Assembly (NCBI RefSeq): GCF_036237315.1
Contig: NZ_CP108357.1
Location: forward strand, 1 to 64,000
From: Streptomyces sp. NBC_01351
GTDB taxonomy: Bacteria > Actinomycetota > Actinomycetes > Streptomycetales > Streptomycetaceae
Reading direction: 5' to 3'
DNA: 64,000 nt
Position 1 is the first letter of the stretch; each line of letters starts with the position of its first letter. Positions 1-64,000 of this stretch are shown piece after piece. A program made the translations under genes and the position numbers. Below the pieces are notes generated by a model, which made no database searches, was not told where the DNA came from, and was given only the letters and a program-made list of their open reading frames with translations.

Positions 1-59
1 GAGCGCTGCGCGCTCAGGAGAGAACCGCCTCGCTGCGCTGACGGGGCTCGGCTTCGCCG

Positions 60-285
60 AGCCAGGGCCGGCCCTTCGGGCCGGGGTCCTTCGCTTCGCT
101 ACGGACAGCTCGGGGTTCCGCTTCGCTCCACCTCGAACAGCCTGCTTCGCAGGCTTGGGTGACCCCGTTTCACGGGGTCCGGGCTTGCGGCCCGTTGGGC
201 GGGTCCGCTTCGCTCCCCCACCCGGGTCCTTTGGCTCCGCCTCCAGGACCAGCCCGCTCCGCGGGCGGCTGGCAGCGAGGAGATC
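60..285. repeat. Hairpin-rich repeat, copy A
   Basis: This block is an imperfect direct repeat of the block at 1067-1290. The two share, in order, a CCGGCCCTTCGGGCCGG hairpin, a short GGGGTTCCGCTTCGCT stretch, a CCTGCTTCGCAGGC hairpin, a GACCCCGTTTCACGGGGTC hairpin and a GGCTCCGCCTCCAGGA stretch. Every element can fold on itself. I see no coding potential in it. Bases 1-60 are similar low-complexity CTTCG/GCGC hairpin sequence. Confidence 0.75.
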
Positions 286-329
286 GCGGGTGCCTCGGCC
301 GACTCCTGGCTTGCGGCTCCCGGGGAGTG

Positions 330-818
330 TCACAGGTGGCTGGTCTCGTCATAGAGTCGCCAGTGCCACCAGCCACCCCTGCGATGCGCCTGCCGGTAAG
401 CGAACGGGTCTGGGAGGGTCCTACACCACAGTTCGTCATCCAGTCGTGCCAGCAGCCCCTCCAGTTCCCGGCGCGGACGCGGAGGAAGCCTATGCACGAC
501 CACCTCGAGGAGATCCCGGGCCACCGCAACGTTGTCCAGGAACTCATGCTGCTCACAACCGCAGATGGACAGTCGCAGGTACACGTACCTGCCCGGAAGA
601 GCAAGGAAGCTGCGATAGGCAGCGAGAGCGTCTCGGGTTGCCCCGGGCCACCAACCGTCGTGCGGGCGCCGGTACTCCTCGCGATAGATCGCGGAAACAG
701 TCTGCGAAGAAAGACGCCAACGCTTGGGAAACCGCCCGCCCCAATCGCTGATGCCTGCGTACAGCTGCCGCGGGACCACTCGTTGCGCGCGCAGTGCGCT
801 GGGCCGTCTACGCGGCAT
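330..818 (-). CDS. Hypothetical protein, 162 aa
   Basis: I do not recognise a family. The predicted protein is soluble, rich in Arg and Trp, and ends in the aromatic tail WWHWRLYDETSHL. It contains the short Cys pair CGC in its middle and has no signal peptide or membrane segment. The start is an ATG at 818 with a GAAAGG sequence just upstream, which is rather close to the start. It lies alone between the two copies of the hairpin-rich repeat. The minus frame has normal Streptomyces amino-acid composition, while the overlapping plus frames look like shadows (long Pro/Arg/Gly runs). Confidence 0.5.
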   Translation of the reverse strand: MPRRRPSALRAQRVVPRQLYAGISDWGGRFPKRWRLSSQTVSAIYREEYRRPHDGWWPGATRDALAAYRSFLALPGRYVYLRLSICGCEQHEFLDNVAVARDLLEVVVHRLPPRPRRELEGLLARLDDELWCRTLPDPFAYRQAHRRGGWWHWRLYDETSHL

Positions 819-1066
819 AAGCCTTTCGGAACACAGTCATGAAATTGATCATGACACGGGCGAGACGAAACTTCCAGGCGTGATACCGATCGTCACCAAA
901 GTGACCAGGCAGAACGTCAAAAACGTCAGTACAAAGACGGCAACCACTGTCAGTGGCAAACCCGGACTCAGAGACCACTGACCAGGGACAACCCCAGACG
1001 ACACCACTGACACCTCAACGCCGAACCACCACTGACAAACGAACACAGATCATCACTTCGCGCCCT

Positions 1067-1290
1067 CAAGGCCGGCCCTTCGGGCCGGAGTCCTGCGCTG
1101 CGCTCCGGACGGTTCGGGGTTCCGCTTCGCTTCACCCCGAACGGCCTGCTTCGCAGGCTGAACTGACCCCGTTTCACGGGGTCCGGGCCCGCGGCCCGTT
1201 GGGCGGGTCCGCTCCCTTCCCCAGCCCCGATCCTTCCGGCTCCGCCTCCAGGAGCAGCCCGCTTCGCGGCCGTGCGGTGCTCGGATCCGC
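1067..1290. repeat. Hairpin-rich repeat, copy B
   Basis: Second copy of the block at 60-285, in the same orientation and about 1.0 kb away. The hairpins CCGGCCCTTCGGGCCGG and GACCCCGTTTCACGGGGTC are identical, while the spacers differ. The 819-1066 stretch between the hypothetical gene and this copy holds no convincing gene. Confidence 0.75.
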
Positions 1291-1523
1291 GGTTGAGCTG
1301 GGACAGGGCCACGACGGGGATCTGCAACTCCTTGGGGTTGTACCCACGGCCTACCTCACCTGGGGCTCCTCAGCTCCGCCGGCATCCTCCTGCACGACAC
1401 CACCGCCCGAGCCAAAACAGTTGATCTCCACAGAAGTTGGGCCGAACCCCTAGCAAGATCACTACCCCCGTGGATGGGGTAGGGTCGGACACCCCATTGG
1501 CCACACCACCAGGGAAAACACGC

Positions 1524-2006
1524 ATGAGCTTCACGCGCCGAATAGGCACCACCGCCGCCATCACCGCAGTACTCGCAGCAGCCGGCCTGACCGGCACCGC
1601 ACACGCGGAGGAGCTCACCCCCGACAGCTCCACCATCACCGTCGACGCCTACGACCCGTCCGAAGTCATCCTGCTTAACGCACCACTCTCCAGCGGGTGG
1701 GACTACGTCGGTGCCAGCACGTTCAGATACCGCGATACCAACTTGGGCGAGTGGTTCACCGGCTACGTCTACTCGACCGGCGGCAACTTCCTGGCGTGCG
1801 TCTCGAGCCGGACCTCCTACCACAAGTACTCCCTGTGGGAGCGCGACGACACCGGCTCCCGCCGGATCTCCACTGTCACCAGCAAGGGCGGATGCCTCAC
1901 CTTCAAGGGCCTCGATGCCTATGTCGACGGAGCCAACAACAAGGCGGAGTTCATGCTCTCCACCAACGACCCGCAGGGCGGGTACAGCGTCACCTACTAT
2001 GACTGA
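1524..2006 (+). CDS. Small secreted protein of unknown function
   Basis: The 160-residue product starts with a Sec-type signal peptide: a basic MSFTRR head, an Ala-rich hydrophobic core and a likely cut after TAHA near residue 30. The mature part is about 130 residues, rich in Ser, Thr, Tyr and Trp, with two Cys (LACVSS and KGGCLTF) that could form one disulfide. It looks like an all-beta extracellular domain, but I do not recognise the family. The ATG at 1524 is preferred over the in-frame start at 1437 because it puts the signal peptide at the N-terminus and follows an AGGGAAAA site. It stands alone, upstream of two other secreted-protein genes. Confidence 0.75.
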   Translation: MSFTRRIGTTAAITAVLAAAGLTGTAHAEELTPDSSTITVDAYDPSEVILLNAPLSSGWDYVGASTFRYRDTNLGEWFTGYVYSTGGNFLACVSSRTSYHKYSLWERDDTGSRRISTVTSKGGCLTFKGLDAYVDGANNKAEFMLSTNDPQGGYSVTYYD

Positions 2007-2279
2007 TCTGCCTCAGTACCTGTTTGGGAACCCGGAGCAGCTGTCCGGCGGCTCGTACGGCAGATGCGGATCCTGGGGGCGGTGATCGTGGCCTCAGTAG
2101 CGTGCAACATCCCGTGGCAGGGCGGGGGCGTTCCTACCATGCGGACCGACCTTTGATACGCCAGTAGGTTGATCTTGCTGCAGGGGCTCTCAAGTCCGAT
2201 GATCTGCGGGTCGATGCTACCGAGGGAATGGAAATTCCTTTCGGAGAATCACTCGTTTCGGTTCCACAAGGAGCTACGT

Positions 2280-3317
2280 ATGAGCCCTGAGCACGGGCAT
2301 AGGTCGACGGCGCTCGGTCCGCTCCCCAGAAGCGGAAGATGGGTTGCTGGCGGCGCGATGGCGTCGCTGTGTCTCGTGATGCTGGGCTTCAGCAGCCCTG
2401 CGCTGGCGACTGCCCAGTACCAGCCGACGGCCGCGGTGAGCCAGGCAGACCCGGATCCCGACGACTGCAGGCCGGGGTGGGACGACAGGTGCGAGGACGG
2501 GGACGGCGCAATTGGTCCGACGGGGCCGACGGGCGCCACCGGGCCTCAGGGCGTGCCGGGCGAACAGGGTGAGCCGGGGCCAACAGGGGCAACGGGCCCG
2601 ACAGGTCCTGGCGGTGGCGCCACAGGTGCGACCGGCCCGACGGGCCCTGCCGGCGCCACGGGTCCGACGGGTGCCACCGGGCCGCAGGGCGAGCCTGGTA
2701 CGCCAGGCGAACCCGGTGCTACCGGGCCGACTGGGCCCGGAGGCGGCGAACCAGGCGCTACCGGGCCGACGGGGCCGTCCGGGCCCGCAGGCATGGAGGG
2801 ACCCGCTGGACCGGCGGGGCCGAGCGGCGCTACGGGAGCGACAGGCCCCGCGGGACCGACCGGGGCAACGGGCCCTGCCGGCACAACGGTTGATGTCGGC
2901 GCAAGTATCTACTCCACCACCAACCAGCTCATCGCGCCCAACACCCAGACACAGTTCACTTTCAACGCTGCTTTCTACGACACTGACATGATGTTTGACG
3001 ATGCGTCCGACACTCTGGTGGTCAGAACTCCCGGACGTTACCTCCTCAAGGCGCGGGTCGCATTGAGCTTCAACGCGGCTGGAGTCAATGTCAGTTCCCT
3101 CGGCATCCAGGTAAACGGCGGGTTTGTCGCCTTGGACCAAATGCGCGGCGAAGACCCATTTCCTACGCAGGAGGTGTCCACGATTGTTCCGCTGAATGCC
3201 GGCGACGCGATCTCCCTCACGATTTTCGCGGGCACCTCACTCGACGCAGAGTCGCGTGCTGAGGTCGGAGCGGCACCCCTTTCGCCGCAGCTACAGGCGG
3301 AGTTGCTCGAGCCATAG
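2280..3317 (+). CDS. Secreted collagen-like protein with C1q/BclA-like C-terminal domain
   Basis: The 345-residue product has a signal peptide near residues 20-45 ending ALATAQ. An acidic linker follows, then about 125 residues of Gly-X-Y repeats (residues ~76-201) dominated by GPT, GAT and GPA triplets. Two GPGGG interruptions break the repeats into three blocks. Residues ~202-345 form a beta-rich domain with a GRYLLKARV strand and a [14 protein letters not shown] strand, resembling the jelly-roll trimerisation heads of C1q/TNF and BclA proteins. Such proteins form collagen-like triple helices on cell or spore surfaces. The start is clear: AAGGAG lies seven bases before ATG 2280. No LPXTG anchor is visible, so it may be released or held non-covalently. 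Confidence 0.9.
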
Positions 3318-3862
3318 GCAGCACCCTTGGTCCGACGTATGTGGCGTCTCAGAGGGCGGTTCGTGAGTTGATGTCCCCTGAGGTCTGGTCGTGTCGCGAC
3401 CGCGACGGTCGAGTTCACGGCGAGGTCGAGGTTCTCGCCGTGAGGCCCAGACCGTCGCGCCGGAGCTGATCGATGCTGAGCGTCAGAAGCGCGTTCGCCT
3501 CAGACTCGGTGAGCAGGCCGCGACGGTCATAGTGTGCAAGGTCGACGGGCCATGCCCAGGTCGGACTGCTTGTCGGCCCCGCCGTTCTCGGTTGTGCGGT
3601 CACTCGGCGACCACCTTCGAGGCATGGGCGCCTCGGTCCACGCGCCGTCGTACGCATCGGACCGCGGCTCCGTGGCACTCGCGGCGCACCGTCGCGACCA
3701 GTGCGCTCCCTGTGACCCAGCCAGGTTGAGGCTGGATGCAAATCAACTGTCGCTTTGGGTAACCACACTGGGATCCCGCGGCTTCCAGCCGCGGCGGGGG
3801 CTGGGCGCCGAACCGTGCGGCGCCAGGCTGCTCTGCACAGAAGCCGACCGAAAGAGTCCCAC
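3318..3862. other. Intergenic region with a possible gene remnant
   Basis: About 545 bases without a convincing intact gene. On the minus strand, roughly 3415-3560, a peptide ending DLAHYDRRGLLTESEANALL has protein-like composition and could be the C-terminal remnant of a lost gene, but the upstream part of that frame is low quality. The promoter of the downstream secreted protein must lie near the 3' end. Confidence 0.3.
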
Positions 3863-4288
3863 ATGCGCGTTCCCAGGATTCTCACGATCGCCAGCACGAC
3901 CGTCGTCCTGACGGCGGCGCTTGCCGGTGTCAGCCCTGCCCAGGCCCGGTCTGCGCCGACCGGTCCGGCCGTCACCGCTGCCCGGGACCAGATCCAGTGC
4001 CCGCGCGGATTCGTGTGTATCTACCCCGAGATCCACTTCGAGGGACAGCCCTACGTCAAACGAGCGACCGACGGCTCGGTCCGACACCTGCCCGACTACA
4101 TCCGCGGCAAGGGCAGCTCGGTGATCAACAACAGCAGCCGCACCGCAAGGGTCTACCAAAAAGACAACTACTTCGGCCGGCACGTGTGCATCGGATCCGA
4201 CGGCGGCACCATCGCAGACCTGCGCTCCTACCAGCTCAACGACACCACCCACTCCCTGAAGAACAACACCACACCCTGCGGCGCGTAA
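3863..4288 (+). CDS. Secreted peptidase inhibitor family I36-like protein
   Basis: The 141-residue product has a signal peptide ending near AQARS at residue 29. The mature part has the I36/beta-gamma-crystallin-like pattern: CPRGFVCIYPEIHFEG, then INNSSRTARVYQKDNYFGR, then HVCIGSDGG, DLRSYQLND and a C-terminal SLKNNTTPC. The four Cys fit two disulfides. Family I36 is typified by the Streptomyces metalloproteinase inhibitor SMPI, so extracellular protease inhibition is possible, but inhibition itself cannot be read from sequence. ATG 3863 is chosen because it places the signal peptide at the N-terminus. An AAAGAG site precedes it. Confidence 0.85.
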   Translation: MRVPRILTIASTTVVLTAALAGVSPAQARSAPTGPAVTAARDQIQCPRGFVCIYPEIHFEGQPYVKRATDGSVRHLPDYIRGKGSSVINNSSRTARVYQKDNYFGRHVCIGSDGGTIADLRSYQLNDTTHSLKNNTTPCGA

Positions 4289-4546
4289 GAAGGCATGAGA
4301 GGCCAAACACGCCCCGTTCCGGTCCGGCAAGCCGCCGGCCACGTCCATCGGACAGCGACGTCCCCGCGAAGGCCACCCCGTGACAAGCCAAACCGCGGCG
4401 GGGCTGCCCTACGGCTGCCCGGCCAAGACCCACACCCTCACAGCCACCTGGCAACAACGCGCCGCACCCCAAGGCCGGTGAAAGCCGGGCCACGATCGTG
4501 GCCCGGCAGGCCGCGTGCGCCTGTAGGGGGGGAGGAGAACCGATGA

Positions 4547-4798
4547 TCAGCACGCACGTTCAGCACTGCGCCGTGCGACGAGAAAGCCGCCACCGACGCG
4601 CAGGACCAGGCCCTCGCCGAGCTCCCCGCCACCCTGCCCCGTTTCGCCACCCACCTCGAGCTCCACAGGGGGCTGATGCTCGCCCGGTCCGGCGACCGCG
4701 CCGGTGGCGTCGCCCACGCCACCGCCGAGATGGACGCCCTGCCACCCGAAAAGCACAGCCTCACCCTGCGCATGCTCCTCAACGAAATCCGAGCCTGA
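4547..4798 (+). pseudogene. C-terminal fragment of a TPR-type transcriptional regulator
   Basis: The open frame reads an 83-residue peptide with no start codon and a stop immediately upstream at 4544. It contains ATHLELHRGLMLARSGDR and ends LTLRMLLNEIRA. This is the style of the C-terminal TPR part of Streptomyces XRE regulators that end in a 'PPEKHSLTLRML' block. The N-terminal HTH portion is absent, so this is most likely a truncated relic. The preceding 4289-4546 holds no convincing gene. Confidence 0.5.
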
Positions 4799-4820
4799 AC
4801 AGGAGCGGACCGGCACGTGC

Positions 4821-5657
4821 TCAGAGTGGGCTTGGCGTACCACCCTGGTTGGAGGGTGCGCGCGTGGCAAGAACTGGCAGTTCGCCCTCGATGAGCTCGA
4901 CAGTGCGCCTCAGGGCTCCAACCCACTCCCGCGCCTGATCGACCCGGCTGCCCAGGTAGCCGTTGTTGTGGCGCAAGGCGGTTCGTCCGCGGATGTGCCG
5001 CTCGACCGTATCGGTGTCAGTGAACAGGACGGGCTCGCTCTGGAGCAGCTCGACCGCTTGTGAGATCCGGAGGGCAGCGGGGGCGCTGAGCCAGTTCAGC
5101 GTTGACGACAACACCGCCGGTCGGATCTCCTCGTCGAGGACGGTCCATTGCCGTTTGATGTGGGCCGCCCAGGCTTCGTAGTCGATCGGGGAGACATCTG
5201 CGTAGTGGACGACTGCCCGGCTGCGAACGTCTCTGAGCTGGGTGGTGTCGCCAGGAGCCTCGACCATCAGTCTCCTCATCTCGCCTAGATCATCATCCAG
5301 TCGATCAATCGCCTCATGGAGTTCTGCCAAGTTCGCGCTAGGGAGCATTCTCAGGAAGATGCTGCGGAACTCTTGTGCCACGTGCCGGGTCTGTCGTTGC
5401 GCCAATCGTCTCTCGATCACGACATCTTGCATGGCGCTGAGATGCGATAGCACGACAAGGGCGAGTGGCACGCCAAAGAGGAGGCTGGCGAAGCTGGACG
5501 CAAGGTTCGTCAGGAAGCTCCGGTCATCCCACCATCCGTGCCCATCGCCGTAGACCCCCAGAGTGATGGCGAGGGTGCCCAGCGGGAGACACACGTAAAC
5601 AACCCATCGGATTGCTCTGGGTGTGTCCAGCCACCACCGGCCCAGCCGTCCGAACAT
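4821..5657 (-). CDS. Two-TM membrane protein of unknown function
   Basis: The 278-residue protein has two hydrophobic segments: residues ~17-36 (WVVYVCLPLGTLAITLGVYG) and ~50-68 (LASSFASLLFGVPLALVVLS). A long cytoplasmic region rich in charged helices follows, including HEAIDRLDDDLGEMRRLM. I do not recognise a domain. It starts at ATG 5657 and lies on the same strand as the XRE-ImmA/IrrE gene 63 bp upstream. It may therefore belong to the same transcript, but that is inference. Confidence 0.7.
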   Translation of the reverse strand: MFGRLGRWWLDTPRAIRWVVYVCLPLGTLAITLGVYGDGHGWWDDRSFLTNLASSFASLLFGVPLALVVLSHLSAMQDVVIERRLAQRQTRHVAQEFRSIFLRMLPSANLAELHEAIDRLDDDLGEMRRLMVEAPGDTTQLRDVRSRAVVHYADVSPIDYEAWAAHIKRQWTVLDEEIRPAVLSSTLNWLSAPAALRISQAVELLQSEPVLFTDTDTVERHIRGRTALRHNNGYLGSRVDQAREWVGALRRTVELIEGELPVLATRAPSNQGGTPSPL

Positions 5658-5720
5658 TCAAGCCCCCTCGGGACAGTGGCGCAATAGTAAGCACTTACCT
5701 ATGACATTGTGGTGATTCAG

Positions 5721-6815
5721 TTACTTCACGAGTTGCAGTGCTGGCCGCACAGGAGCGGTTCTGTGTTCGCCGCCGTTGAACCCAATGGGCGTGAGGCCGA
5801 ATACGAAGTCATTGAGTTCGTGGGGGTGGATATTCATGGCTCTTGCCACATCGAAGTGGCTCATGTGTGCCGCTCGGAGTGCTTCGAATGCCTTCGTGAG
5901 GATCTGACTGCTTTCTCTGGCAAGGTTGGATCCGGGCTCTCCTCTGCGATAACCCATCTGTGAAAGCTGCTTGGCTGTCTGATGGTATTTCCAATCGGAG
6001 AGCTGGCCGAGGGTGCGCAGCCGGTAGGCGAGGGCCATGGCGGACACGCCCCATCGGCGTTTGGCGCTCAGGATCCGCTCCAGGCTGGGCTGGTCGAGCT
6101 GCTGGGCGAGGATGCCGGCCTTCGGCATGAGGAAGGCGGATGCGAAGGCATCGGCTGCGGCTTCCGCGGTCGGCCCTGAGGGGCTCTCCGGGCCGCTGTG
6201 CAGGACGAGGTGGCCCAGCTCGTGGGCAACGTCGAACCGGCCACGCTCACTGCTCTTGCGGGTGTTCAGAAGTATGTAGGGCACGCCGTGCTTGGTCGTG
6301 GAGAACGCGTCGATGTCGAGGCAATCAGGAGCCAGGGAGAAGATACGTACCCCGTGGGCCTCCAAGAGGTGGACCATGTTGGGCGCTGACGCTTCCCCCA
6401 GGCCCCAGTCTGCGCGTACCTGTTCGGCCGCGGCCTCGGGGTCCATGCCGTCGTAGGCCGGCACGTCGGGGCGAGGAAGCGTGAAGTGCGCTTCGAGCCA
6501 CTGGTTCAGGGTGGCTGCGATGGCGCCGCAGCTCAGTGCGCTGTCCCTCTCGACCGCGCTCATCTTGCTAGGTGCCCGGAAGCTGACAGCCCCCGCCACG
6601 ACGTCGGGTGCCGGCTCGGCACGGAAGAAGTCGAGGGGGAAGCCGAGGCTATGGGCGAGTGAGGAAAGCGTCTCCTCCGATGGGACTTTCCTGGAATTCT
6701 CGAACGCGGTGATGCTCTGGGCGGAGATCCCAGATTCGCGAGCCAGCGCAGCAAGAGTCATGCGCCGCCGTTTCCGAGCCAGTACAAGTCTCTCGGGGGT
6801 GAACACTTTCCTCAA
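5721..6815 (-). CDS. XRE-family HTH / ImmA-IrrE metallopeptidase protein
   Basis: The 364-residue protein has an N-terminal XRE helix-turn-helix (residues ~8-62, with RMTLAALARESGISAQSIT). This is followed by an ImmA/IrrE (COG2856-type) zinc peptidase domain carrying the HExxH motif in FDVAHELGHLVLH near residue 200, and a downstream EAAADAFASAFLMP block that supplies the third metal ligand. In this family the peptidase cleaves a partner repressor or regulator, and the HTH binds DNA. The gene lies 18 bp downstream of a 232-residue gene on the same strand, as in two-gene HTH-peptidase units of phages, ICEs and toxin-antitoxin systems. The motifs are intact, so activity is plausible. Confidence 0.9.
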   Translation of the reverse strand: MRKVFTPERLVLARKRRRMTLAALARESGISAQSITAFENSRKVPSEETLSSLAHSLGFPLDFFRAEPAPDVVAGAVSFRAPSKMSAVERDSALSCGAIAATLNQWLEAHFTLPRPDVPAYDGMDPEAAAEQVRADWGLGEASAPNMVHLLEAHGVRIFSLAPDCLDIDAFSTTKHGVPYILLNTRKSSERGRFDVAHELGHLVLHSGPESPSGPTAEAAADAFASAFLMPKAGILAQQLDQPSLERILSAKRRWGVSAMALAYRLRTLGQLSDWKYHQTAKQLSQMGYRRGEPGSNLARESSQILTKAFEALRAAHMSHFDVARAMNIHPHELNDFVFGLTPIGFNGGEHRTAPVRPALQLVK

Positions 6816-6833
6816 CTCCCGTTATTCGCCAGA

Positions 6834-7532
6834 TCAGCCGGTGAACTGCACCGGAATGTGTACGCCGTTGTCGTCGTCCGGGGCGTCGAGAAGCGCGATA
6901 TCGACCCCGGGGTCGGGAAGGGTAAACAGCGGAATACGCTCGCTCCACTCGTTCACGAACGACCCGTTCATCTTTACAGGATGGGAGAGCTCAGCAGCCA
7001 GACCTGCCGCGGTGCGCTCGTACAGAAGGAACCACAGGGGCATTTCGTCCAGCTCGCCACCAAACTCGATGTCGTCCCTGGACTGGATGACGCCCTGGCC
7101 GGTGCGCCGCTCGAACTTGGCGTTGTTCTCCACGATCACCGCCATGGCGCGCCCCTTGGGGTTCTTCGAGCGCACGGACCGGTCAAGGTCCGTGATGCCG
7201 CCGGAGCCGCTGATCGCAGTGATCGCGTGGGTACCGGCGGGGTGAACCACGCGCAGGATGCTGTCCCGTCGGGTGTACTTCCACGGCAACGGCGACTCGT
7301 ACAAGTCGCTGAGGTGCTCCGCCAGGTACTTGCGGTCCGTCAGGTGCTCCGCGAGGTAGCGGTTCGCCCTGCTCCAGAAGGTGATCCCCGACATCGATGG
7401 GGCGTCGAACTCAGTGCACATCCGCGCCTGTCCGGCCGCCCACTCCAGAGCGTCCACGAAGATCTGCTTCTTCACTCCCAGCTGTGCGAGTCGCGCGTCG
7501 AGCTGCATGGCTTCAAGGCCTGCCACAGACAC
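6834..7532 (-). CDS. Hypothetical partner of the XRE-ImmA/IrrE protein
   Basis: The 232-residue protein is predicted to be soluble, with no signal peptide or membrane segment. I do not recognise a domain. The N-terminus is helical (LDARLAQLGVKKQIFVDALEW), and the C-terminal half looks alpha/beta, ending in an acidic DAPDDDNG stretch. It is the first gene of the two-gene unit, with the XRE-ImmA/IrrE gene starting 18 bp after its stop. That arrangement suggests it is the toxin, antitoxin or cleavage substrate of the peptidase. The region upstream (7533-7814) is comparatively AT-rich (TTTCATAAACC, TTTTTGAAACC) and probably carries the promoter. Confidence 0.7.
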   Translation of the reverse strand: MSVAGLEAMQLDARLAQLGVKKQIFVDALEWAAGQARMCTEFDAPSMSGITFWSRANRYLAEHLTDRKYLAEHLSDLYESPLPWKYTRRDSILRVVHPAGTHAITAISGSGGITDLDRSVRSKNPKGRAMAVIVENNAKFERRTGQGVIQSRDDIEFGGELDEMPLWFLLYERTAAGLAAELSHPVKMNGSFVNEWSERIPLFTLPDPGVDIALLDAPDDDNGVHIPVQFTG

Positions 7533-7814
7533 CCTCCCTGACTAGGTTTCATAAACCGTACCTCACATTGGGTCAGATTTTTGAAACCTTCGCGATCATT
7601 GCACATGTGTTCGAATTTGTCATCCCAGCGGAACGCCGTCGAGCCGGCCTCGGGCGTCGCGTAGACCCCGAAGGCAACGGAGCAGTGCACGCAGTGATCA
7701 CACGCAGACGTTTGCAGTCATCATCGATCGTCGGGCAATTCCAGGGCCGGGGCTCCGTAGTAGTGGCGTGACGCAAGTTGGCGTCGTTCCCAGCAGGAAG
7801 ACCTGGAGCCTGAA
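7533..7814. promoter_or_regulatory. Divergent intergenic region with probable promoters
   Basis: This 282-bp gap separates the minus-strand ImmA/IrrE unit from the plus-strand sigma-factor operon. The part nearest the ImmA/IrrE unit (7550-7625) is clearly richer in A+T than its surroundings. Both operons must start from here. I cannot name -35/-10 boxes with confidence, and I see no gene in it. Confidence 0.4.
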
Positions 7815-8093
7815 TTGACACCCCCGGTTTGGACCGAGTTGCTCTCGGTCGTGGCTGGCTCGGTCCCCGTGGCCGCCGCGTTCTGCCAGCCCTGGGCCGC
7901 GGAAATGGCCCGGCGGCGCATCGCGCGCCGGCCTTCCGCGCACGGTGTGAGCGCACCGGCACGGTGCGGGCTGTGCGCCCGTACGAAGACCGTGGTGATC
8001 CGCTACGACCTGCCTGAAGGAGGACGGGTGACGGTGTGGAACACCGTCACCGGGTCCGCGCACGACGGGCAGGAAGAAGGCGGCCCATGGTGA
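7815..8093 (+). CDS. Small protein translationally coupled to a sigma factor
   Basis: The frame of up to 92 residues contains CGLCARTKTVVIRYDLP, with a CxxC pair that could bind metal. Its stop (8091-8093) overlaps the ATG of the sigma-factor gene at 8087, which supports translation. The start is uncertain: TTG 7815 is the longest, and the internal ATG at AEMARRRIARR would give a shorter basic protein. I do not recognise the family. Its position mirrors the 74-residue gene before the second sigma factor at 46.2 kb. Confidence 0.5.
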   Translation: MTPPVWTELLSVVAGSVPVAAAFCQPWAAEMARRRIARRPSAHGVSAPARCGLCARTKTVVIRYDLPEGGRVTVWNTVTGSAHDGQEEGGPW

Positions 8094-8692
8094 GCAGGGG
8101 TTCTGAAGACGAGGAGCGTCAGCGCCAGAAGGCCGTGCGGCTCCATTTCACCGACCACGCCGAGGAGTACGAGCGGAAGGTGATGGCCATGCTGCGGACC
8201 AGCTATCCCTCCATCCGTGACCACTGGGAGGAGATCGCGCAGGAGGCGCACGAGAGGACGCTGCGTGTGTGGCTGGAGGGCAGGAACGAACCGGACCGGC
8301 CTGCCCTCCCCTACATGAAGCAGGTCGCCAGGAACATCGCCGTGGACGCGTTGCGGTCGCCGGAACGGCCGCTGGAGGACGAGGCGCTGCTGCCCTTGGC
8401 GGAGGAGCGGGGGGTGCATCAGCGTGAGCTGCTGACGCCGCCTGATCCGGCTTTCTGTCTCGCGGTCGAGGCGATAACGAACATGAAGCCTTCAAAGCGT
8501 AAAACCGTCGCAGAAGCGCAGATTAAGGGCGACGATGAGAACACCATCGCGGTGGACCTGCAGACCCCGCCCGCCCAGGTCCGCTCCCTGAGCAGCAAGG
8601 CGTCCAAAGACCTGCGCGGCGCGGACGAGCTCCAGGCCTTCATCCGATGGGAACACCACAGGAAGCACCGGCGCGGGGAAGAGGACGCGTGA
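8087..8692 (+). CDS. Sigma-70 family RNA polymerase sigma factor (ECF-like, divergent)
   Basis: The 201-residue protein has a region-2-like segment (LRTSYPSIRDHWEEIAQEAH then PYMKQVARNIAVDALR, residues ~35-90). A weaker region-4-like HTH follows near residues 130-170 (KRKTVAEAQIKGDDENTIAV then QVRSLSSKASKDLR). It would direct RNA polymerase to a specific promoter set. The start is ATG 8087 after AGGAAGAAGG. The gene overlaps the small gene before it, and its stop overlaps the GTG of the next gene in a GTGA, so all three are coupled. The region 4 match is poor, so the call rests mainly on region 2 and layout. Confidence 0.7.
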   Translation: MVSRGSEDEERQRQKAVRLHFTDHAEEYERKVMAMLRTSYPSIRDHWEEIAQEAHERTLRVWLEGRNEPDRPALPYMKQVARNIAVDALRSPERPLEDEALLPLAEERGVHQRELLTPPDPAFCLAVEAITNMKPSKRKTVAEAQIKGDDENTIAVDLQTPPAQVRSLSSKASKDLRGADELQAFIRWEHHRKHRRGEEDA

Positions 8693-10440
8693 CTGGCATG
8701 ATCAGGAACGACATCGGACAGACGCTCCTGAGGTCGCGGGCGCCACGGGCGGCCACCGAGCGCAACACCGGTCCGCAGCCCCACAAGGACTACTGGGACC
8801 GGCCCGAAGGAAACTGGGGCCTGCTGGTCGGGCCGGACGCGCTGGAGCGGCGCGAACACGCGAACTCCTGCTACCGGCTGGGCAGCAAGGCGCTGCGCCG
8901 CGGCAACGGACACCTCGCCGTCACCTGGCTCAAGAACGCCTGCATGGAGTTCCACCCCGGTGCCGCGTTCCGGCTGGCCGTGGCCCTGTGGCGGGAGGCC
9001 TACGACCGGGGCCAGGCCGCCGCCGTGCGCGAGGAGGTGCTCGGCGTCCTTGCGGCCGCGGCCCGGTTCGGCCACGCTGATGCGCGGATCCTGCTGGACC
9101 TCCACGCCCGGGCGCAGCTGTCTGTGGCGAAGAGTCGGATGATGGCCTGGCAGGACCCGGACTTTGTACCCGCGGTCACCCAGCTCCTCGCCGGCTACCC
9201 GCCCGCACTTGCCCTGCCCCGGACCGCCGCCGGCCCAAGGGCGGGCGCCGCGTCGAAGCGGTACTCCCCGCTCAGTCTGCGCGCGTCGGCGGTGGCGGCC
9301 GCCTCGCAGCAGATGGACAAGCCGCTCGGGCCACAGCGGTGGGAGTCGGCGATGCGGGTCCTGGACGTCCTCGACGTCATCGCCTCCGCCGGACGGCCGG
9401 TGGACAGCGAGCGGATCCGCACCCGCACCAGCCTGCCCCACCGCGTGCTGGAACAGCTCCTGTTCTGGCTGTGCGGGCAAGGGCTCGTCGAGCGCCTGCC
9501 CGACGCCTCCTATGTGGCCGGGCCCCTGCTCAAGATGATGTCCACCGGATCTGGAGCTCTCCAGCCGCAGGTCATCCTGCACCGGGCCCTGAGCCGGCTG
9601 CGCGACACCGTCGACGCCGCGGTCTACCTGGCCACCTACTCAGACGGCGAGGTGACCGTCAGCCACTGCGCAGACGGCCCCACCACCCCCCGGGTCGAGG
9701 AGTGGGTCGACTTCCGCGACGCCGCGCACGCCAGCGCCGTCGGAAAGAGCCTGCTGCACCAACTCGACTTCGACAGCCGCATGGATCACCTCGCCCGGCG
9801 CAAAGCCGTCAAGCTCACACCCCGGACCATCACCGACCCCTCAACCCTGTTCCAGTCCATCGACCACGACGGCCCCCATGCCGTCCAGTTCGACCTGCTC
9901 GAATACTCCGGGCAGTACGTCTGCGTCGCCGTTCCCCTCGGCCTGGGAGGACAAGCCGGCTGCGTGGCACTGTCCCTGCCCGTCAGCCAACGCCACCGGC
10001 TCCTGGAAATCGCACAAGTCCTCAGCGACCAGGCCACCGGCCTGCTCCTCTCCCTGCTCCTCGCCTCCACACCCCCCCTGGTCGAACCCGGCCGCCAAGG
10101 CCACCCCGACACCCGCCCGAACCCCGCCCTGTGGACACCCGCACCCGGAGCACCACAGCCCACCAGCTTCACCGCACCCGACCCCACCCACACCCCGCCC
10201 CCGGCCGGCGACGCAGGGCCACTCTGGCTCCCCGCCGCCGCCCAGCCCACGACCCAACCCAGCTGCGAAACCACAGCCGAACCCGACACCGGAAACGAGG
10301 AGGAACCCCACGACCACGACCACCGCGATGAACACCCGCACCCACACGGCATCCACTTCGGAGACCACAACAGGCTGACCGCCCGCCTCAACGAACTCTC
10401 GGCCCTACGCACCCGACACCTCACCAGCAGCAGCGCCTGA
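8689..10440 (+). CDS. TPR-like / IclR-like fusion protein, sigma-factor partner
   Basis: The 583-residue protein starts at GTG 8689, overlapping the sigma-factor stop. Residues ~55-150 are helical and Sel1/TPR-like (SKALRRGNGHLAVTWLKNA, then AAFRLAVALWREAYDRG). Residues ~215-290 form an IclR-type winged helix (RVLDVLDVIASAGRPVD then RVLEQLLFWLCGQGLVERLP). Residues ~300-450 look like an IclR effector domain (AAHASAVGKSLLHQLDF, then GGQAGCVALSLPVSQRHR). The C-terminus is a low-complexity Pro/Thr/His region ending in a helix. IclR domains bind small ligands and repress or activate genes. Coupling to a sigma factor suggests a ligand-dependent regulator of that sigma factor, which is inference. 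Confidence 0.75.
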   Translation: MTGMIRNDIGQTLLRSRAPRAATERNTGPQPHKDYWDRPEGNWGLLVGPDALERREHANSCYRLGSKALRRGNGHLAVTWLKNACMEFHPGAAFRLAVALWREAYDRGQAAAVREEVLGVLAAAARFGHADARILLDLHARAQLSVAKSRMMAWQDPDFVPAVTQLLAGYPPALALPRTAAGPRAGAASKRYSPLSLRASAVAAASQQMDKPLGPQRWESAMRVLDVLDVIASAGRPVDSERIRTRTSLPHRVLEQLLFWLCGQGLVERLPDASYVAGPLLKMMSTGSGALQPQVILHRALSRLRDTVDAAVYLATYSDGEVTVSHCADGPTTPRVEEWVDFRDAAHASAVGKSLLHQLDFDSRMDHLARRKAVKLTPRTITDPSTLFQSIDHDGPHAVQFDLLEYSGQYVCVAVPLGLGGQAGCVALSLPVSQRHRLLEIAQVLSDQATGLLLSLLLASTPPLVEPGRQGHPDTRPNPALWTPAPGAPQPTSFTAPDPTHTPPPAGDAGPLWLPAAAQPTTQPSCETTAEPDTGNEEEPHDHDHRDEHPHPHGIHFGDHNRLTARLNELSALRTRHLTSSSA

Positions 10441-10628
10441 CCACCCCGCAGATGACCTGCCCCAAGCACCGGGCTCGGGGCAGGTCCCACCAACCGCCAC
10501 CCACCACCAACCAACGCGTCCGCTCCGACCGCCCGCCGGTCCCCGCACAACGGGCCGCCGCCCACGTCACCGAGAGGAAGGACCGCCACCCATGACGAGT
10601 GACGGCCCTCGGTCCCGCGGTCCTGCCG

Positions 10629-11303
10629 CTACGGGGCGGGGGTGAACTCCACGTCCGTGCCGCCGCAGCCGGCCGCGATGTCCTGCAGCCGGTCCCGCTC
10701 GGCTTCGTCCACCGCCAGGCCCCAGCGGAGCTTCGTCGCGGTCCACTCCGCGCCGTAGCGGCACAGCGCCTCCGCCGACGGCGGCAGCCACTGGGCCGGA
10801 TCCTGATCGGCCTTCTGCCGGTTCGAACGGGCCGTCACCGCCACCAAGCTGGACAGCTGGCCCTGATCGTTCGCGTACGCCTCGCGCCTTTGTGCGGTCC
10901 ACGAACTGGCGCCCGAATCCCAGGCCTCGGCGAGCGGAACCATGTGGTCGATGTCCAGACGGGAGGCGTCGGTCACCGAGACGTCGTCGTAGTACGAGAC
11001 CCACATACCCTCGCTCAGCGCGCAGCCCGGACCGATGGCCGGGTATTCCACCGCCTCGGACAGCAGAACCTCCTGCCGGGTGTTGCAGCCGTCGGAAGGC
11101 AGGTCTCCGGTGTTCCAGTGCTTGAAGGAGGTACGTCGGTAGCCGGTCCGGTCCTCGACCGCGAGCGGGAGCGCGGACACCGCAACCCCGATCGGCAGGA
11201 CCTGCGGCACCGCGCGCACCTCTTCGGCGGCTTGTGCGGTCGTAGCGGGCAGGGACAGGGCAAGAGCAGCAGCCGCACCTACGGCCCGCATCATGATCAT
11301 CAT
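10629..11303 (-). CDS. Secreted HNH endonuclease family protein (DUF1524-type)
   Basis: The ~224-residue protein has a signal peptide (MMIMMRAVGAAAALALSLPA, cut near AQA). The HNH core contains DIDHMVPLAEAWDSGA, where His is the expected general base. It is followed by an Asn/Gln-rich metal-binding part (RSNRQKADQDPAQWLPP) and two C-terminal Cys. Proteins of this type are common secreted nucleases in Streptomyces. ATG 11303 is preferred; an in-frame GTG at 11324 would add seven residues. It converges on the sigma operon across a 190-bp gap with no gene. Confidence 0.85.
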   Translation of the reverse strand: MMIMMRAVGAAAALALSLPATTAQAAEEVRAVPQVLPIGVAVSALPLAVEDRTGYRRTSFKHWNTGDLPSDGCNTRQEVLLSEAVEYPAIGPGCALSEGMWVSYYDDVSVTDASRLDIDHMVPLAEAWDSGASSWTAQRREAYANDQGQLSSLVAVTARSNRQKADQDPAQWLPPSAEALCRYGAEWTATKLRWGLAVDEAERDRLQDIAAGCGGTDVEFTPAP

Positions 11304-11496
11304 GGTGCGGTTGTACCGGCCCACACACCATCAGCAACAGGCCCCCGGGCACGGTTCACCCAGGCGGGGACATGGATTCACCGCCGAAACGGCACTGCAT
11401 CTGTGACCGCCGCGCGCAGCCGGCCCCGATCACCGCTCACCCGGCGGCCGCAGCCGGCCCGGCAACCTCCTCGCCGTCTTCCCGCTCCACCCGACT

Positions 11497-11830
11497 GAGA
11501 TCCGGATCGGCTACACCCGGGTCTCCACCGGCGGGCAGAAGCTCGACCGGCAGACTACCGCTGACCAGCACGACCAGAAGCCGGACCAAGCCCATCCGCG
11601 TCGAACCTGGCACGATGCCGCGAGATCGCTTCTCACCTGGTCATCCGCACCGGCAAGAAGCGCGGCCAGCACCCGGCCCCTGCGACCGTCACGCGCATGC
11701 TGCGCGAGCACGACGAACAGGCCGCAGCGCTGGCGAGCGCACGCCGGGCCGGGGGGAACCAGAGCTGGGTGCTTGATCCGTGCCGTGCCGGCCAGGAACG
11801 CCAGACCGATAAACATGCCATTCGGGCAGA
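11497..11830 (+). pseudogene. Decayed serine recombinase/resolvase
   Basis: A resolvase-like N-terminus is readable at 11497-11560 (EIRIGYTRVSTGGQKLDRQ), including the catalytic Ser of the YxRVS motif. The frame then loses similarity. A later frame at about 11625-11740 reads ASHLVIRTGKKRGQHPAPAT and VTRMLREHDEQAA, which looks like the C-terminal part. The middle is missing or frameshifted and there is no start codon, so it cannot be functional. It sits directly upstream of the tnpB remnant and may have belonged to the same or a nested element. Confidence 0.6.
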
Positions 11831-11935
11831 TAGGTGGAGGACTGCCGCGTCGGAGTGAACGGGCGACGCTGCCGCCGACGCTTGGCGCTACAAAGGATCT
11901 TCGAAGCGATGGCGGACACGCGGGGGGAAACGATT

Positions 11936-13719
11936 ATGCCTCAAGTGGAGATCCTGCGTGCCTACAGGTTCGCCCTGGACCCCTCCGATGCTGAACGCGC
12001 CGAGCTGGCCCGCTATGCCGGGGCCTGCCGGTGGGCCTTCAACTACGCCCTGGCGAAGAAGACTCAGTCCCATCAGGCTTGGGCCGAGCGTCGGACCGCT
12101 TACCTGGCAGCGGGGCTGAGCGAAGCCGAAGCGAAGGCCCGGATCAAGGCCGACGGCGCTGAGCTCACCGATCGCATCAAGGTGTGGGACCACCACCGCA
12201 AGAGCCTCATGAGCACCGCCACCGGCAAGCAGCCTCTTCCCGCGACGCGGCCCCCGGCCGGACAGGAAGCACTCGAACGCCGACTGGCCGCGGCCCGCGC
12301 GGACGCCGCCGGTACCGGCCGTGAACGCCAGCTCCTGGCCGAAGCCCGCACCACGGTGAACGCGCTCAAGGCCGAAGCGTTCAGTGCCGGATACCGCACA
12401 CCGACGGCCACCGACACCAGCGCCCTGTGGCGCATGGACCGGGACCGGCCCAAGGAAGAGGGCGGCAGCCCCTGGTGGGCCGAGGTCAACGTCTACTGCT
12501 TCACCTCCGGCTTCGACCGCGCCCAGGTCGCCTGGAAGTACTGGCAGGACTCGCTCGCCGGGCGCCGCGCCGGCCGGCGCAACGGATACCCCCGGTTCAA
12601 GAAGAAAGGGCGCACGGCGGAATCGTTTCTCTCTTCCACGACGTGAAGAGGCCGATCATCCGCCTGGAAGGCTACCGGCGCCTGGTGATGCCGGGCCTTG
12701 GCAGCATCCGCATTCACGACACCGGCAAGCGTCTGGCACGGCTGGTGGAGCGCGGCCAGGCCGTCATCCAGTCCGTGACCGTCACTCGCGGCGGCCACCG
12801 CTGGTACGCCTCCGTGCTGGCCAAGGTGCGGCAGGACGTTCCCGTGCTGTGGGAGCACATCGACGACGACGGCACCCGCGTCCGGCATCTGACCCGCGCC
12901 CAGGCCGAGAAGGCCGCCGAAACCGGCGGACGCATCGAGCAGATCGGCCGTCCGACCGCCCGCCAGCGCGCCGGCGGGCTCGTCGGCATCGACCTCGGCT
13001 CCCGCTACCTGGCCGCTCTGTCCAGCCCCCTCGACCCGGCCGACCCCGCCTCCATCCTCGTGCCACACCCTCGTCTGCTCGCCGACAGCCTGGCCAAGCT
13101 GGCGAAAGCGCAGCGCACGCTGTCCCGTACTCAACGCGGCTCGCAGCGGCGGGAGAAGGCCGCCGCCCGGGTTGCCCGCGTCCACCACCAGATCAAGGTG
13201 CGACGCGCCTCGTTTCTGCACGGCCTTTCCAAGAAGCTCGCCACCCGGTTCACGCATGTGGCGATCGAAGACCTCCGCCTCACCGCTCTCACCGCCTCGG
13301 CCAAAGGCAGCGCTGACAAGCCTGGCAAGAACGTGAAGGTCACAGCCCGGTTCAACCGGCATCTCCTGGACGCCGCGCTGGGCAGCCTGCGCAGCCGGCT
13401 CGCATACAAAACCGCCTGGTACGGCTCGCAACTCGTCATCCTCGACAAAGCCGAGCCCGTCGCCAGCACCTGCGCGAAGTGCAAGGAGCGAAACCCAAGC
13501 TCCGCCCCTTCACGCAGCAAGTTCCACTGCCCCTCGTGCGGCGCGGTCGTACACCGCCACGAGAACAGCACCGCGAACATCGTGCACGCGGCGCGCAGGC
13601 AGCTCACGACGGTCGCCTCCGATAGGGCGGAGACCCTAAACGCTCGTAGAGCCCCTGTAAGTCCTGGTGTCCGTAAGGACACTGGGCAGGGGGCGTTGAA
13701 ACGAGAAGACACCGGCTGA
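11936..13719 (+). pseudogene. tnpB: Frameshifted TnpB (IS605/IS1341-type), RuvC-III residue altered
   Basis: TnpB is the RNA-guided nuclease of IS200/IS605 elements. The first frame runs from ATG 11936 (MPQVEILRAYRFALDP) with the typical CRWAFNYALA and later YPRFKKKGR blocks, and stops at 12646. The second frame resumes with LFHDVKRPIIRLEGYRR and runs to 13719. Removing one CT from the TCTCTCT run near 12627-12634 rejoins the two frames exactly. RuvC-I (GIDLGSRYLAALS) and RuvC-II (THVAIEDLRL) keep their acidic residues, and the zinc finger CxxC...CPSCG is intact. RuvC-III reads HRHENSTANI where DRDxNAAxNI is expected, so the catalytic Asp is His. No TnpA transposase is present. Confidence 0.85.
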
Positions 13720-13755
13720 CGCCGGTGCCACCCCCGGGGAGTGATCCCCGGGCGT
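13640..13755 (+). ncRNA. Candidate TnpB omega-RNA / element right end
   Basis: The 3' end of tnpB and the sequence just beyond it are dense in hairpins: GTGTCC-GTAA-GGACAC (13667-13682) inside an outer GCCCCTG/CAGGGGGC stem, CACCGGC-TGAC-GCCGGTG (13710-13727, spanning the stop codon) and CCCGGGGA-GTGA-TCCCCGGG (13733-13752). In IS605-type elements the guide RNA overlaps the tnpB 3' end and runs to the right end, so these positions fit. The guide would begin just after the last stem. The exact end is not determined. Confidence 0.45.
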
Positions 13756-14293
13756 CCCGCAGATCCGGGGCGATCCGTGTTCTGGGAGGCCGGTACCTGC
13801 GCCCCATGTTCGGTGTCCGCGTAACGAAGGACGGTGCCGTTTGGACTGTAGGGCCAGTGCTCACACGAGGAAGGAAGGCTCCTCGCCGCGCTGCTGGCGG
13901 CCCCGTTGCCCGAGCCTGCACCCGCCGCCCCGTCGCCCGCGAAAGAGGGAGCTGTGCCGCGCGGCCCACGGCGTCACCGACGTCGAGCGGGGAACGCGCC
14001 GGGAGCTTCCGCACGTCCAGGCCCGCCACGCCCCCGCCGGGCCACCACACCACACCACAGCAGGCTCCGTTCCCCGCAGCGAACCAGACGAACGAGGCCC
14101 CGCTCCATGGGCCGACCAAGATCGGACCCCCTCACATGACCCCCGCGAGCATGGGCTCGGCAGGCCTACTGGACCTTCCCTCAGGTGTCAAGCCACGACT
14201 TCCTGTGACATGACCAGCCCGTCAGCATGACGCCTACTGGAAGTAGCGAACGACGGCACCTCCCACCAGCCCCCACCTGCGAGGAACGCTTTC
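13756..14293. other. Non-coding stretch after tnpB
   Basis: About 540 bases. Several long frames cross it, but all have shadow-like Pro/Arg/His-rich composition and no start with a good ribosome site. I see no gene and no clear repeat. The promoter of the next secreted protein should be near the end. Confidence 0.4.
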
Positions 14294-14785
14294 ATGTCCC
14301 ACACCACGCACCGCCCCCGCCACACCCGGCCCACGCGACGCACCTCCCGCTACCTGCTGGCCTTCGCCTCAGCCGCCTTCATCTCCGGCGCCATCGCCAT
14401 ACCGGCCTCAGCGGCAACCGCACCCACAGCCCCGTCCGCAGTCGCAAGCGTCCTCACCGACATCCCCGGAACCAACGACGACACCACCGAGTACGGCGGC
14501 AACACCGGCCAAAAGGACAGCGGCAGCGTCTACGACGACGAGTACGGCGACTTCATCGGCGGCGGCATCATCGGCGGCAATGGCGGCAATGGCGGCAGTG
14601 GCGGGAACGACGACACCACCGAGTACGGCGGCAATGCCGGGGGCAACCCCCACCGTGACCCCGCCGGCGGCGCCTACGGACCGGACACCTGCAAGCAGGG
14701 CTACGTATGGCGCGAAAGCTTCGACGGAGACACACAGTGCGTCACACCCGCAGAACGCGACGTAGCCAAAGCCGGCGCCAACTAA
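14294..14785 (+). CDS. Small secreted protein with Gly-rich middle and CxxGYVWRE motif
   Basis: The 163-residue product has a Tat- or Sec-like basic N-terminus (TRPTRRTSRYLLAFASAAF) with cleavage near PASA at residue ~40. The middle is low complexity, with two copies of NDDTTEYGGN flanking Gly/Asn runs. The C-terminus carries CKQGYVWRESFDGDTQCVTP, a compact two-Cys motif shared by many small secreted actinobacterial proteins. Its function is unknown to me. A strong terminator follows at 14803. Confidence 0.75.
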   Translation: MSHTTHRPRHTRPTRRTSRYLLAFASAAFISGAIAIPASAATAPTAPSAVASVLTDIPGTNDDTTEYGGNTGQKDSGSVYDDEYGDFIGGGIIGGNGGNGGSGGNDDTTEYGGNAGGNPHRDPAGGAYGPDTCKQGYVWRESFDGDTQCVTPAERDVAKAGAN

Positions 14786-14802
14786 CGCGCTCAGTCCCAG
14801 CT

Positions 14803-14825
14803 GCCCCCCGCCGAGGCGGGGGGGC
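14803..14825 (+). terminator. GC-rich hairpin terminator
   Basis: GCCCCCCGCC, a GA loop and GGCGGGGGGGC form a ten-pair stem 18 bases after the stop of the small secreted protein. There is no clear U tract, as is usual in Streptomyces. Confidence 0.7.
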
Positions 14826-15067
14826 ACACACGGGAGTCGCTTGTCGACGACTTCGGGAGTCACTGGGCACCTCGGCGCCATGATCAAAGTCCATGAGCCC
14901 GGGAGTCACTCAGCTCAACTGCACGTTTATGCGATCAGCCCGTGTGTCGGACCTCAGACCTGCGCCCAGGCCCGCAGCAGCCACCCCGGCGGGGGACATG
15001 AAGCGGGCCCGTCCCCGAACGGCGACGGGCCCAAGAGCGCCGGGCCGGAGGCGGCCCGGGACGGCCG

Positions 15068-15295
15068 CTAGCGCCGCAGCCGGCCCCACTCAACGAAGGC
15101 GACCGCGAGCAGCCACGTCGCGGGAGTGAACCCGCTCTGCACCGCGTCGCCCCACCGGGGCGCGACGTGCGCCAGCAGGGTCACGGGCGCCGGGCTGACC
15201 AGGGCAGCGGCCACGAGTAACCGCACCGGCCAGACACGGCGGACAGGCTCCGGCTGCGGGCACGAGCAGGACGGGGTCACAACGGGTTCGGACAT
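15068..15295 (-). CDS. Small membrane protein, 75 aa
   Basis: Starting at ATG 15295, the product has a short N-terminus with a CSC pair and then two hydrophobic segments (VRLLVAAALVSPAPVTLLAH and FTPATWLLAVAFVEW). It ends in a basic GRLRR tail. The longer in-frame extension to 15400 lacks membrane-protein character. I do not recognise a family. Small two-TM proteins of this kind are common in Streptomyces plasmids and ICEs near replication and transfer genes. 14826-15067 holds no clear gene. Confidence 0.55.
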   Translation of the reverse strand: MSEPVVTPSCSCPQPEPVRRVWPVRLLVAAALVSPAPVTLLAHVAPRWGDAVQSGFTPATWLLAVAFVEWGRLRR

Positions 15296-15523
15296 GGCAA
15301 AGCCCCACAAGGAGTCAGGACGAACCGCCAGAAAACGGGGCACGCCCCGGGCGGTGACCGAACTTTGCGACGGCTGGGGGTTAGCCCCGCAAGCCGTCAC
15401 GAAACCCCAGGTCAGAGCCCATATGCTCCGAATCTCGGGTACGCGCTACACCACCACTCCCTTAGCCGCGCAACCCCCGTGGCAGACTTCCCCCAGAAAT
15501 CGAACACGTGTTTCCATTGGGGT

Positions 15524-15892
15524 GTGAGAGCACCGTTCCGCTTCCCCCCGGACCTGCTCGCCCTCGAACGGGCGTGGCTGGACACCTACGCCGGTCTCGC
15601 CGAGGGACCGGCCACGGCCGGAACGACCGTCCTGCGGCGCCGGCTGATCGCCCTGTCCGGGCACCTGTGCACCCACCCGTATTGGGAGACCCCCGCCGGC
15701 CCCGGCAGAACGGAACGCAGCATGAGCGAGCAACCCACCACGCCCCGCCCCAAGACCGTCCCGGTCACATGGGCACCCAGCCAGACCGGCCCCTGCGCCC
15801 GCTGCCACTCCGCCACCTGCCGTTACGGGTTGGGGGCCTCGCCCCTCTGCGCGGCCTGTAAGGCCCTGCGGCAGGCCCAGTACGGCGGCTGA
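15524..15892 (+). CDS. Hypothetical protein with CxxC pairs, plasmid/ICE type
   Basis: The 122-residue protein starts at GTG 15524 (VRAPFRFPPDLLALERAWLD). The N-terminal half is helical. The C-terminal part contains CARCHSATC and CAACK, a likely zinc ribbon. I do not know its function. Three bases separate its stop from the GTG of the next gene, so the three genes 15524-16479 form one operon. Confidence 0.65.
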   Translation: MRAPFRFPPDLLALERAWLDTYAGLAEGPATAGTTVLRRRLIALSGHLCTHPYWETPAGPGRTERSMSEQPTTPRPKTVPVTWAPSQTGPCARCHSATCRYGLGASPLCAACKALRQAQYGG

Positions 15893-15895
15893 CCG

Positions 15896-16228
15896 GTGTC
15901 CGTACTGCCGCCCGATCTGCCCCGGCTGCGGACCCTGGTCACCTACCTGCGCGGCGAACTCGGCCGCGCCGAGCAGGCCCTTGCCACCGCCGAGGAACGC
16001 GAGGCCCTCGCCACCAGCAGGCTGCCGCCGAAGGAGCCGCCCGCGTGGCTGATCGAGCGCGGGATCGGCAACGGCCGGCCCCCGGTCCGCCTGCACGCCG
16101 GACACTGCTGGGACACCGGCAAACGCTGCATCCCCGCCAGCCCCGAGCAGATACGGCAGCTCCTGACCCAGGGCATTCCCGCGTGCATCCACTGCCGCCC
16201 TGACACCGCCCTCGGAGTGCTGGAATGA
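15896..16228 (+). CDS. DUF6233-like protein
   Basis: The 110-residue protein begins with a helical LPRLRTLVTYLRGELGRAEQ segment. It continues with PAWLIERGIGNGRPPVRLHA, GHCWDTGKRC, an alpha-helical ARxL-like block and a C-terminal CIHCRPDTALGVLE. These blocks match my memory of DUF6233, a Streptomyces-specific family of unknown function. Its stop overlaps the ATG of the next gene (ATGA at 16225-16228). Confidence 0.7.
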   Translation: MSVLPPDLPRLRTLVTYLRGELGRAEQALATAEEREALATSRLPPKEPPAWLIERGIGNGRPPVRLHAGHCWDTGKRCIPASPEQIRQLLTQGIPACIHCRPDTALGVLE

Positions 16229-16479
16229 CCGGGCACCGGCAGGGTGGGGGAATGAGTCCCGAGCTGCGCGTGGTCGTCTACCCGCCGGACGCCGAGGGCG
16301 GGCGCCGCGTCCGCTGCGACGGGGAGATTCTCGGCCGTGCCCTCGGCCCCGCCGACCTCCTCGAATTCCTGCGGCGGGCCGGCCTGGACCCCGACGTCGT
16401 CCGCCTGGACGATCCGCTGCTCATCGAGTGGCGCGGCGGCGGGCCTGCCGTCTGGAGCCCCGACCCCGGCGAGCAGTGA
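16225..16479 (+). CDS. Small hypothetical protein coupled to DUF6233-like gene
   Basis: The 84-residue soluble protein (start ATG 16225, alternative ATG at residue 10 MSPELRVVVYPP) has an alpha/beta pattern with GRRVRCDGEILGRALGPADL and ends in an acidic tail. The ATGA overlap with the upstream gene supports translation. No family recognised. It is the last gene before a strong terminator. Confidence 0.65.
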   Translation: MTGHRQGGGMSPELRVVVYPPDAEGGRRVRCDGEILGRALGPADLLEFLRRAGLDPDVVRLDDPLLIEWRGGGPAVWSPDPGEQ

Positions 16480-16487
16480 GCGCAGCA

Positions 16488-16524
16488 GTGCGGGCCGCCA
16501 CCCGGCAAGGGTGGCGGCCCGCAC
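16488..16524. terminator. Perfect 16-bp inverted repeat, bidirectional terminator
   Basis: GTGCGGGCCGCCACCC and its exact complement GGGTGGCGGCCCGCAC are separated by GGCAA. The hairpin begins 8 bases after the stop of the plus-strand operon and ends 10 bases before the stop of the minus-strand gene, so it can terminate both. Confidence 0.85.
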
Positions 16525-16534
16525 CGCGTGCTGG

Positions 16535-16816
16535 TCAGACGACGGGGGAGCCGGTGTAGTCGTGGCGTCCGTAGCCGCGGCCGTCACCGTGCCAGTCCAG
16601 GAACAGAACCGAGTCGGCCAGGGCGCGGGGGCCCGCCCGGTGGCTGATCGTCGGCGTGCGGTAGCGGCCGTTGTAGTTGGCGTTCGGCGTACTGTCCTCC
16701 AGCCGCCCCTCAATCGCGGTGAAATCGCGCTCGATCACCACGGGGTCCGTGCCCTGGCGGGACTGCTTGATCTGCAACCGCAGCTTGGCCCCGTCGAAGA
16801 TCGTCGGGTCGTCCAC
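16535..16816 (-). CDS. Hypothetical protein, possibly 5'-truncated
   Basis: The 93-residue frame starts at GTG 16816 (VDDPTIFDGAKLRLQIKQSR) and has believable composition. The C-terminal half is rich in Gly, Tyr and His (WHGDGRGYGRHDYTG). The frame begins mid-domain in appearance and has no good ribosome site, so it may be the C-terminal part of a longer lost gene. No family recognised. Confidence 0.4.
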   Translation of the reverse strand: MDDPTIFDGAKLRLQIKQSRQGTDPVVIERDFTAIEGRLEDSTPNANYNGRYRTPTISHRAGPRALADSVLFLDWHGDGRGYGRHDYTGSPVV

Positions 16817-16887
16817 CTCGGCGCGCGGGCGCGAGCGAATACCGGCGGCGGGACCAGATCGACAGGGCCGCGCATTCGCCTTCGGCG

Positions 16888-17283
16888 CTACGTCGCCCTG
16901 ATGCCGGTGGCAGCTATCGCCGCGTCAGTGCCGCCTTGTGAGCGGGGAGTCTTCTCTCCCACCCGACGTGGCTCGATGGTGCGTGGATCGACGGCTTCGC
17001 CTGGGGCGCCTTCGTGATAGAGCCCGTCAGGTTCGGTGTCGCGGTCGTGCGGCAGGAGAAAGAACACACGGCGTAGTTGTAGGCCGCTGTCGGGGTCGGC
17101 TTCGGCGTGTTCGTCGAGCTCGCTGTACCCGACCATTCGGCCGTCCCGGGCGTATCGGGGCTTGCCGCGGCGTCGGGCGGTCTTGTCGAGTGCCTGCCGT
17201 ACGTAGTCGAGACGGTCGGGGTTCTCCAGCCACACCACGGAGCTTTCGTGGAGGAGGTCGCTCTCGTTCAGCAGCGAGCTCAT
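16888..17283 (-). CDS. Hypothetical protein downstream of the replication genes
   Basis: The 131-residue protein starts at ATG 17283 (MSSLLNESDLLHESSVVWLE). The longer frame to 17382 reads low-quality sequence and is rejected as N-terminus. It is soluble and charged, with LDYVRQALDKTARRRGKPRY and an ELDEHAEADPDSG segment. It lies 117 bp downstream of the helicase gene on the same strand and may be cotranscribed. Function unknown. Confidence 0.55.
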   Translation of the reverse strand: MSSLLNESDLLHESSVVWLENPDRLDYVRQALDKTARRRGKPRYARDGRMVGYSELDEHAEADPDSGLQLRRVFFLLPHDRDTEPDGLYHEGAPGEAVDPRTIEPRRVGEKTPRSQGGTDAAIAATGIRAT

Positions 17284-17400
17284 GGCTGCAGCCCCTTTTC
17301 GTTGTCGACGGCCAGGCACGGGCCGGTGTTCCAGTGGTCCCGTGCGGGGGCACGGTGCCCATCGTAGTGAGGTGTGGTGCACGCGCGTAGTGCGCGTGGT

Positions 17401-18966
17401 CTAGACATGCTCGGCCTCAGGTTCGGGTTCGTCCTCGCCGAGAAGGCCAAGTCCGGGATAGTACTTCTTACCGCTGGACTTCATCATGTCCGCCGGTGAG
17501 GCGAGTGAGAGTTCCTGCCGCACCCGTGTGGCGAACGCCCGGGCAGTGGCGGGACGGATGCCTTCACCCGCACTGCACCAGTTGCTGTACGCGGCGTAGA
17601 GCAGACCTTGCTCAACCTTGAGATCACCCGAATTCCTGTCACTGGCGCGGCCGGCGGGGGCGCCGGTGGTGCAGCACTCCGTGAGGAATCGGCCGATGTG
17701 GTCCTCGGTCGTGGCGTATGCCTGGGTGGCCGTACGCACGGAGGCAGGGCCTGTCAGCGGGTCGCGCGTGGCGAGGTAGCGCTGGGCGCCTTCGATCAGC
17801 CAGTGCAGGATGCCGGGGCCCTCACTGTCGACGAGCTCCTTGGCAAGGTTGTCGATCTTCCGCGCCGCGGGGACGACGCGTTCGAAGGGGATCAGGCGGA
17901 TGCGGCGCCAGAAGGCGTGTCCGCCAGTGCCGACCTCGGGGCGGTGGTTGCCGAGCAGCCACAGCTTGTGCGTCGGGGTGAAGGAGAAGAAGTCCTGACG
18001 CATCCGGCGCGCCATGATGCGGTCCCCACCCGTCAACAACTTGACGCGGGACTCGTCGAACTTGTCGTTCGGCTTGAGCTCGCTGCACACCACGATGCGC
18101 CGGCCGTGGAGCTCGGTGAGCTCGGTGGAGTGCTCGGAGAACTTCCCCTTCTCCATCAGGAAGCCGGGTGGGGCCGCCTGCGCGTAGTCACCGAGGATCT
18201 GCGTCATGACGTCCAGGAGCACGGACTTCCCGTTGGCGCCGGTGCCGTAGAGAAAAGGAAGGACCTGCGCACCGACGTCTCCGGTGATGGAGTACCCGAG
18301 GAGCAGGTGGAGGAACTGGATAGTCTCCAGTCCCTTGGCGTCGTCGCCGAAGGTGTCGTGCAAGAACCGGTGCCAGCGCGGGGTCGGCATTGCCTCGGGG
18401 CCGACGCTGGTGGCCCGCGAATGCATGTCGCACTCGGGGTCCGGCTTGCGTAGCTGGCCGGTGTGCAGGTCGACGACACCTGCCGGGGTGCACAAGGCAT
18501 ACGGGTCGCCGTCCAGGACGTCCGGGTCGAGGGCGAGCGCGGGCGAGGCCTTCGCCTGGGTCAGCATCGCCTTGATGCCCGGGGTCGACATGGACCTGCG
18601 CCGGTGCAGGAGCAAGTCTCGGTCGCTGAACAGGCCAGTGGGGTCAGTGGAGGGCATCTGCTCGGCCATGTCCCCCGCCGCCCAGACGGCGGACTTCTCT
18701 CCCCCGGTACGTTTCCACCGGTACTGGTTCCAGTGGTACCAGCCCAGGCCCTCTACATGGCGGAACTGGTCCCCGTACATGACCGCGAACAACTTGGCGT
18801 TGCCTCGGTCGGTCAGCAGGGTGGGAAGCTGTCCAGTCGGCCGGACCGCCTCACGCACGGTGGCGGTGTTCTGCTGACCGGGTAGGTTCGCCGACATGTC
18901 CTGGAGGTCAAGCATCTGCCGGGCGGCGGCAGTGGCGTCGAAGCGCGGGCCATCTGCGCTGCTCAT
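17401..18966 (-). CDS. Phage/plasmid primase-type superfamily 3 helicase (D5/P4 family)
   Basis: The 521-residue protein has the D5-type N-terminal region (AKLFAVMYGDQFRHVEGLGW, YALCTPAGVVDLHTG) and a P-loop LYGTGANGKSVLLDVMTQIL near residue 240. Walker B-like and sensor motifs follow (RIVVCSELKPNDKF, THKLWLLGNHRPE, AFWRRIRLIPFE). It should unwind DNA at a plasmid or element origin. The start is ATG 18966, overlapping the PrimPol stop in an ATGA. The longer frame to 19341 is the antisense-like shadow of the PrimPol gene and is rejected. Confidence 0.92.
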   Translation of the reverse strand: MSSADGPRFDATAAARQMLDLQDMSANLPGQQNTATVREAVRPTGQLPTLLTDRGNAKLFAVMYGDQFRHVEGLGWYHWNQYRWKRTGGEKSAVWAAGDMAEQMPSTDPTGLFSDRDLLLHRRRSMSTPGIKAMLTQAKASPALALDPDVLDGDPYALCTPAGVVDLHTGQLRKPDPECDMHSRATSVGPEAMPTPRWHRFLHDTFGDDAKGLETIQFLHLLLGYSITGDVGAQVLPFLYGTGANGKSVLLDVMTQILGDYAQAAPPGFLMEKGKFSEHSTELTELHGRRIVVCSELKPNDKFDESRVKLLTGGDRIMARRMRQDFFSFTPTHKLWLLGNHRPEVGTGGHAFWRRIRLIPFERVVPAARKIDNLAKELVDSEGPGILHWLIEGAQRYLATRDPLTGPASVRTATQAYATTEDHIGRFLTECCTTGAPAGRASDRNSGDLKVEQGLLYAAYSNWCSAGEGIRPATARAFATRVRQELSLASPADMMKSSGKKYYPGLGLLGEDEPEPEAEHV

Positions 18967-20042
18967 GGGCGTCCTTTGAAGTGAAGCGGCCGGCTGATAC
19001 CGGCGGACAGGGCAGAGTTGATGACGGCGAGGCTGCGATGGCTCTGGTACGGGCGGGCTATGTCCGCAGCCGCCGCCAGGAGCTCTCGGGCCTGGGAGTC
19101 TGTGAGATGGCCCGCTCCCACCAGGCCGCCCGCGGTGTAGGCGGCCCGGTTGAGTTTCTCGGTGAAACTCGCCCCGTGCGGGATGGCAGCGCAGTCCTGA
19201 ACTTCGGCCAGCAAGGGGTCCAGCAAGCGGTGCGCAGCTGGGGCGTCGGGCCGTGCGGACCTGCGCGACGGCGGCACGGCAGGGCGAAAGGGGCCGTCGG
19301 TGACCACGTGCCCGGTACGTTCCAGCTCGGCGGCCAGCCAATCAGGCAAGGGCGCGGGAAGTCGCGCTGCCCCGACGGGAACATAGGCCCCGGCCCGAAC
19401 TCGGGTCGCCGGGGCCACGATGTATCCACCGGTCGCGCGTACGTCGACCTGCCACGCGAGCGCTACCTTCGGGCTTGAGCCGGTCGAAGATCGGTAGCGC
19501 ACTGCGGACTCAGCAATCCGGTACCAGACGTGCAGCCCACCGGAGGGGGTCCTGACCCTCAAGGTTGCCTCGTCCTCCGCAGGATTGGATCGGCCACGGT
19601 AGGCCGCGAGCAGGGCGAGGGTGTCGAATCCTGAAGCCAGCCCAGCCAGATTGACGTCCGGATGGATCGAGATCCCCGGCAGAAGCCGGTCACGGTCCGG
19701 TACTTCAGCTCTGTGGGCGTCGACATCGAGAACCACCAGGCCCGCAGGCCCGCAGGAGACACCGACCCCCATCGTCGGCTGAGCACCCCACCAGGCGTTC
19801 AGCCTGGCGGTGTCGGTGGTGGCAGCGTGAAACCCGTGGCACCACTTGCCTTCGGCAACACAGGTGCATGTCTGCGGGGCATGGAGGTGTTCCCTGCAGG
19901 CAGGGCAGTTGCCGGCGGGTGTCTTGAAGCCGGGAGCCAGAGGGTGGACGGGCCAGCCTCGTGCCGCGCACCACATCGCGACATCGAGGGGGCCCGCGCT
20001 CCCTGATGGCGTTGACGTACTGCTCTCACCCTGGCGCGGCAC
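18963..20042 (-). CDS. Bifunctional DNA primase/polymerase (PrimPol) N-terminal domain protein
   Basis: The 359-residue protein has the prim-pol opening (VAMWCAARGWPVHPLAPGFK) and a Cys-rich insert (CPACREHL...CTCVAEGKWC). The catalytic acidic pair follows in GLVVLDVDAH near residue 104, then GGLHVWYRIAE and a TGGYIVAPATR motif. It would make primers and perhaps extend them. It is the first gene of the replication operon and overlaps the helicase by 4 bp, giving the two-protein version of the PrimPol-helicase replicase seen on Streptomyces plasmids and ICEs. Iteron-like repeats lie directly upstream. Confidence 0.92.
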   Translation of the reverse strand: MPRQGESSTSTPSGSAGPLDVAMWCAARGWPVHPLAPGFKTPAGNCPACREHLHAPQTCTCVAEGKWCHGFHAATTDTARLNAWWGAQPTMGVGVSCGPAGLVVLDVDAHRAEVPDRDRLLPGISIHPDVNLAGLASGFDTLALLAAYRGRSNPAEDEATLRVRTPSGGLHVWYRIAESAVRYRSSTGSSPKVALAWQVDVRATGGYIVAPATRVRAGAYVPVGAARLPAPLPDWLAAELERTGHVVTDGPFRPAVPPSRRSARPDAPAAHRLLDPLLAEVQDCAAIPHGASFTEKLNRAAYTAGGLVGAGHLTDSQARELLAAAADIARPYQSHRSLAVINSALSAGISRPLHFKGRP

Positions 20043-20125
20043 ACGATCGTCCTTGTCGAGGGACCCATCAGTTGATTGAGTCCCTGAGACAAAAGCCCTG
20101 GTCAGAGGGCTAGGATGCTTCAGGT

Positions 20126-20613
20126 AGGGACTGAAGGGACCGAGTTTTCAAATGAGATCCAGAGCCTACCGTAGCGTTGGGCGGCAGCGCTGCCGTTGTA
20201 TCAGTTCCCCAGTCCCTTCAGTCCCTTGTCCGCGCGTGTCGCCCAAGGCACCCGGGGTTCAGACTCTTGATCGGCAGGGTTTCGCTCCCGGGCGTGTCGC
20301 GTCGCCGCCAGACCAGCGCCCCGGCACGGGCGTTGTGCCCAAGGGACGCAACATGAATCAGTCCCTGTCCAGTCCCTCGACGAAACACCTGCTCAGAGGC
20401 CATGCCCACGTCCTGGAGGGACTGAAGGGACTCAAGAACCCCAGTTATGAGCAGTCCAGAGAATCTCTCCATGTCTACGTGCGGGTGCATACGCACGCAC
20501 ACATGATGAAGGGAACTGGGAAATTCAGTCCCTTCAGTCCCTTCAGTCCCCTTGCCCCAGCTAGCAGGAATGCCCTGACCTGCGGTTTTGATGGTGAACG
20601 GCAGAGAGGGACT
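20126..20613. repeat. AGTCCCT iteron cluster, candidate replication origin
   Basis: The heptamer AGTCCCT or its complement AGGGACT (one copy ends AGGGACC) occurs about a dozen times. Sites are at 20126 and 20135 (complement), 20211 and 20220, 20360 and 20371, 20417 and 20426 (complement), three in a row at 20526-20552, and 20607 (complement). Adjacent copies are usually spaced 9 bp apart as AGTCCCTTC units, and the clusters alternate in direction. This lies directly upstream of PrimPol. Such iterons normally bind the Rep protein and also autoregulate it. The DNA between the clusters is otherwise non-coding. Confidence 0.75.
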
Positions 20614-21280
20614 GAAGCCACGCGGGGTAGATCGAGAGACTCAGGCGAGGCCTGGCCGAGTGCGAGGAGTGAGACAACTGCGTGCTAGGCACGAGCACCG
20701 CCTGAGTCGTGCGAATGCTGCACCTGTCAACGGCCATTGAGATGCCCCGGCCCCTCCCCCCAGCCGCCAATTCACCAGAAACTCAGGAGACGACTGCACC
20801 TCGCCTCCCGCTGGCCGCCGCAATTCGTCCCACCCCGCAGTCCGCGCCGGACTGCGAGAGGCGGGCGGTAGCACCAGGTGAACCGGGTTGTTCTGCTCCT
20901 ACAGAACAACCCGTGGCCGTTCGGGCCGTGGCCGATCCACGCAGCAGCTGTGCATAGATCTCGCGCGGAACATCACAGAGCTGCAATGCCATGCAGCGGC
21001 TGGGACTGGCCCACGGCCCTGCTGGCAGTCGCGGAGCAGCAGGCGCCGGCTGGAAGCAGCACGGGCCCGAGCAGCAAGCCGCAGCGCCGTGGCTGCTGCA
21101 CGGCCGGGGCGGGCCTGCTATTCGAGCAGCACCCGTGTGCCGCCTGGCCCATGCAAATGCTGCGCTGCACCCACGAACCAACCTGCTGCCACCGACGACC
21201 ACCTGGACCACGAGCAGCACCACCGCGACGACGGCCACCAGCCACCCGCAACCCACCGAGCAGCAGTCGGGCAGCCCCGG
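20614..21280. other. Non-coding GC-rich region with GAGCAGC repeats
   Basis: About 670 bases without a credible gene. It is rich in GAGCAGC/GCAGC motifs (for example around 21030-21150) and in short palindromes, including the stem-loop at 20884-20913. All long frames crossing it have shadow composition. It may belong to the replication or partition region. Confidence 0.4.
20884..20913. promoter_or_regulatory. Perfect 12-bp inverted repeat with 6-nt loop
   Basis: CGGGTTGTTCTG, loop CTCCTA, CAGAACAACCCG. The arms are perfectly complementary and less GC-rich than the surroundings. There is no gene immediately on either side, so this could be an operator, a protein-binding site of the origin or transfer region, or a site-specific recombination core. 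Confidence 0.6.
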
Positions 21281-21586
21281 TCACAGGACGGTGCCGTGCA
21301 GGCCACGGCGGGCGCCGGACATCGCGTAGCGGCGGGCGGCCAGACCGTGCTCGAGATTCTCGCCGATCTGATCGCACAGCAGCGCGAGGACGTCCGTTGC
21401 CTCTGTTTCGGAGAGGTAGGCCGGGGCGACTTCGAGCATCAGCTCCCCGATCGCGTACGTGCTGGGGACGAGGTCCTCGTCCCCAGCACGCATCGCGGCG
21501 ACGACCGGGTCCGCTGGCGGCTCGGCGTGCGGTGCAGGCGGAGCGGTACGAACGTCGCGGACGCCCTGACGGACCACGGCGCGCAC
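21281..21586 (-). CDS. Hypothetical protein, helical
   Basis: The frame of up to 101 residues contains a believable core, LVPSTYAIGELMLEVAPAYL then ATDVLALLCDQIGENLEHGL. The start is unclear: GTG 21586 is the longest, and ATG near 21493 (MRAGDEDLVPS) gives a 70-residue protein that looks more compact. No domain recognised. It stands alone. Confidence 0.4.
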   Translation of the reverse strand: MRAVVRQGVRDVRTAPPAPHAEPPADPVVAAMRAGDEDLVPSTYAIGELMLEVAPAYLSETEATDVLALLCDQIGENLEHGLAARRYAMSGARRGLHGTVL

Positions 21587-21979
21587 CGTGGGCTCATCGA
21601 GGCTCTACGACTGGCCGGAGGCTCTCCCTACGACGGCGAGACGCCGGACACGCGGAACGTTCCGGGCTACGGCTCGCACGCCACCAGTGACACCGATACC
21701 CGAGGCGGCCTCCTCCGGGCGCTGTGCAGCTTCAGCTGGGCCAAAGAGGAGGGCCACATCGTGAGCGGCCTGCCGGACTGCCGTGAATGCCGGCGCGAGG
21801 TCCAGCTCGGCGCCGAACGCCCCTGCGGCTCGTCGTGAGCTACGTGCCAGGAATGTGGTTTGCCCCGGCTCGGTGCGGCGGCCGGAGGACCGACGTAGGC
21901 CAATGGCACGGCAGCTGCGAGGCTGGCGGTTTCCTCAAGGGGATCCCGGCTGGCGCGTTGTCTCGCCTACGGTCGCTCC

Positions 21980-22496
21980 ATGACCAGTGACGGAGTAGTC
22001 GTGGATGAGGCGATCCGTGCGGCGTGGGACTCATACCGGGTCCTGGAGAAACGGACTTCCGCCAAAGAGCGCCAGGCGCGCAGCAGCGGGTTACGGCCGC
22101 GGTGGAGGCGTACGGGCGTGAGGAGGTGTCCCGGGGCACGGTATTCCTGGTGGCGTGCTGACCGGATACCTGATCGCCGAACAATCCGGTGGCGAGGATC
22201 GGCTTGATCCGCTCAGCGATCTGATCCCCGCTGTGATCCGCAGGCTTCCCACCTTCGAGATGGCCGACCCGGCTCAGGTGCCGATGGTCACCGGCGTTCT
22301 CGTGGCCGCTGCGATGGGCATGGACACCGTGGCGTGGCGCGACCAGTTCGGACAGATTCCGCCGGAGGAGGTTCTGGTGCACGGCTTCGTGTTGTGGCTG
22401 CTCGCCGATCTCTTCGATTCCCTGGTCGGACGGCCCGGAGCCATCGACCGGATGATGCGGGAGACCTTCGACTCCATGGCCGCCGAACTCAGCTGA
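21980..22496 (+). pseudogene. Hypothetical protein gene broken by two frameshifts
   Basis: The start (ATG 21980, MTSDGVVVDEAIRAAWDSYR) and the end (QVPMVTGVLVAAAMGMDTVA to FDSMAAELS, 22155-22496) are in different frames. The middle (RVTAAVEAYGREEVSRGTVF) is in the third. Removing one GC from GCGCGC at 22076-22081 joins the first two parts, and adding one base near 22155 joins the rest. The result is one continuous ~170-residue helical protein. No family recognised. It is either a real pseudogene or sequencing error. Confidence 0.6.
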
Positions 22497-22592
22497 CGTG
22501 CGGGCTGTCCGGCGGATGGCTACCGGTGGCTACGATGCGGAACCCGACGCCGGCAACTGCAATGCCGGGGTCGGGGCGTTGTCACAAGGTGG

Positions 22593-22853
22593 CTACCCGA
22601 GCCAGACGATGTCCAGGATGGACAGGTGCCGGGTGAGCCGGTTGACCACATAGACGACGGAGAGCTGCCCGACGGACGCGGAGCGGACGTCTTCGCCTTC
22701 AGGGTCGCCGATGTTCCACTGGGGCCAGCCCCAGGGGGAGCGCACCGCGATGTCCAGGACGTCGCGGACCGTCTCCTTCGCGTGCTCGGGTAGCTCGGTG
22801 AGTACCTTCGCGGCCTGCGGGGAAAGGCGCACCGCCCACGGCTCACTGGTCAC
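22593..22853 (-). CDS. RelE/ParE-like toxin
   Basis: The 86-residue protein has the RelE-fold pattern: WAVRLSPQAAKVLTELPEHA, ETVRDVLDIAVRSPWGWP, then beta strands with VGQLSVVYVVNRLTRHLSIL. RelE-type toxins cut mRNA at the ribosome, while ParE members poison gyrase. The ATG overlaps the stop of the upstream gene (22850-22853), the usual antitoxin-toxin layout. Catalytic residues cannot be assigned with confidence. Confidence 0.7.
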   Translation of the reverse strand: MTSEPWAVRLSPQAAKVLTELPEHAKETVRDVLDIAVRSPWGWPQWNIGDPEGEDVRSASVGQLSVVYVVNRLTRHLSILDIVWLG

Positions 22854-23146
22854 CGGCGGGCGCCGAGGATGTCGTCCAGGTCCACGAAGCCGGTCTCGTC
22901 ACGGCCGGAGTCCATGTACAGGTCGACGGCCGGGGCCGCGGCGACGCGCAGCTGCCAGGCGCGTACGACGTCGTGCAGCGGGGTGAGGCTGTAGGTGTGG
23001 CGGGAGTCCTCCAGGGCCTTGGCCCAGTCCCGCTCGAAGGCTGGCACCCAGGTGTCGGCGCGGCGGTCGGCTCGCAGCTGGGCGAGCAGCTGGGCGGCGG
23101 CGGCCGGGGCCGGCGGGGTGGGGGCTTCCTCGGGCTGTGCGCTCAT
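22850..23146 (-). CDS. DUF6247-like antitoxin
   Basis: The 98-residue protein starts at ATG 23146 (MSAQPEEAPTPP). A Pro/Ala-rich head is followed by LLAQLRADRRADTWVPAFER, a helix with HTYSLTPLHDVVRAWQLRVA and the C-terminal GFVDLDDILGARR. This matches what I remember of DUF6247, which sits next to RelE-like genes in Streptomyces. It probably neutralises the toxin and represses the operon. The in-frame start at 23191 would add 15 residues of unlikely sequence. Confidence 0.65.
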   Translation of the reverse strand: MSAQPEEAPTPPAPAAAAQLLAQLRADRRADTWVPAFERDWAKALEDSRHTYSLTPLHDVVRAWQLRVAAAPAVDLYMDSGRDETGFVDLDDILGARR

Positions 23147-23295
23147 AAGGTCCTCCATGTCCTGGTGACACGCTAGCGCCACCGTTGCCACCAGCGCCTC
23201 GGTTCGGTCCTACCCGTTGCCGCCGTCGCTACGGAGCCTGATTCGGCGTAGGCCATGGCTGCGTCGAGCGTAACGGGTGAGTTGTCGCCAGTAGC

Positions 23296-23468
23296 CTGGA
23301 CAAGTTCGGGTATCTCAACCTGGACAAGAAGGGCGCCAAGCTCCTGTTCCAGATTTTCACCGAGCGCGAGGAATGACGTCACGCTCCTCGCCAACGGCGA
23401 GGAGGAGTACACCACCCGCAGCAGCTCGCCGACGACGTCCTCCGCATCATCATGGCCGACCGCGACTG
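23296..23468 (+). pseudogene. IS21-type istB remnant and adjoining fragment
   Basis: The frame 23296-23376 reads LDKFGYLNLDKKGAKLLFQI followed by FTEREE and a stop. This is the Walker-B region of IstB, the ATPase helper of IS21-family transposition, where 'DEfGYLxLDxxGAxLLFQ' is typical. Nothing else of istB or istA is present. A second fragment (QLADDVLRIIMADRD, to 23468) follows in another frame. There are no IS ends. Confidence 0.6.
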
Positions 23469-23619
23469 ACCACCGCCGGCCCCGAACCGCGTCGGCGGTC
23501 CGGGGCCGGCTGGGCGACCTGACGATGCCAGGGTGCTCCCCGTTGCTGGATGTGGTCTCTCAGCACGTTGTTTACGCAGGACTACTTCGCTGCCGCATGA
23601 TTCCCTCTAGCCTCGCACC

Positions 23620-24183
23620 ATGGATTGGTTCACGGCGGCGGTGGTGGGAGCGGTCGGAGGCGCCTCCCTGGAGGCCATCGACGTCATCAAGGCCATCAAG
23701 TGGCACCGTCAGATGCCCTGGAACGTCCAATCAGACACCATCGATCCACCCCAGCGCAGAGCTAACGTGCGGCCCCAGGAGGAGCACCTGCCCGCACCCG
23801 GCTGGAAGGCGTATTGGGTTGCCGGGGTACTGCGGCTGCTCGTGAGCGGAGCCCTGACCGGAGTTGTGGCAGCCACCTATCCGCAGAGCACCAATCCACT
23901 GGTTGCCTTTCTCATCGGGCTGGGCGCGCTATCTGCTGTCCAGCAGGTCACCACACTGGTGCCGCTGATGGTGAAGAACGCGGGTCGGGCTGCTCTAGGC
24001 GGCGTAGTGGACGTGGCACAGCAACAAGCGCAGGCTCTCCAGCAAAGCGGGCAGCCTGACCCTGGGCAGTCGAATGGTGCTGTGCCAGGACCCCAAACCG
24101 GTAGTCCTCCGGCAGGGAGTCCACAACCGGGCACAGGCGTTGCCGCACAGCAGGATCCGGCGGGCGGAGGAGGTGCGGCGTGA
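23620..24183 (+). CDS. Membrane protein with long Gln/Pro/Gly tail
   Basis: The 187-residue protein has hydrophobic segments near residues 4-24 and 66-90 (VAGVLRLLVSGALTGVVAAT), plus a third at ~95-115 (LVAFLIGLGALSAVQQVTTL). A low-complexity cytoplasmic tail of Gln, Pro and Gly follows. Its stop overlaps the GTG of the next gene (GTGA at 24180), so the two proteins are coupled and probably work together. No family recognised. Confidence 0.7.
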   Translation: MDWFTAAVVGAVGGASLEAIDVIKAIKWHRQMPWNVQSDTIDPPQRRANVRPQEEHLPAPGWKAYWVAGVLRLLVSGALTGVVAATYPQSTNPLVAFLIGLGALSAVQQVTTLVPLMVKNAGRAALGGVVDVAQQQAQALQQSGQPDPGQSNGAVPGPQTGSPPAGSPQPGTGVAAQQDPAGGGGAA

Positions 24184-25292
24184 CAATTGCTGCCGAGTCC
24201 TTCGTGGGCCGCGTCCTGGCCGTGATTTCCCGTCGTTCTCCTGGCTTCCGGCCGCCCTTGAAGACCTCCGGACGACTGCATGCGCCGGACAGCCCTACTA
24301 CGTCTCCTCCGGCTCAGGACTTTCCTCGCCCTCGTGAGACTCCCCAGGTCGACCCGGCCCAGGACGACTTGCCGGTACAGAGACTGGTCAACGCGACGGC
24401 CCAATGGAAGTCCGCGCCTCCACGGGAGCGTCTCCGGAATCGCGGCGGACTTCTGGGAGTCTCAGATTTCCTGGAGACCACCGTCGCAACCCTCGACCGC
24501 ACCCCCGCCAACGCCCTGTACCGCTACCGCGCCCGGGACCTCGGCCTCGCCCTCGACCGCGCCCTACACCACGCCCGCGACCCCGACTTGGCCCGCGACC
24601 ACATCCCCCCCGTTGGACTCGTCCCCAACCTCAATCTCGAACTCGCCCGCGCCCGCGAGCATGCCCATGACCTCGAGGCCGCCCGCGACCTCGAACATGT
24701 CCCCGCCCTCGCCCGTGACCTCGTCCGCGCCTTCGACCGCGCCCACGACCTCGCTGGCGCCCTCGACCGCGCTCTATACCGCAGCCGTGCCCTCAACCGC
24801 GAAGGTGCTCTCGCCCTCAACCGCGAACGCGCCAGCAACATCGTCCTAGAGATCGGACGCGGCCTTGAGATCGCCCGAGGCCTCGACCGCGACCGGGCCC
24901 TCGACTTCATTCGCGACCTTGCCCGCAAAATCGAAAGCGCCCGCTCCCCCCACGGTCGTCTCTCCCGCATCCTCAACCCTGGCCGCGACCGCTACCTCAT
25001 CCTGGCGCTCGCCCTAGACCCCACCCTCGGCCGCTACCTCACCGAAGCTCATGACAACCTGACCGATGCGGCAAGCAACTTCGTTGGCGCAGACCTAACC
25101 GCGGTGGATCCTTCTAAGGCCAACCTCGCAGGGATCCGTTGGGACGGCGACACACGGTGGCCCACCCCTGAGTGGACAGCTCGCATCCGTAGAGCATCGG
25201 TGGAGGACGCTCCTGGATCCGGGGTCTTCATCGTCCTTCCTGAAGAGGGCCACAACTTCGCCGATCGCGGCCCCGTGGCACCAATCTCCTGA
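24180..25292 (+). CDS. Charged helical-repeat protein, partner of the membrane protein
   Basis: The 370-residue protein has a Pro-rich N-terminus, then about 170 residues (~105-275) of degenerate Ala/Leu/Asp/Arg repeats of the type ALDRALxxARDLxxARD. These look like a long amphipathic alpha-solenoid or coiled coil. The C-terminus (NFVGADLTAVDPSKANLAGI then WPTPEWTARIRRASVEDAPG) has pentapeptide-repeat character and an ending that recurs in Streptomyces NACHT and other large sensor proteins. The start is GTG 24180, overlapping the upstream stop. The repeat region is extremely biased in codons (GCC CTC GAC CGC). Function unknown. Confidence 0.7.
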   Translation: MTIAAESFVGRVLAVISRRSPGFRPPLKTSGRLHAPDSPTTSPPAQDFPRPRETPQVDPAQDDLPVQRLVNATAQWKSAPPRERLRNRGGLLGVSDFLETTVATLDRTPANALYRYRARDLGLALDRALHHARDPDLARDHIPPVGLVPNLNLELARAREHAHDLEAARDLEHVPALARDLVRAFDRAHDLAGALDRALYRSRALNREGALALNRERASNIVLEIGRGLEIARGLDRDRALDFIRDLARKIESARSPHGRLSRILNPGRDRYLILALALDPTLGRYLTEAHDNLTDAASNFVGADLTAVDPSKANLAGIRWDGDTRWPTPEWTARIRRASVEDAPGSGVFIVLPEEGHNFADRGPVAPIS

Positions 25293-25302
25293 GACACCAC
25301 AG

Positions 25303-25827
25303 CTAGAGCTGGACGTCGATGTGGTCGACGTCCGTGAACTCGACCAGGAGGCCGGTGGCGCGGCGGCCGCGGTCCTTGAAGTAGATCTCCTGGAATCCCT
25401 CGGCGACGATGTCCAGGAGCTGCTGCTCGGTGGCGCCCTGCTCCTGGGCTTCGAAGAGGCGCGCCGCGTAGGCCGGGGGCAGGCCCTGGGTCAGGTGGCG
25501 CATTCGCCCGTCGTCGGTGGTGCCGGCGGCGGCGGTGTACCCGAACCGGGCGCGGGTTTCGATGACGAGTCCGCCACTGGTGGCGGCCGCCTGCTTGGCC
25601 TTGGCGCGGATCTGGGGCTGCCAGCGCTTGCGGATCTCCCCCGCGAGACGGGCTGCGAGCTCCTTGCGGCCGCTTGAGCTTGCCGCTGACCGCCCCGCCG
25701 CCCAAACCCGCACCTCCGTGCTTGCAGGAAGGCCCTTTCCGCCACCCCAGCCAGCGGCCCGGCAGCCAGGACGCCCGAACGGCCCGGTCCGGGCCCCCGC
25801 CGACCCGCCCGCGTACGCCGACGGCAT
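25303..25827 (-). CDS. Hypothetical protein, 110-174 aa
   Basis: Roughly the last 115 residues look genuine: GRKELAARLAGEIRKRWQPQ, GGLVIETRARFGYTAA, RMRHLTQGLPPAYAARLFEA, EGFQEIYFKDRGRRATGLLV and FTDVDHIDVQL. The first ~55 residues from ATG 25827 are Gly/Pro/Arg-rich and may be untranslated, with the real start a GTG around 25700. Soluble, alpha/beta, no family recognised. The stop is 11 bp from the convergent stop of the helical-repeat gene. Confidence 0.55.
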   Translation of the reverse strand: MPSAYAGGSAGARTGPFGRPGCRAAGWGGGKGLPASTEVRVWAAGRSAASSSGRKELAARLAGEIRKRWQPQIRAKAKQAAATSGGLVIETRARFGYTAAAGTTDDGRMRHLTQGLPPAYAARLFEAQEQGATEQQLLDIVAEGFQEIYFKDRGRRATGLLVEFTDVDHIDVQL

Positions 25828-25937
25828 CTAACGGCGTAGCCCGCCTCCGCAACCGGCACGACACCCCGTGTAGCCACCGGTGCGGTGTGGCGCGTCTGCG
25901 GTGTCAGGGATGGGCGGGACACGGAATATTCGGATTC

Positions 25938-26303
25938 ATGGTCATGCTCTCCCCCACCGATCCCGGCTCCTCGGCGGCCGAGGTGCTGAGTGCCCGGTAC
26001 GCGGGCAGGCTCCCCGCCTCCCTCGGCGACCTCGCGGGGCCCGGGCACGGCACGGTCGAGCTGCCGCTCCACGTCGCCTGGTCCGGGCTGCGCGCCTACG
26101 ACCTCGACCGGCCGCGCCTGCGCATGGGTATGTACCGCACGGTCCTGGCCGAGGGACAGCACGAGGACCTGGTGCGGCTGCTCAACCGCGACCTCCTCCT
26201 CGCTCAGTGGCCCGTCCTGCGCACGTTGGTCAGCCGGCACGTACGGACGGTCTGGGAGAACGCCTTCCCCGAACTGACCTCGGCCGGGTCCGCGGCGGCG
26301 TGA
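25938..26303 (+). CDS. Hypothetical protein, 121 aa
   Basis: The ATG at 25938 (MVMLSPTDPGSSAAEVLSAR) begins a soluble helical protein with ELPLHVAWSGLRAYDLDRP, GMYRTVLAEGQHEDLVRLLN and HVRTVWENAFPELTSAG blocks. I recognise it only as a type seen in Streptomyces accessory regions and have no function to offer. The upstream extension to 25674 is shadow sequence. It is followed by a 120-bp gap. Confidence 0.65.
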   Translation: MVMLSPTDPGSSAAEVLSARYAGRLPASLGDLAGPGHGTVELPLHVAWSGLRAYDLDRPRLRMGMYRTVLAEGQHEDLVRLLNRDLLLAQWPVLRTLVSRHVRTVWENAFPELTSAGSAAA

Positions 26304-26423
26304 AGCTCTCCGGCCTGCACCGGCGGCTGCTGGAAGCCGTCAGCCGGCCTGCGTAACGTTGGCGGTGAGCATCACGCGCCCATTCCCCGCCGGTGATGGG
26401 AAGCGGCGGACTAAGCTTCCTCC

Positions 26424-26726
26424 ATGTTGCTGAACCCAAAGGACCGGATCCTGACGACGGCCCGATTGCGCTTCGACTGGCCTGCCACCGAGCGAGGCAA
26501 CGGGGAGGCGAACGTCTTCGACCGTGAATCGGGCGCGCGTCTAGGCGCAGTGAAATACACCCAGATGTCGCGATACACGCCGAAGGGCGAGTCGACTTGG
26601 GGACTCCTGGCCCGGAGCGCGGCAAACGAATACGGTGGAACGCCGAGGCGCGGTGAGTATCGACGCGTGATGTTGTGCGAGTCGGTGAGCCAGGCCGAGA
26701 GCTGGCTTCTTGCCGAGTGGGCATGA
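26424..26726 (+). CDS. Hypothetical protein, 100 aa
   Basis: Soluble protein with an alternating pattern suggesting a beta sheet (ILTTARLRFDWPATERGNGE, ANVFDRESGARLGAVKYTQM) and a C-terminal helix (CESVSQAESWLLAEWA). The start is ATG 26424. No family recognised. The decayed gene that follows overlaps its end. Confidence 0.55.
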   Translation: MLLNPKDRILTTARLRFDWPATERGNGEANVFDRESGARLGAVKYTQMSRYTPKGESTWGLLARSAANEYGGTPRRGEYRRVMLCESVSQAESWLLAEWA

Positions 26727-27128
26727 GGATCGGTTGCTGGACGCCCTCTCTCGATGGGCAGTCAGCACCGTGGACCTGAGCGCCAACGGCGAACCCGTCA
26801 TCGTGCAGGACGAGAGGTTGACGTCGGCATCCACCTTCAGCAGGGCACCCTCACCCTCACCCAGAACGGCAAGGACTTCGAGGCGTACCACGCTTCGGTG
26901 GAGTTCGTTGCTGTCCACGAGGAACCGTGGACAGTGGAACAGGTCAAGTTCTCGGCCAAGGGGTCGGACGGAAAGCCCGTGGGGTTGACTGTTGATCTGC
27001 TTAACGAGGCGTGCAACGGTCCCAGGGCTGGCGTTCCCGCCGCGATCTGGAAGGTCGTGGCGCTCGCCGCGACCTCCGCCGGAGACGTCGGCATCACCTA
27101 CGCGACCCCTGACCCGAGTCCGATGTAG
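26710..27128 (+). pseudogene. Hypothetical protein gene with a dinucleotide frameshift
   Basis: The upstream part reads STVDLSANGEPVIVQDE in one frame and then loses sense. The downstream part reads VDVGIHLQQGTLTLTQNGKD in another frame and runs to 27128 (EFVAVHEEPWTVEQVKFSAK, GLTVDLLNEACNG, AATSAGDVGITYATPDPSPM). Removing one AG from GAGAG at 26812-26816 joins them as VQDEVDVGIHL. The product would be a small beta-rich protein. No family recognised. Confidence 0.55.
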
Positions 27129-27174
27129 CTGCCCTGCTCGGACGGGTCATCAGACCCCCTGCGAAACTGCAGCG

Positions 27175-27357
27175 ATGAGCACCATGCGCCGCCCGCTCGG
27201 GCACGGACCGGATCCCGTTGTCGAGGACCAGGAGCCGCGTACGGTGCGGGGCCGTACCGCTGCGGAGCGGGCCGCTGAGGACACTGAGCCGCTCCTGCCG
27301 CGTACCGCGGGCGGCATGGCGGCCCGTCGGGCGCTGGGGGCCGGCCCCCGAACCTGA
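27175..27357 (+). CDS. Possible small Arg/Pro-rich protein, 60 aa
   Basis: The frame ATG 27175 reads MSTMRRPLGHGPDPVVEDQE and ends ARRALGAGPRT. There is no clear ribosome site and no family resemblance. The composition is charged and low in hydrophobics. It may be a disordered small protein or a chance frame. The following 27358-27524 has nothing convincing. Confidence 0.25.
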   Translation: MSTMRRPLGHGPDPVVEDQEPRTVRGRTAAERAAEDTEPLLPRTAGGMAARRALGAGPRT

Positions 27358-27524
27358 GATCCGGTCCGGAGGCCAACCTCTTCTTCGAGGGCCGCTGTCT
27401 GGGCCCCTTCGGCGCCTGCTCTTGGGCCAGCGTGCCGTTGGCGGCCGTGAGGGGCTGCTGTCGGACCACCTTCGGCTTCGGCTGCCCGATTACGGTGCAG
27501 GCCGGCGTCTCTGCTCCGCGTCCC

Positions 27525-28946
27525 TCAACGTCGGCTCGGCACTTGTTGGAGGAGCTCCAGGCGTCGCTGGGCCAGTTTCAGATGCCGGGGATCGAGGGTC
27601 GGCAGCGTGCGCAGGAGGCGGACGAGGGCCGGCCCGGTCTCGGTGGCTGCGTCGGTATCCGTCAGCTGGGTCCAGCAGTAGAGGGCGCCGGCGGCCGCCG
27701 CGCGTACTTCAGGTGCGTGGGGGGACTGACTGGTGAGGCGGATCCGACAGGCACTGGTCCACAGCTGGGTGGCGAGCCCGAAGTTGCCCGCCATTCTGGC
27801 AAGGTCTGCCCGGATCTCCAGCCAGCCGGTCGCTTCCGCAGAGGCGTACCCCGCTCTCTGCACCTCGTACTCTTCCCACGCGGAGGCGAGTGCGGCTGCC
27901 TCGGTGTGCCGGCCGGAAGTGGCCAGGGCATGGATGTGCGGCCGCGGGTCCCGGGCCGAATCACCGGCTACTGCCAGCTGCTGAGGGACCGCCACGTGCT
28001 GAGCCACGGACGAGTGCACGGCCCCGGCAGGGACAGTCTGGCCCGGCAGGACCTGGCCGTGCTGACCATCAACCGCGCCGCCTGGCCGGGGTGCGAAGCC
28101 GAAGCCCCGAGCATACGAATGCTCCATCGAAGGCTCGGCTGGCGCGGGACCTGGGCTCTGCAGATGCGGCGGAACTGCATGGCCGTCCCCGGAACGCGGG
28201 CCATTGCCGTAGGACGAGGCCAGCCCCGGAGCGGCTGACGCGCCGAGTTCCCGTGCTGTCGGCAGGACGAGGGCGCCCGGCGCCAGGGCCGCGGTTCCTG
28301 CCGCGAGAGCGTGCAAGTGCAGGTTGGCGGGGCGGGAGTGGCTGTTGCGTAGCTGGTCGATCCAGTGTCGCGTGTAGCTGCTCACGGTGTCCCCGCCTGC
28401 GGCAAAGCCGGGCGGGGACACCACCCCGTACACCTCGACGGACGAAGATGCGGGCAGGCGTCCATGCTCCTGCAGAACGGGCCATGCCGCCTTGTCCGCG
28501 ACCAGATCGAGCAGCACGGTCGTCAACCCTGCCGGACGGGCCTTCAGCTCCTTGCCCAGCCACTCCCAGGGCAGTGCCGTGTAGCGGACCGAAGCGGCCG
28601 TCGTCCCGGCCAGAGCGAGGTGCAGCCGGCTGCTGCGACGGTCGACGGTAAGACGGCCCGAAAGATAGACCAGCAGCGGGCCCGCTGTAGCCGCAGCTGC
28701 ACGCAGGCGTGTCAGCACCAAGTTCGGATCCCGGACCCCGTCGAGATACGTCGTGTCGCACGGAACGTCGCTCCGCAACAGCAGCGACGCCGGCACCACC
28801 CCAAGTGCGGCCAGGTTGGCACTCGGTGCGACCTGAACGGTACGGCGACGCACCGCGGCACTCCCCGCTATGAGAAGGACATGCCCCCGCTGCTCCAGAC
28901 CGAAGTTCTGCATGAACAGACCGTACTCACCCCGCGCGGACCGCAC
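27525..28946 (-). CDS. Caspase-like-fold hypothetical protein with TPR-like C-terminus
   Basis: The 473-residue protein starts with HVLLIAGSAAVRRRTVQVAP, continues with DVPCDTTYLDGVRDPNLVLT and GPLLVYLSGRLTVDRRSSRL, then TTVLLDLVADKAAW. This is the strand order of caspase/CHAT-type folds, but the usual SGHG catalytic His region reads YLSGRL and I see no matching Cys, so it looks inactive. A low-complexity linker (residues ~235-335) precedes a helical C-terminus (HIHALATSGRHTEAAALASA, RTLPTLDPRHLKLAQRRLEL) resembling TPRs. I cannot name the family. It lies alone. Confidence 0.6.
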   Translation of the reverse strand: MRSARGEYGLFMQNFGLEQRGHVLLIAGSAAVRRRTVQVAPSANLAALGVVPASLLLRSDVPCDTTYLDGVRDPNLVLTRLRAAAATAGPLLVYLSGRLTVDRRSSRLHLALAGTTAASVRYTALPWEWLGKELKARPAGLTTVLLDLVADKAAWPVLQEHGRLPASSSVEVYGVVSPPGFAAGGDTVSSYTRHWIDQLRNSHSRPANLHLHALAAGTAALAPGALVLPTARELGASAAPGLASSYGNGPRSGDGHAVPPHLQSPGPAPAEPSMEHSYARGFGFAPRPGGAVDGQHGQVLPGQTVPAGAVHSSVAQHVAVPQQLAVAGDSARDPRPHIHALATSGRHTEAAALASAWEEYEVQRAGYASAEATGWLEIRADLARMAGNFGLATQLWTSACRIRLTSQSPHAPEVRAAAAGALYCWTQLTDTDAATETGPALVRLLRTLPTLDPRHLKLAQRRLELLQQVPSRR

Positions 28947-29359
28947 GGCTCCGCCTTCCTCGGGGGGCCCTGACGGTTCGAAACGGCTTGGTGGTCATGG
29001 CGCGGCTCGGGGTCTGTCGTTATGAGGTAGTCGGCACGTGCGCTCGCTGTGTCACCGCAGTAGCGCGTCGCCGTCGTTGACCCTGTCCACGCTCCCCGGT
29101 TTGCTGCAGAGCATGGCAACAGCTTCTCGGCGCGCACCAACGGTGGTGCACGGGTTAGGGCGTTCAGGCGGTGGCGGCGAGGAAGACTCGGACGGCGGGG
29201 ATAAGTGCGGCGCAGGTGAGCTGGGTGCGGAGGTCCTTGAGGGTGCTGGTGCCGCGTGCTGAGGAAAGCCGCCCCTGCGTTCGAAGAACATGTCCGCTCC
29301 GCCTGGCGCGGACGGGTCCACGCCAGACGGGATCACCTCCACACCCAGCCCTGACCCCG
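28947..29359. other. Intergenic region with a gene 3' remnant
   Basis: About 410 bases. On the minus strand, 29164-29260 reads LKDLRTQLTCAALIPAVRVF before a stop. This looks like the C-terminus of a lost protein, with no upstream body. The rest has no gene-like frame. Confidence 0.3.
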
Positions 29360-29413
29360 TACGTGCGATGGCCCCCGAACCAGAGGGTCCCGGTTCGCGG
29401 GCCATCGCACGTA
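29360..29413. terminator. Near-perfect 22-bp inverted repeat
   Basis: The arms at 29360-29381 (beginning TACGTGCGATGGCCC) and 29392-29413 (ending GGGCCATCGCACGTA) pair over 22 positions with one mismatch around a 10-nt loop. It lies just downstream of the broken small membrane-protein gene on the minus strand, like the inverted repeats at 32029 and 44196. Confidence 0.8.
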
Positions 29414-29460
29414 CTCCCGGGGCGACTCCCGACGGGGCGCGGCGCGCGCCCGAGGCCACC

Positions 29461-29624
29461 TCCTGGAGGAGGCGATGACCGCGACGAGGACACCGGCGAT
29501 GGTGAAGACGACCGTGAGGCCCGCGGCAGCGACGGTCAACGGCATGGCGAGGGCAGGGTGCCCGATCGTCACATAGAGAAGACCGGCGCCGATGATGAAG
29601 GGCGGCTGCCCCTCGCCCCGGCAC
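29461..29624 (-). pseudogene. Broken copy 1 of the small membrane protein
   Basis: The minus frame reads IGAGLLYVTIGHPALAMPLT then VAAAGLTVVFTIAGVLVAVI and runs on past the expected ASRR end. It matches the intact gene at 44296-44568 over its C-terminal ~45 residues. The Pro/Gln-rich N-terminus and first hydrophobic run are gone, and there is no start. See the repeat finding. Confidence 0.75.
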
Positions 29625-29672
29625 GCCGGGGTAAGGGGCGGGCCCGATCCACGTCTCGTCGATCTTCGGGGG

Positions 29673-31793
29673 TTACGGGCAGCTGATGCGGATGTCGGCC
29701 TGGTCGGTGGTGCAGGTGTCGATGCCGGTGCCGCCGTCCGCGGTGTCGTTGCCGGTGACGCCGTCGGTGGTGGTGAGGGTGTCGTTGCCGCTGCCGCCGA
29801 TGAGCATGTCATTGCCGGGGCCGCCGGTCAGGGTGTCGTTGCCGTTGCCGCCGATGAGGGTGTCGTTGCCGGGGCCGCCGTCCACGGTGTCGGTGCCGTT
29901 GCTGCTGTCGATCGCGTCGTTTCCGGATCCGCTGTAGATGACGTCGTTGCCGTTGCCCCCGTTGATGACGTCGTTGCCGCCGAGGCCGCAGATCACGTCG
30001 TCGCCACCTGTGCCAGCGATGGTGTTGGAAGTACTGGTGTCGAGGATGGTGCAGCCGTGGGCGTTGTCCACGGTGGTGTTGGCCGTCGCGGTGTTGTTGT
30101 CGGACGCGGGGTCGGTTTCGGCGGAGCTGGTCGTGGCCGTGTCGGACAGGGTTCCCGCGGCCGTGGGTTCGACGACGACGGTCACGGTGGCGGTGGCGCC
30201 GGGGGGTAGGGAGCCGAGCGTGCAGGTGGCGCTGGTGGCGCTGGTGGCGGTGGTGGTGCAGCTTCCCTGGCTGGGTGTCACCGAGACCACCGTGCCGGGG
30301 CCGGTCACGGTGTCGGACAGCGTGACGTCGGTGGCCCTGACGGTGGCGTTGGTGTTGGTTACGGTCAGGGTGTAAGAAGCCTGGTCGCCCAGGCTGATGG
30401 TGGCGGGCCCGGCTTTCGTGACGGACAGGTCCACCTCGGCCGGGGCGGCATGGAAGCGGGCGAGCGCGAAGTCGCTGCCGTCGGCCGCGAAGGTGTAGCC
30501 GACGACGACGATCCTGCCGTCGTCCTGCACCGCCATCTGGGTGGCTGCGGCACGTGTGCCGAAGTCGGCCACTGCCTTGCCGCCGGTGCCGAAGGAAGTG
30601 TCCATGCCGCCGTTGGTGGTGTAGCGGACGAGCGCGAAGTCGAGGGAGCCCCCTGCTCTGGTGAAGCCGGCGGCGAGGATCTTGCCGTCGGCCTGCACAG
30701 CTACACCTCCTTGTGCTCCATCGCCATCGCCATCGCCGAAGTCGGTGGTCACCTTGCCGTCGCCGTCGAAGGTGGCATCGAGGCCACCGCCGGTGGTGTA
30801 GCGGGCCAGCGCGAAGTCGGTGCCGTCGGCCGTGTCCGTGAAGCGGGAGCCCCCGACAACGATCTTCCCGTCGGCCTGCACCGCCAGGCCGTTGGGCCGC
30901 TCGTCGGAACCGAAGTCGGTGGTGGCCTTGCCGTCGCCGTCGAAGGTGACATCGGGGCTGCCGTCGCGGTTGTAGCGGGCCACCGCGAAATCGTCGCTGC
31001 CGCCTACGCCGGCGGTGGTGTAGCCGGCGGCGAGGATCTTGCCGTCGGCCTGCAAGGCCCCTCCGTCAGCCAGACCGAAGCCTCCGAAGGCGGTGGTGGC
31101 CTTGCCGTCGCCGTCGAAGGAGGTATCCAGACGGCCGTCCGTTTCGAAGCGGGCCAGCATGAACTCGGCATCGCTCCCCTCGTCGCCGAAGCCGATCGTG
31201 AGGATCTTCCCGTCGTCTTGCACCAGCACTTTGTGTGCCCCGTCGTGGCCACCGAGGTCGGTGGTGACCTTGCCTCCGGTGCCGAAGGAGGTGTCCAGGC
31301 TGCCGTCGGCGTTGTAGCGGGCCAGCTGAGTGTCGTCGGCGAGGTTGTTGGTGAATGAGAAGCCAGCCGTGATGATCTTTCCGTCGGCCTGTACCGCCAC
31401 CGAGATGGCGTTGTCACCACCACCGCTGAAGTCGGTGGTCACCTTGCCGTCGCCGTCGAAGGTGGCATCGGGGCTGCCGTCGTGGTTGTAGCGGGCCAGT
31501 GCAAAGTCGGTGGTCTCGTCCAGGCCGCGGTGGCCGGCTACCACGAGCTTGCCATCAGCCTGAACTGCCACGGCGTTAGCCAGATCGAAGCCGCCGAAAT
31601 CGGTGGTCACCTTGCCGCCCATACCGAAGCCTGGGTCTAGATCACCGGATGCCGCCAGAGCGGCGCCGGGCGGGGACACGACGAACGCCAGGCTGACAGC
31701 GGCCAGCACGCCAGTGCGGAGGACCGCCTGCGGACGCCACCGTCCCCAGGCCTGGCCCCACCGTCGTCCCCGACCAAGAACCGACACAGACAT
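29673..31793 (-). CDS. Secreted delta-60 beta-propeller / DUF11 / RTX-repeat protein
   Basis: The 706-residue protein has a long twin-Arg-like signal peptide ([20 protein letters not shown], cut near ALAA at residue ~48). It is followed by about eight delta-60 (DUF5122) repeats of the form [11 protein letters not shown]...VQADGKIxxAG (residues ~50-455). Then comes a DUF11-type domain ([20 protein letters not shown], ~460-580). The C-terminus has Ca-binding RTX nonapeptides (GGNGNDxI, GGPGNDTL, ~595-690) and ends with Cys pairs. It is probably a calcium-stabilised extracellular or surface protein. ATG 31793 is used because it lies at the signal peptide after GGAG. The longer frame to 31886 adds unlikely sequence. 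Confidence 0.88.
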
Positions 31794-32028
31794 GGTGTCC
31801 ACTCCGCCTCTCCTACCGATACCCGTTACCGCGCTGAACGCGCGCCGTCGTTGGCAGCGCGCCAACCACGACTTCCGGTTCGGCATCGCCGGAGCGGAGC
31901 CCGCCGGAAGGTGCTGGTCGGCACACAGCTTCGGGTTGTTGCTCTCAGCGCAGCTCCCTGCCCGCTGTGCACTGCGCCCACTGGCGGGACGGAATCACTC
32001 CCACGAGTACCGGTGGGCCGGGCACAGC
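31794..32028. other. Intergenic region upstream of the delta-60 protein
   Basis: This gap should hold the promoter for the minus-strand gene. No gene is apparent in it. Confidence 0.35.
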
Positions 32029-32062
32029 AGGGGGAGTCACCCAAATCTGGGTGACTCCCCCT
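32029..32062. terminator. Perfect 15-bp inverted repeat
   Basis: AGGGGGAGTCACCCA, loop AATC, TGGGTGACTCCCCCT. Both arms are exact. It lies just 3' (minus strand) of broken copy 2 of the small membrane protein, as at the other two copies. Confidence 0.85.
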
Positions 32063-32089
32063 GGAGAGATCTCGCCTGCGGTAGCGGGT

Positions 32090-32245
32090 TACCGCCTGGA
32101 AGCCGCGACGAACGCGGCGATGACACCGGCGATGGTGAAGACGATTGTGACGCCTGCGGCCGCGACGGTCAGCGGCATGGCGAGCGAGGGGTGCGCGATC
32201 GTCACGTAGAGAAGGCCGGCTCCGATGACGAGGACGAGGCGCTGG
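32090..32245 (-). pseudogene. Broken copy 2 of the small membrane protein
   Basis: The minus frame reads VIGAGLLYVTIAHPSLAMPL then TVAAAGVTIVFTIAGVIAAF and VAASR. This is very close to the intact protein at 44296-44568. The N-terminal half is missing, and the upstream DNA instead encodes a PIN-domain-like fragment in other frames. Confidence 0.75.
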
Positions 32246-32525
32246 GTGAGCGCCCGCGCCGGGGGTCGCCCGTTCGGCGGCGAGTACAGACAGAGCCGGG
32301 ATCAGGACGCGACCGGTGCCCCGCGAGGGTTCGATGTAGAGGCTGGTGAAGAACGGGTCCGCCTGGTACAGGGCGACCAGGGTGGTGTGGTCGAAGACTG
32401 CCGTCCGGCTCACGCGGGGCGGGTACTCCAGCCACACGGGGCGGGCCTTGCGGAAGATTGCGAAGCCATGGGTCAGTGGCCTCCGCCAGCAACTGGTTCA
32501 CGTCCCACGCCGTGGTCACCACGAC
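32246..32525 (-). pseudogene. Fragment of a PIN-domain toxin-like gene
   Basis: Two minus frames together read VTTAWDVNQLLAEATDPWLR and then PPRVSRTAVFDHTTLVALYQ, ADPFFTSLYIEPSRGTGRVL, IPALSVLAAERA. The 'DHTTLVALYQAD' block is PIN-like (the first acidic residue of the active site), and the frames join only with a frameshift. The 3' part is cut off where the membrane-protein copy begins. Not functional. Confidence 0.5.
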
Positions 32526-32605
32526 GTGGGACGTGGGGTCTGGAGGGTGGCGGCGTCGATAGCGGGGCGCCTGATGAGCGCCCCTCCACCCTCACGCCGT
32601 CTTAG

Positions 32606-33241
32606 CTACCAGGCGAGCGAGACCCGATCTGCCTTCCGCAGGTCGCCTGCCTGGACGGTCAGGTCGAGCCAGCCGTCGAGGGGGAACTCATCCAGTGTTA
32701 TGTAGTACACGTCCCGTCCGCTGGTCGCGGGAGAAAGTGTTCTGACGAACTCCCAGTTTAGCTCCCGGCTCTTGTATGCGGCGGAGACCACCTTCTCGCC
32801 AGTGTCTCCCAACAGGACGACTCGGGCTCCCGCGTTCAGTGCCCCAGGGCCATGGAGCGCGACGACCTTCGAGTCATTCTTCGGTCGTGCGGCATCAGTG
32901 GTCGAGCATTTGATCGTCTGCATGCCGCCAGATAGCGCCGATTCCCAGAGGCAGACATGTCCTTGTAGCGACTCCCAGAGGAAGGCGGTGACTCCAGGCA
33001 GATCGATCCGGCTGATGCCTGCGCTCGTGGGGATTTCCCCCATCCCCTTAGCCTGAGCGATCAGTTCTACCTCCTTCTGTTCCAGGTTCGACGAGCTCGC
33101 CTGTATCTGCGGCGCCGTGCTCGTCGCGGAGACGTTCGGCGCAGTGTGGGCTGCCTGGGGGCCACAGCCCGCAAGGGCGGTGCACGTGGCTGCACCCACC
33201 GCCCACCGAATCGCGGGATGCCTCAGGCCGGTGGTCAGAAT
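32606..33241 (-). CDS. Putative lipoprotein downstream of RHS; candidate immunity protein
   Basis: The mature ~180-residue protein follows a lipobox (TALAGC) and a Ser/Thr-rich linker. Its body contains LPGVTAFLWESLQGHVCLWE, GALNAGARVVLLGDTGEKVV and YYITLDEFPLDGWLDLTVQA. There is no ATG, GTG or TTG between the upstream in-frame stop and GTG 33199, and that GTG gives a signal peptide without positive charge. Reading from ATT 33241 or CTG 33238, 6-9 bases after GGGAG, gives a proper head (TTGLRHPAIRWAVGAAT). This start overlaps the RHS stop (ATTCTGA). Adjacency and coupling to an RHS tip suggest an immunity role, but that is inference. Confidence 0.65.
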   Translation of the reverse strand: MLTTGLRHPAIRWAVGAATCTALAGCGPQAAHTAPNVSATSTAPQIQASSSNLEQKEVELIAQAKGMGEIPTSAGISRIDLPGVTAFLWESLQGHVCLWESALSGGMQTIKCSTTDAARPKNDSKVVALHGPGALNAGARVVLLGDTGEKVVSAAYKSRELNWEFVRTLSPATSGRDVYYITLDEFPLDGWLDLTVQAGDLRKADRVSLAW

Positions 33242-36200
33242 GGTGTGCTCCCTGTCTTGAGGACGGTCGCATTGAGGGCCACCCGGTTAATCGGGATCTC
33301 CGAGTAGGTGACTGGAGTCCACGAAGTGAGGTCGAAGGCGCCCCAGGTCTTGGTACTTGTCCGCCCGTCCGCGTGGTGGTAGGTGGTTGTGTACGTGTCG
33401 ATCACGCCGTGGGGCGACAGCCCGTAGTGCTCCCCGCCCTTCACCTTCATGGGAACCGTCTTGGTCAACGTCGTGCTGCGAGTCTTCGTATCTATGTTCG
33501 TCCAGGTGTAATCTCCGTTGATGCCCAGAGTGGCCGACACTTCCGCCTTTACTTCGGCAACCTTTAGGTCGAAGCCCGCCCCGATCGTCGCCGATACCCC
33601 AGCGGACCAGCCGATCTTGTCCGCGAACTGCTCCGCCGCCGCATACATCGCCTGCTCGCTGTACGCGAAGGTAACGTCCGTATCGTTTGGCGCTACGTCC
33701 AGCATTCCCGCCGTGGTGTAGTCGGTGTAGTACGCGTTTCGCACCCAAAAGGTCTCCGACCACAAGACGTCCTGCCCGCCGGACGGCGCGACCAGACCCT
33801 TCGGCGCCCGGGGCGGCATCGTGGTGCAGCCGTCACAGAAGTGCCGGGGGGCCTTGTTGCGATTTTTCTGCTTTACGTACTCAGGGGCGAGTGTTCCGCG
33901 GCTGTTGTTGACTTCTCGTTCATAGTTCTTTCCGTATCCGGTGGGCTTGGTGCCAGCGTTGGTGCAGGTGTACATGCCACTAGCGCACTCTTCGATGGCT
34001 TTGCCGGTCGGGTCGGATTCGGTGAGGGGGCTGTTGTTTGCGTACTGGTAGGCGTTGTGCTGGCGGGGGTCGTCCACGATCATCAGCGGGTCTACGGAGA
34101 GGAATCGTCCGAGGACAGAATCGTACTCGCGTGCGCCGAGGTGGGTAAGGCCCGTGGTCTTGTCCTGGGTTCCTCCAACGAAGCCGCGTTCGCCGGGCCA
34201 GGCTGCTGGTGCCGTGCCGCGGTCCTCGCCGAACGGCTTGGTGGTGCGGCGCTGGACTTGGAGGGTGGTGGCGTCGATGGCGGTGGTGCCGGTGTTGTGG
34301 TGGTCGGCGGCGACGTAGGTGAGCTTGCCGTCGGAGGTCCGGACGATGGTGGTGCCGCCGGGGGTGGAGTAGTAGCGGGTGCCGGTGACGGTGTTGGCCG
34401 TGGTGTTGAGGGTGAGCTCGGTCGAGCCGAGGTAGAGGGTGGTCTTGCCGGGGTCCTTGCGGAGCAGGCGGTTGCCGGCCGCGTCGTAGGCGTATGTGGA
34501 GGTGCCCGCTGGGGTGGTGGCTGAGGCGAGTTTGCCCTCAGGGGTCCAGGTCAGGGTCTGTGTTGATCCCGGGGCGTTGGGACGGGTGAGTGTGTTGCCC
34601 GTGTCGTCGTACGTGATGGCGCTCGTGACTTCCGGTGCGCTGCCCGTCTTGTTGGTGGTGGAGGTCGGGGCGTGGGGGCGCGGGGAGCCCGGGGCCGGGT
34701 AGGTGTGGGTGGTGGTGACGGTCTTGGCGGCGTCACCAGCCGGGTCGTGGTCCGTGGAGGAGGTCCGATTGCCGGTCACGTCGTACGTGAAGGACTGGCG
34801 GTACGGCGCCGGGCCTCCGATCTTCCCAGGCTGGGGCGTGAGGTTGGTGCAGTTGCCGATGCCTGGGACTGACGGGCCTGGCTGGGTGGTGGTGGTTCCG
34901 GTGTCGGTCCAGGCCTCGCCCAGGCGGCGGAGGTAGTCGTAGGTGAAGCACTGGGTGTCGCGGGTGGCGCCCTGGGTGTTGGTGACGGAGGTGACGTCGC
35001 CGGCCTGGGTGTAGGTGTAGTCGGTGATGTCGACTGCGGTGGACGCGTCCTGCTTCTTGAACTCGGTGCTCAGCAGCCGGCCGGTGGCCGGGTCGAGCGT
35101 GTTTGTGAAGCTCGCCTGCTTGGGGTCGTCGCCGAAGGTTGTGCGTCGGACCTGGCCGAGTTCGTCGTAGTTGACGTAGTTGACGTAGTTGACGTTGTCC
35201 GAGCCGTAGGAACGGGGCAGGCCACTGGCGAAGCGGCTGGTCCTGAGCCTCTCGAACGGCAGGCCGCCGGCTGCAGGCAGGTTGGTTTGGTACTCCAGTC
35301 CCGTGATGGTGTTATAGGTGGTGCTGGCGGCGTAGGTGCCGGTGAGTGCTCCTTCGCCTTCCGGGACGGTCAGCTTGGTGCCGGTGGGCCGGTAGCCGAT
35401 GTCGTAGCTGGTGGTCTCCCGGCGCCAGGGCTTGCCGTCCACCCAGGTGGTCGAGGCGGTCGGCTGGCCGGGGAGCAGGGTGTCGTACTCGTAGGTCGCC
35501 AGTTCGGGTCCGTCGACCGTGTTCTGGTTGCGGGACGTCGGGCGGCCGAGGGTGTCGTAGCTGGTGAAGACCGTCGTGCCGCGGGCGTCCGTGGTGGACG
35601 CGGGCCGGTCGGCGGCGTCGTATGTGACCGTGGACGTGCCCTTGTCCGGGTCCACCGAGCGGATCTGTCGCCCGTGGAGGTCGTAGTCGTATGTCCAGAT
35701 GTTGCCGGCCGGGTCGGTGATCCGGGTCAGCTTGCCGTCGGTGTTGTAGGCGTAGCGGGTGGTGTCGTACTCCCCTGTGGGCGTGGGGCTCTTGTACTTG
35801 CGCCGCTCGACGGTGCGGCCTTGGGCGTCGGTGAGAACGGAGGTCGCGCTGTCGCCCTTGGGCGGGGTGGTGTCGGTGCGGTCGACTCCGGGGTAGGCGG
35901 TGATGGTGCGCCACTGTTCCTGCGCTTTGGAGGAGAACACGTTGGCGACCGTGCGTCCGAGTCCGTCGTGCAGCGTGGTGTTTGTTGCGGGCACCATGTT
36001 CTCGTCGGCGATGAACCGGGTCTTCACTGGGGCGGAGTCCGCGTTGACGTAGGTGTTGTTGGTCTTGACGGCACGTCCATGGCTGTCGAACCAGGTGTCC
36101 GTGATCAGACGGCGGCCCTCCGCCTCGATCTTCGGGTCTTCCTGAAGTTGTACCTTCTGTCCGAGTCCGTCGAGGATGCTGATGGAGGTGGCGTACAGCC

Positions 36201-39200
36201 CGCTGGCGCGGAGTGTCTGGGTGGTGACGGAGCTGGTGCCGGTGTTGGTGAGGTCGTAGGTGAATACCTTGCTGGCGCTGTCGCTGCGGGCGCGGCCTGG
36301 CTGCCAGACGCGGGTTGTGCGGCCCAGCGCGTCGTATTCCGCTTCGGTGGTGCGGTTGTTTTGGTCCACCGTTTTGACCGGTGTCCCGCGCAGAGGGTGC
36401 AGGGTGGTGGTGGTCGTCCAGTTCTTGGCGTTGGTGACCTTGATGGTGGTGGCGCGTGCCTGTGCGGAGGGTTCGTAGGCCGTCGTGGTCTTGGCGCCTA
36501 CCGCGTCGATGCTGCTGATGACGCGCCCGTAGGCGTCGTAGGCGCGGGTCGAGTTGACTGTGTACTTGGGCTGGCCGGCTTCGAAGCGGTCGAGTTCTTC
36601 GGTACTGGTGACCTGGCCGGGGCCGTTCAGGGTGCCGTGGGTCTGTCCGTCGTAGGACGTGCGGTTACGGCTGAGGGTGTTCGCCTCGGTTGCTGTGGTC
36701 GCGCAGTCGCTGCTTTGGATCTGGATAGTCTCGGAGACGCGGTCGATCATCCAGGCGGCGGTGTTGCGGGTGTAGGAGGTTTTGGTGCAGGTGTCGGGAA
36801 GCCCGTCTGCCTGGTCCCGGGTCCACTCCTGCATGCCGTAGGTGTCGTCGTACTTGACGGTCTCGGAGGTGGTTTGCCAGGTCTTGTCGGCGCGCAGCTT
36901 CTTCTCACGGGAGGAGCCGTCGCGCTGCATCTGGGCGGTGAGCGCGGGGAGTTTGGTGCCACGGCTGTGGGTCGAGGTGACCTTGGAGAGCCAGGGTTCG
37001 TTCTCGGAGATGGCAACGAGTTCGCCGCCGTCGGAGGCGAAGGTCTGGGTCTCTCGGACGGTGCCGGCGAGCGGGTCGGCGTCTTTGATCGTGTTGCCGG
37101 CGAGGCCGGTGAAGGTGGCGGTGCGCTTGCTGGCGTCGGCCTTGATGTCGCCGTCCATGCCGCGCAGGTAGAAGGTCGTGCGCTTGGAGATGGGGTCGGG
37201 GGCGGTGCCGGCGCGGGTGATGACCTGTTCGTAGCCGCGGAACTGGTTCCAGGTGCGGCGCTTGTCCTCGGTCAGTTCCTCGTCGTCACGGTGCCAGGCT
37301 GCGCCGCCGACGTACTCGTAGCGGACTTCCTGTGGACGTGAGCCGCTGAAGTTGTCGAGCTCGGTGACGCGGGTGACGACGTACTTGTGGAACCAGTCCA
37401 GGGTCGGGTCGAGCGGGCTCTTGTTGTCCGGGTTCCAGTAGGCCGGGTAGCAGCGCGTGGTGTTCCCGTCCTTCGAGGATGGAAGCCCGGCGCCCGGCGC
37501 GCAGTCCGGGTCCGCGTAGCCGACGTCGGTGACCTGACCGGTCTCGGATTCGATCTTGACGACACGGTACTTGTTCATCGCGGGGCGGTTGTCGACGCTG
37601 GAGTCGACGCGGTTGTTCAGCGGCTTGCCGTAGAAGACGACCGGGTTGGTGGGGAGCGTGGTCGCGCCGTCGTGGCCAGTGTGCAGGAGCGAGGCCAGCC
37701 AGAGGGAGGGTGCGGTGTTGTCGCTGGTGGGCGGGAACTGGTGCTTGAGCTCGTAGGAGTCGACGTTGGCGTAACCGCCGGCGCTGTCGAGGACCTGCGT
37801 GGTGATCTTGGTGAGGCGTTTGGTGGTCCAGAAGGTGGCGGAGTAGTTCTCGCAGGTTCCGGTGGTCGCACACTTCTGGTCGAAGGGGACGTCAGGCCAC
37901 TTGGTGGCGTTGGCCGCGGTCAGCTTGGCCGGCGCGCAGTCGAAGACGTCCTTCACTGGAAGGCAGCGCTCCTCGACGCCGAAGACGACCTGCGCGGTCG
38001 GCTTGAACGTGTCGGCGTCCGTCAGCTTCGAGCCGTAGGTGATCTTCTCGAGGTTGCCGCCTCGGATGTACGGGGTGAGCGTGCCCTGCGGGGTCGCAGC
38101 GGAGACACCGAGCTTGTAATGGTTGGTCTCGGTGGCGTACGAGTGGGTGGTCATTCCGCCGCGGGAGTCGACGACGAAGTCGAGGTTCCAGCGCCAGGCC
38201 TGCTGGCACCAGGACGCGGCGAAGGTCGGCTTGTTGCACTCCTCGCCCGCGTTGTTGCCGTAGACAGGAGTCGTCCACGCGGAGTTGGTGGCGGGTGCGG
38301 TGGCGCTGCCGGGCTTGCGGCCGACGCCGAAGTAATGCTGGGTCCCGTCCGGGGTGGTGATCTTCCAGTACTCGCCGTTGTTGTCGCCGTTGGTCGCCCC
38401 GGTCAGTTTCTCGACCTTCGAGGCGTCGTCGTTCTCGAGCCTCCAGGTGCCGGAGGTGTCGTCGCGGACGAGCGTCGAGGACTTGCCGTTCAGGGAGACC
38501 GTCGCGTTGTGCCCGGCCAGGCACTGTTCGCTCGAGTCGGCCTGGCCGTCCTTGGCACAGGGCTTGAAGGTTCGCTCAACGAAGCCGGGCGAGTAGTCCC
38601 AGCCCTCGCCGATCCATGAGGCCTGGTTGTTCGTGGCCGCGGTGCGGCCGTCCACTGCCTGAGAACTGTACGAGAGGTCGATGGTGGGTTTGGTACCGCC
38701 CAGTGCATCCGGTACGGCAATCGGGTACGACCAGGAGAAGCCGCCGGCGTTCCCGCCGCTGGACCACTTGCCCGAAGGTGCCAGGCTGGTGGCGGCGTAG
38801 GTTCCGGCGGGGCCGCCTGGCGCGGCCGTCACGCCGAGCACCGTAGCCCCATCCGAAGCAGTGGAAGCTTCGCTCGTACGCAGACTCTCGCCTGCGGAGC
38901 CGCCCTTGAGGGGTACTTCCGCGCTGAGCAGCCCGGCCCGGTCGCCGTCCCTGGCGGTGGTGACGGGTGTCTGCGTGCGGCACTCAGCGTGCTCGGGGGT
39001 GGTCAGGGCGCATTCCGGCAGCCTGACCAGGTGGGTCCGGTGGAGCCAGTCGCCACCGAAAGCACCCGCGATGTGCGAGACGTCCACCGAGACCTTGACC
39101 GGGCCGGCCTTCACCACATCCCCGGCCGGGCGGACCGTGAGCAGCAGGCCCTGGATGCCGGCCTTCTCGGCGGCAGCTCTGTCCGTGAGCTGCACGGCAG

Positions 39201-39627
39201 CCTTGCCGGTGCGCGGAGCGTCCTTGGCCGACGCGGGGCTCACCCAGACGGGAGCGGTGCCCGCGCGGCTCGGATCGGCGGCGGGAGCCGCTGGGACACC
39301 GGAAGGTGCGGGCGCGGTGAGAAGCGAACCGCGCGGAGCAGCGGGCGCCGTAGCACCAAGATCCACCTCGGCCTGAGAAGCAGGCGGCCAGTACACGTCC
39401 TTCGGGCGCCAGGATGTTGCCCCGTCGCCCTTAAGGGTCTTCGGATCGATCTTCGGAGCGTTCTTCCCGGAGACCGACTCGGTCTTCTTTAATACGCCCG
39501 GTGACCAGCGGCGTTGATCTTTTGGCTGCCACTGCGCGGCTTGGGCAGTTCCCGAGCCGACGAGCAGCGAGAGTGCCACTAACACTGGAACTGCGATGCG
39601 CTGTTTGATCTTCGAGTTTCTTCTCAT
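33235..39627 (-). CDS. Giant secreted RHS/YD-repeat protein, candidate polymorphic toxin
   Basis: The 2130-residue protein starts at ATG 39627 (MRRNSKIKQRIAVPVLVALS) with a signal peptide cut near AQAAQ. The N-terminal third has beta-rich SpvB-like wall segments (AIAVPDALGGTKPTIDLSYS-type pattern, GEGWDYSPGFVERTFKPC). The centre has many YD repeats (YDxxGRxxxxxDPxG, e.g. YDLHGRQIRSVDPDKGTSTV). The RHS core ends at LGAREYDSVLGRFLSVDPLM and NSPLTESDPTGK near residue 1873. The last ~255 residues are unrelated to the core: a Cys pair CDGC, then GWSAGVSATIGAGFDLKVAE and TRSTTLTKTVPMKVKGGEHY, a Thr/Ser-rich beta pattern recalling aerolysin/ETX-type pore formers. In-frame start 39657 is the alternative. 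Confidence 0.9.
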   Translation of the reverse strand: MRRNSKIKQRIAVPVLVALSLLVGSGTAQAAQWQPKDQRRWSPGVLKKTESVSGKNAPKIDPKTLKGDGATSWRPKDVYWPPASQAEVDLGATAPAAPRGSLLTAPAPSGVPAAPAADPSRAGTAPVWVSPASAKDAPRTGKAAVQLTDRAAAEKAGIQGLLLTVRPAGDVVKAGPVKVSVDVSHIAGAFGGDWLHRTHLVRLPECALTTPEHAECRTQTPVTTARDGDRAGLLSAEVPLKGGSAGESLRTSEASTASDGATVLGVTAAPGGPAGTYAATSLAPSGKWSSGGNAGGFSWSYPIAVPDALGGTKPTIDLSYSSQAVDGRTAATNNQASWIGEGWDYSPGFVERTFKPCAKDGQADSSEQCLAGHNATVSLNGKSSTLVRDDTSGTWRLENDDASKVEKLTGATNGDNNGEYWKITTPDGTQHYFGVGRKPGSATAPATNSAWTTPVYGNNAGEECNKPTFAASWCQQAWRWNLDFVVDSRGGMTTHSYATETNHYKLGVSAATPQGTLTPYIRGGNLEKITYGSKLTDADTFKPTAQVVFGVEERCLPVKDVFDCAPAKLTAANATKWPDVPFDQKCATTGTCENYSATFWTTKRLTKITTQVLDSAGGYANVDSYELKHQFPPTSDNTAPSLWLASLLHTGHDGATTLPTNPVVFYGKPLNNRVDSSVDNRPAMNKYRVVKIESETGQVTDVGYADPDCAPGAGLPSSKDGNTTRCYPAYWNPDNKSPLDPTLDWFHKYVVTRVTELDNFSGSRPQEVRYEYVGGAAWHRDDEELTEDKRRTWNQFRGYEQVITRAGTAPDPISKRTTFYLRGMDGDIKADASKRTATFTGLAGNTIKDADPLAGTVRETQTFASDGGELVAISENEPWLSKVTSTHSRGTKLPALTAQMQRDGSSREKKLRADKTWQTTSETVKYDDTYGMQEWTRDQADGLPDTCTKTSYTRNTAAWMIDRVSETIQIQSSDCATTATEANTLSRNRTSYDGQTHGTLNGPGQVTSTEELDRFEAGQPKYTVNSTRAYDAYGRVISSIDAVGAKTTTAYEPSAQARATTIKVTNAKNWTTTTTLHPLRGTPVKTVDQNNRTTEAEYDALGRTTRVWQPGRARSDSASKVFTYDLTNTGTSSVTTQTLRASGLYATSISILDGLGQKVQLQEDPKIEAEGRRLITDTWFDSHGRAVKTNNTYVNADSAPVKTRFIADENMVPATNTTLHDGLGRTVANVFSSKAQEQWRTITAYPGVDRTDTTPPKGDSATSVLTDAQGRTVERRKYKSPTPTGEYDTTRYAYNTDGKLTRITDPAGNIWTYDYDLHGRQIRSVDPDKGTSTVTYDAADRPASTTDARGTTVFTSYDTLGRPTSRNQNTVDGPELATYEYDTLLPGQPTASTTWVDGKPWRRETTSYDIGYRPTGTKLTVPEGEGALTGTYAASTTYNTITGLEYQTNLPAAGGLPFERLRTSRFASGLPRSYGSDNVNYVNYVNYDELGQVRRTTFGDDPKQASFTNTLDPATGRLLSTEFKKQDASTAVDITDYTYTQAGDVTSVTNTQGATRDTQCFTYDYLRRLGEAWTDTGTTTTQPGPSVPGIGNCTNLTPQPGKIGGPAPYRQSFTYDVTGNRTSSTDHDPAGDAAKTVTTTHTYPAPGSPRPHAPTSTTNKTGSAPEVTSAITYDDTGNTLTRPNAPGSTQTLTWTPEGKLASATTPAGTSTYAYDAAGNRLLRKDPGKTTLYLGSTELTLNTTANTVTGTRYYSTPGGTTIVRTSDGKLTYVAADHHNTGTTAIDATTLQVQRRTTKPFGEDRGTAPAAWPGERGFVGGTQDKTTGLTHLGAREYDSVLGRFLSVDPLMIVDDPRQHNAYQYANNSPLTESDPTGKAIEECASGMYTCTNAGTKPTGYGKNYEREVNNSRGTLAPEYVKQKNRNKAPRHFCDGCTTMPPRAPKGLVAPSGGQDVLWSETFWVRNAYYTDYTTAGMLDVAPNDTDVTFAYSEQAMYAAAEQFADKIGWSAGVSATIGAGFDLKVAEVKAEVSATLGINGDYTWTNIDTKTRSTTLTKTVPMKVKGGEHYGLSPHGVIDTYTTTYHHADGRTSTKTWGAFDLTSWTPVTYSEIPINRVALNATVLKTGSTPF

Positions 39628-39958
39628 CGCTCGAAGTCCAGCCGTTGGTGCCGACACGGCATTCCCCCCACGGTCGCCGAGTGGATCAATTGGCCTGAGA
39701 GCCTAGCCTGTTGGCCGTCCGCAATACATGAACCAATCCGGACAAGACATCTCGGCCCGACCTGCAAGGTTCCGAAGATTGCCTGAAACCCGACAGTTCG
39801 CTTACGCGATGGCCGGATCGCGTCGATCGATTTATCACGATCCTGCGAAATAGTTCCCAGGAATATCGAGTTCCGAATTCTGATCACAGGCCGCCCGATC
39901 GGATGGGCTGTTAGCGTTCACGCCCAGTTGTCGGAAACGATCACACTGGGGAGTTCCC
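39628..39958. promoter_or_regulatory. Divergent promoter region between RHS and lectin/LamG genes
   Basis: This 330-bp gap is the only AT-rich stretch for several kb (for example ATCGATTTATCACGATCC and TTCCGAATTCTGATCA around 39825-39885). Both giant genes start from its edges. No gene is present. I cannot assign promoter boxes with confidence. Confidence 0.5.
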
Positions 39959-42900
39959 GTGGGGGGAATGTTACGAAGAATGCGACCGGCCCGTCGGCCG
40001 GTCGCGCTGGCCGGGCTGGTCGCACTTGCCCTGTCCGTCACATCCGTCGGCGCGGCGCCGACCGCCTCGGCAGTCGACAAGCCGGCGGCACCGGCCGCTC
40101 AGACGCCGCCGGAGCGGCCGACGACCGAACGGGAGCGGGCGGAGGACACCGCGCTCGCGGAGGCCAAGCGCACCGGGAAGCCCGTGCCCGTGCCGGCAGG
40201 GACGACCGAGACCGACACGGTGATGGCCAACCCGAACGGCACACTGGGCCTGACCCGCAGCGTCGCCCCGTTGCGCACCAAACGCGACGGCAAGTGGGCC
40301 GAGCTGGACGCCACCCTCGTCAAGGCGGCCGACGGCACGCTCAGCCCGAAGGCCTCGGTGAGCGGCCTGACCCTGTCCGGGGGCGGCACCGCGCCGCTTG
40401 CCACGCTGGACCAAGACGGCAAACAGCTCGTGCTGAGCTGGCCGGAACCACTTCCCGCACCCGTGCTGGAGGGCGCCAGCGCCGTCTATCGCGAGGTGGT
40501 CCCGGGCACCGACCTCAAGGTCACGGCCGATGAGGGCGGTGGCATCTCACAGATCCTCGTCGTCAAGTCCGCCGCGGCCGCGAAGCACCCGAAACTCGCC
40601 AAGCTGACCACCGGCCTGAAGGGCCAGGGCGTCACCGTCTCCGCTGACGGCAACGGCAACCTGAAGGCCACCGATGCCTCGGGCCGTACGGTCTTCCAAG
40701 CTCCGACCCCCACCATGTGGGACTCCACCCGCCCCGTCCAAACTCCCCTCGCCGAACCGTCGAACGCCGCCGCGTTCTCCGAGGCGGCGACCGCAGCCCA
40801 GATTGCGGACGACGAACCGGTCAAGTCCGCCTCGGACAGCGCCGGCCCGGGCGACTCCGCCAAGGTCACCCGGCTCCAGACCGACCTCGGCAAGGACTCC
40901 CTCGCCCTCACCCCGGACCAGGCCTTCATGGCCGACCCCGCCACCACCTACCCGGTCTACATCGACCCGGCATGGCAGCCCACCAGCCGCGGCACCCAGC
41001 ACTGGGCCTGGGTACAGGAGGGCTACCCCACCACCGTCAGCTACGACGACTACAGCGACACCTACGACCCCGGCGTCGGCTACCAACGCTGGCGCACCAG
41101 GACAGGCCTGGAGCGCTACTACGTACAGCTCGACACCAGCGACCTGCGCGACAAGAGCATCAAGAAGGCATCCTTCTTCGCGACCCAGTCGGACGCCGCC
41201 GACGCCACCTGCAGCAACACCTACAACGTAGACCTGCACTCCACCGAACCGCTGCTCTCCAACATCACCTGGAACACCCAGCCCCGGGACTGGGAGATCC
41301 TGCGCACCACCTCCCTCAACAGCGCGGGCGGCCCCGGCTGCCCCGACGCCACCACGCGCGGTGAGTGGGACGTACGCGCACACCTCGCCGCGAACGAATG
41401 GCGCGGCAGCCTCACCTACGGCCTCTTCGCCTCCAACGAATCCAAGAGCAGCAGCAACAACTCCTTCAAGCGGTTCACCCGCGACAAGAACGACCTGCCC
41501 TTCCTGTACATCGAGTACAACCGGCCGCCGTATGACCCGTGGTCCCTTGGCATGAGCCCGGAGCCGAAGAACGCGAACGGCAACGGCTGCGGCTGGGTCG
41601 GCGCCACGGGCTATGCCGGGCTGCGCATTGACGCGTGGATCGGTGATCCGGACGGACAGTCCAACGACGCCCGGTTCCTGGTCCACGACGTCAACGGCGC
41701 CGTGGCCTACGACAGCGGGTGGGGGAACCAAGCAAACGGCACCCACTGGGCAGCCGCGTTGCCGAACAACCTCTCCGACGGCCACACCTACTGGTGGCAG
41801 GTCCAGGGCGGTGACGGCGACATGACCTCCAACTGGGTAAACGGCTGCATGTTCAGCATGGACACCCAGCTCCCGTCCATCCCGGTCGTCACCTCCGCCG
41901 AGTATCCGCCGTCGGGTACCCTGCCCGGCTCCACCAAGCACATCGGCCAGCCCGGTACCTTTACGGTGAAGGCCGCAGACTCCATCAGCGGAGTCCTGTA
42001 CTACGAGTGGGCCTTCAACTCGACCATCCCGGTCGGTGGTGCCAACCGCGTCGACGCGGCCGCCGACGGCAGCGCCACCATCCCGCTGACTCCGACGACC
42101 TGGGGCACCAACATCCTGCGCGTCCAGTCCGTGGACCGCGCCGGCAACCGCTCTCAGCAGCAGACCTACACCTTCTACGTCCCCGACAACCCGAACGCGA
42201 AGACCACACTCGGCGACATCACCGGCGACGAACGCGTCGACTTCATCGCCCCCGCTGCCAACGGCGACCTCATCGTCTACCCGACCGCCATCGACCCCGC
42301 AGCCGGCGGCATGCTCGCCTCCAACGCAGCCAACAGCCCCGACGGCAAGAGCTGGGGCAACGGCACCCTCGTCACCCACCGCGGCGGCAACGGCATCCGC
42401 ATCGACGACCTATGGGCCTACCGCGACGGCAACCTGTGGCTCTACCGCAACTCCCTTACCGAGGGCGGCCTCGAAGCCTACGGCGGCCTCTACTACAGCA
42501 AGGCCAATCGGGGCGAGGGCGTCACACGGCCCGACGCAGGGGATTGCCGCGTCGCCGCCACAGGCCAGCCCTGTGGCGCCGAGTACGCGGGAACCTGGGC
42601 ACGGGTCAAGCAGATCCTCGCCGTCGGCGACGCACTACCGGAAGCAGGCGGCGTCACCCCTCGCAATGATCTGATCACCGTAGAGAACGACGGCACGAGC
42701 AGCGCACTGATGTTGTTCCAGGGCACCGGCACGACTGGCGAACTGCGCGACCCTCTCGTGCTCGTCCTTAGCCCCACAGGCTGGGACAACCTCACCCTCA
42801 TCGCCCCCGGTGACGCCACCGGCGACAGCCTCCCCGACCTCTGGGCCCGCGACAACACCACCGGCGACGTCTACCAGTACGCCAACGTCGCCGGAAACCC

Positions 42901-44176
42901 CGCAGCCCTCGGCGACCACACCAAGCGCACCAAGATCAGCTCAGGCGTCAACGCAACCACCTACCCTGTCATCGGCACCTCCGGCGACACCAGCGCCGAC
43001 GGCATCCCCGACCTGTGGGCCCTGGACAGCCTCCACCGGCTGCGCACCTGGAACGGCGTCGCCACCTCCGGCAAGGTCACCGGATTCAACACCGGCCACA
43101 CCATGGGCGACGCCCGCATCTCCACCGCGCACTGGAAACTGAACGAGGCCACCGGCAACACCGCCATCGACCTCCGCCGCCGCAACAACGCGGCCCTCAG
43201 CGCCACCGGCGCCACCCGGGTCAAGGACGACACCGTCGCGGGCACCACCACCGACGTCGTCGCCCTCAACGGAACCACCGGAACCGTCACCGCCGCCGGC
43301 CCTGCCGTCGACACCACCCGAAGCTTCACCGTCTCCGCCTGGGCCAAGTCCAACAAACCCACCGGCGTCGTTCTCAGCCAGGACGGAGCGCACGCCAGCG
43401 GGTTCATGCTCTGGCACGACGGGGACGGCACCTGGCGGTTTGGAATGTCCAAGCGGGACGACGACGGCTGGGATTACGACCAGACCCTAGTCATGAACGA
43501 CGCCGCCAAGGTCCAACTCAATGCATGGATCCAGCTCACCGCCACGTACGACGACCGGACCGGCCTGATTGCCCTCTACGTCAACGGCACCCTGGCCGGC
43601 ACTGGCCACCACGCCAAGGCCAACGCATGGAATGCCACCGGCCCCCTGGTCATGGGCCGCTACAAGAGGGCGAGCAAGACGTCCTCCTTCTTCGAAGGCG
43701 GTATCAGCAACGTTTCCGTCTACAACCACTCCACCGTCCCCACCGCAAACGGCACCAAGCTCGTCTCCGCGCTGAACTCCGCAAAGTGCGCAGACAACAA
43801 CTTCGGCAACAGCATCGACGGTAACCGCATCCAGATCTGGGACTGCAGCACCACCAACGACGACCCTGCTCAGAGATTCGCCATCACGGCAGACGGTGAA
43901 CTTCGCATCGGCGGAAAGTGCGTAGACATCTCAGGCGGCGGCACGACCAACGGCACCCCGATCCTGCTGTGGACCTGCGCCACCGGCGCCTACAACCAGC
44001 AGTGGCTCCCCACCGCAACCGGCGGCTTCTACAACCCGCACTCCGGCCGCTGCCTCGACCTGCCGTACGCCCGCACCGACAACGGCAACCAACTCGAACT
44101 GTTCGACTGCACCTACGGCAACAACCAACGCTGGCACGCCCCCGGCCTCGCCACCCCCCTGGGAAACGCCAGCTGA
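39959..44176 (+). CDS. Giant secreted protein: DNRLRE-like, VCBS/FG-GAP-like, LamG and ricin-type lectin domains
   Basis: The 1405-residue protein begins at GTG 39959 with GGGGAG seven bases upstream (ATG 39968 is an alternative). A signal peptide is cut near TASAVDK. Residues ~90-530 are a DNRLRE-like wall region (NPNGTLGLTRSVAPLRTKRD; DPAWQPTSRGTQHWAWVQEG; NITWNTQPRDWEILRTTSLN). FN3-like stretches follow, then repeat-type GDITGDERVDFIAPAANGDL and GDATGDSLPDLWARDN segments. A LamG domain (FTVSAWAKSNKPTGVVLSQD) and a C-terminal ricin-B lectin with QxW-type repeats (YNQQWLPT, NNQRWHAP) complete it. It probably binds glycans outside the cell. Similar proteins accompany RHS genes in Streptomyces, so the two may act together. 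Confidence 0.88.
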   Translation: MGGMLRRMRPARRPVALAGLVALALSVTSVGAAPTASAVDKPAAPAAQTPPERPTTERERAEDTALAEAKRTGKPVPVPAGTTETDTVMANPNGTLGLTRSVAPLRTKRDGKWAELDATLVKAADGTLSPKASVSGLTLSGGGTAPLATLDQDGKQLVLSWPEPLPAPVLEGASAVYREVVPGTDLKVTADEGGGISQILVVKSAAAAKHPKLAKLTTGLKGQGVTVSADGNGNLKATDASGRTVFQAPTPTMWDSTRPVQTPLAEPSNAAAFSEAATAAQIADDEPVKSASDSAGPGDSAKVTRLQTDLGKDSLALTPDQAFMADPATTYPVYIDPAWQPTSRGTQHWAWVQEGYPTTVSYDDYSDTYDPGVGYQRWRTRTGLERYYVQLDTSDLRDKSIKKASFFATQSDAADATCSNTYNVDLHSTEPLLSNITWNTQPRDWEILRTTSLNSAGGPGCPDATTRGEWDVRAHLAANEWRGSLTYGLFASNESKSSSNNSFKRFTRDKNDLPFLYIEYNRPPYDPWSLGMSPEPKNANGNGCGWVGATGYAGLRIDAWIGDPDGQSNDARFLVHDVNGAVAYDSGWGNQANGTHWAAALPNNLSDGHTYWWQVQGGDGDMTSNWVNGCMFSMDTQLPSIPVVTSAEYPPSGTLPGSTKHIGQPGTFTVKAADSISGVLYYEWAFNSTIPVGGANRVDAAADGSATIPLTPTTWGTNILRVQSVDRAGNRSQQQTYTFYVPDNPNAKTTLGDITGDERVDFIAPAANGDLIVYPTAIDPAAGGMLASNAANSPDGKSWGNGTLVTHRGGNGIRIDDLWAYRDGNLWLYRNSLTEGGLEAYGGLYYSKANRGEGVTRPDAGDCRVAATGQPCGAEYAGTWARVKQILAVGDALPEAGGVTPRNDLITVENDGTSSALMLFQGTGTTGELRDPLVLVLSPTGWDNLTLIAPGDATGDSLPDLWARDNTTGDVYQYANVAGNPAALGDHTKRTKISSGVNATTYPVIGTSGDTSADGIPDLWALDSLHRLRTWNGVATSGKVTGFNTGHTMGDARISTAHWKLNEATGNTAIDLRRRNNAALSATGATRVKDDTVAGTTTDVVALNGTTGTVTAAGPAVDTTRSFTVSAWAKSNKPTGVVLSQDGAHASGFMLWHDGDGTWRFGMSKRDDDGWDYDQTLVMNDAAKVQLNAWIQLTATYDDRTGLIALYVNGTLAGTGHHAKANAWNATGPLVMGRYKRASKTSSFFEGGISNVSVYNHSTVPTANGTKLVSALNSAKCADNNFGNSIDGNRIQIWDCSTTNDDPAQRFAITADGELRIGGKCVDISGGGTTNGTPILLWTCATGAYNQQWLPTATGGFYNPHSGRCLDLPYARTDNGNQLELFDCTYGNNQRWHAPGLATPLGNAS

Positions 44177-44195
44177 CTCCAGCTGTCTGACCCAT

Positions 44196-44233
44196 GGGCC
44201 CGCCATCTCCGAAACCCCGGAGGTGGCGGGCCC
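44196..44233. terminator. 15-bp inverted repeat, bidirectional terminator
   Basis: GGGCCCGCCATCTCC and GGAGGTGGCGGGCCC pair over 15 positions (one G-T wobble) around GAAACCCC. It follows the lectin/LamG gene stop by 20 bases and also lies 3' of the minus-strand membrane-protein gene. Confidence 0.85.
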
Positions 44234-44295
44234 GCGCCTCTCAGGGTGGGAGCCGCCCCGCCGGGGGAATCCGGGCGGGGCGCGGCGCACCGAGG

Positions 44296-44568
44296 TCACC
44301 TCCTGGAGGCCATGACCGCGACGAGGACCCCGGCGATGGTGAAGACGATCGTGACGCCCGCGGCGGCGACGGTCAGCGGAATGGCGAGCGAGGGGTGCGC
44401 GGCGGTTACGTAGAGAAGGCCGGCGCCGATGACGAGTACGAGGAGGACGAAGACCAGGACCAGGAGGGGCAGGAGCGCCGCTGTCGCGCCGCCGCCTGAG
44501 GCTGGCGGCGTCGGCTGCTGCGGGACGGGAGCGGGGTCCTGCGGCGGGGTGGAAGTCGGCTGAGACAT
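44296..44568 (-). CDS. Small membrane protein, intact copy 3
   Basis: The 90-residue protein starts at ATG 44568 (MSQPTSTPPQDPAPVPQQPT). A Pro/Gln/Thr-rich N-terminus precedes two adjacent hydrophobic segments (LLPLLVLVFVLLVLVIGAGL and PLTVAAAGVTIVFTIAGVLV) and the tail MASRR. Its DNA is repeated, in broken form, at 29461-29624 and 32090-32245. Each copy has a long inverted repeat 40-80 bp after it. No family recognised. Two-TM proteins beside surface-protein genes may help export or anchor them, but nothing in sequence proves it. Confidence 0.75.
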   Translation of the reverse strand: MSQPTSTPPQDPAPVPQQPTPPASGGGATAALLPLLVLVFVLLVLVIGAGLLYVTAAHPSLAIPLTVAAAGVTIVFTIAGVLVAVMASRR

Positions 44569-44897
44569 GGGTGGGTGGTCCTTCGGATTCGGGCATGTGT
44601 GGTCGCACGCGATGGCGTGGAGCGGGAGCTGGCGCCGCTTCGTACCGAGGGCGGGAGCTCGATGGGCACACCGTGCAGGAGGCGGTACTTAGAACCGCAA
44701 GTCCTGTGGGGCTTCCACGTTGACGAGAATTTGAATTCAAGGGTTCTGACCAGCGGGTTTACCGTGGGAGAACGGTTGAATTGGGCCGCTACGACTGGTA
44801 GGGCAAGGCGCGCAAGCCTCCTGATTGGGCCCGTGCTACCCCGGACTCCTTGGTGGAGCCGGGGGCATCACGGGCCGTCAGCGGCCTGCGGAAGTGG
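44569..44897. other. Intergenic, no gene seen
   Basis: About 330 bases between the small membrane-protein gene and the sigma-partner gene stop. Some AT-rich patches (TTTGAATTCAAGGGTTCTGA, 44730-44750) could be the promoter of the membrane-protein gene. No frame has gene-like composition. Confidence 0.4.
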
Positions 44898-45647
44898 TCA
44901 GCGGGTGGCGAGGTCCCGGGGGAGACCGCGGAAGAAGGACTGCCGCTCCTGGTCCCATGGCACGCGGACCGCGAAGTGCTCGGCGAGCATGGTCTCGGTG
45001 TGCACGGGCGTGGGCACGTGGTGTTCGTTGCTGAAGCCGAGCATCTGGGCGAAGGCGCGCCAGACCCGTGCGTCGGGGGCCAGTCCGACCGCGGCGTGGT
45101 GGGAGGCGAGGAGATGAGCCGCGAGCGCGTCGCCCGCGCCGGCCGCGAACCTCCACCAGTACAACGCGCCGGTGTGCTGGCCGAGTGTGTAGAGCAGGCA
45201 CGCGTACGTGCGTGCGCCGGCCTGGTCGTAGTCCTCGTCGAAGCTCTCCAGGCGCTCGACGTCCTTGGAGGCGAGGACCACTTCGCAGAGCCTGCGGACG
45301 TAGTCGATCACGGCGGCCGGGCTGACGCTGGGGTCGAGCGGGGCAATCGGGGTCGGCCGCCGCCGCATCGGACGGCGGCCGCGGGGCCGGACAAAGCTCT
45401 GCGCCCTGGTCCTCGCCTCCGGCCCCTGCGCGGGAGCCATCACCTGCGCCCGCGACGGAGGCGCGGCCGCCGGCCCTTCGGGCTCAGCCGCGGCGTCGTA
45501 GGGCTGGTTGGCCATCCGGACGCGGGGCGGACGCTGTGCCTCCTCGTTGATGTGGTCGGCCAGGCGGCGAAGGAAGCCGGTGGTGTCGTGGTCGTCGTAT
45601 TCGTCGTGGAGAGCTTGGGCCTGGGCCTTGAGCATCTCTTCCAACAT
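44898..45647 (-). CDS. Sel1/TPR-like partner of the second sigma factor
   Basis: The 249-residue protein begins with a helical segment (MLKAQAQALHDEYDDHDTTG), followed by a Pro/Arg-rich linker. Its C-terminal half is helical and repeat-like (YDQAGARTYACLLYTLGQHT, GALYWWRFAAGAGDALAAHL, LLASHHAAVGLAPDARVW). It has no TM and no zinc motif of classical anti-sigma factors. Its ATG overlaps the sigma-factor stop (ATGA at 45647), so translation is coupled. The helical repeats resemble the N-terminal part of the partner in the 8.1-10.4 kb operon. A regulatory role on the sigma factor is inference. Confidence 0.65.
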   Translation of the reverse strand: MLEEMLKAQAQALHDEYDDHDTTGFLRRLADHINEEAQRPPRVRMANQPYDAAAEPEGPAAAPPSRAQVMAPAQGPEARTRAQSFVRPRGRRPMRRRPTPIAPLDPSVSPAAVIDYVRRLCEVVLASKDVERLESFDEDYDQAGARTYACLLYTLGQHTGALYWWRFAAGAGDALAAHLLASHHAAVGLAPDARVWRAFAQMLGFSNEHHVPTPVHTETMLAEHFAVRVPWDQERQSFFRGLPRDLATR

Positions 45648-46207
45648 CAGGAATCCCCTTTCCCCGCGTCAGGGATGTTCATGAGGTCCTTCAGCTTCGC
45701 CAAGCCGAGGGACACGTTCGTCTTCGCCGCGCCCGGCGTGATCTCCAGGCACAGCGCGACGTCTTCGTAGGAGAGGTCTGCGAGGTGGCGCAGGCGCACG
45801 CTGTTGGCCTGCATGGGCGCGGTCTTCTCCAGCGTTTCCAGGGCTTCGTCGAGCTTCGCGAATGCACCCAGGTCGGCGAAGTCGGAGGCGACGGGGGCGT
45901 GCTGGCGGGCGGCTTCGTCGCGCCCGGCCATCCGGGCCCGGCGCCGGTAGAAGTCGATGAGGTGGTTGTGCAGGATCAGGTACGCCATTGCCCTCGGGTT
46001 CTGGTGGGCCATGATCCGCTCCCACTTCCGGAACATCTTGTAGGCCGCCTCCATGACGGCGTCCTCCGCGTCCTGGCGGTTGCGCAGCCGGGATCCGGCG
46101 AGCCGGAGGAAGCCGCTCCTGTGTTGGGCGAAGAAGCCCTCGAAGGCGGCGGGAAAATCAGCCGGGTCGGGCTTGGTCAGCTCGTACTCCCACGACGAAT
46201 CGTTCAC
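45647..46207 (-). CDS. ECF-like sigma-70 family sigma factor
   Basis: The 186-residue protein has region 2 (FEGFFAQHRSGFLRLAGSRL, NRQDAEDAVMEAAYKMFRKW, NPRAMAYLILHNHLIDFYRR; residues ~20-90). Region 4 with a clear HTH follows (VRLRHLADLSYEDVALCLEI, TPGAAKTNVSLGLAKLKDLM; ~135-178). Start GTG 46207 overlaps the stop of the 74-residue gene, and its stop overlaps the next start, so it is the middle of a three-gene coupled operon. No anti-sigma with TM or zinc motif is present. Region 4 is far better conserved here than in the first sigma factor at 8.1 kb. Confidence 0.85.
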   Translation of the reverse strand: MNDSSWEYELTKPDPADFPAAFEGFFAQHRSGFLRLAGSRLRNRQDAEDAVMEAAYKMFRKWERIMAHQNPRAMAYLILHNHLIDFYRRRARMAGRDEAARQHAPVASDFADLGAFAKLDEALETLEKTAPMQANSVRLRHLADLSYEDVALCLEITPGAAKTNVSLGLAKLKDLMNIPDAGKGDS

Positions 46208-46428
46208 CGCTCTCCCTCCTGATCATTCGGCGGCCCGGCGGCCGGCTTGTGGACTCCCAGGCGCGGCTGGGAGGTTACGTGCCGCACATCGGTGCGCGGC
46301 GCGGCGGTGCGTGCTGCCCTGGCCCGCGAGGCGGTGCGGGCTATCGGGCGCATCTCGGCGTCCGGTCCCGCGGCGGTCATCCGGTAGGCGCCGGGCTTCG
46401 GCGTGTACCGGGACATCTCGTGCCCCAC
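46204..46428 (-). CDS. Small basic protein coupled to a sigma factor
   Basis: The 74-residue protein (ATG 46428, or ATG 46416 MSRYTPKPGAYRMTAAGPDA) is rich in Arg, Ala and Pro and lacks hydrophobic segments. Its TGA overlaps the sigma-factor GTG (GTGA at 46204-46207), which supports it as a real first gene. GTCAGTGGGGCAC is upstream and AAGGAGG at 46430-46437 (minus strand) is a good ribosome site. No family recognised. Confidence 0.6.
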   Translation of the reverse strand: MGHEMSRYTPKPGAYRMTAAGPDAEMRPIARTASRARAARTAAPRTDVRHVTSQPRLGVHKPAAGPPNDQEGER

Positions 46429-46437
46429 TGACCCTCC

Positions 46438-47094
46438 TTACGTGTTCAGGTGAGACTCTGGGCCGCGCCATTGCGGCCCGGAGGAGAACGCTGTGTGCTC
46501 TCGCATGTACTCACCGGCACGAACGGGCGCTCGGGTTAACCGACGGACATGCGTTCTTGGTGGAACATTCGCGTCCGCTTTCGTCATATGCACCGACCAG
46601 CGTTAACCGTGGTTCACGTGACTCGGATCACAGAGTGCGCCAGTTTGAGAGCCAGGGCGCATCACCCGGCGCACACAGGGCGCACTAACCTGCCCCGGCC
46701 CCTCCCCCGAGCGCACTACGGCGTCAGGACCGCCCCCGCCCACTTGGAGGCCCTGCGCGCCAGCGTCGAACGGGCCCGCAGCCCCAAGGACACCCGCGAG
46801 AAGGCCACCAGCGCGGCGAGTTCGCGGTGCAGCCGCAGGTCCTGGGGCCGGGCGGCCGGTCGATGCGTGCTGGCCGGACCGGCTGTTCCCGGCGCGGCCG
46901 ATTGGCCTTCCAAGCAGCCTCCGTCCTGGCCCGCCTGGCTGGCTCCTTGTGCGGGGCGGCCTGCTCGTGACCGCGATCAGACAGTTGGAGTCAGTAGCCC
47001 ATCGACGTCCAGGAAGGGCTGGAAAGCGCCGTGTCGGCTCAGCTGCTTATGGGGAGATACGAGCGGCCATAACGGAACGTAGTCAAGGAGTCAC
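46438..47094. promoter_or_regulatory. Divergent intergenic region, no clear gene
   Basis: About 650 bases between the sigma operon and a plus-strand coiled-coil gene. The part near 46530-46640 is comparatively AT-rich (GTTAACCG, GCGTTAACCGTGGTT repeats of GTTAACCG) and likely contains promoters. A plus frame at 46716-46830 reads APAHLEALRASVERARSPKD and may be a remnant, but it falls apart after that. Confidence 0.4.
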
Positions 47095-48066
47095 GTGAGG
47101 TGGACACAGGCGTTCGATGAAGCGATGGGGGAACTGAGGGAGGCACGCAAGCAACTGGAGCGCTTGGACGACCCGACGGTGGGTCTCCCCGCGCTGCACG
47201 GCGAACTCTCGCAGGCCCGCATGAAGATCCAGGAAGTCGTGCAGAACGGTGTCACCGGGCTGCGTGAAGAGAACCGGGAGCTGCGCCGCCGTCAGGACAA
47301 GATGATCGCTGACCTGCAGGAAAGCCGGGAGGAAACACGGGAGGAGATACAGCAGCTACGCGAGCTCGCCGATCTCCTTCGCGGCTTCGCCATAGCCCCG
47401 GCTGCCGCCCCGCAGCAGGCAGACCCACCGCAGACCTGTGCAGTCGAGACCGGGCAGAACGGCGACGAGGACATCACCGAACCGCCCATGTGGCAGACCG
47501 TGCCCGACCGTGAGGACCAGGGGGACAACATGGAGCACAACCAGGGCCAGGATCCACAGAAAGCGACCGGGAGCGAGGGGGCGGAGGACGGTCTGAAGCA
47601 CGCCATCGAGACCGCCTACCGCGGCGCCGGCACCGGGGCCGCACCCGCGCCTTCCGCCTCCAGGCAGACGCCCGGATCGGAGCCCGAGGACCCTAAGGTC
47701 GCCCACGGAGTCCTGCTGCTGAAGGCCGCCGGCGTCGCCTCGGCCGAACTCGTCCTGCACCGTGACACCTGGGAGTTCCTCTCCGCTCTGGCCGTCGACC
47801 ACGGCCACTTCCGTACCCCGCCCGCCGTGGAGGACGTCAAGGAGGGCCGCATCCAGGCCGCTCTCTCCGGGCGCTCGCTCATCGCTGTGCTCATCGAGCT
47901 GTGGAACACCCGGACCACCGCCACCGTTCTGGAAGCCGACTGGGCTCTGGCCACCACCGCCTACAACCGGATCGCCGCCGAACTCGCTGGCGCCACCGGC
48001 TCCGGGGAGACCATCCGCATCACCTTGGACGACGGACTCGGACACACCGGTATCGCCGAGGAATGA
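47095..48066 (+). CDS. Coiled-coil protein with conserved C-terminal domain
   Basis: The 323-residue protein starts at GTG 47095 after AAGGAGTCAC. Residues ~5-105 form a long charged coiled coil (ELREARKQLERLDD, NRELRRRQDKMIADLQESRE, EEIQQLRELADLLRGFA). A disordered Gln/Glu/Asp/Pro linker follows (~106-200). The C-terminal ~120 residues look like a folded domain (VAHGVLLLKAAGVASAELVL, EFLSALAVDHGHFRTPPAVE, GRSLIAVLIELWNTRTTATV). Proteins with this layout are common on Streptomyces plasmids and ICEs, and I do not know the function. Confidence 0.7.
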   Translation: MRWTQAFDEAMGELREARKQLERLDDPTVGLPALHGELSQARMKIQEVVQNGVTGLREENRELRRRQDKMIADLQESREETREEIQQLRELADLLRGFAIAPAAAPQQADPPQTCAVETGQNGDEDITEPPMWQTVPDREDQGDNMEHNQGQDPQKATGSEGAEDGLKHAIETAYRGAGTGAAPAPSASRQTPGSEPEDPKVAHGVLLLKAAGVASAELVLHRDTWEFLSALAVDHGHFRTPPAVEDVKEGRIQAALSGRSLIAVLIELWNTRTTATVLEADWALATTAYNRIAAELAGATGSGETIRITLDDGLGHTGIAEE

Positions 48067-48247
48067 CGCCCGCGGGAAGGCCCGCGCTGACGGGCCTTCC
48101 ATCATGCTCTCCGGTGCCCGCTTGACCCTCGGCAACCCTGCCGACTGGGCGGCCTCACCGTGGAACAGGTCGAGGCCCTCGCCACCGACTCCAAGGACGC
48201 GGCCGCCGTCTCCCACCCAAGGTAGGTACACGGCGGGGGCGTACCGG

Positions 48248-48582
48248 ATGTGGGCGGAGCGCTGGCGACGGGTGCGCCGCAGCGGCGAGGCCTGGGGCGA
48301 CGGCTGGATGCGCACGGAGGAGGATGAGCGGCTCCTTGCGCTGGCGACGCTGCCCTGCACCAGGCCGCCAACGCGTGCAGGGGCGGGAGACTGGAGACCG
48401 CGCGCCTGCGGATCCGGGTGATGGCGGAGGCCGGGCTGCTGCACTGCTCTGCGGGGATGCGGTGGGCGGGCACCGTCGTGTGGACCACCGAGCGCGGAGC
48501 GCGCGTCGCGGGCACCGGACTGTCGGCGCGTCCCGCCCCGCCCCTGGACCTGGCTGGCTATCGGGCGGCCCCTTCCGAGTGA
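48248..48582 (+). pseudogene. Decayed winged-helix (replication-relaxation-like) gene
   Basis: One frame from ATG 48248 reads MWAERWRRVRRSGEAWGDGW and RTEEDERLLALA. After about 48340 sense continues in another frame (RIRVMAEAGLLHCSAGMRWA, GTVVWTTERGARVAGTGLSA, to 48582). Together they look like the helix-turn-helix head of a replication-relaxation type protein, but a frameshift separates them and the rest is absent. Confidence 0.45.
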
Positions 48583-48941
48583 CGCCCGTCCGCAGGTCAG
48601 CGCGCCTGGGTGGGAATCAAGGTGAGCAGGTCTGGGGAACTCGTGAGCACCTGGTGGGGAAATTCAAACGAGCCTCATCAGAGGTGGAGCTCGCCCCGAA
48701 GTCCCGGGGCGGGCTGAGGGCGATCCTGCGTGCCTACCAGCGGGCCCGGCGCCGGGCCTTCTGCCTCGGCACCGCCCCGGTGGTGCGCCAGTTGCAGGGC
48801 CGCCCGGCTCGGACGGGCAGTGGGTCGCCGGCGTCGCGGCAGGACGTCGGACGGCCGGAGTCCTGAACATGACTGCAGCCGACCGACATATCCCGCCCTG
48901 TCCCACCAGCTCGGTGAGACGGGGCACTTCTCTGCGCCCGG
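48583..48941. other. Non-coding stretch
   Basis: About 360 bases. One frame contains RAILRAYQRARRRAFCLGTA, which may be a remnant, but no start or conserved domain is visible. No other feature seen. Confidence 0.35.
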
Positions 48942-49421
48942 TCAGGCCATGTCGCCCAGGTACATCGTCTGCCACGTACCGGCAGCGGCCTGGGCAACGA
49001 CGTTAGTGACCTGGTCGCGCAGGTAAAGGGGGATCATCCGCAGCCCGCCGAGCTTGTCGAGCGGCACCCACTCGACCCCGGTGTGGGTCGGATCCGGGAT
49101 GCTCCCGCCCAGCTTGGACGGCTCCGATACGACCTCGCACCAGAACAGCGCATCAACCCGGTGGTTACGGTCGTACGCGCTTGGGCCGTCTTCGTGATTG
49201 GCGGGAATGTGTTCGCGCAGGAACAGCAACTGTCCGGCGCGAACGGTCACCCCGGTCTCCTCCAGCACCTCCCGTTCGACAGTGCGGTGCAGAGGCTCGC
49301 CCAGCTTCTGTCCGCCGCCGGGCGGCAGCCAGGTAGCCGGTTGAGGCCAGTTCCCTTTGACGAGCAGGACGTGGCCGTCGCGGACGACCAGGCCGGTCGC
49401 GGCTGTGCGAATGCGGCTCAT
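48942..49421 (-). CDS. Nudix hydrolase (second of a tandem pair)
   Basis: The 159-residue protein has the Nudix box GGGQKLGEPLHRTVEREVLEETGV (positions GX5EX7REUXEEXGU all kept) near residues 34-57, after ATGLVVRDGHVLLVKGNWPQ. It should hydrolyse a nucleoside-diphosphate-X compound with Mg; the substrate is unknown. ATG 49421 overlaps the stop of the upstream Nudix gene (ATGA). It is the last gene of the XRE/GNAT/Nudix transcript. Confidence 0.9.
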   Translation of the reverse strand: MSRIRTAATGLVVRDGHVLLVKGNWPQPATWLPPGGGQKLGEPLHRTVEREVLEETGVTVRAGQLLFLREHIPANHEDGPSAYDRNHRVDALFWCEVVSEPSKLGGSIPDPTHTGVEWVPLDKLGGLRMIPLYLRDQVTNVVAQAAAGTWQTMYLGDMA

Positions 49422-49906
49422 GTGGGCATCCCCTCTTGCATGTAAGCAGCGCGGCCGGACAGGGCAGCGGCATGAAGCGCGATGAGCGTCTGACGGTGCG
49501 CCGCGAGAAGATCCGGAAGGCTGTCCGGGTGGTGGAAGGCGTGCCGGTCGTGTTCGGGGCTGAGCCGGATCTGCTGACCAGCGGCGAGACTTGCGGCGAA
49601 GAAGTAGTCCACGACGGGGCCGGTGCCCAGAACGTTGGCCCTGTGGTCGATGCCGATGAGGCAAGGTTCCGAGCCCAAAGTGATGCCGGTCTCCTCGCCG
49701 ATCTCCCGGCGGGCCGCCGGCCACGGGCTCTCGCCCTCATTGACCATGCCGCCTGGCAGCCACCACGTCCCGCTGGCGCCCTCCTGACCGGAGCCGTAAC
49801 GGAGTAAAAGCATCCGGTTATGGTCATCCAGCAGCATGACGCACGAGGCCACGAGCGCCTGGGGCTGCGTCTTCACCCACTCCTCGCGGGGGATCCAGTC
49901 ACCCAC
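49418..49906 (-). CDS. Nudix hydrolase (first of a tandem pair)
   Basis: The 162-residue protein has LVASCVMLLDDHNRMLLLRY and a complete Nudix box (GGMVNEGESPWPAARREIGE then ETGI) near residues 51-74. A C-terminal helix (LLAAHRQTLIALHAAALSGR) follows. The start is GTG 49906 after AAAGGAGACG. It shares a 4-bp overlap with the second Nudix gene. The two boxes differ, so they are not a recent duplication. Confidence 0.9.
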   Translation of the reverse strand: MGDWIPREEWVKTQPQALVASCVMLLDDHNRMLLLRYGSGQEGASGTWWLPGGMVNEGESPWPAARREIGEETGITLGSEPCLIGIDHRANVLGTGPVVDYFFAASLAAGQQIRLSPEHDRHAFHHPDSLPDLLAAHRQTLIALHAAALSGRAAYMQEGMPT

Positions 49907-49914
49907 CTACGTCT

Positions 49915-50190
49915 CCTTTCAGCAGCCAGCGGGTCACAGGCCCGACCTGTCGGGCCGGGAACAGCGATGTACCGCTTGTCGTACGAGACGCCCTCGCAAA
50001 ACAGGATCGCAGGGTCAAACTCCACGTTCTCGCACAACTCGACCAGTTGTCTCCCTCGTAGAGGGAATCGACCTCTGTGGTGTGGAACGCCCGTATGCCG
50101 GTTCGACAGCTCGCACCGCTGCAACGCCGTGAACACATCGGACGGGCAGTGGCGAGGATCCGACGCTGCAGCTCACCGACCTGCTCTTCG
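49915..50190 (-). pseudogene. Frameshifted gene between GNAT and Nudix genes
   Basis: Three minus frames must be combined to read sense: TLTEEQVGELQRRILATARP, then FTALQRCELSNRHTG, then FHTTEVDSLYEGDNW, then LCENVEFDPAILFCEGVSYD and KRYIAVPGPTGR. Each part is protein-like, but no single frame carries all. I do not recognise the family. It is placed in the operon between the acetyltransferase and the Nudix genes. Confidence 0.4.
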
Positions 50191-50772
50191 GTGAGCGTCC
50201 CGCTCGCGCACGGCACGAACCGGGTCGCCATCAGCGGGCCACTCGTGCGCGAGAACGGAGAACAACACGCTGTCGCGCCAGGCCCCGTTAGTGAAGACGT
50301 GATCACGCAGCACGCCCTCACGGGTGAATCCCAGCCTTTCCACTAGTGCGATCGAGGGCGTGTTCTCGGGACCGATCGCCGCGCTGACACGATGGAGTGC
50401 AAGCTCCCCGAACGCGTAGGCCACCAGAGAGCGGGCCGCGTCCGTGGCGTATCCGCGGCCCCATTCCTCTGCTGCAACGGCGTAGCCGAGCTTTCCAGCC
50501 TTGACGCCGGCGAATCCGATCCGTGTGAATCCGATGACTCTGTCATCGCCGCGTTTGGTCACCGCCAAGTAGTACTCGGTCCGCGGCTCCTGCTGGGCTC
50601 GCTCGACCGCCCCTTCAATCATGGCGATGGCCTCATCCCGGCTGCGGCTGTCGAATGACAGCCAGGCGGTGACCTTGTGATCGCCGATGATCTCCAAGAC
50701 GTCATCGACGTCACGCATGGAGAACTCGCGCAGTACGACGCTGTCACCGGTGATGCGGATCGGATACGGCAA
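50173..50772 (-). CDS. GNAT N-acetyltransferase (RimJ/RimL-like)
   Basis: The 199-residue protein has the GNAT fold landmarks: DSVVLREFSMRDVDDVLEII, EYYLAVTKRGDDRVIGFTRI, the acetyl-CoA loop EEWGRGYATDAARSLVAYAF (residues ~103-122), and the C-terminal NTPSIALVERLGFTREGVLR. RimJ/RimL relatives acetylate protein N-termini or small substrates. Its ATG lies 9 bp after the stop of the XRE/TPR regulator, so both are probably on one transcript. Confidence 0.9.
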   Translation of the reverse strand: MPYPIRITGDSVVLREFSMRDVDDVLEIIGDHKVTAWLSFDSRSRDEAIAMIEGAVERAQQEPRTEYYLAVTKRGDDRVIGFTRIGFAGVKAGKLGYAVAAEEWGRGYATDAARSLVAYAFGELALHRVSAAIGPENTPSIALVERLGFTREGVLRDHVFTNGAWRDSVLFSVLAHEWPADGDPVRAVRERDAHRRAGR

Positions 50773-50781
50773 CGGAGACTC

Positions 50782-52104
50782 CTATCGGGGCAGGGACTTG
50801 AGCGGTGTACGCGTGAAGATTTCGATCTGCTCCTGCAGACCAGCGCCAGCGTCGGCGAGCGGCGAGTCCCGCAGGGCGCGGTGCACCCGCTCCACGCAAT
50901 GAATCACCCCGTTGATGCGCTGTTCGGGAGCGAGTTCAAGAACCGGCGCGATGGCCTCTTCGGCGCCTTCCAGCTCCCCGGCCTGGACGCGGGCGATGGC
51001 CAGAGCGCTGTGCGAGCCGGCCTGGTCCCCGAAGGCCCACTCCGGAGACGAGTTGTCCTCGTATGCCTCCACTGCGCGTGTGGCGTAGTCGCCTGTGATC
51101 GCGGCCTGCGACGGCAGCCACGACAGCGCTTCGGCCGCGTAGTAGATCTGCCGGGTGCGGCCGAAGCTGCAAAGACCGCCTAGCTCGTCCACCTCGTCCA
51201 CCTGGACGCTGTCCCAGGCGTTCTCTGCTCGCTCGATGGCGGCCCGAGCCGCGTTCGCGTTGCCGAGTGCCGCCCAGGCCCGGGCCTCGTTCATCGGCAG
51301 CCACACGCTGGACGTGTTGCTCGCACCGAATTCAGCGCCGGACTGGGCGTAACGGACGGACTCGCGTGTCCGGCCAGCCCAGTAGGAGACCAAGGACTGA
51401 ATGCCGCGGATCCACGCCCTAAGGCCGTTGTGGTCGGCGTTGTCCGCACAGACGAACGCCGTCCGTGCTTGTGTCAGCGCTGCGTGCGGGTCGGCAAGGT
51501 CATGCGATGCCTTCGCGAGCAGACCCCCCGTGACGCCGGCGAGGAAGTACAGCTGGCGTGCCTGATCGGGACGTCGCTGATGCTCCAGCAGAGTGAACAC
51601 GGTGTCCTGCGTCATGATCAGATCCGGCAGCAGCGCTGACAACGGCAGCTGCGGGTAGTCCGTCGCCAGGCGTTGGACATCCGCGTGTACCTGTTCCATC
51701 ACGCTGGACGTCAACTCCGTCTGACCTGCCGCAAGGGCGAAACTCTTGGCGCGTCGTGCCGCCATCTCGATCAACTCCCGGTCCGCCGTTGGCTGGCCTG
51801 TAGTCAGGACCAGCCCCGTGGATTCGTCCGCCGCCGGTAAAGGTCCGCCGCCCCACGGGGCAAGGAGCTCATCGAGCGGTTTGCCGAACATTTGCTGCAG
51901 AACGCGACGCATGACTGGGGTGGTGTTGGCCCGTTCCCCACTGGCCAGCCGACGTAAGTGCCGAGCGCTGAGGGTGACGTCCTCACCCAGCTCGTCGGCG
52001 AGACGCCCGAATTCACGGACGATCTCTTCGTACGTGCGCGGCTGCTGGCGCAACAGGAACTCCAGCGTGGTCCGTGGATCTCCCTTGCCTGCGTTGCCGG
52101 CCAC
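50782..52104 (-). CDS. XRE-type HTH regulator with TPR-like C-terminus
   Basis: The 440-residue protein has an N-terminal helix-turn-helix (TYEEIVREFGRLADELGEDV, TLSARHLRRLASGERANTTP; residues ~24-62) with a following VMRRVLQQMFGKPLDELLAP. A long TPR-like helical region (residues ~100-420) comes next, including LYFLAGVTGGLLAKASHDLA and GNANAARAAIERAENAW. Streptomyces has many such regulators, often controlling the neighbouring operon in response to a peptide or small molecule. It heads the GNAT/Nudix operon. The adjoining 52105-52326 has no gene and may carry its promoter. Confidence 0.85.
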   Translation of the reverse strand: MAGNAGKGDPRTTLEFLLRQQPRTYEEIVREFGRLADELGEDVTLSARHLRRLASGERANTTPVMRRVLQQMFGKPLDELLAPWGGGPLPAADESTGLVLTTGQPTADRELIEMAARRAKSFALAAGQTELTSSVMEQVHADVQRLATDYPQLPLSALLPDLIMTQDTVFTLLEHQRRPDQARQLYFLAGVTGGLLAKASHDLADPHAALTQARTAFVCADNADHNGLRAWIRGIQSLVSYWAGRTRESVRYAQSGAEFGASNTSSVWLPMNEARAWAALGNANAARAAIERAENAWDSVQVDEVDELGGLCSFGRTRQIYYAAEALSWLPSQAAITGDYATRAVEAYEDNSSPEWAFGDQAGSHSALAIARVQAGELEGAEEAIAPVLELAPEQRINGVIHCVERVHRALRDSPLADAGAGLQEQIEIFTRTPLKSLPR

Positions 52105-52326
52105 CGGTCCTCCCGAGTCACGAGTACGTGCTCCGCTGCACCCAGTGTCGTCCTGCGACGACGGCTAGTCAGCAGAGCGAGAGCTCTGGTCCGGCGGCGG
52201 TCCGCTTCATGTCCCGGACTGGTCCGGTGCGGGACTGCTGCCGGACCTCGTCTGGTCATGCTCCCCCATCAGACGGTTGTGATCAGCACATTCATTCGAT
52301 CCGACGGCGAGTTGAGGAGGGGCACC

Positions 52327-52611
52327 ATGACTGACAGACGTCATGTGGTGACCGACGCGCACGGTCGTCCGACTGACCTCAAGACCCCCGCCAGCGGCCT
52401 TCGGTGCGATGGGCACGCACATGCGCCCCTCCCGAAGGCGCGGCACTGGGCCAAAGCAGCTGTTGTCATCGCTGCGATCCTGGCCACCGGGCTGCTCGTT
52501 TCGGTGTTGCTCCTGGTGATCCGTGACGTCGTTGCGATGGTGGCTGGCACCAGCGTCACAGGCTTCCTCCTCAAGCCCCTGTTCACGCCGTCCCACCGAC
52601 AGGATCGGTGA
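52327..52611 (+). CDS. Small single-TM protein, 94 aa
   Basis: ATG 52327 follows GAGGAGGGGCACC. The N-terminal ~45 residues are polar with several His (HVVTDAHGRPTDLKTP, GHAHAPLPKARHW). A TM segment follows (AAVVIAAILATGLLVSVLLL), then VIRDVVAMVAGTSVTGFLL and a basic tail. The His-rich start could bind metal. No family recognised. The frame upstream of 52327 is shadow. Confidence 0.6.
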   Translation: MTDRRHVVTDAHGRPTDLKTPASGLRCDGHAHAPLPKARHWAKAAVVIAAILATGLLVSVLLLVIRDVVAMVAGTSVTGFLLKPLFTPSHRQDR

Positions 52612-52792
52612 ACGGCGTGTACGAGTCAGATGATGGCGGTGTCTTCGGCCAGCTCAAGCCGGCCGAGGACACCGCAGGCGGCGACACGGCCGGGCCCGCC
52701 CTCTGGCCTTCATCGTCATCGCAGGCCAGATGCGGTCCTGACCGGTGCGGCACAATGCTGGTCAACGGGGCGGGCAACGGTGGGGGTGGGAC

Positions 52793-53455
52793 GTGAAGCT
52801 TTTTGGCTCGCGAAGCCGAGGTAAGGGCATACCGAACGAGCCGGCGCTATTAGCTGCGGCTGCGAAAAATCCTGGTGGCAGCGTCGCCGAGATCGACCCG
52901 ACGTACATCGACGACCCGAACGGCTACGTACCTCCCGAGGCAATCCGCGGCGCGTGGCTGGTGGATAGCAGCGGGAAACTGACAGGCGAGTACCAGGAGA
53001 ATCCCCGTCACGGGGTGCCACAGGACGACTTCGGCAAGCTCACTGATCCTGATCACTGGCTTGGCTGGCTCGGAGATGATCCCGCGACCGCCGTCCGGAA
53101 GGGCATCGAAGAGTCCCTGCGCGCCCAGGCGGCAGACGCAGTGGTCGAGTGGGTCAAGATCCTCGAAGAGCCCCGATTTCTCACAGGTGGGCGTCGACAT
53201 TCTGAGGACCAACAGGTCATTTTGGTCGCCCGCGCTGCACTCGCCGCGCCGTTTGCGTTGTCCGTGCGCACAACGCAGCACGGGCGTTCCATCCTCCTCG
53301 GGGTCTTCTCCTGGGCCGCGGTGAACCTCTCACCACCCGAAGGCCGCAAGGATCGGCACTGGTTCGACCTGGGCGTCGGGCTGGACTGGGCCGGTGAACG
53401 GCTTCAAGAACGGATCTACGAGATGGACGGCGAGGGCGGCACCGCCGAGCGGTAG
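52793..53455 (+). CDS. Hypothetical soluble protein, 220 aa
   Basis: GTG 52793 begins VKLFGSRSRGKGIPNEPALL. The protein contains GSVAEIDPTYIDDPNGYVPP, GAWLVDSSGKLTGEYQENPR, HWLGWLGDDPATAVRKGIEE and LLGVFSWAAVNLSPPEGRKD. It looks alpha/beta with no signal or TM. I do not recognise it. It is a stand-alone gene. Confidence 0.65.
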   Translation: MKLFGSRSRGKGIPNEPALLAAAAKNPGGSVAEIDPTYIDDPNGYVPPEAIRGAWLVDSSGKLTGEYQENPRHGVPQDDFGKLTDPDHWLGWLGDDPATAVRKGIEESLRAQAADAVVEWVKILEEPRFLTGGRRHSEDQQVILVARAALAAPFALSVRTTQHGRSILLGVFSWAAVNLSPPEGRKDRHWFDLGVGLDWAGERLQERIYEMDGEGGTAER

Positions 53456-53524
53456 AGCGGCAACGCTCTTGGAGGGCAGGCAAGTCCTGGAGTGGAAATC
53501 CCATGCCAGGCACGGCCCGTTGAA

Positions 53525-53621
53525 CGGGGAACCCACCCGAAGGAACCCACCCGAAGGCCCAGCCGGTCACCACCGGCAGCCAGGCGGGAATCCCCGTCCT
53601 TTAGGGCGGGGAGGATGTCAA
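53525..53621 (+). mobile_element. Orphan IS605/TnpB right-end (omega-RNA scaffold) remnant
   Basis: The stretch GAATCCCCGTCCTTTAGGGC at 53588-53607 followed by GGGGAGGATGTCAAG matches the highly stereotyped right end that ends tnpB elements in Streptomyces, as I remember it. TCCCCGTCC and GGGCGGGGA form a nine-pair stem around TTTA (53591-53612). There is no tnpB here. Just before it a 14-bp unit GAACCCACCCGAAG is repeated twice in tandem (53529-53556). Also note the PIN-toxin stop at 53618-53620 sits inside its end. Confidence 0.5.
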
Positions 53622-53998
53622 GGAGTGAGGTCCAGGATCCGTACCGGCTGACCCTCCCAGCGCTTCGGCACGGTGGTGGCCACGATCGCGCCGTCGGGCC
53701 GGTCCGCAGTGGGCTGCGCCGCGTGCTGGCTGTGCGCGGCAGCCCACGTCTCCTGCTGGGCGACCGCCAGCGCCGCAGGCAGGTCCAGGTCCAGGACGGT
53801 GATGCCGGGCAGGGCGGCCAGGTGCTCAGCGGTACCAGGCCGCGCTCGGTCGGATTCCACGAGAGCGCACGAGGGCGCGTAGAGGAACCAGCCGGTCTCG
53901 GCGTGCGCGCGGTGGATCAGCCGGGAGGCCAGCACGTTGCCTTGCCCGGCCGCGGCCATTGCCGTCTCGTCCAGTACTATGTGCATCGCTTCGCTCAC
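53618..53998 (-). CDS. PIN-domain toxin (VapC-like)
   Basis: The 126-residue protein has PIN-type acidic residues spread as expected: MHIVLDETAMAAAGQGN near the N-terminus, a central CALVESDRARPGTAEHLAAL, and TADRPDGAIVATTVPKRWEG near the end, where the final Asp is typical. PIN toxins are Mg-dependent RNases. Its ATG overlaps the antitoxin stop (53995-53998). Confidence 0.8.
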   Translation of the reverse strand: MSEAMHIVLDETAMAAAGQGNVLASRLIHRAHAETGWFLYAPSCALVESDRARPGTAEHLAALPGITVLDLDLPAALAVAQQETWAAAHSQHAAQPTADRPDGAIVATTVPKRWEGQPVRILDLTP

Positions 53999-54252
53999 GG
54001 GCGCTGCACCCGCGCAAGACGGCGGTCGAGCTCATCGTCGAGCTCGTTCTGCTCGGCCGGAGTCGGCGCGTACCCGTTCCAGGCCCGCAGCGCGGCCTGC
54101 GCCTTCTCGGCGCGTTCGGCGCGCTCGGCCGGCGTCAGCATCGTCTCGGCCAGCCTGGCCAGGTAGGCGCGCAGGGATAGACCCTCTGCGGCCGCGATCG
54201 CGGCCAGGCGGTCCTTGGCTTCCTCGGGGATTCTCACGTTGGCATCGGACAT
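53995..54252 (-). CDS. RHH-type antitoxin (VapB/ParD-like)
   Basis: Reading from ATG 54252 (MSDANVRIPEEAKDRLAAIA), the 85-residue protein has a ribbon-helix-helix core (NVRIPEEAKDRLAAIAAAEG then LSLRAYLARLAETML) and a charged helical tail (AERAERAEKAQAALRAWNG, ELDDELDRRLARVQRP) that would wrap the toxin. The in-frame ATG 54270 adds six residues. It sits just downstream of a 24-bp palindrome, its likely operator. Confidence 0.8.
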   Translation of the reverse strand: MSDANVRIPEEAKDRLAAIAAAEGLSLRAYLARLAETMLTPAERAERAEKAQAALRAWNGYAPTPAEQNELDDELDRRLARVQRP

Positions 54253-54277
54253 CGTTGTGCTCCTTCCCATCCCTCTA

Positions 54278-54301
54278 GGGTACGGGTACGTACCCGTACC
54301 C
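54278..54301. promoter_or_regulatory. 24-bp perfect palindrome, antitoxin operator
   Basis: GGGTACGGGTAC is followed directly by its exact complement GTACCCGTACCC. It lies 26 bases upstream of the antitoxin ATG and is followed by more TACCCG units (to ~54308). RHH antitoxins bind such palindromes to repress their own operon. Confidence 0.8.
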
Positions 54302-54317
54302 GTACCCGCACGGGCGC

Positions 54318-54460
54318 CTACTCTCCGGAAGGCGCGGCACAGGCGAAGCAGAAGGTGACGCTGTCGTGAATGCCGTGGGTGCGGTCGGACCGTAGGTCAC
54401 AGAACCGCGCTGCGTCGGCCGCCGTTTTCGGATCACCCCGGCCCTGTGCCTCCGCTACGG
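54318..54460 (-). other. Possible small Cys-rich frame without a start
   Basis: A minus frame ending at 54318 reads DPKTAADAARFCDLRSDRTH then GIHDSVTFCFACAAPSGE. It has Cys spacing (FC..., CFAC) like a small zinc-binding protein, but no ATG, GTG or TTG is visible upstream before it enters the TIGR02391 gene. It is either a remnant or starts inside that gene by an unusual codon. Confidence 0.25.
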
Positions 54461-55198
54461 CGTCGCTGCGGCCTGACGGCGCTTGGCGCGTTCGACCTGA
54501 CGCAGCAGCAGGTCGGCGAACTGGATGATCTCGGCCGCCTCGATCGGATCGTCGAAGTCGACCGTGCGGTGGCTGGCAGGGTTCTTGTACGCGCCAATGG
54601 CACCGGCGAACAGCGCGGAAGCGGCCTCCTGCTCACCACCTTCGGCTCCGGCATCGGCGAGCGGGCCGCCGGCCTTCCCGTTCTGGTGCGGCTGGAACGC
54701 TGCACGCATCAGCTTCACGCCGACCAGGGAGTTGTCGAGTCCGGAGGCATCCCGGACGGCGACCTCGACCGCCTTCATCGCGGCGAAGCACGCCGTCTCG
54801 TAGTCACCCAGGTCGAAGTTGGTGCGCACCGTGGCTTCCAGGGCCGGGTGGAGCGGGCCGGACAACCGCTGGCCGGCTTCGAACCGCGTGATGCCCTCCG
54901 GGTCCTTCGCCAGGCCCCTGCCGTCGCGGGAAAGCTGGCGGAAGGCTTCCGACTGGCTGGGCACCCGGGACAGCAGCGCGTGCGCCTCCAGCCAGGCCCA
55001 GGCATCGGAAAGGCGGTCCACGAGGGCGTTTGTGTCCGGCTCGTCCTGGAACGCCTGGCGGGCCGAGCCCACCGTCCCTCCGTACTGCAGGAGACCGGTG
55101 CCGCTGGCGAGGTGCTGCAGCAGAAGGAGCGCAACGTCCCGGGTGGGCAGCTGCCGGATCTGTTCCGCCGGTACCGGCGGTATGTACGTGAACGTCAT
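54455..55198 (-). CDS. TIGR02391 family protein
   Basis: The 247-residue protein has the family pattern in its C-terminal half: HPALEATVRTNFDLGDYETA, CFAAMKAVEVAVRDASGLDN, LFAGAIGAYKNPASHRTVDF and IIQFADLLLRQVERAKR. TIGR02391 (Ymh-type) proteins have unknown biochemical function but often appear on phages and in defence islands. The start is ATG 55198. The gene is transcribed away from the TcmP-like gene across a 390-bp gap that contains a 9-bp-arm palindrome. Confidence 0.8.
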   Translation of the reverse strand: MTFTYIPPVPAEQIRQLPTRDVALLLLQHLASGTGLLQYGGTVGSARQAFQDEPDTNALVDRLSDAWAWLEAHALLSRVPSQSEAFRQLSRDGRGLAKDPEGITRFEAGQRLSGPLHPALEATVRTNFDLGDYETACFAAMKAVEVAVRDASGLDNSLVGVKLMRAAFQPHQNGKAGGPLADAGAEGGEQEAASALFAGAIGAYKNPASHRTVDFDDPIEAAEIIQFADLLLRQVERAKRRQAAATP

Positions 55199-55340
55199 GG
55201 GCGCACGCTACGGCGTGGCACCGACACCCGAGTTCCAATTTCCCCCGTCCGCGGGCCGGTCGGTGGAAGGCAGGATGCCGGGCAGAGCGGCGGCGCGGGC
55301 GTTGACCGGACAACTGACAATTCGCTCCCTGGCACCGGGA

Positions 55341-55359
55341 CCGTTTCCATTGGAAACGG
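55341..55359. promoter_or_regulatory. Palindrome in divergent promoter region
   Basis: CCGTTTCCA T TGGAAACGG is a 19-bp perfect palindrome about 140 bp from the TIGR02391 start and 230 bp from the TcmP-like start. It resembles a repressor site. No other feature is seen in 55199-55587. Confidence 0.55.
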
Positions 55360-55587
55360 CCACCCGTGCCGCGCCTCCTGGCAGCCGGGCTACGTCTTCA
55401 GTGGCTGGGGTCCCACCGCAGATCCGCTGGGTCGTCGACGGCAATGAGCTTGAGGCCATGCCGGTGGTGAAGCGCCGGCAGTGTGCACGCCGCTCGGCGA
55501 TGAGAGATGGCCAACCGGCGTTATAGACAACAGGCTCCCCAACGATGACGCTGGGTGTCCGATCAATGGGGATCAGGGGGGCGAGCC

Positions 55588-56700
55588 ATGCGGCGAGTGG
55601 AGGAACTTCGTGAGCGGACCGTCTGGAAGAGCGATCCGCATACCCAGGTCAAGCACCTCGTATACCGACACTACCTGCAGTGCTGGATGGCGAAGATCCT
55701 CCAGAAGTTCCCAGAGGCCACCATCGTGGACGGCTTCGCAGGCCCCGGCGTCTACAACGACGGTCCGCCCGGCTCATCGATCGTCGTGGCCAAGACCTTC
55801 CTTGAGCACTCTGCCCACCGGAGGTTCAATCGGCTCAACCTGATCTGCCTCGAAGAACGGCCCGACCGGGTGGATGAACTGAAGCGGCAGTTCGCGCTCC
55901 TGCCTCGCTCGCCCCAGCTCAACATCAGCGTGCAACCGCCAGGCACGTTCGCGGTGGAACAGCGCCGCCTGTCCGTCCTCGCACACCGCGGCCGTCGCGA
56001 GACCCCCGTCCTCTGGCTGATCGACCCGTTCGACCTCAAGAGCGCACCGTTCTCTCTGATCAGGCAGTGCCTCGCCACCCCCCGTGCCGAAGTGCTGTTC
56101 ACGCTCTTCACGAACGAACTGCACCGCTTCTGTCAGCGCGACGGCTTCGACAAGACGATGACCGCCTACTTCGGAGGGGATCACTGGCGTGACGTGACGA
56201 TTGAGCGGCGCGCCGGGGTACGTAAGGAGGCGTTCGCCACCGTCTACCAGCAAGGTCTCCGGGACGAAGGCTTGTTCACCGGCAGCTTCGGCATCAAGAT
56301 CAGCAACCAGAGTGCCCGCTACCATCTGATCTTGGCTACCCACAGCGAAGCTGGCCTGAAGTGCTGGGCCCCCGTCACCTGGAAGCTGGACACCTACAGC
56401 GGGCAAGGCGCCTCGGCGGACACAGCTGATGCCCTGTCCCTTTTTGATGCGGCTTCGGTGGTGGACCGGCTGGAGCTCGCCCTGCGCGCCCACGCTGGCA
56501 CGGAGCAGCGCTGGGAGGCCCTCTCCAGCGAGGCCGCCCGGCTGAACCACATGGACAAGCACCTGCGCCAGGTCCTGGACAACCTGGCCGCGCAAGGGCT
56601 GGCCTTCCGCGTCGACCCGGTCCGTGCGCGCACCGCTTGGCCGGAGGGGTGCACCGTGCGCTTCTACGCCCCGGAAGACGTGGCAGATGAAGCGTCCTAG
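55588..56700 (+). CDS. Three-Cys-motif partner protein (TcmP-like)
   Basis: The 370-residue protein starts at ATG 55588 ([20 protein letters not shown]) after AGGGGGGCG. The landmarks fit Tcm[41 protein letters not shown] (SAM-binding-like loop), [38 protein letters not shown]. TcmP proteins are Rossmann-like and are found beside a three-Cys-motif (DUF5131, Gp37/Gp68) protein. The likely function is SAM-dependent modification, but the substrate is unknown. It converges on the DUF5131 gene with stops sharing CTAG. GTG 55555 is an alternative start. Confidence 0.85.
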
Positions 56701-57455
56701 CCGGCCGGAAGCAGCATCTGGCGGTGCGGCATTTCGTCCCAGGTCCGGCCTTCGAGAGTCCGGCCTCCTGCCTTTGGCGTGTGGCCACCCCACTGTTTGA
56801 AGAAGAACGCCACGTTCTCCTCCACGCACTGGTCACGGATCTGCGTGACCCAGGCGGGATCCATGGGCCGGTGCTTAGGCCCTGACTCGCCTCCCGCGAT
56901 CACCCAGTGGATGCCCTCCAGGCGCAGGCCGTCGAGCGGACCGAGCAGGGGCTCGCAGGACAGGAACCGAACGGCGGCCGGCACCTGCCGCAGATCGTCC
57001 ACCCGCGGCAGCTCCTTCGCGGTTTCCACCGACACTCCCATCCACACGTTGGCCGGCCAGTCGAGCCGGTCGGCGACCTGCCGCAAGCGGCGGGCACGCT
57101 TGGTCAGCACCTGGTAGGTGTGCTGGGGGGTGTCGGCCATGACCTCGAAAACACGGCGAACGAAGTCGAGCGGGACCCGGGCGTGGAAGAGGTCCGACAT
57201 GGAGTTCACGAACACGGTCCGCGGGCTCTTCCATCCGTAGGGGATGTCCAGCGCGTCGGGGTGGACCGTGAGATCGAAGCCCGGCCCGGACGTTCTCGAA
57301 TCACCGTCGTTCTGGTACTTGGCCGCGCCCATCGCCTTGAGCCTCTTCGCCAGAGTCAGGGCGTAGCAGTTATCGCACCCCGACGAGACGCGATCACATC
57401 CGGTCGTTGGGTTCCAGGTTGCCTCAGTCCACTCAATGGAACTCCGGTCAGCCAC
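56697..57455 (-). CDS. DUF5131 / phage Gp37-Gp68 three-Cys-motif protein
   Basis: The 252-residue protein begins [20 protein letters not shown], and the three-Cys motif [14 protein letters not shown] follows at once, the hallmark of DUF5131. Further blocks are [49 protein letters not shown] and [20 protein letters not shown]. The three Cys fit an iron-sulfur site, and the family is suspected to be radical-SAM-like. GTG 57455 has GGAGG at a good distance (GGAGGCGAACCAGTG). The gene converges on the TcmP-like gene, unlike the usual same-strand order. Confidence 0.88.
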
Positions 57456-57877
57456 TGGTTCGCCTCCATCTCGCCCCGCCTGTTCCGGCACCCCTGGCCC
57501 ATCAGCGGCACAGCTTTCGGAACGGGCACCGCCATACAACCATCCCTGAGCCCCTCCCTTTGTTGGAACGGCGGGGGCCGTTGGCCGGGCGGGCGGCAGC
57601 TGCGGGGGCCCTGCAGCACGAGGCGAGGCCATCGCGGTAGATGGGGCGCACAGATGTCAGCCCCAATCCGGCCGCACCCGTGCTTCGAGCGCCCTCGCTG
57701 TCCAGCGGCTCGTGGCGCTGGCGGTCCTCTTCGGCTGCTTCGGGAGCCGCGTCCGGGGGCGTGTTCATCGCGCGAGCCGGCCCACCCTGCACCGGCCAAA
57801 GAGAACACGACCGGTCCACGGCGGCCCTCCTGGTGGAGGAACCGACGCGGTGCCGAGCAGGTCAGCACGGCCGTTTC
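57456..57877. other. Intergenic, no convincing gene
   Basis: Several minus frames cross this ~420-bp gap, one beginning MNTPPDAAPEAAEEDRQRHE. None has a good ribosome site or conserved-looking domain. The promoter of the DUF5131 gene should be near the left end. Confidence 0.35.
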
Positions 57878-58048
57878 CTACACAGGTGGGGCGAACACCC
57901 GCCGCCAGAGGCGGTGGTATGGACCGCCACAGGAGCGGCACCGCGCCGACACCGGGCCGAACTCCGCGTTCGGCATGGCCAGGTACTCCTGATCCTCGAT
58001 CCGCACGACCAACTGTGGTTCCGTGCACCCGCATACGGTGGCCGTCAT
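57878..58048 (-). CDS. Small zinc-ribbon-like protein, 56 aa
   Basis: ATG 58048 begins MTATVCGCTEPQLVVRIEDQ. A CGC pair near the start and CRSCGG near the end could form one zinc site, and it ends HRLWRRVFAPPV. It lies divergent to the five-ribbon GIY-YIG gene, with 87 bp between starts. The family is not known to me. Confidence 0.5.
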   Translation of the reverse strand: MTATVCGCTEPQLVVRIEDQEYLAMPNAEFGPVSARCRSCGGPYHRLWRRVFAPPV

Positions 58049-58135
58049 GGACAGCGGGCGGTTTGGCATCTGCCGCTGGGCGGGCACGGGCCGGGTGGGT
58101 ATGGTTCGGCGATTGCAGCATGTGAGGAGAGACCG

Positions 58136-59437
58136 GTGGGAGCCGCCCAGAGTAGCCCGGAAGAGGCCGAAGCCCAGATGCGGGCCGCCGGTCTCGAACC
58201 TCTGGCACCGTACCCGGGGCGGAGCAATTCCCCCTGGCTCTGTCGCTGCACACGGTGCGGCGCGATCGTGACTCCCACCTTCCGGTCTGTTCGGCGCGGC
58301 AGTTGCGGCTGCCGTTCCTGCGGATACGCCAGCCGCACCCCGAAGAAACCAGTATCGACGGACCAGGCCGTCGCCGACATGCGCGCGGCTGGTGTGGAAC
58401 CCCTGGAGCCCTACCCAGGAGCAAACCGCGCGTGGCGCTGCCGATGCGTGTCATGCGGCCGGGAGGTGGCGCCCAGCCTGTCCAATGTGCGCATGGGAGG
58501 CGGCGCATGTCGTCACTGTGGACGGGCCAGGGCCGGAGCTGCCTCTCGCACTGATGCGGATGAGGCTGCCGATGTGATGCGCGCGGTGGGGCTCGAACCC
58601 TTGGAACTCTATCCCGGCAGCAATAGGCCGTGGTCCTGCCGCTGCACTGCCTGTGGCAAGACCAGCAGTCCCCGGTATGCAAACGTCAACAGCCGTGGCT
58701 CCGGCTGCGTGCACTGCGGGAGAAGGCGAGGGGGTGCTCAGCGACGGAGCGATCCCGAGGCGGCAGTGGCCGACATGCAGGCCGCGGGCTTCGAGCCCTT
58801 GGAGCCCTACCCGGGTCGGGTTACGGACCATTGGAGGTGCCGCTGCACCACGTGCGGCAACATCGTGACCCCGAGGTACGCCACGACCCGCAGGGGCATC
58901 GGCTGCTGGCACTGCGGCCACAATAGGAACCGCGTCGACTCCGACCAAGCCGCTGCCTCCATGCACGCTGCTGGCCTCGAACCTCTGGAGCCCTACCCCG
59001 GCGTGGACGCCCCGTGGACATGCCGCTGCATGCGGTGCGGCAACACCGTCAAACCCAATCTCACCAGCATCCGCGCTGGTCAGGGCTGTTGGTACTGCGC
59101 TAAGCGCGGTATCCAGCTCACCACCCCTGCCCTCCTCTATGTGCTGCACCACCTAACGCTCAACGCTGTCAAGATCGGCATAACAGGGGCCGCGGACCGG
59201 AGCCGCCTCGATCAGTTCCAGCGTCACGGTTGGAGCATCTACCGCACCGCCCGTTACGACACCGGGGAGCAGGCCCGGACCGCCGAACAGGCAGTCATGG
59301 CCCAGATACGTGCACGAGGAGTCAGGCACTACCTCACCCCCGAGGTCATGCCGAATGGCGGCCACACTGAGACATTCGACGCGGACCTGTTGGGTCCGGA
59401 GGACCTTTGGCGCATGGTCAGCGCATTGAAGGCCTGA
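58136..59437 (+). CDS. Five-repeat zinc-ribbon protein with C-terminal GIY-YIG-like domain
   Basis: The 433-residue protein starts at GTG 58136 with AGGAGA eight bases upstream. It has five tandem repeats of ~58 residues. Each reads MRAAGLEPLEPYPG, then PWxCRCxxCG, then a short beta part and GxGCxxCG; every repeat has a CRC-xx-C triplet and a CxxC pair. The last ~100 residues (TPALLYVLHHLTLNAVKIGI, LDQFQRHGWSIYRTARYDTG, EQARTAEQAVMAQIRARGVR, NGGHTETFDADLL) fit a GIY-YIG-like nuclease core: LYVL and VKIGIT for the two GIY/YIG strands, Arg in SRLDQF, Glu in GGHTETF. The ribbons probably bind DNA and deliver the nuclease. It could act as a homing, repair or defence nuclease. Confidence 0.75.
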   Translation: MGAAQSSPEEAEAQMRAAGLEPLAPYPGRSNSPWLCRCTRCGAIVTPTFRSVRRGSCGCRSCGYASRTPKKPVSTDQAVADMRAAGVEPLEPYPGANRAWRCRCVSCGREVAPSLSNVRMGGGACRHCGRARAGAASRTDADEAADVMRAVGLEPLELYPGSNRPWSCRCTACGKTSSPRYANVNSRGSGCVHCGRRRGGAQRRSDPEAAVADMQAAGFEPLEPYPGRVTDHWRCRCTTCGNIVTPRYATTRRGIGCWHCGHNRNRVDSDQAAASMHAAGLEPLEPYPGVDAPWTCRCMRCGNTVKPNLTSIRAGQGCWYCAKRGIQLTTPALLYVLHHLTLNAVKIGITGAADRSRLDQFQRHGWSIYRTARYDTGEQARTAEQAVMAQIRARGVRHYLTPEVMPNGGHTETFDADLLGPEDLWRMVSALKA

Positions 59438-59485
59438 CCCTGCTGCGGGAGCACTGCATGCCAACGCGCAGCGTACATGGTCCGC

Positions 59486-60310
59486 TCATCCAGTGAGGTC
59501 CAGGCGCCTGGGCTCGGTGGCCACGAACAACGAGGTGAGCCCAGCCTTCTCCGCCCGGGCCCGGCGCCGAGCGGCAGCTTCGGTGGCTGCGGCCTGGCGA
59601 CGACGCTCGGCACGGGCGTCCTCGATCGTGTCCGGCCCGCCGTCCGGATTCGACTCCGGATCGGGGAATGCGCGAGGGTTCGCCTCACGAAGGACCCTGT
59701 TCTGCCGCTCCACCGCGGCGGCGATGGCCGGGTCTGCCTGCCGCTGCGTGTGGACCTGCTGGTGGGCTTCGAGTGCACGGCGGTAGCCGGCCGACGCCGT
59801 CTCGCGAGTTCGAACCGTGCCCTGCGGGGCCGAGGTCCTGACCAGGTCCGGTTCGGCGGCCGCGCTGGGCGAGGGCAGCAGTCCGGGTGGCAGCACGCGG
59901 ACCATACGGACCGCTTCTGTGCGCGCGGACTGGTTGGCGTTGGCGATGATCCGCGACGTCTGCAGGCGTGCCTTCGTTGCCCAGGCAGTGGAGTCGGGGC
60001 GCAGCGTCAGCTCTCCGCGCTCCGCGTCGTAGCCCACCGCAGCGATGTGTCCGGCGAGGTCGGGGGCGAGGGCCGCCCAGCGTTCGCACAGCCCGGCGCC
60101 GGCCGCCGGGATCTCCCAGTCGCGCTCGGCCATCAGCGCGGTGAACGCCTCGCCCAGGCCCATGGGGGCGCGGCCGTCGCGCCGGACCTCCCGGGTCAAC
60201 CGCGGCTTGCTCTTCGCCGTCCGGGCGCCGTTCTTCTTCGCGGCTTCCCGCGCTGCCCGCAATGCAACGCGGGCCAGGTCCACGCCGCTGGGCTGGGGTG
60301 GCTGGCTCAT
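59486..60310 (-). CDS. DUF721/DciA-like protein
   Basis: The 274-residue protein starts SGVDLARVALRAAREAAKKN and has the DUF721/DciA core GRAPMGLGEAFTALMAERDW, AALAPDLAGHIAAVGYDAER, GELTLRPDSTAWATKARLQT and AVRMVRVLPPG. DciA loads the replicative helicase. The C-terminal 110 residues are Arg/Ala-rich and disordered. ATG 60310 overlaps the stop of the upstream Rep-like gene (ATGA), so the pair is coupled. Confidence 0.8.
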   Translation of the reverse strand: MSQPPQPSGVDLARVALRAAREAAKKNGARTAKSKPRLTREVRRDGRAPMGLGEAFTALMAERDWEIPAAGAGLCERWAALAPDLAGHIAAVGYDAERGELTLRPDSTAWATKARLQTSRIIANANQSARTEAVRMVRVLPPGLLPSPSAAAEPDLVRTSAPQGTVRTRETASAGYRRALEAHQQVHTQRQADPAIAAAVERQNRVLREANPRAFPDPESNPDGGPDTIEDARAERRRQAAATEAAARRRARAEKAGLTSLFVATEPRRLDLTG

Positions 60311-62067
60311 GACGCCACCACCTCGTGGGCGAGCTCCTGGGAGCGGTGGGTGAGGCAGACGCTGCGGGTCGGCAGGGCCCTACGGGTGCAGAGCGTCTCA
60401 CCGTCGCGGCCGGAGCATGTCCCCGGCACCGACGGCGCAGCGGGAGCGGCAGGCTCGACGGCGGCCAGGGCGTCGGCCTCCTCGCGGCAGAGCTTGCACA
60501 GCCCGGTGTCGACGGCCAGGCCAGTCAGGAAGATTCGGCATCCGCAGCCGACGCACGAAGAGCGCTGCGGGCCTTCGGGCTCCCGGGGTACCGGCACCCG
60601 GGCCGGGCGCCGGATGGCGGCCTCCAGTTCGCAGTCGGTGCAGCGCCCGGACGGGCCGGGCCGGGTGCCGTGCTGGGGGCACAGGCCCTGCTCCAGGTGC
60701 TGCTCGCGCTGGCGGGATGCGTGCCGGTCCTGGATGGTCTCGGCGCACAGCTCACAGGCCGCACCGGTCCGCCAGATAATCCCGGCCTCGCAGTCCTCGT
60801 AGCCGCAACCCCACCGGGGCAGGGCCACCCCGAGCAGCCACCGGCCCGGGTCACGGATGTCCGAGAGCGCCACGGGGGCCAGGCGGGCCGTCAACCGGTG
60901 CCGAAGGCGGTCGGGGGCCGTGCCCCCGTGCAACTGACGGCCCACCTCACGGGCGATCTTCCGGGCGACGAAGCTGCTGGTGACCTGCTTCAGCAGCACG
61001 TGGACCGGCTCCAGCACGGCGTAGATCTCCGGGCTCATCGCCAGCTGCGGTCCGGTGTACGACGACCGGGCCGACCCCCCGGCCTTGCTGCTGCGCTTTT
61101 CGCCGTTCGGCTTCGAGGAGGGCTGGCTGATCTCACCCGCGCGCAGCGCGACACCATCCCCGCTTTCCGAACGCGCCTCCGCGTCAGCCGCGATTTCCAC
61201 AGCCTCAGCGCCCTCAACTACCCGTACCTCGCCTACGGCGGGTGAGGTGAGTGCGCCCTCGTCATCAGGTGAGTCAGTCGTAGGTGATTCCCTATTCGCG
61301 AGGGATCCCTCACCAAACGACAGACCCGATCCCTCACCAACCAGCGAACTACCCGCCCTCTCCACAGCACCGCCCACGGGCTCCTGCACGCACTCCTGGA
61401 CCGTCTCCGGCTCCGTGTCCGCGGCCTGCTCACCGTGGCCCACAGCGGCTGCGGGGGCGATGTCATGGGCGATGAACCGGTGACGGCCCTGCGCTCCTGC
61501 GCGCCGCTGCACCGTCACCCACCGCGCCGCCTCCAGACCGTCGATAACCTCACCGGCCGCCGCCGCCGTGATCGGCTGGCCGGCCCTCTGACCCGAGTGG
61601 TGCCGCAGGTGCCCCGCCAGCTCCCCCTCGGTCAGCGCAATGCCCATCTGCTCCGCGAACGCGATCACGGCGAACGCACGCAGCTGCCTGGGCGTGAGGT
61701 CCTCCGAGGCGGCCACCGGCAACCACACGAACTTCTCCGTCCGCGTCATCGGCCGCACCGTCCGCAACGCCGACTCACCCTTCCCGCCGGGCAGGGTGCG
61801 ACGGGTCGACCACAGCTCTACGACCCCGTCCAGCCCAGGACGGGTCAACTGCGTCATGCCCCGCTCCACCGACGCCACCGACAGCCCCAGGTACGAAGCG
61901 ATCGTCGCCGACCGCGCCTGACACCCCTCCGGCCGCGCACCCAGCGCCTTCACCTTCACGTACACCGACAGCGCCACATCCGCGTAGAACGGCGACGACA
62001 CCAACCGCATCGGCACCCGCACCCGCTGCCGACGCACCGGAACGCCGTCGGCCACGGCAGAAGACAT
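60307..62067 (-). CDS. Winged-helix Rep-like protein with zinc clusters
   Basis: The ~586-residue protein (from ATG 62067, MSSAVADGVPVRRQRVRVPM) has a helix-turn-helix part (residues ~20-140: FYADVALSVYVKVKALGARP, RSATIASYLGLSVASVERGM). A second winged-helix follows (DLTPRQLRAFAVIAFAEQMG). The middle is long and disordered. The C-terminus has Cys pairs (CGYEDCEAG, CELCAETI, CTDCELE, CVGCGCRIF, CKLCREE) of at least two zinc sites. The layout fits a plasmid replication initiator or origin-binding protein, but no sequence proof exists. The open frame continues upstream to 62610, and start sites at 62094 or the GTG at ~62247 (VSPEKLHPHRFAG) are possible. Confidence 0.6.
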   Translation of the reverse strand: MSSAVADGVPVRRQRVRVPMRLVSSPFYADVALSVYVKVKALGARPEGCQARSATIASYLGLSVASVERGMTQLTRPGLDGVVELWSTRRTLPGGKGESALRTVRPMTRTEKFVWLPVAASEDLTPRQLRAFAVIAFAEQMGIALTEGELAGHLRHHSGQRAGQPITAAAAGEVIDGLEAARWVTVQRRAGAQGRHRFIAHDIAPAAAVGHGEQAADTEPETVQECVQEPVGGAVERAGSSLVGEGSGLSFGEGSLANRESPTTDSPDDEGALTSPAVGEVRVVEGAEAVEIAADAEARSESGDGVALRAGEISQPSSKPNGEKRSSKAGGSARSSYTGPQLAMSPEIYAVLEPVHVLLKQVTSSFVARKIAREVGRQLHGGTAPDRLRHRLTARLAPVALSDIRDPGRWLLGVALPRWGCGYEDCEAGIIWRTGAACELCAETIQDRHASRQREQHLEQGLCPQHGTRPGPSGRCTDCELEAAIRRPARVPVPREPEGPQRSSCVGCGCRIFLTGLAVDTGLCKLCREEADALAAVEPAAPAAPSVPGTCSGRDGETLCTRRALPTRSVCLTHRSQELAHEVVAS

Positions 62068-62438
62068 GGACGAGCGCGGAGCGGGGATCATCACGGCGGC
62101 CGGCGCTACCGCAGCTACACGACGGACGGCGGGATGTCCAGGAAGCGTGATTTCCAGTCGACAGGTCTGATAGTCGGGCAAGGTGGGAGCAAACGGGGCC
62201 TCGGTCGTTTGCTTCCCGGCGAAACGATGAGGGTGCAACTTTTCAGGGGACACCACATCGGGCACTATGAGGATCGACCACCTATCCATATGGATGCTGA
62301 GACCGGCCCGCCACGCGGGCTGAGATCGCTTCTCCTTGGGTATGTGGACCGCCCCCTCCGTGAGGAGCGGGCGGCCGGACGAAGAGCAGCGGCGACCTCC
62401 TTCGGTTTGTCGATGTGAATCGGACGGGTGTACTGGCG

Positions 62439-62576
62439 GCCCTTGGCGGGGCCGGTAGTGCGACGCAGACGCCCCTTGGCGGGGGCCCTGCGGAACTGCA
62501 ACTGCAACTGCAGTTGGACCTTGGCTAGAGGCCCTCGTGGCCCTGGCTAGGGGCCTGTCCCGCTGATAAGGCGGGG
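62439..62576. repeat. Repeat cluster upstream of the Rep-like gene, candidate origin
   Basis: CCCTTGGCGGGG occurs at 62440-62451 and 62473-62484. ACTGCA is repeated three times at 62495-62512 and continues into a palindrome AACTGCAGTT. TTGGCTAGAGGCC-like 15-mers occur at 62519-62533 and 62541-62555. CCCGC-TGATAAG-GCGGG forms a hairpin at 62559-62575. Coding continues in one long minus frame but with shadow composition. The rest, 62577-62815, has no gene seen. Confidence 0.5.
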
Positions 62577-62815
62577 TTGGGTTATTGCGCAGATGAAGAA
62601 ACGGCTCCATGAGCCGAAGCTCAGGACCCGGGTGGTACCGGAAACTGAGCAGGCCGGTCCGGGTGGTAAATCCGGTCGGCAGACGGGCCGCGTAAGCGCC
62701 GACAGAGGGTGGCTAGTCCACTCCTAGGCGCGCGGCCGATGGCCGCTAGGTCATCCCATCCCCCTTGAATCGGAGGTTGGCGTCAGCATGCCCACACGTG
62801 GCTGCGTGCGTGAGG

Positions 62816-63082
62816 TCAGCCCGCATCGGGCACCTCCACCGCTTCTGGGTGCTTCTCGGCCAGTCGACGAAGGAGACGGGCATAAGCATCACGCCAAGGC
62901 TGGCGGGGCTCTGTCTGGCCCGACTCCCAGCGCAAGATCGTCAGACGCTTCACCTGGAGCGCATCGGCCAGCTGTTGCTGTGTCAGGCCATCTGCGAGGC
63001 GGAGTTGTCTCCGGACGGGCGGAGCGGGAAGGTCGGGGTCGCGGTCGACCAAGGCATCAACGGCCTTGTTCAGATCCGACAT
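62816..63082 (-). CDS. XRE-family HTH regulator, 88 aa
   Basis: The small protein has LRLADGLTQQQLADALQVKR LTILRWESGQTEPR, a textbook XRE helix-turn-helix (residues ~28-62), with a helical C-terminus. The start is ATG 63082 (MSDLNKAVDALVDRDPD) with GGGGAGG 5' on the minus strand. It could repress itself or a neighbour. No partner gene is adjacent. Intergenic sequence 63083-63405 (~320 bp) shows no gene and should hold both divergent promoters. Confidence 0.85.
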   Translation of the reverse strand: MSDLNKAVDALVDRDPDLPAPPVRRQLRLADGLTQQQLADALQVKRLTILRWESGQTEPRQPWRDAYARLLRRLAEKHPEAVEVPDAG

Positions 63083-63405
63083 CAGAAACCTCCCCTAGCC
63101 AACACTGATGCTGTGAAAGATACATGAAGGCGGTGATCTTCGGTACCGCAAACGAGCGTGTTCCCGCTTGAGACGCCGACCACCCCCACCCGACTCGACA
63201 CCCTTCGCTGACGATCTCTCTATCCTGACCTGAAAACGGCCAGTTCACCGCCGTAGGGCCCTCAAATCCCAACAGATTTAGGGCAGTAGTTCCAGCGCGC
63301 TTCGACAAGGAATTCGAACCCTCCCGCGTGGTGGGAAAGTGGACCGCAAAGTGTCCCGCCATACGGGATGCCCACCAGCCGCGAGAACGTCAACGGGTAG
63401 GGTCC

Positions 63406-64000
63406 ATGCCCGTGCACCGCCTTGCGATCTTCGACCTGGACGACACGCTGATCGACCGGCGGTCGGCGGTCGGCAGTGCCGTCGCCAGCCTCTGCCTTGC
63501 ACGCGACTACGAGCCAGCCGTCGAGCAGTGGCTGCGCGCCGAGCTGGCCGATCGCGCGAACCCCGCGGACTTCGCCCGACTCAGCACGGTCTTCAGGCTG
63601 CAGGAGCCGGCAGAGGAACTCTGGCAGGAGTACGTCGACCTCATGGGCGCCTTCGCCGCATGCCGCCCAACCGTCCTCGAAGGGCTGGCCCAACTTCGCG
63701 CAGCAGCATGGACGATCGGCATCGCCACTAACGGCCCCAGCGATATCCAGCGTGCCAAGCTCGCCGCGACCGGAATCACCGAGCTGGTCGAGGGCATCGC
63801 GGTCTCCGGCGACATCGACGCCCGGAAACCTGATAGGCGACTCTTTGACCTCGCGGCTACCCGCTGCGGCCGACGACTCTCCGACGGCGGCTGGATGATC
63901 GGCGACAATCCAGCCGGTGACATCGAGGGCGGGCGCCGAGCGGGCCTGCGCACTATCTGGATCCGCGGCCGAAGCTGGCCCGACCCGCTCGCAGAGCCGC
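63406..64000 (+). CDS. HAD-superfamily hydrolase, 3' end cut by the window
   Basis: From ATG 63406 the visible 198 codons read MPVHRLAIFDLDDTLIDRRS, with the HAD motif I (DLDDT) at the start. Motif II follows in WTIGIATNGPSD and motif III/IV in ARKPDRRLFDLAATRC and GGWMIGDNPAGDIEGGRRAG. All catalytic Asp and the Lys are present, so it should be an active phosphatase-type hydrolase. The reading frame is still open at the window end, and the substrate is not predictable. Confidence 0.88.
   Translation, partial: MPVHRLAIFDLDDTLIDRRSAVGSAVASLCLARDYEPAVEQWLRAELADRANPADFARLSTVFRLQEPAEELWQEYVDLMGAFAACRPTVLEGLAQLRAAAWTIGIATNGPSDIQRAKLAATGITELVEGIAVSGDIDARKPDRRLFDLAATRCGRRLSDGGWMIGDNPAGDIEGGRRAGLRTIWIRGRSWPDPLAEP

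Follow-up and report, generated by a model that had tools for sequence, protein, structure and literature searches.

What does a row of five zinc-ribbon modules joined to a nuclease-like domain do on the linear plasmid of an actinobacterium? The question is raised by a gene at 58136..59437 (+) of the window, the 64,000-nucleotide stretch of Streptomyces sp. NBC_01351 DNA analysed here, which an initial annotation had described as five zinc-ribbon repeats fused to a GIY-YIG-like nuclease, possibly a homing or defence enzyme. Our best explanation, which we consider probable, is that the gene encodes a free-standing endonuclease of the homing type. Its five treble-clef zinc modules would recognise a DNA target along which they are arranged, the GIY-YIG-like domain at the C-terminus would cut beside this target, and repair from gene-bearing DNA would copy the nuclease gene and flanking DNA into the cut molecule. 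The gene could thereby spread among linear plasmids and chromosomes, a spread that would leave it at the junctions of exchanged DNA. Zinc binding, DNA binding, specificity, cleavage and homing of the window protein itself are inferred.

The gene lies within a forward frame (57641-59437) that is free of stop codons, and its annotated coordinates proved right. The GTG at 58136, 4 nt past GAGGAGAG (58124..58131, +), a putative ribosome-binding site, is the likely start of a 433-aa protein. A repeat profile made from the protein's own modules and iterated over the best 120 homologues finds five copies, all on the forward strand, at residues 15-63 (58178..58324), 82-129 (58379..58522), 148-195 (58577..58720), 214-261 (58775..58918) and 276-322 (58961..59101), ahead of the nuclease-like domain, as had been claimed. 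The start-to-start spacing is 67, 66, 66 and 62 aa around a core of 48 columns, so that the earlier figure of about 58 residues per repeat was an approximation. Over 955 modules from 121 proteins, the probable zinc ligands are column 23 (C in 74%, H in 25%), column 26 (C in 99%), column 44 (C in 99%) and column 47 (C in 100%), and M1, P8, W19, C26, C44 and C47 are near-invariant. Of the CRCxxCG...CxxCG signature proposed initially, the first C of CRC is kept in only 69% of the modules, and the second knuckle is a CxxC followed by G or A. Both knuckles are conserved in each module, as in a treble-clef zinc ribbon, and the modules presumably bind zinc. In an AF2 model of the 433-aa protein based on an alignment of 43 sequences (mean pLDDT 91.8, pTM 0.51), the modules are confidently predicted, and the low pTM would fit bead-like modules without a firm relative placement. 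Because numerous homologues exist, a chance origin of this pattern of modules and nuclease is excluded.

The C-terminal domain (residues 330-433; 59123..59434, +) is a probable DNA-cutting nuclease. The AF2 model contains strands at 332-339 and 344-351, a helix at 356-363, a strand at 367-374 and a helix at 377-393, which is the beta-beta-alpha-beta-alpha order of the GIY-YIG core, and a separate model of the domain agrees. The conserved Tyr, second-motif Gly, Arg and catalytic Glu of the GIY-YIG superfamily are all present (Y335, G348, R357 and E384), and together with G409, E412 and T413 they are invariant in 111 of 111 C-terminal domains, including that of the window protein, which were chosen by length alone and not by motif. 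K346 is a lysine in 110 of these, so that the second motif reads KxG in 110 of 111. A smaller alignment of 43 sequences agrees on the conserved positions; in another set of 52 domains, Y, K, G and R had been partly preselected by the search pattern. The assertion that the C-terminus keeps the key GIY-YIG positions was thus borne out for the positions, but the literal letters are absent, and the 433-aa protein has LYV...KIG instead. Structure prediction, recommended as a check, gave the GIY-YIG order with weak matches to solved structures, the best rows being Slx1, a structure-selective nuclease. Sequence searches of solved structures returned no convincing relative, and a structure of the I-TevI type was absent among the structure matches listed, an absence that is uninformative.

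With hmmscan, Pfam GIY-YIG (PF01541) did not match the 433-aa protein, and the only match in its own genome is on another contig (C1). PF10544 (T5orf172) had no match in the genome and matched 1 of 43 aligned family members (E 0.0077); a single hhalign comparison with a same-genus T5orf172/MUG113 set gave a local probability of 51.6 (E 1.5e-4) and a global probability of 7.2 (E 0.0013). CapR and DUF4379 each matched 4 of the 43 members, the window protein not among them. PF05265 (DUF723) is precomputed for many of the homologues listed, and is not among the hmmscan families of the 43 members. A RecO_C match (22-25 bits, near the cut-off) and matches to HypA, RNA-polymerase-P and GATA were rejected as short zinc-knuckle resemblances.

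The family is large. Among 7992 scored candidates, 1021 proteins matched at E<=1e-3, and the best 120 were analysed together with the window protein, the search for module counts admitting only lengths between 0.55 and 1.75 times that of the query. All 121 contain 5-10 modules; in 111 the modules precede the nuclease, in seven the nuclease lies inside the array, and three (P0002, P0007 and P0109) consist of modules only. The nuclease of P0037 was missed by the motif pattern search and recovered by the length-based selection of domains. Matches occur in 57 of 295 same-genus genomes, own genome counted, and in 41 plasmid records, 29 of which are from Streptomyces and 22 of which cover at least 80% of the query in a single place. 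The titles of 59 of the 60 genome loci retrieved are actinobacterial; the remaining one, L093, comes from a Verrucomicrobiales MAG, and its modules are joined to another C-terminal domain, presumably Vsr-like. Phage records yielded four partial matches to the window protein (22-34% identity) and one to its relative P0048 (38%), and six loci matched in the viral_contigs set, whose viral nature is taken from the label of the set. Ten-module relatives with a nuclease domain in mid-array were seen at L066, L070, L072, L074-L077, L079 and L084, and three-module ORFs that lack the domain, perhaps CapR-like regulators, at L103-L107, L109 and L111.

Comparison of relatives bears on how such genes move. 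A group of 13 orthologues (L013 as reference, duplicate L026 left out), 77-99% identical and with six modules each, is under purifying selection, with omega against L013 of 0.13-0.33 for the modules and 0.04-0.38 for the nuclease. When their DNA was compared with that of L013, 10 of the 13 had the upstream kinase gene in common, whereas L014, L064 and L091 shared the nuclease gene alone, in different surroundings. The stretch shared with L064 is 5648-7315 of L013, closely framing the nuclease ORF (5767-7293); in L014 and L091, the right flank available for comparison was shorter than 1 kb. L017 and L061 have kinase and nuclease in common with L013, with a different small gene between them and a left edge at almost the same point (5650). 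Three family loci, all in relatives of the window copy, differ in the presence or absence of the gene between the same flanks. In L128 (pFRL4) the kinase gene is directly followed by the next gene, while at this site in L133 2.27 kb with a small gene and the nuclease replaces 158 nt; part of this insert (8811-8946) is similar to a gene that L128 carries further on. L127 (pSCL3) is without the nuclease that L019 has, in opposite orientation, at the 3' end of the same kinase gene, with 567 against 1121 nt between the flanks common to L127 and L019. Finally, the L064 unit (about 6788-8536) occupies the place of a different ORF in L173 and L174 (1430-2791 of L173, reversed), both flanks being common and L173 and L174 carrying an extra 1.5 kb absent from L064. 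Relatives of the window copy thus show single-gene mobility and nuclease-less alleles. As these events of presence and absence are replacements, other routes are conceivable besides homing, which is the likeliest.

The region behind the 3' end of a particular Ser/Thr-kinase gene appears to be an insertion hot spot on Streptomyces linear plasmids (L012, L013, L019, L127, L128, L132 and L133), and it is used by two different nucleases of the family in opposite orientations. A kinase-nuclease fusion given in a plasmid annotation was rejected, as the two are convergent, slightly overlapping neighbours. The order kinase, small gene, nuclease recurs on several plasmids, with a DUF4209 gene next in L012, L013 and L017 only. 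We weighed whether this order marks an operon or a defence system, but 3 of the 13 orthologues are without it, and L017 and L061 have another small gene.

The window protein is about 47% identical to the 13-member group, and no close orthologue of it was found; it presumably behaves like these relatives. Its gene sits at a mosaic junction, because the left and right flanks match different plasmids. On the left, a TcmP gene (55555..56700, +) and a DUF5131 (Gp37/Gp68) gene (56697..57632, -) form a pair that is 81-83% identical in plasmids L056 and L057, where different genes follow. The left edge of the junction is a truncated remnant (57880..58089, -), 210 nt that match, at 82-85% identity, the 3' end of a hypothetical gene (1497 nt) on plasmid L060 of Streptomyces goshikiensis; within 54000-63999, the remainder of this gene has no match. 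The right edge is a DciA-family gene (59486..60310, -), convergent with the nuclease gene and heading a gene block that is conserved among Streptomyces plasmids. The 8.8-kb stretch is matched at least in part by 51 plasmid records; of the 30 plasmid matches listed, 17 have dciA and the next gene at 75-89% identity, and L055, L058 and L059, three of these 17, contain no module-bearing ORF. No allele lacking the window copy at its site turned up in 392 genomes or in the plasmids searched.

Could the gene instead be a domesticated nuclease of plasmid competition or defence, whose array recognises rival plasmids, satellites or phages before the domain cuts them? The location offers some reasons to think so: the stop codon of dciA lies only 48 nt from that of the nuclease gene, and the neighbouring TcmP/DUF5131 pair (55555-57632) matches the PADLOC candidate systems PDC-M30 and PDC-M41. 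The purifying selection on relatives would also fit, and there are precedents in Odn of phage ICP1, which cuts the origin of a satellite, as the accessible part of PMC10448857 describes, and in a GIY-YIG nuclease of a Lactococcus plasmid, for which the accessible part of PMC4420470 suggests such a restriction role or a homing remnant. However, the PADLOC models gave no family for the 433-aa protein itself at E<=1, its gene neighbourhood varies across the family and no target is known, which makes this explanation unlikely. The initial suggestion of homing or defence is therefore retained in its first half, by the homing-type gene mobility in relatives; defence found no positive evidence.

If the protein is a homing-type endonuclease, its array should carry the specificity. 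The five modules are 51-62% identical to each other in protein, with 60-79% DNA identity of the copies to the reference copies. In five pairwise comparisons between proteins, modules correspond by position, with 59-100% identity at matching positions and 27-74% elsewhere. The arrays of relatives differ by whole modules: in 101 pairs with unequal module number, drawn from 96 proteins with a complete start and not independent of each other, the unmatched module was N-terminal in 51, internal in 49 and at the nuclease end in one. Mosaics occur as well, since P0056 and P0095 are 81% identical in the nuclease and 100% in one module, and P0041 and P0095 are 97% identical in the nuclease and only 71% in that same module. 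The modular anatomy, the conserved catalytic positions and the gain and loss of whole modules are thus features of the family. The proposal that the repeats can be changed by recombination is confirmed for whole modules in relatives, but the modules of the window protein have no exact DNA run longer than 14 nt in common. A gradient of conservation towards the nuclease, an idea that came from single pairs, was rejected, as in 107 pairs of equal length the module pair next to the nuclease was more alike than the distal pair in 51%.

Comparing repeat number and recognition residues among relatives, as had been advised, also yielded candidate specificity positions. Columns 15-16, 33-36, 41-42 and 45-46 differ among the modules of one protein and are kept between orthologues (14 groups), whereas columns 22-31 near the first knuckle drift between orthologues. 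For each column, divergence between orthologous modules was set against divergence among the modules within a protein (360 pairs; 105 of 167 proteins). This ratio is low, 0.29-0.35, at columns 34, 36, 41 and 42 and high, 0.60-0.76, at columns 3, 22, 24, 25, 29 and 31; column 48 is also low (0.30) but, as a trimmed module end, was not taken as a candidate. An earlier permutation test had used columns chosen from the same data, and was repeated with independently picked ones: for 18 columns picked solely on divergence between modules, the 14 groups were concordant (Kendall W 0.46, Friedman p 9e-16, split-half rho 0.82). These columns mark candidate specificity residues and not contacts, because repeat-specific structure could give the same pattern. 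It is conceivable, and we put it forward tentatively, that the array is a natural DNA reader of variable length, with a small set of positions per module and a transferable TALE- or zinc-finger-like code coupled to a nuclease; each module would then read its own share of the target through the ten columns named above (15-16, 33-36, 41-42 and 45-46 of 48).

The same data bear on a recombination or repair enzyme of the GIY-YIG type that resolves junctions, its zinc array binding structure and not sequence. Slx1 in the top rows of the fold comparison would suit it, and so would the role in recombination proposed for T5orf172 in the accessible part of PMC7824862. Yet the modules are conserved by position and mutually different, features for which a binder indifferent to sequence would have no use, and the distribution is patchy at 57 of 295 genomes, so that we regard this as quite improbable. 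A DNA-binding regulator resembling CapR repressors, its nuclease domain silent or secondary, is very improbable, as the catalytic positions are invariant across 111 nuclease domains despite the modules-only proteins (3 of 121), the several three-module ORFs such as L103-L107 without a nuclease domain and the CapR matches in 4 of 43 members.

TALE and zinc-finger nucleases also carry tandem DNA-reading modules on a nuclease domain, with folds unrelated to the present modules, and a reading code for the present array is, unlike theirs, a proposal only. In contrast to the I-TevI type, in which a linker with one zinc finger and an HTH serves, the array here consists of 5-10 like modules, the combination of a modular DNA-binding part with a GIY-YIG domain being shared (discussion of PMC10448857, in its accessible part). 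The concept of a modular-array nuclease holds for the anatomy of the window protein but is not new: a GIY-YIG nuclease bearing a modular array of zinc domains has been published for phage T5orf172 enzymes, and the accessible part of that report (PMC10448857) lists 229 phage T5orf172 homing nucleases, 200 of them with CapR, DUF723 or DUF4397 (as printed; DUF4379) zinc domains, often several per protein, whose repeats recombine. Its title states that the phage genes lie at boundaries of exchanged DNA. The present family resembles these enzymes in the variable number of related zinc-finger modules on a GIY-YIG-type nuclease, in module recombination and in its position at such boundaries, and may be compared with Odn, a T5orf172-type nuclease directed against a mobile element (PMC10448857, same part). 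It differs in residing on actinobacterial plasmids and chromosomes, in a window nuclease domain that Pfam T5orf172 does not recognise, in the few, partial phage-record matches (22-38% identical) and in some relatives with the nuclease in mid-array. The word plasmid does not occur in the text of PMC10448857, and titles and abstract openings, with subscription literature mostly outside this scope, revealed no published actinobacterial or plasmid members. What is added here is a large actinobacterial branch of zinc-array nucleases on plasmids and chromosomes. If our reading is true, such homing nucleases extend beyond phages and contribute to the reshuffling of linear plasmids and chromosomes in actinobacteria. 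Natural arrays, position-matched orthologues and named residues would make a further modular protein-DNA code directly testable, and the main use of the family would be as a test bed for such a code next to TALEs and zinc fingers.

Several minor observations concern the contig (C2, 232,721 bp) in which the window lies. In the stretches compared, it has near-identical inverted arms, 1-104115 and its mirror, which flank a unique central part of about 24.5 kb; either the terminal inverted repeats are very long or the assembly has produced the arms. Because the window lies within an arm, the nuclease gene is present twice, the second copy being at C2:173288-174586. Near the DciA block, an 88-aa HTH protein (62816-63082, -) resembles positions 2-81 of the Tap (telomere-associated protein) model with 83 bits, far below the cut-off. 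Elsewhere, the window encodes a TnpB-like protein with OrfB_IS605 and Cas12f1-like TNB domains (12427-13719, +) and a 2140-aa RHS-repeat protein (33235-39657, -), whose gene is divergent from that of a protein of 1405 aa in which laminin-G and ricin-type lectin domains occur (39959-44176, +).
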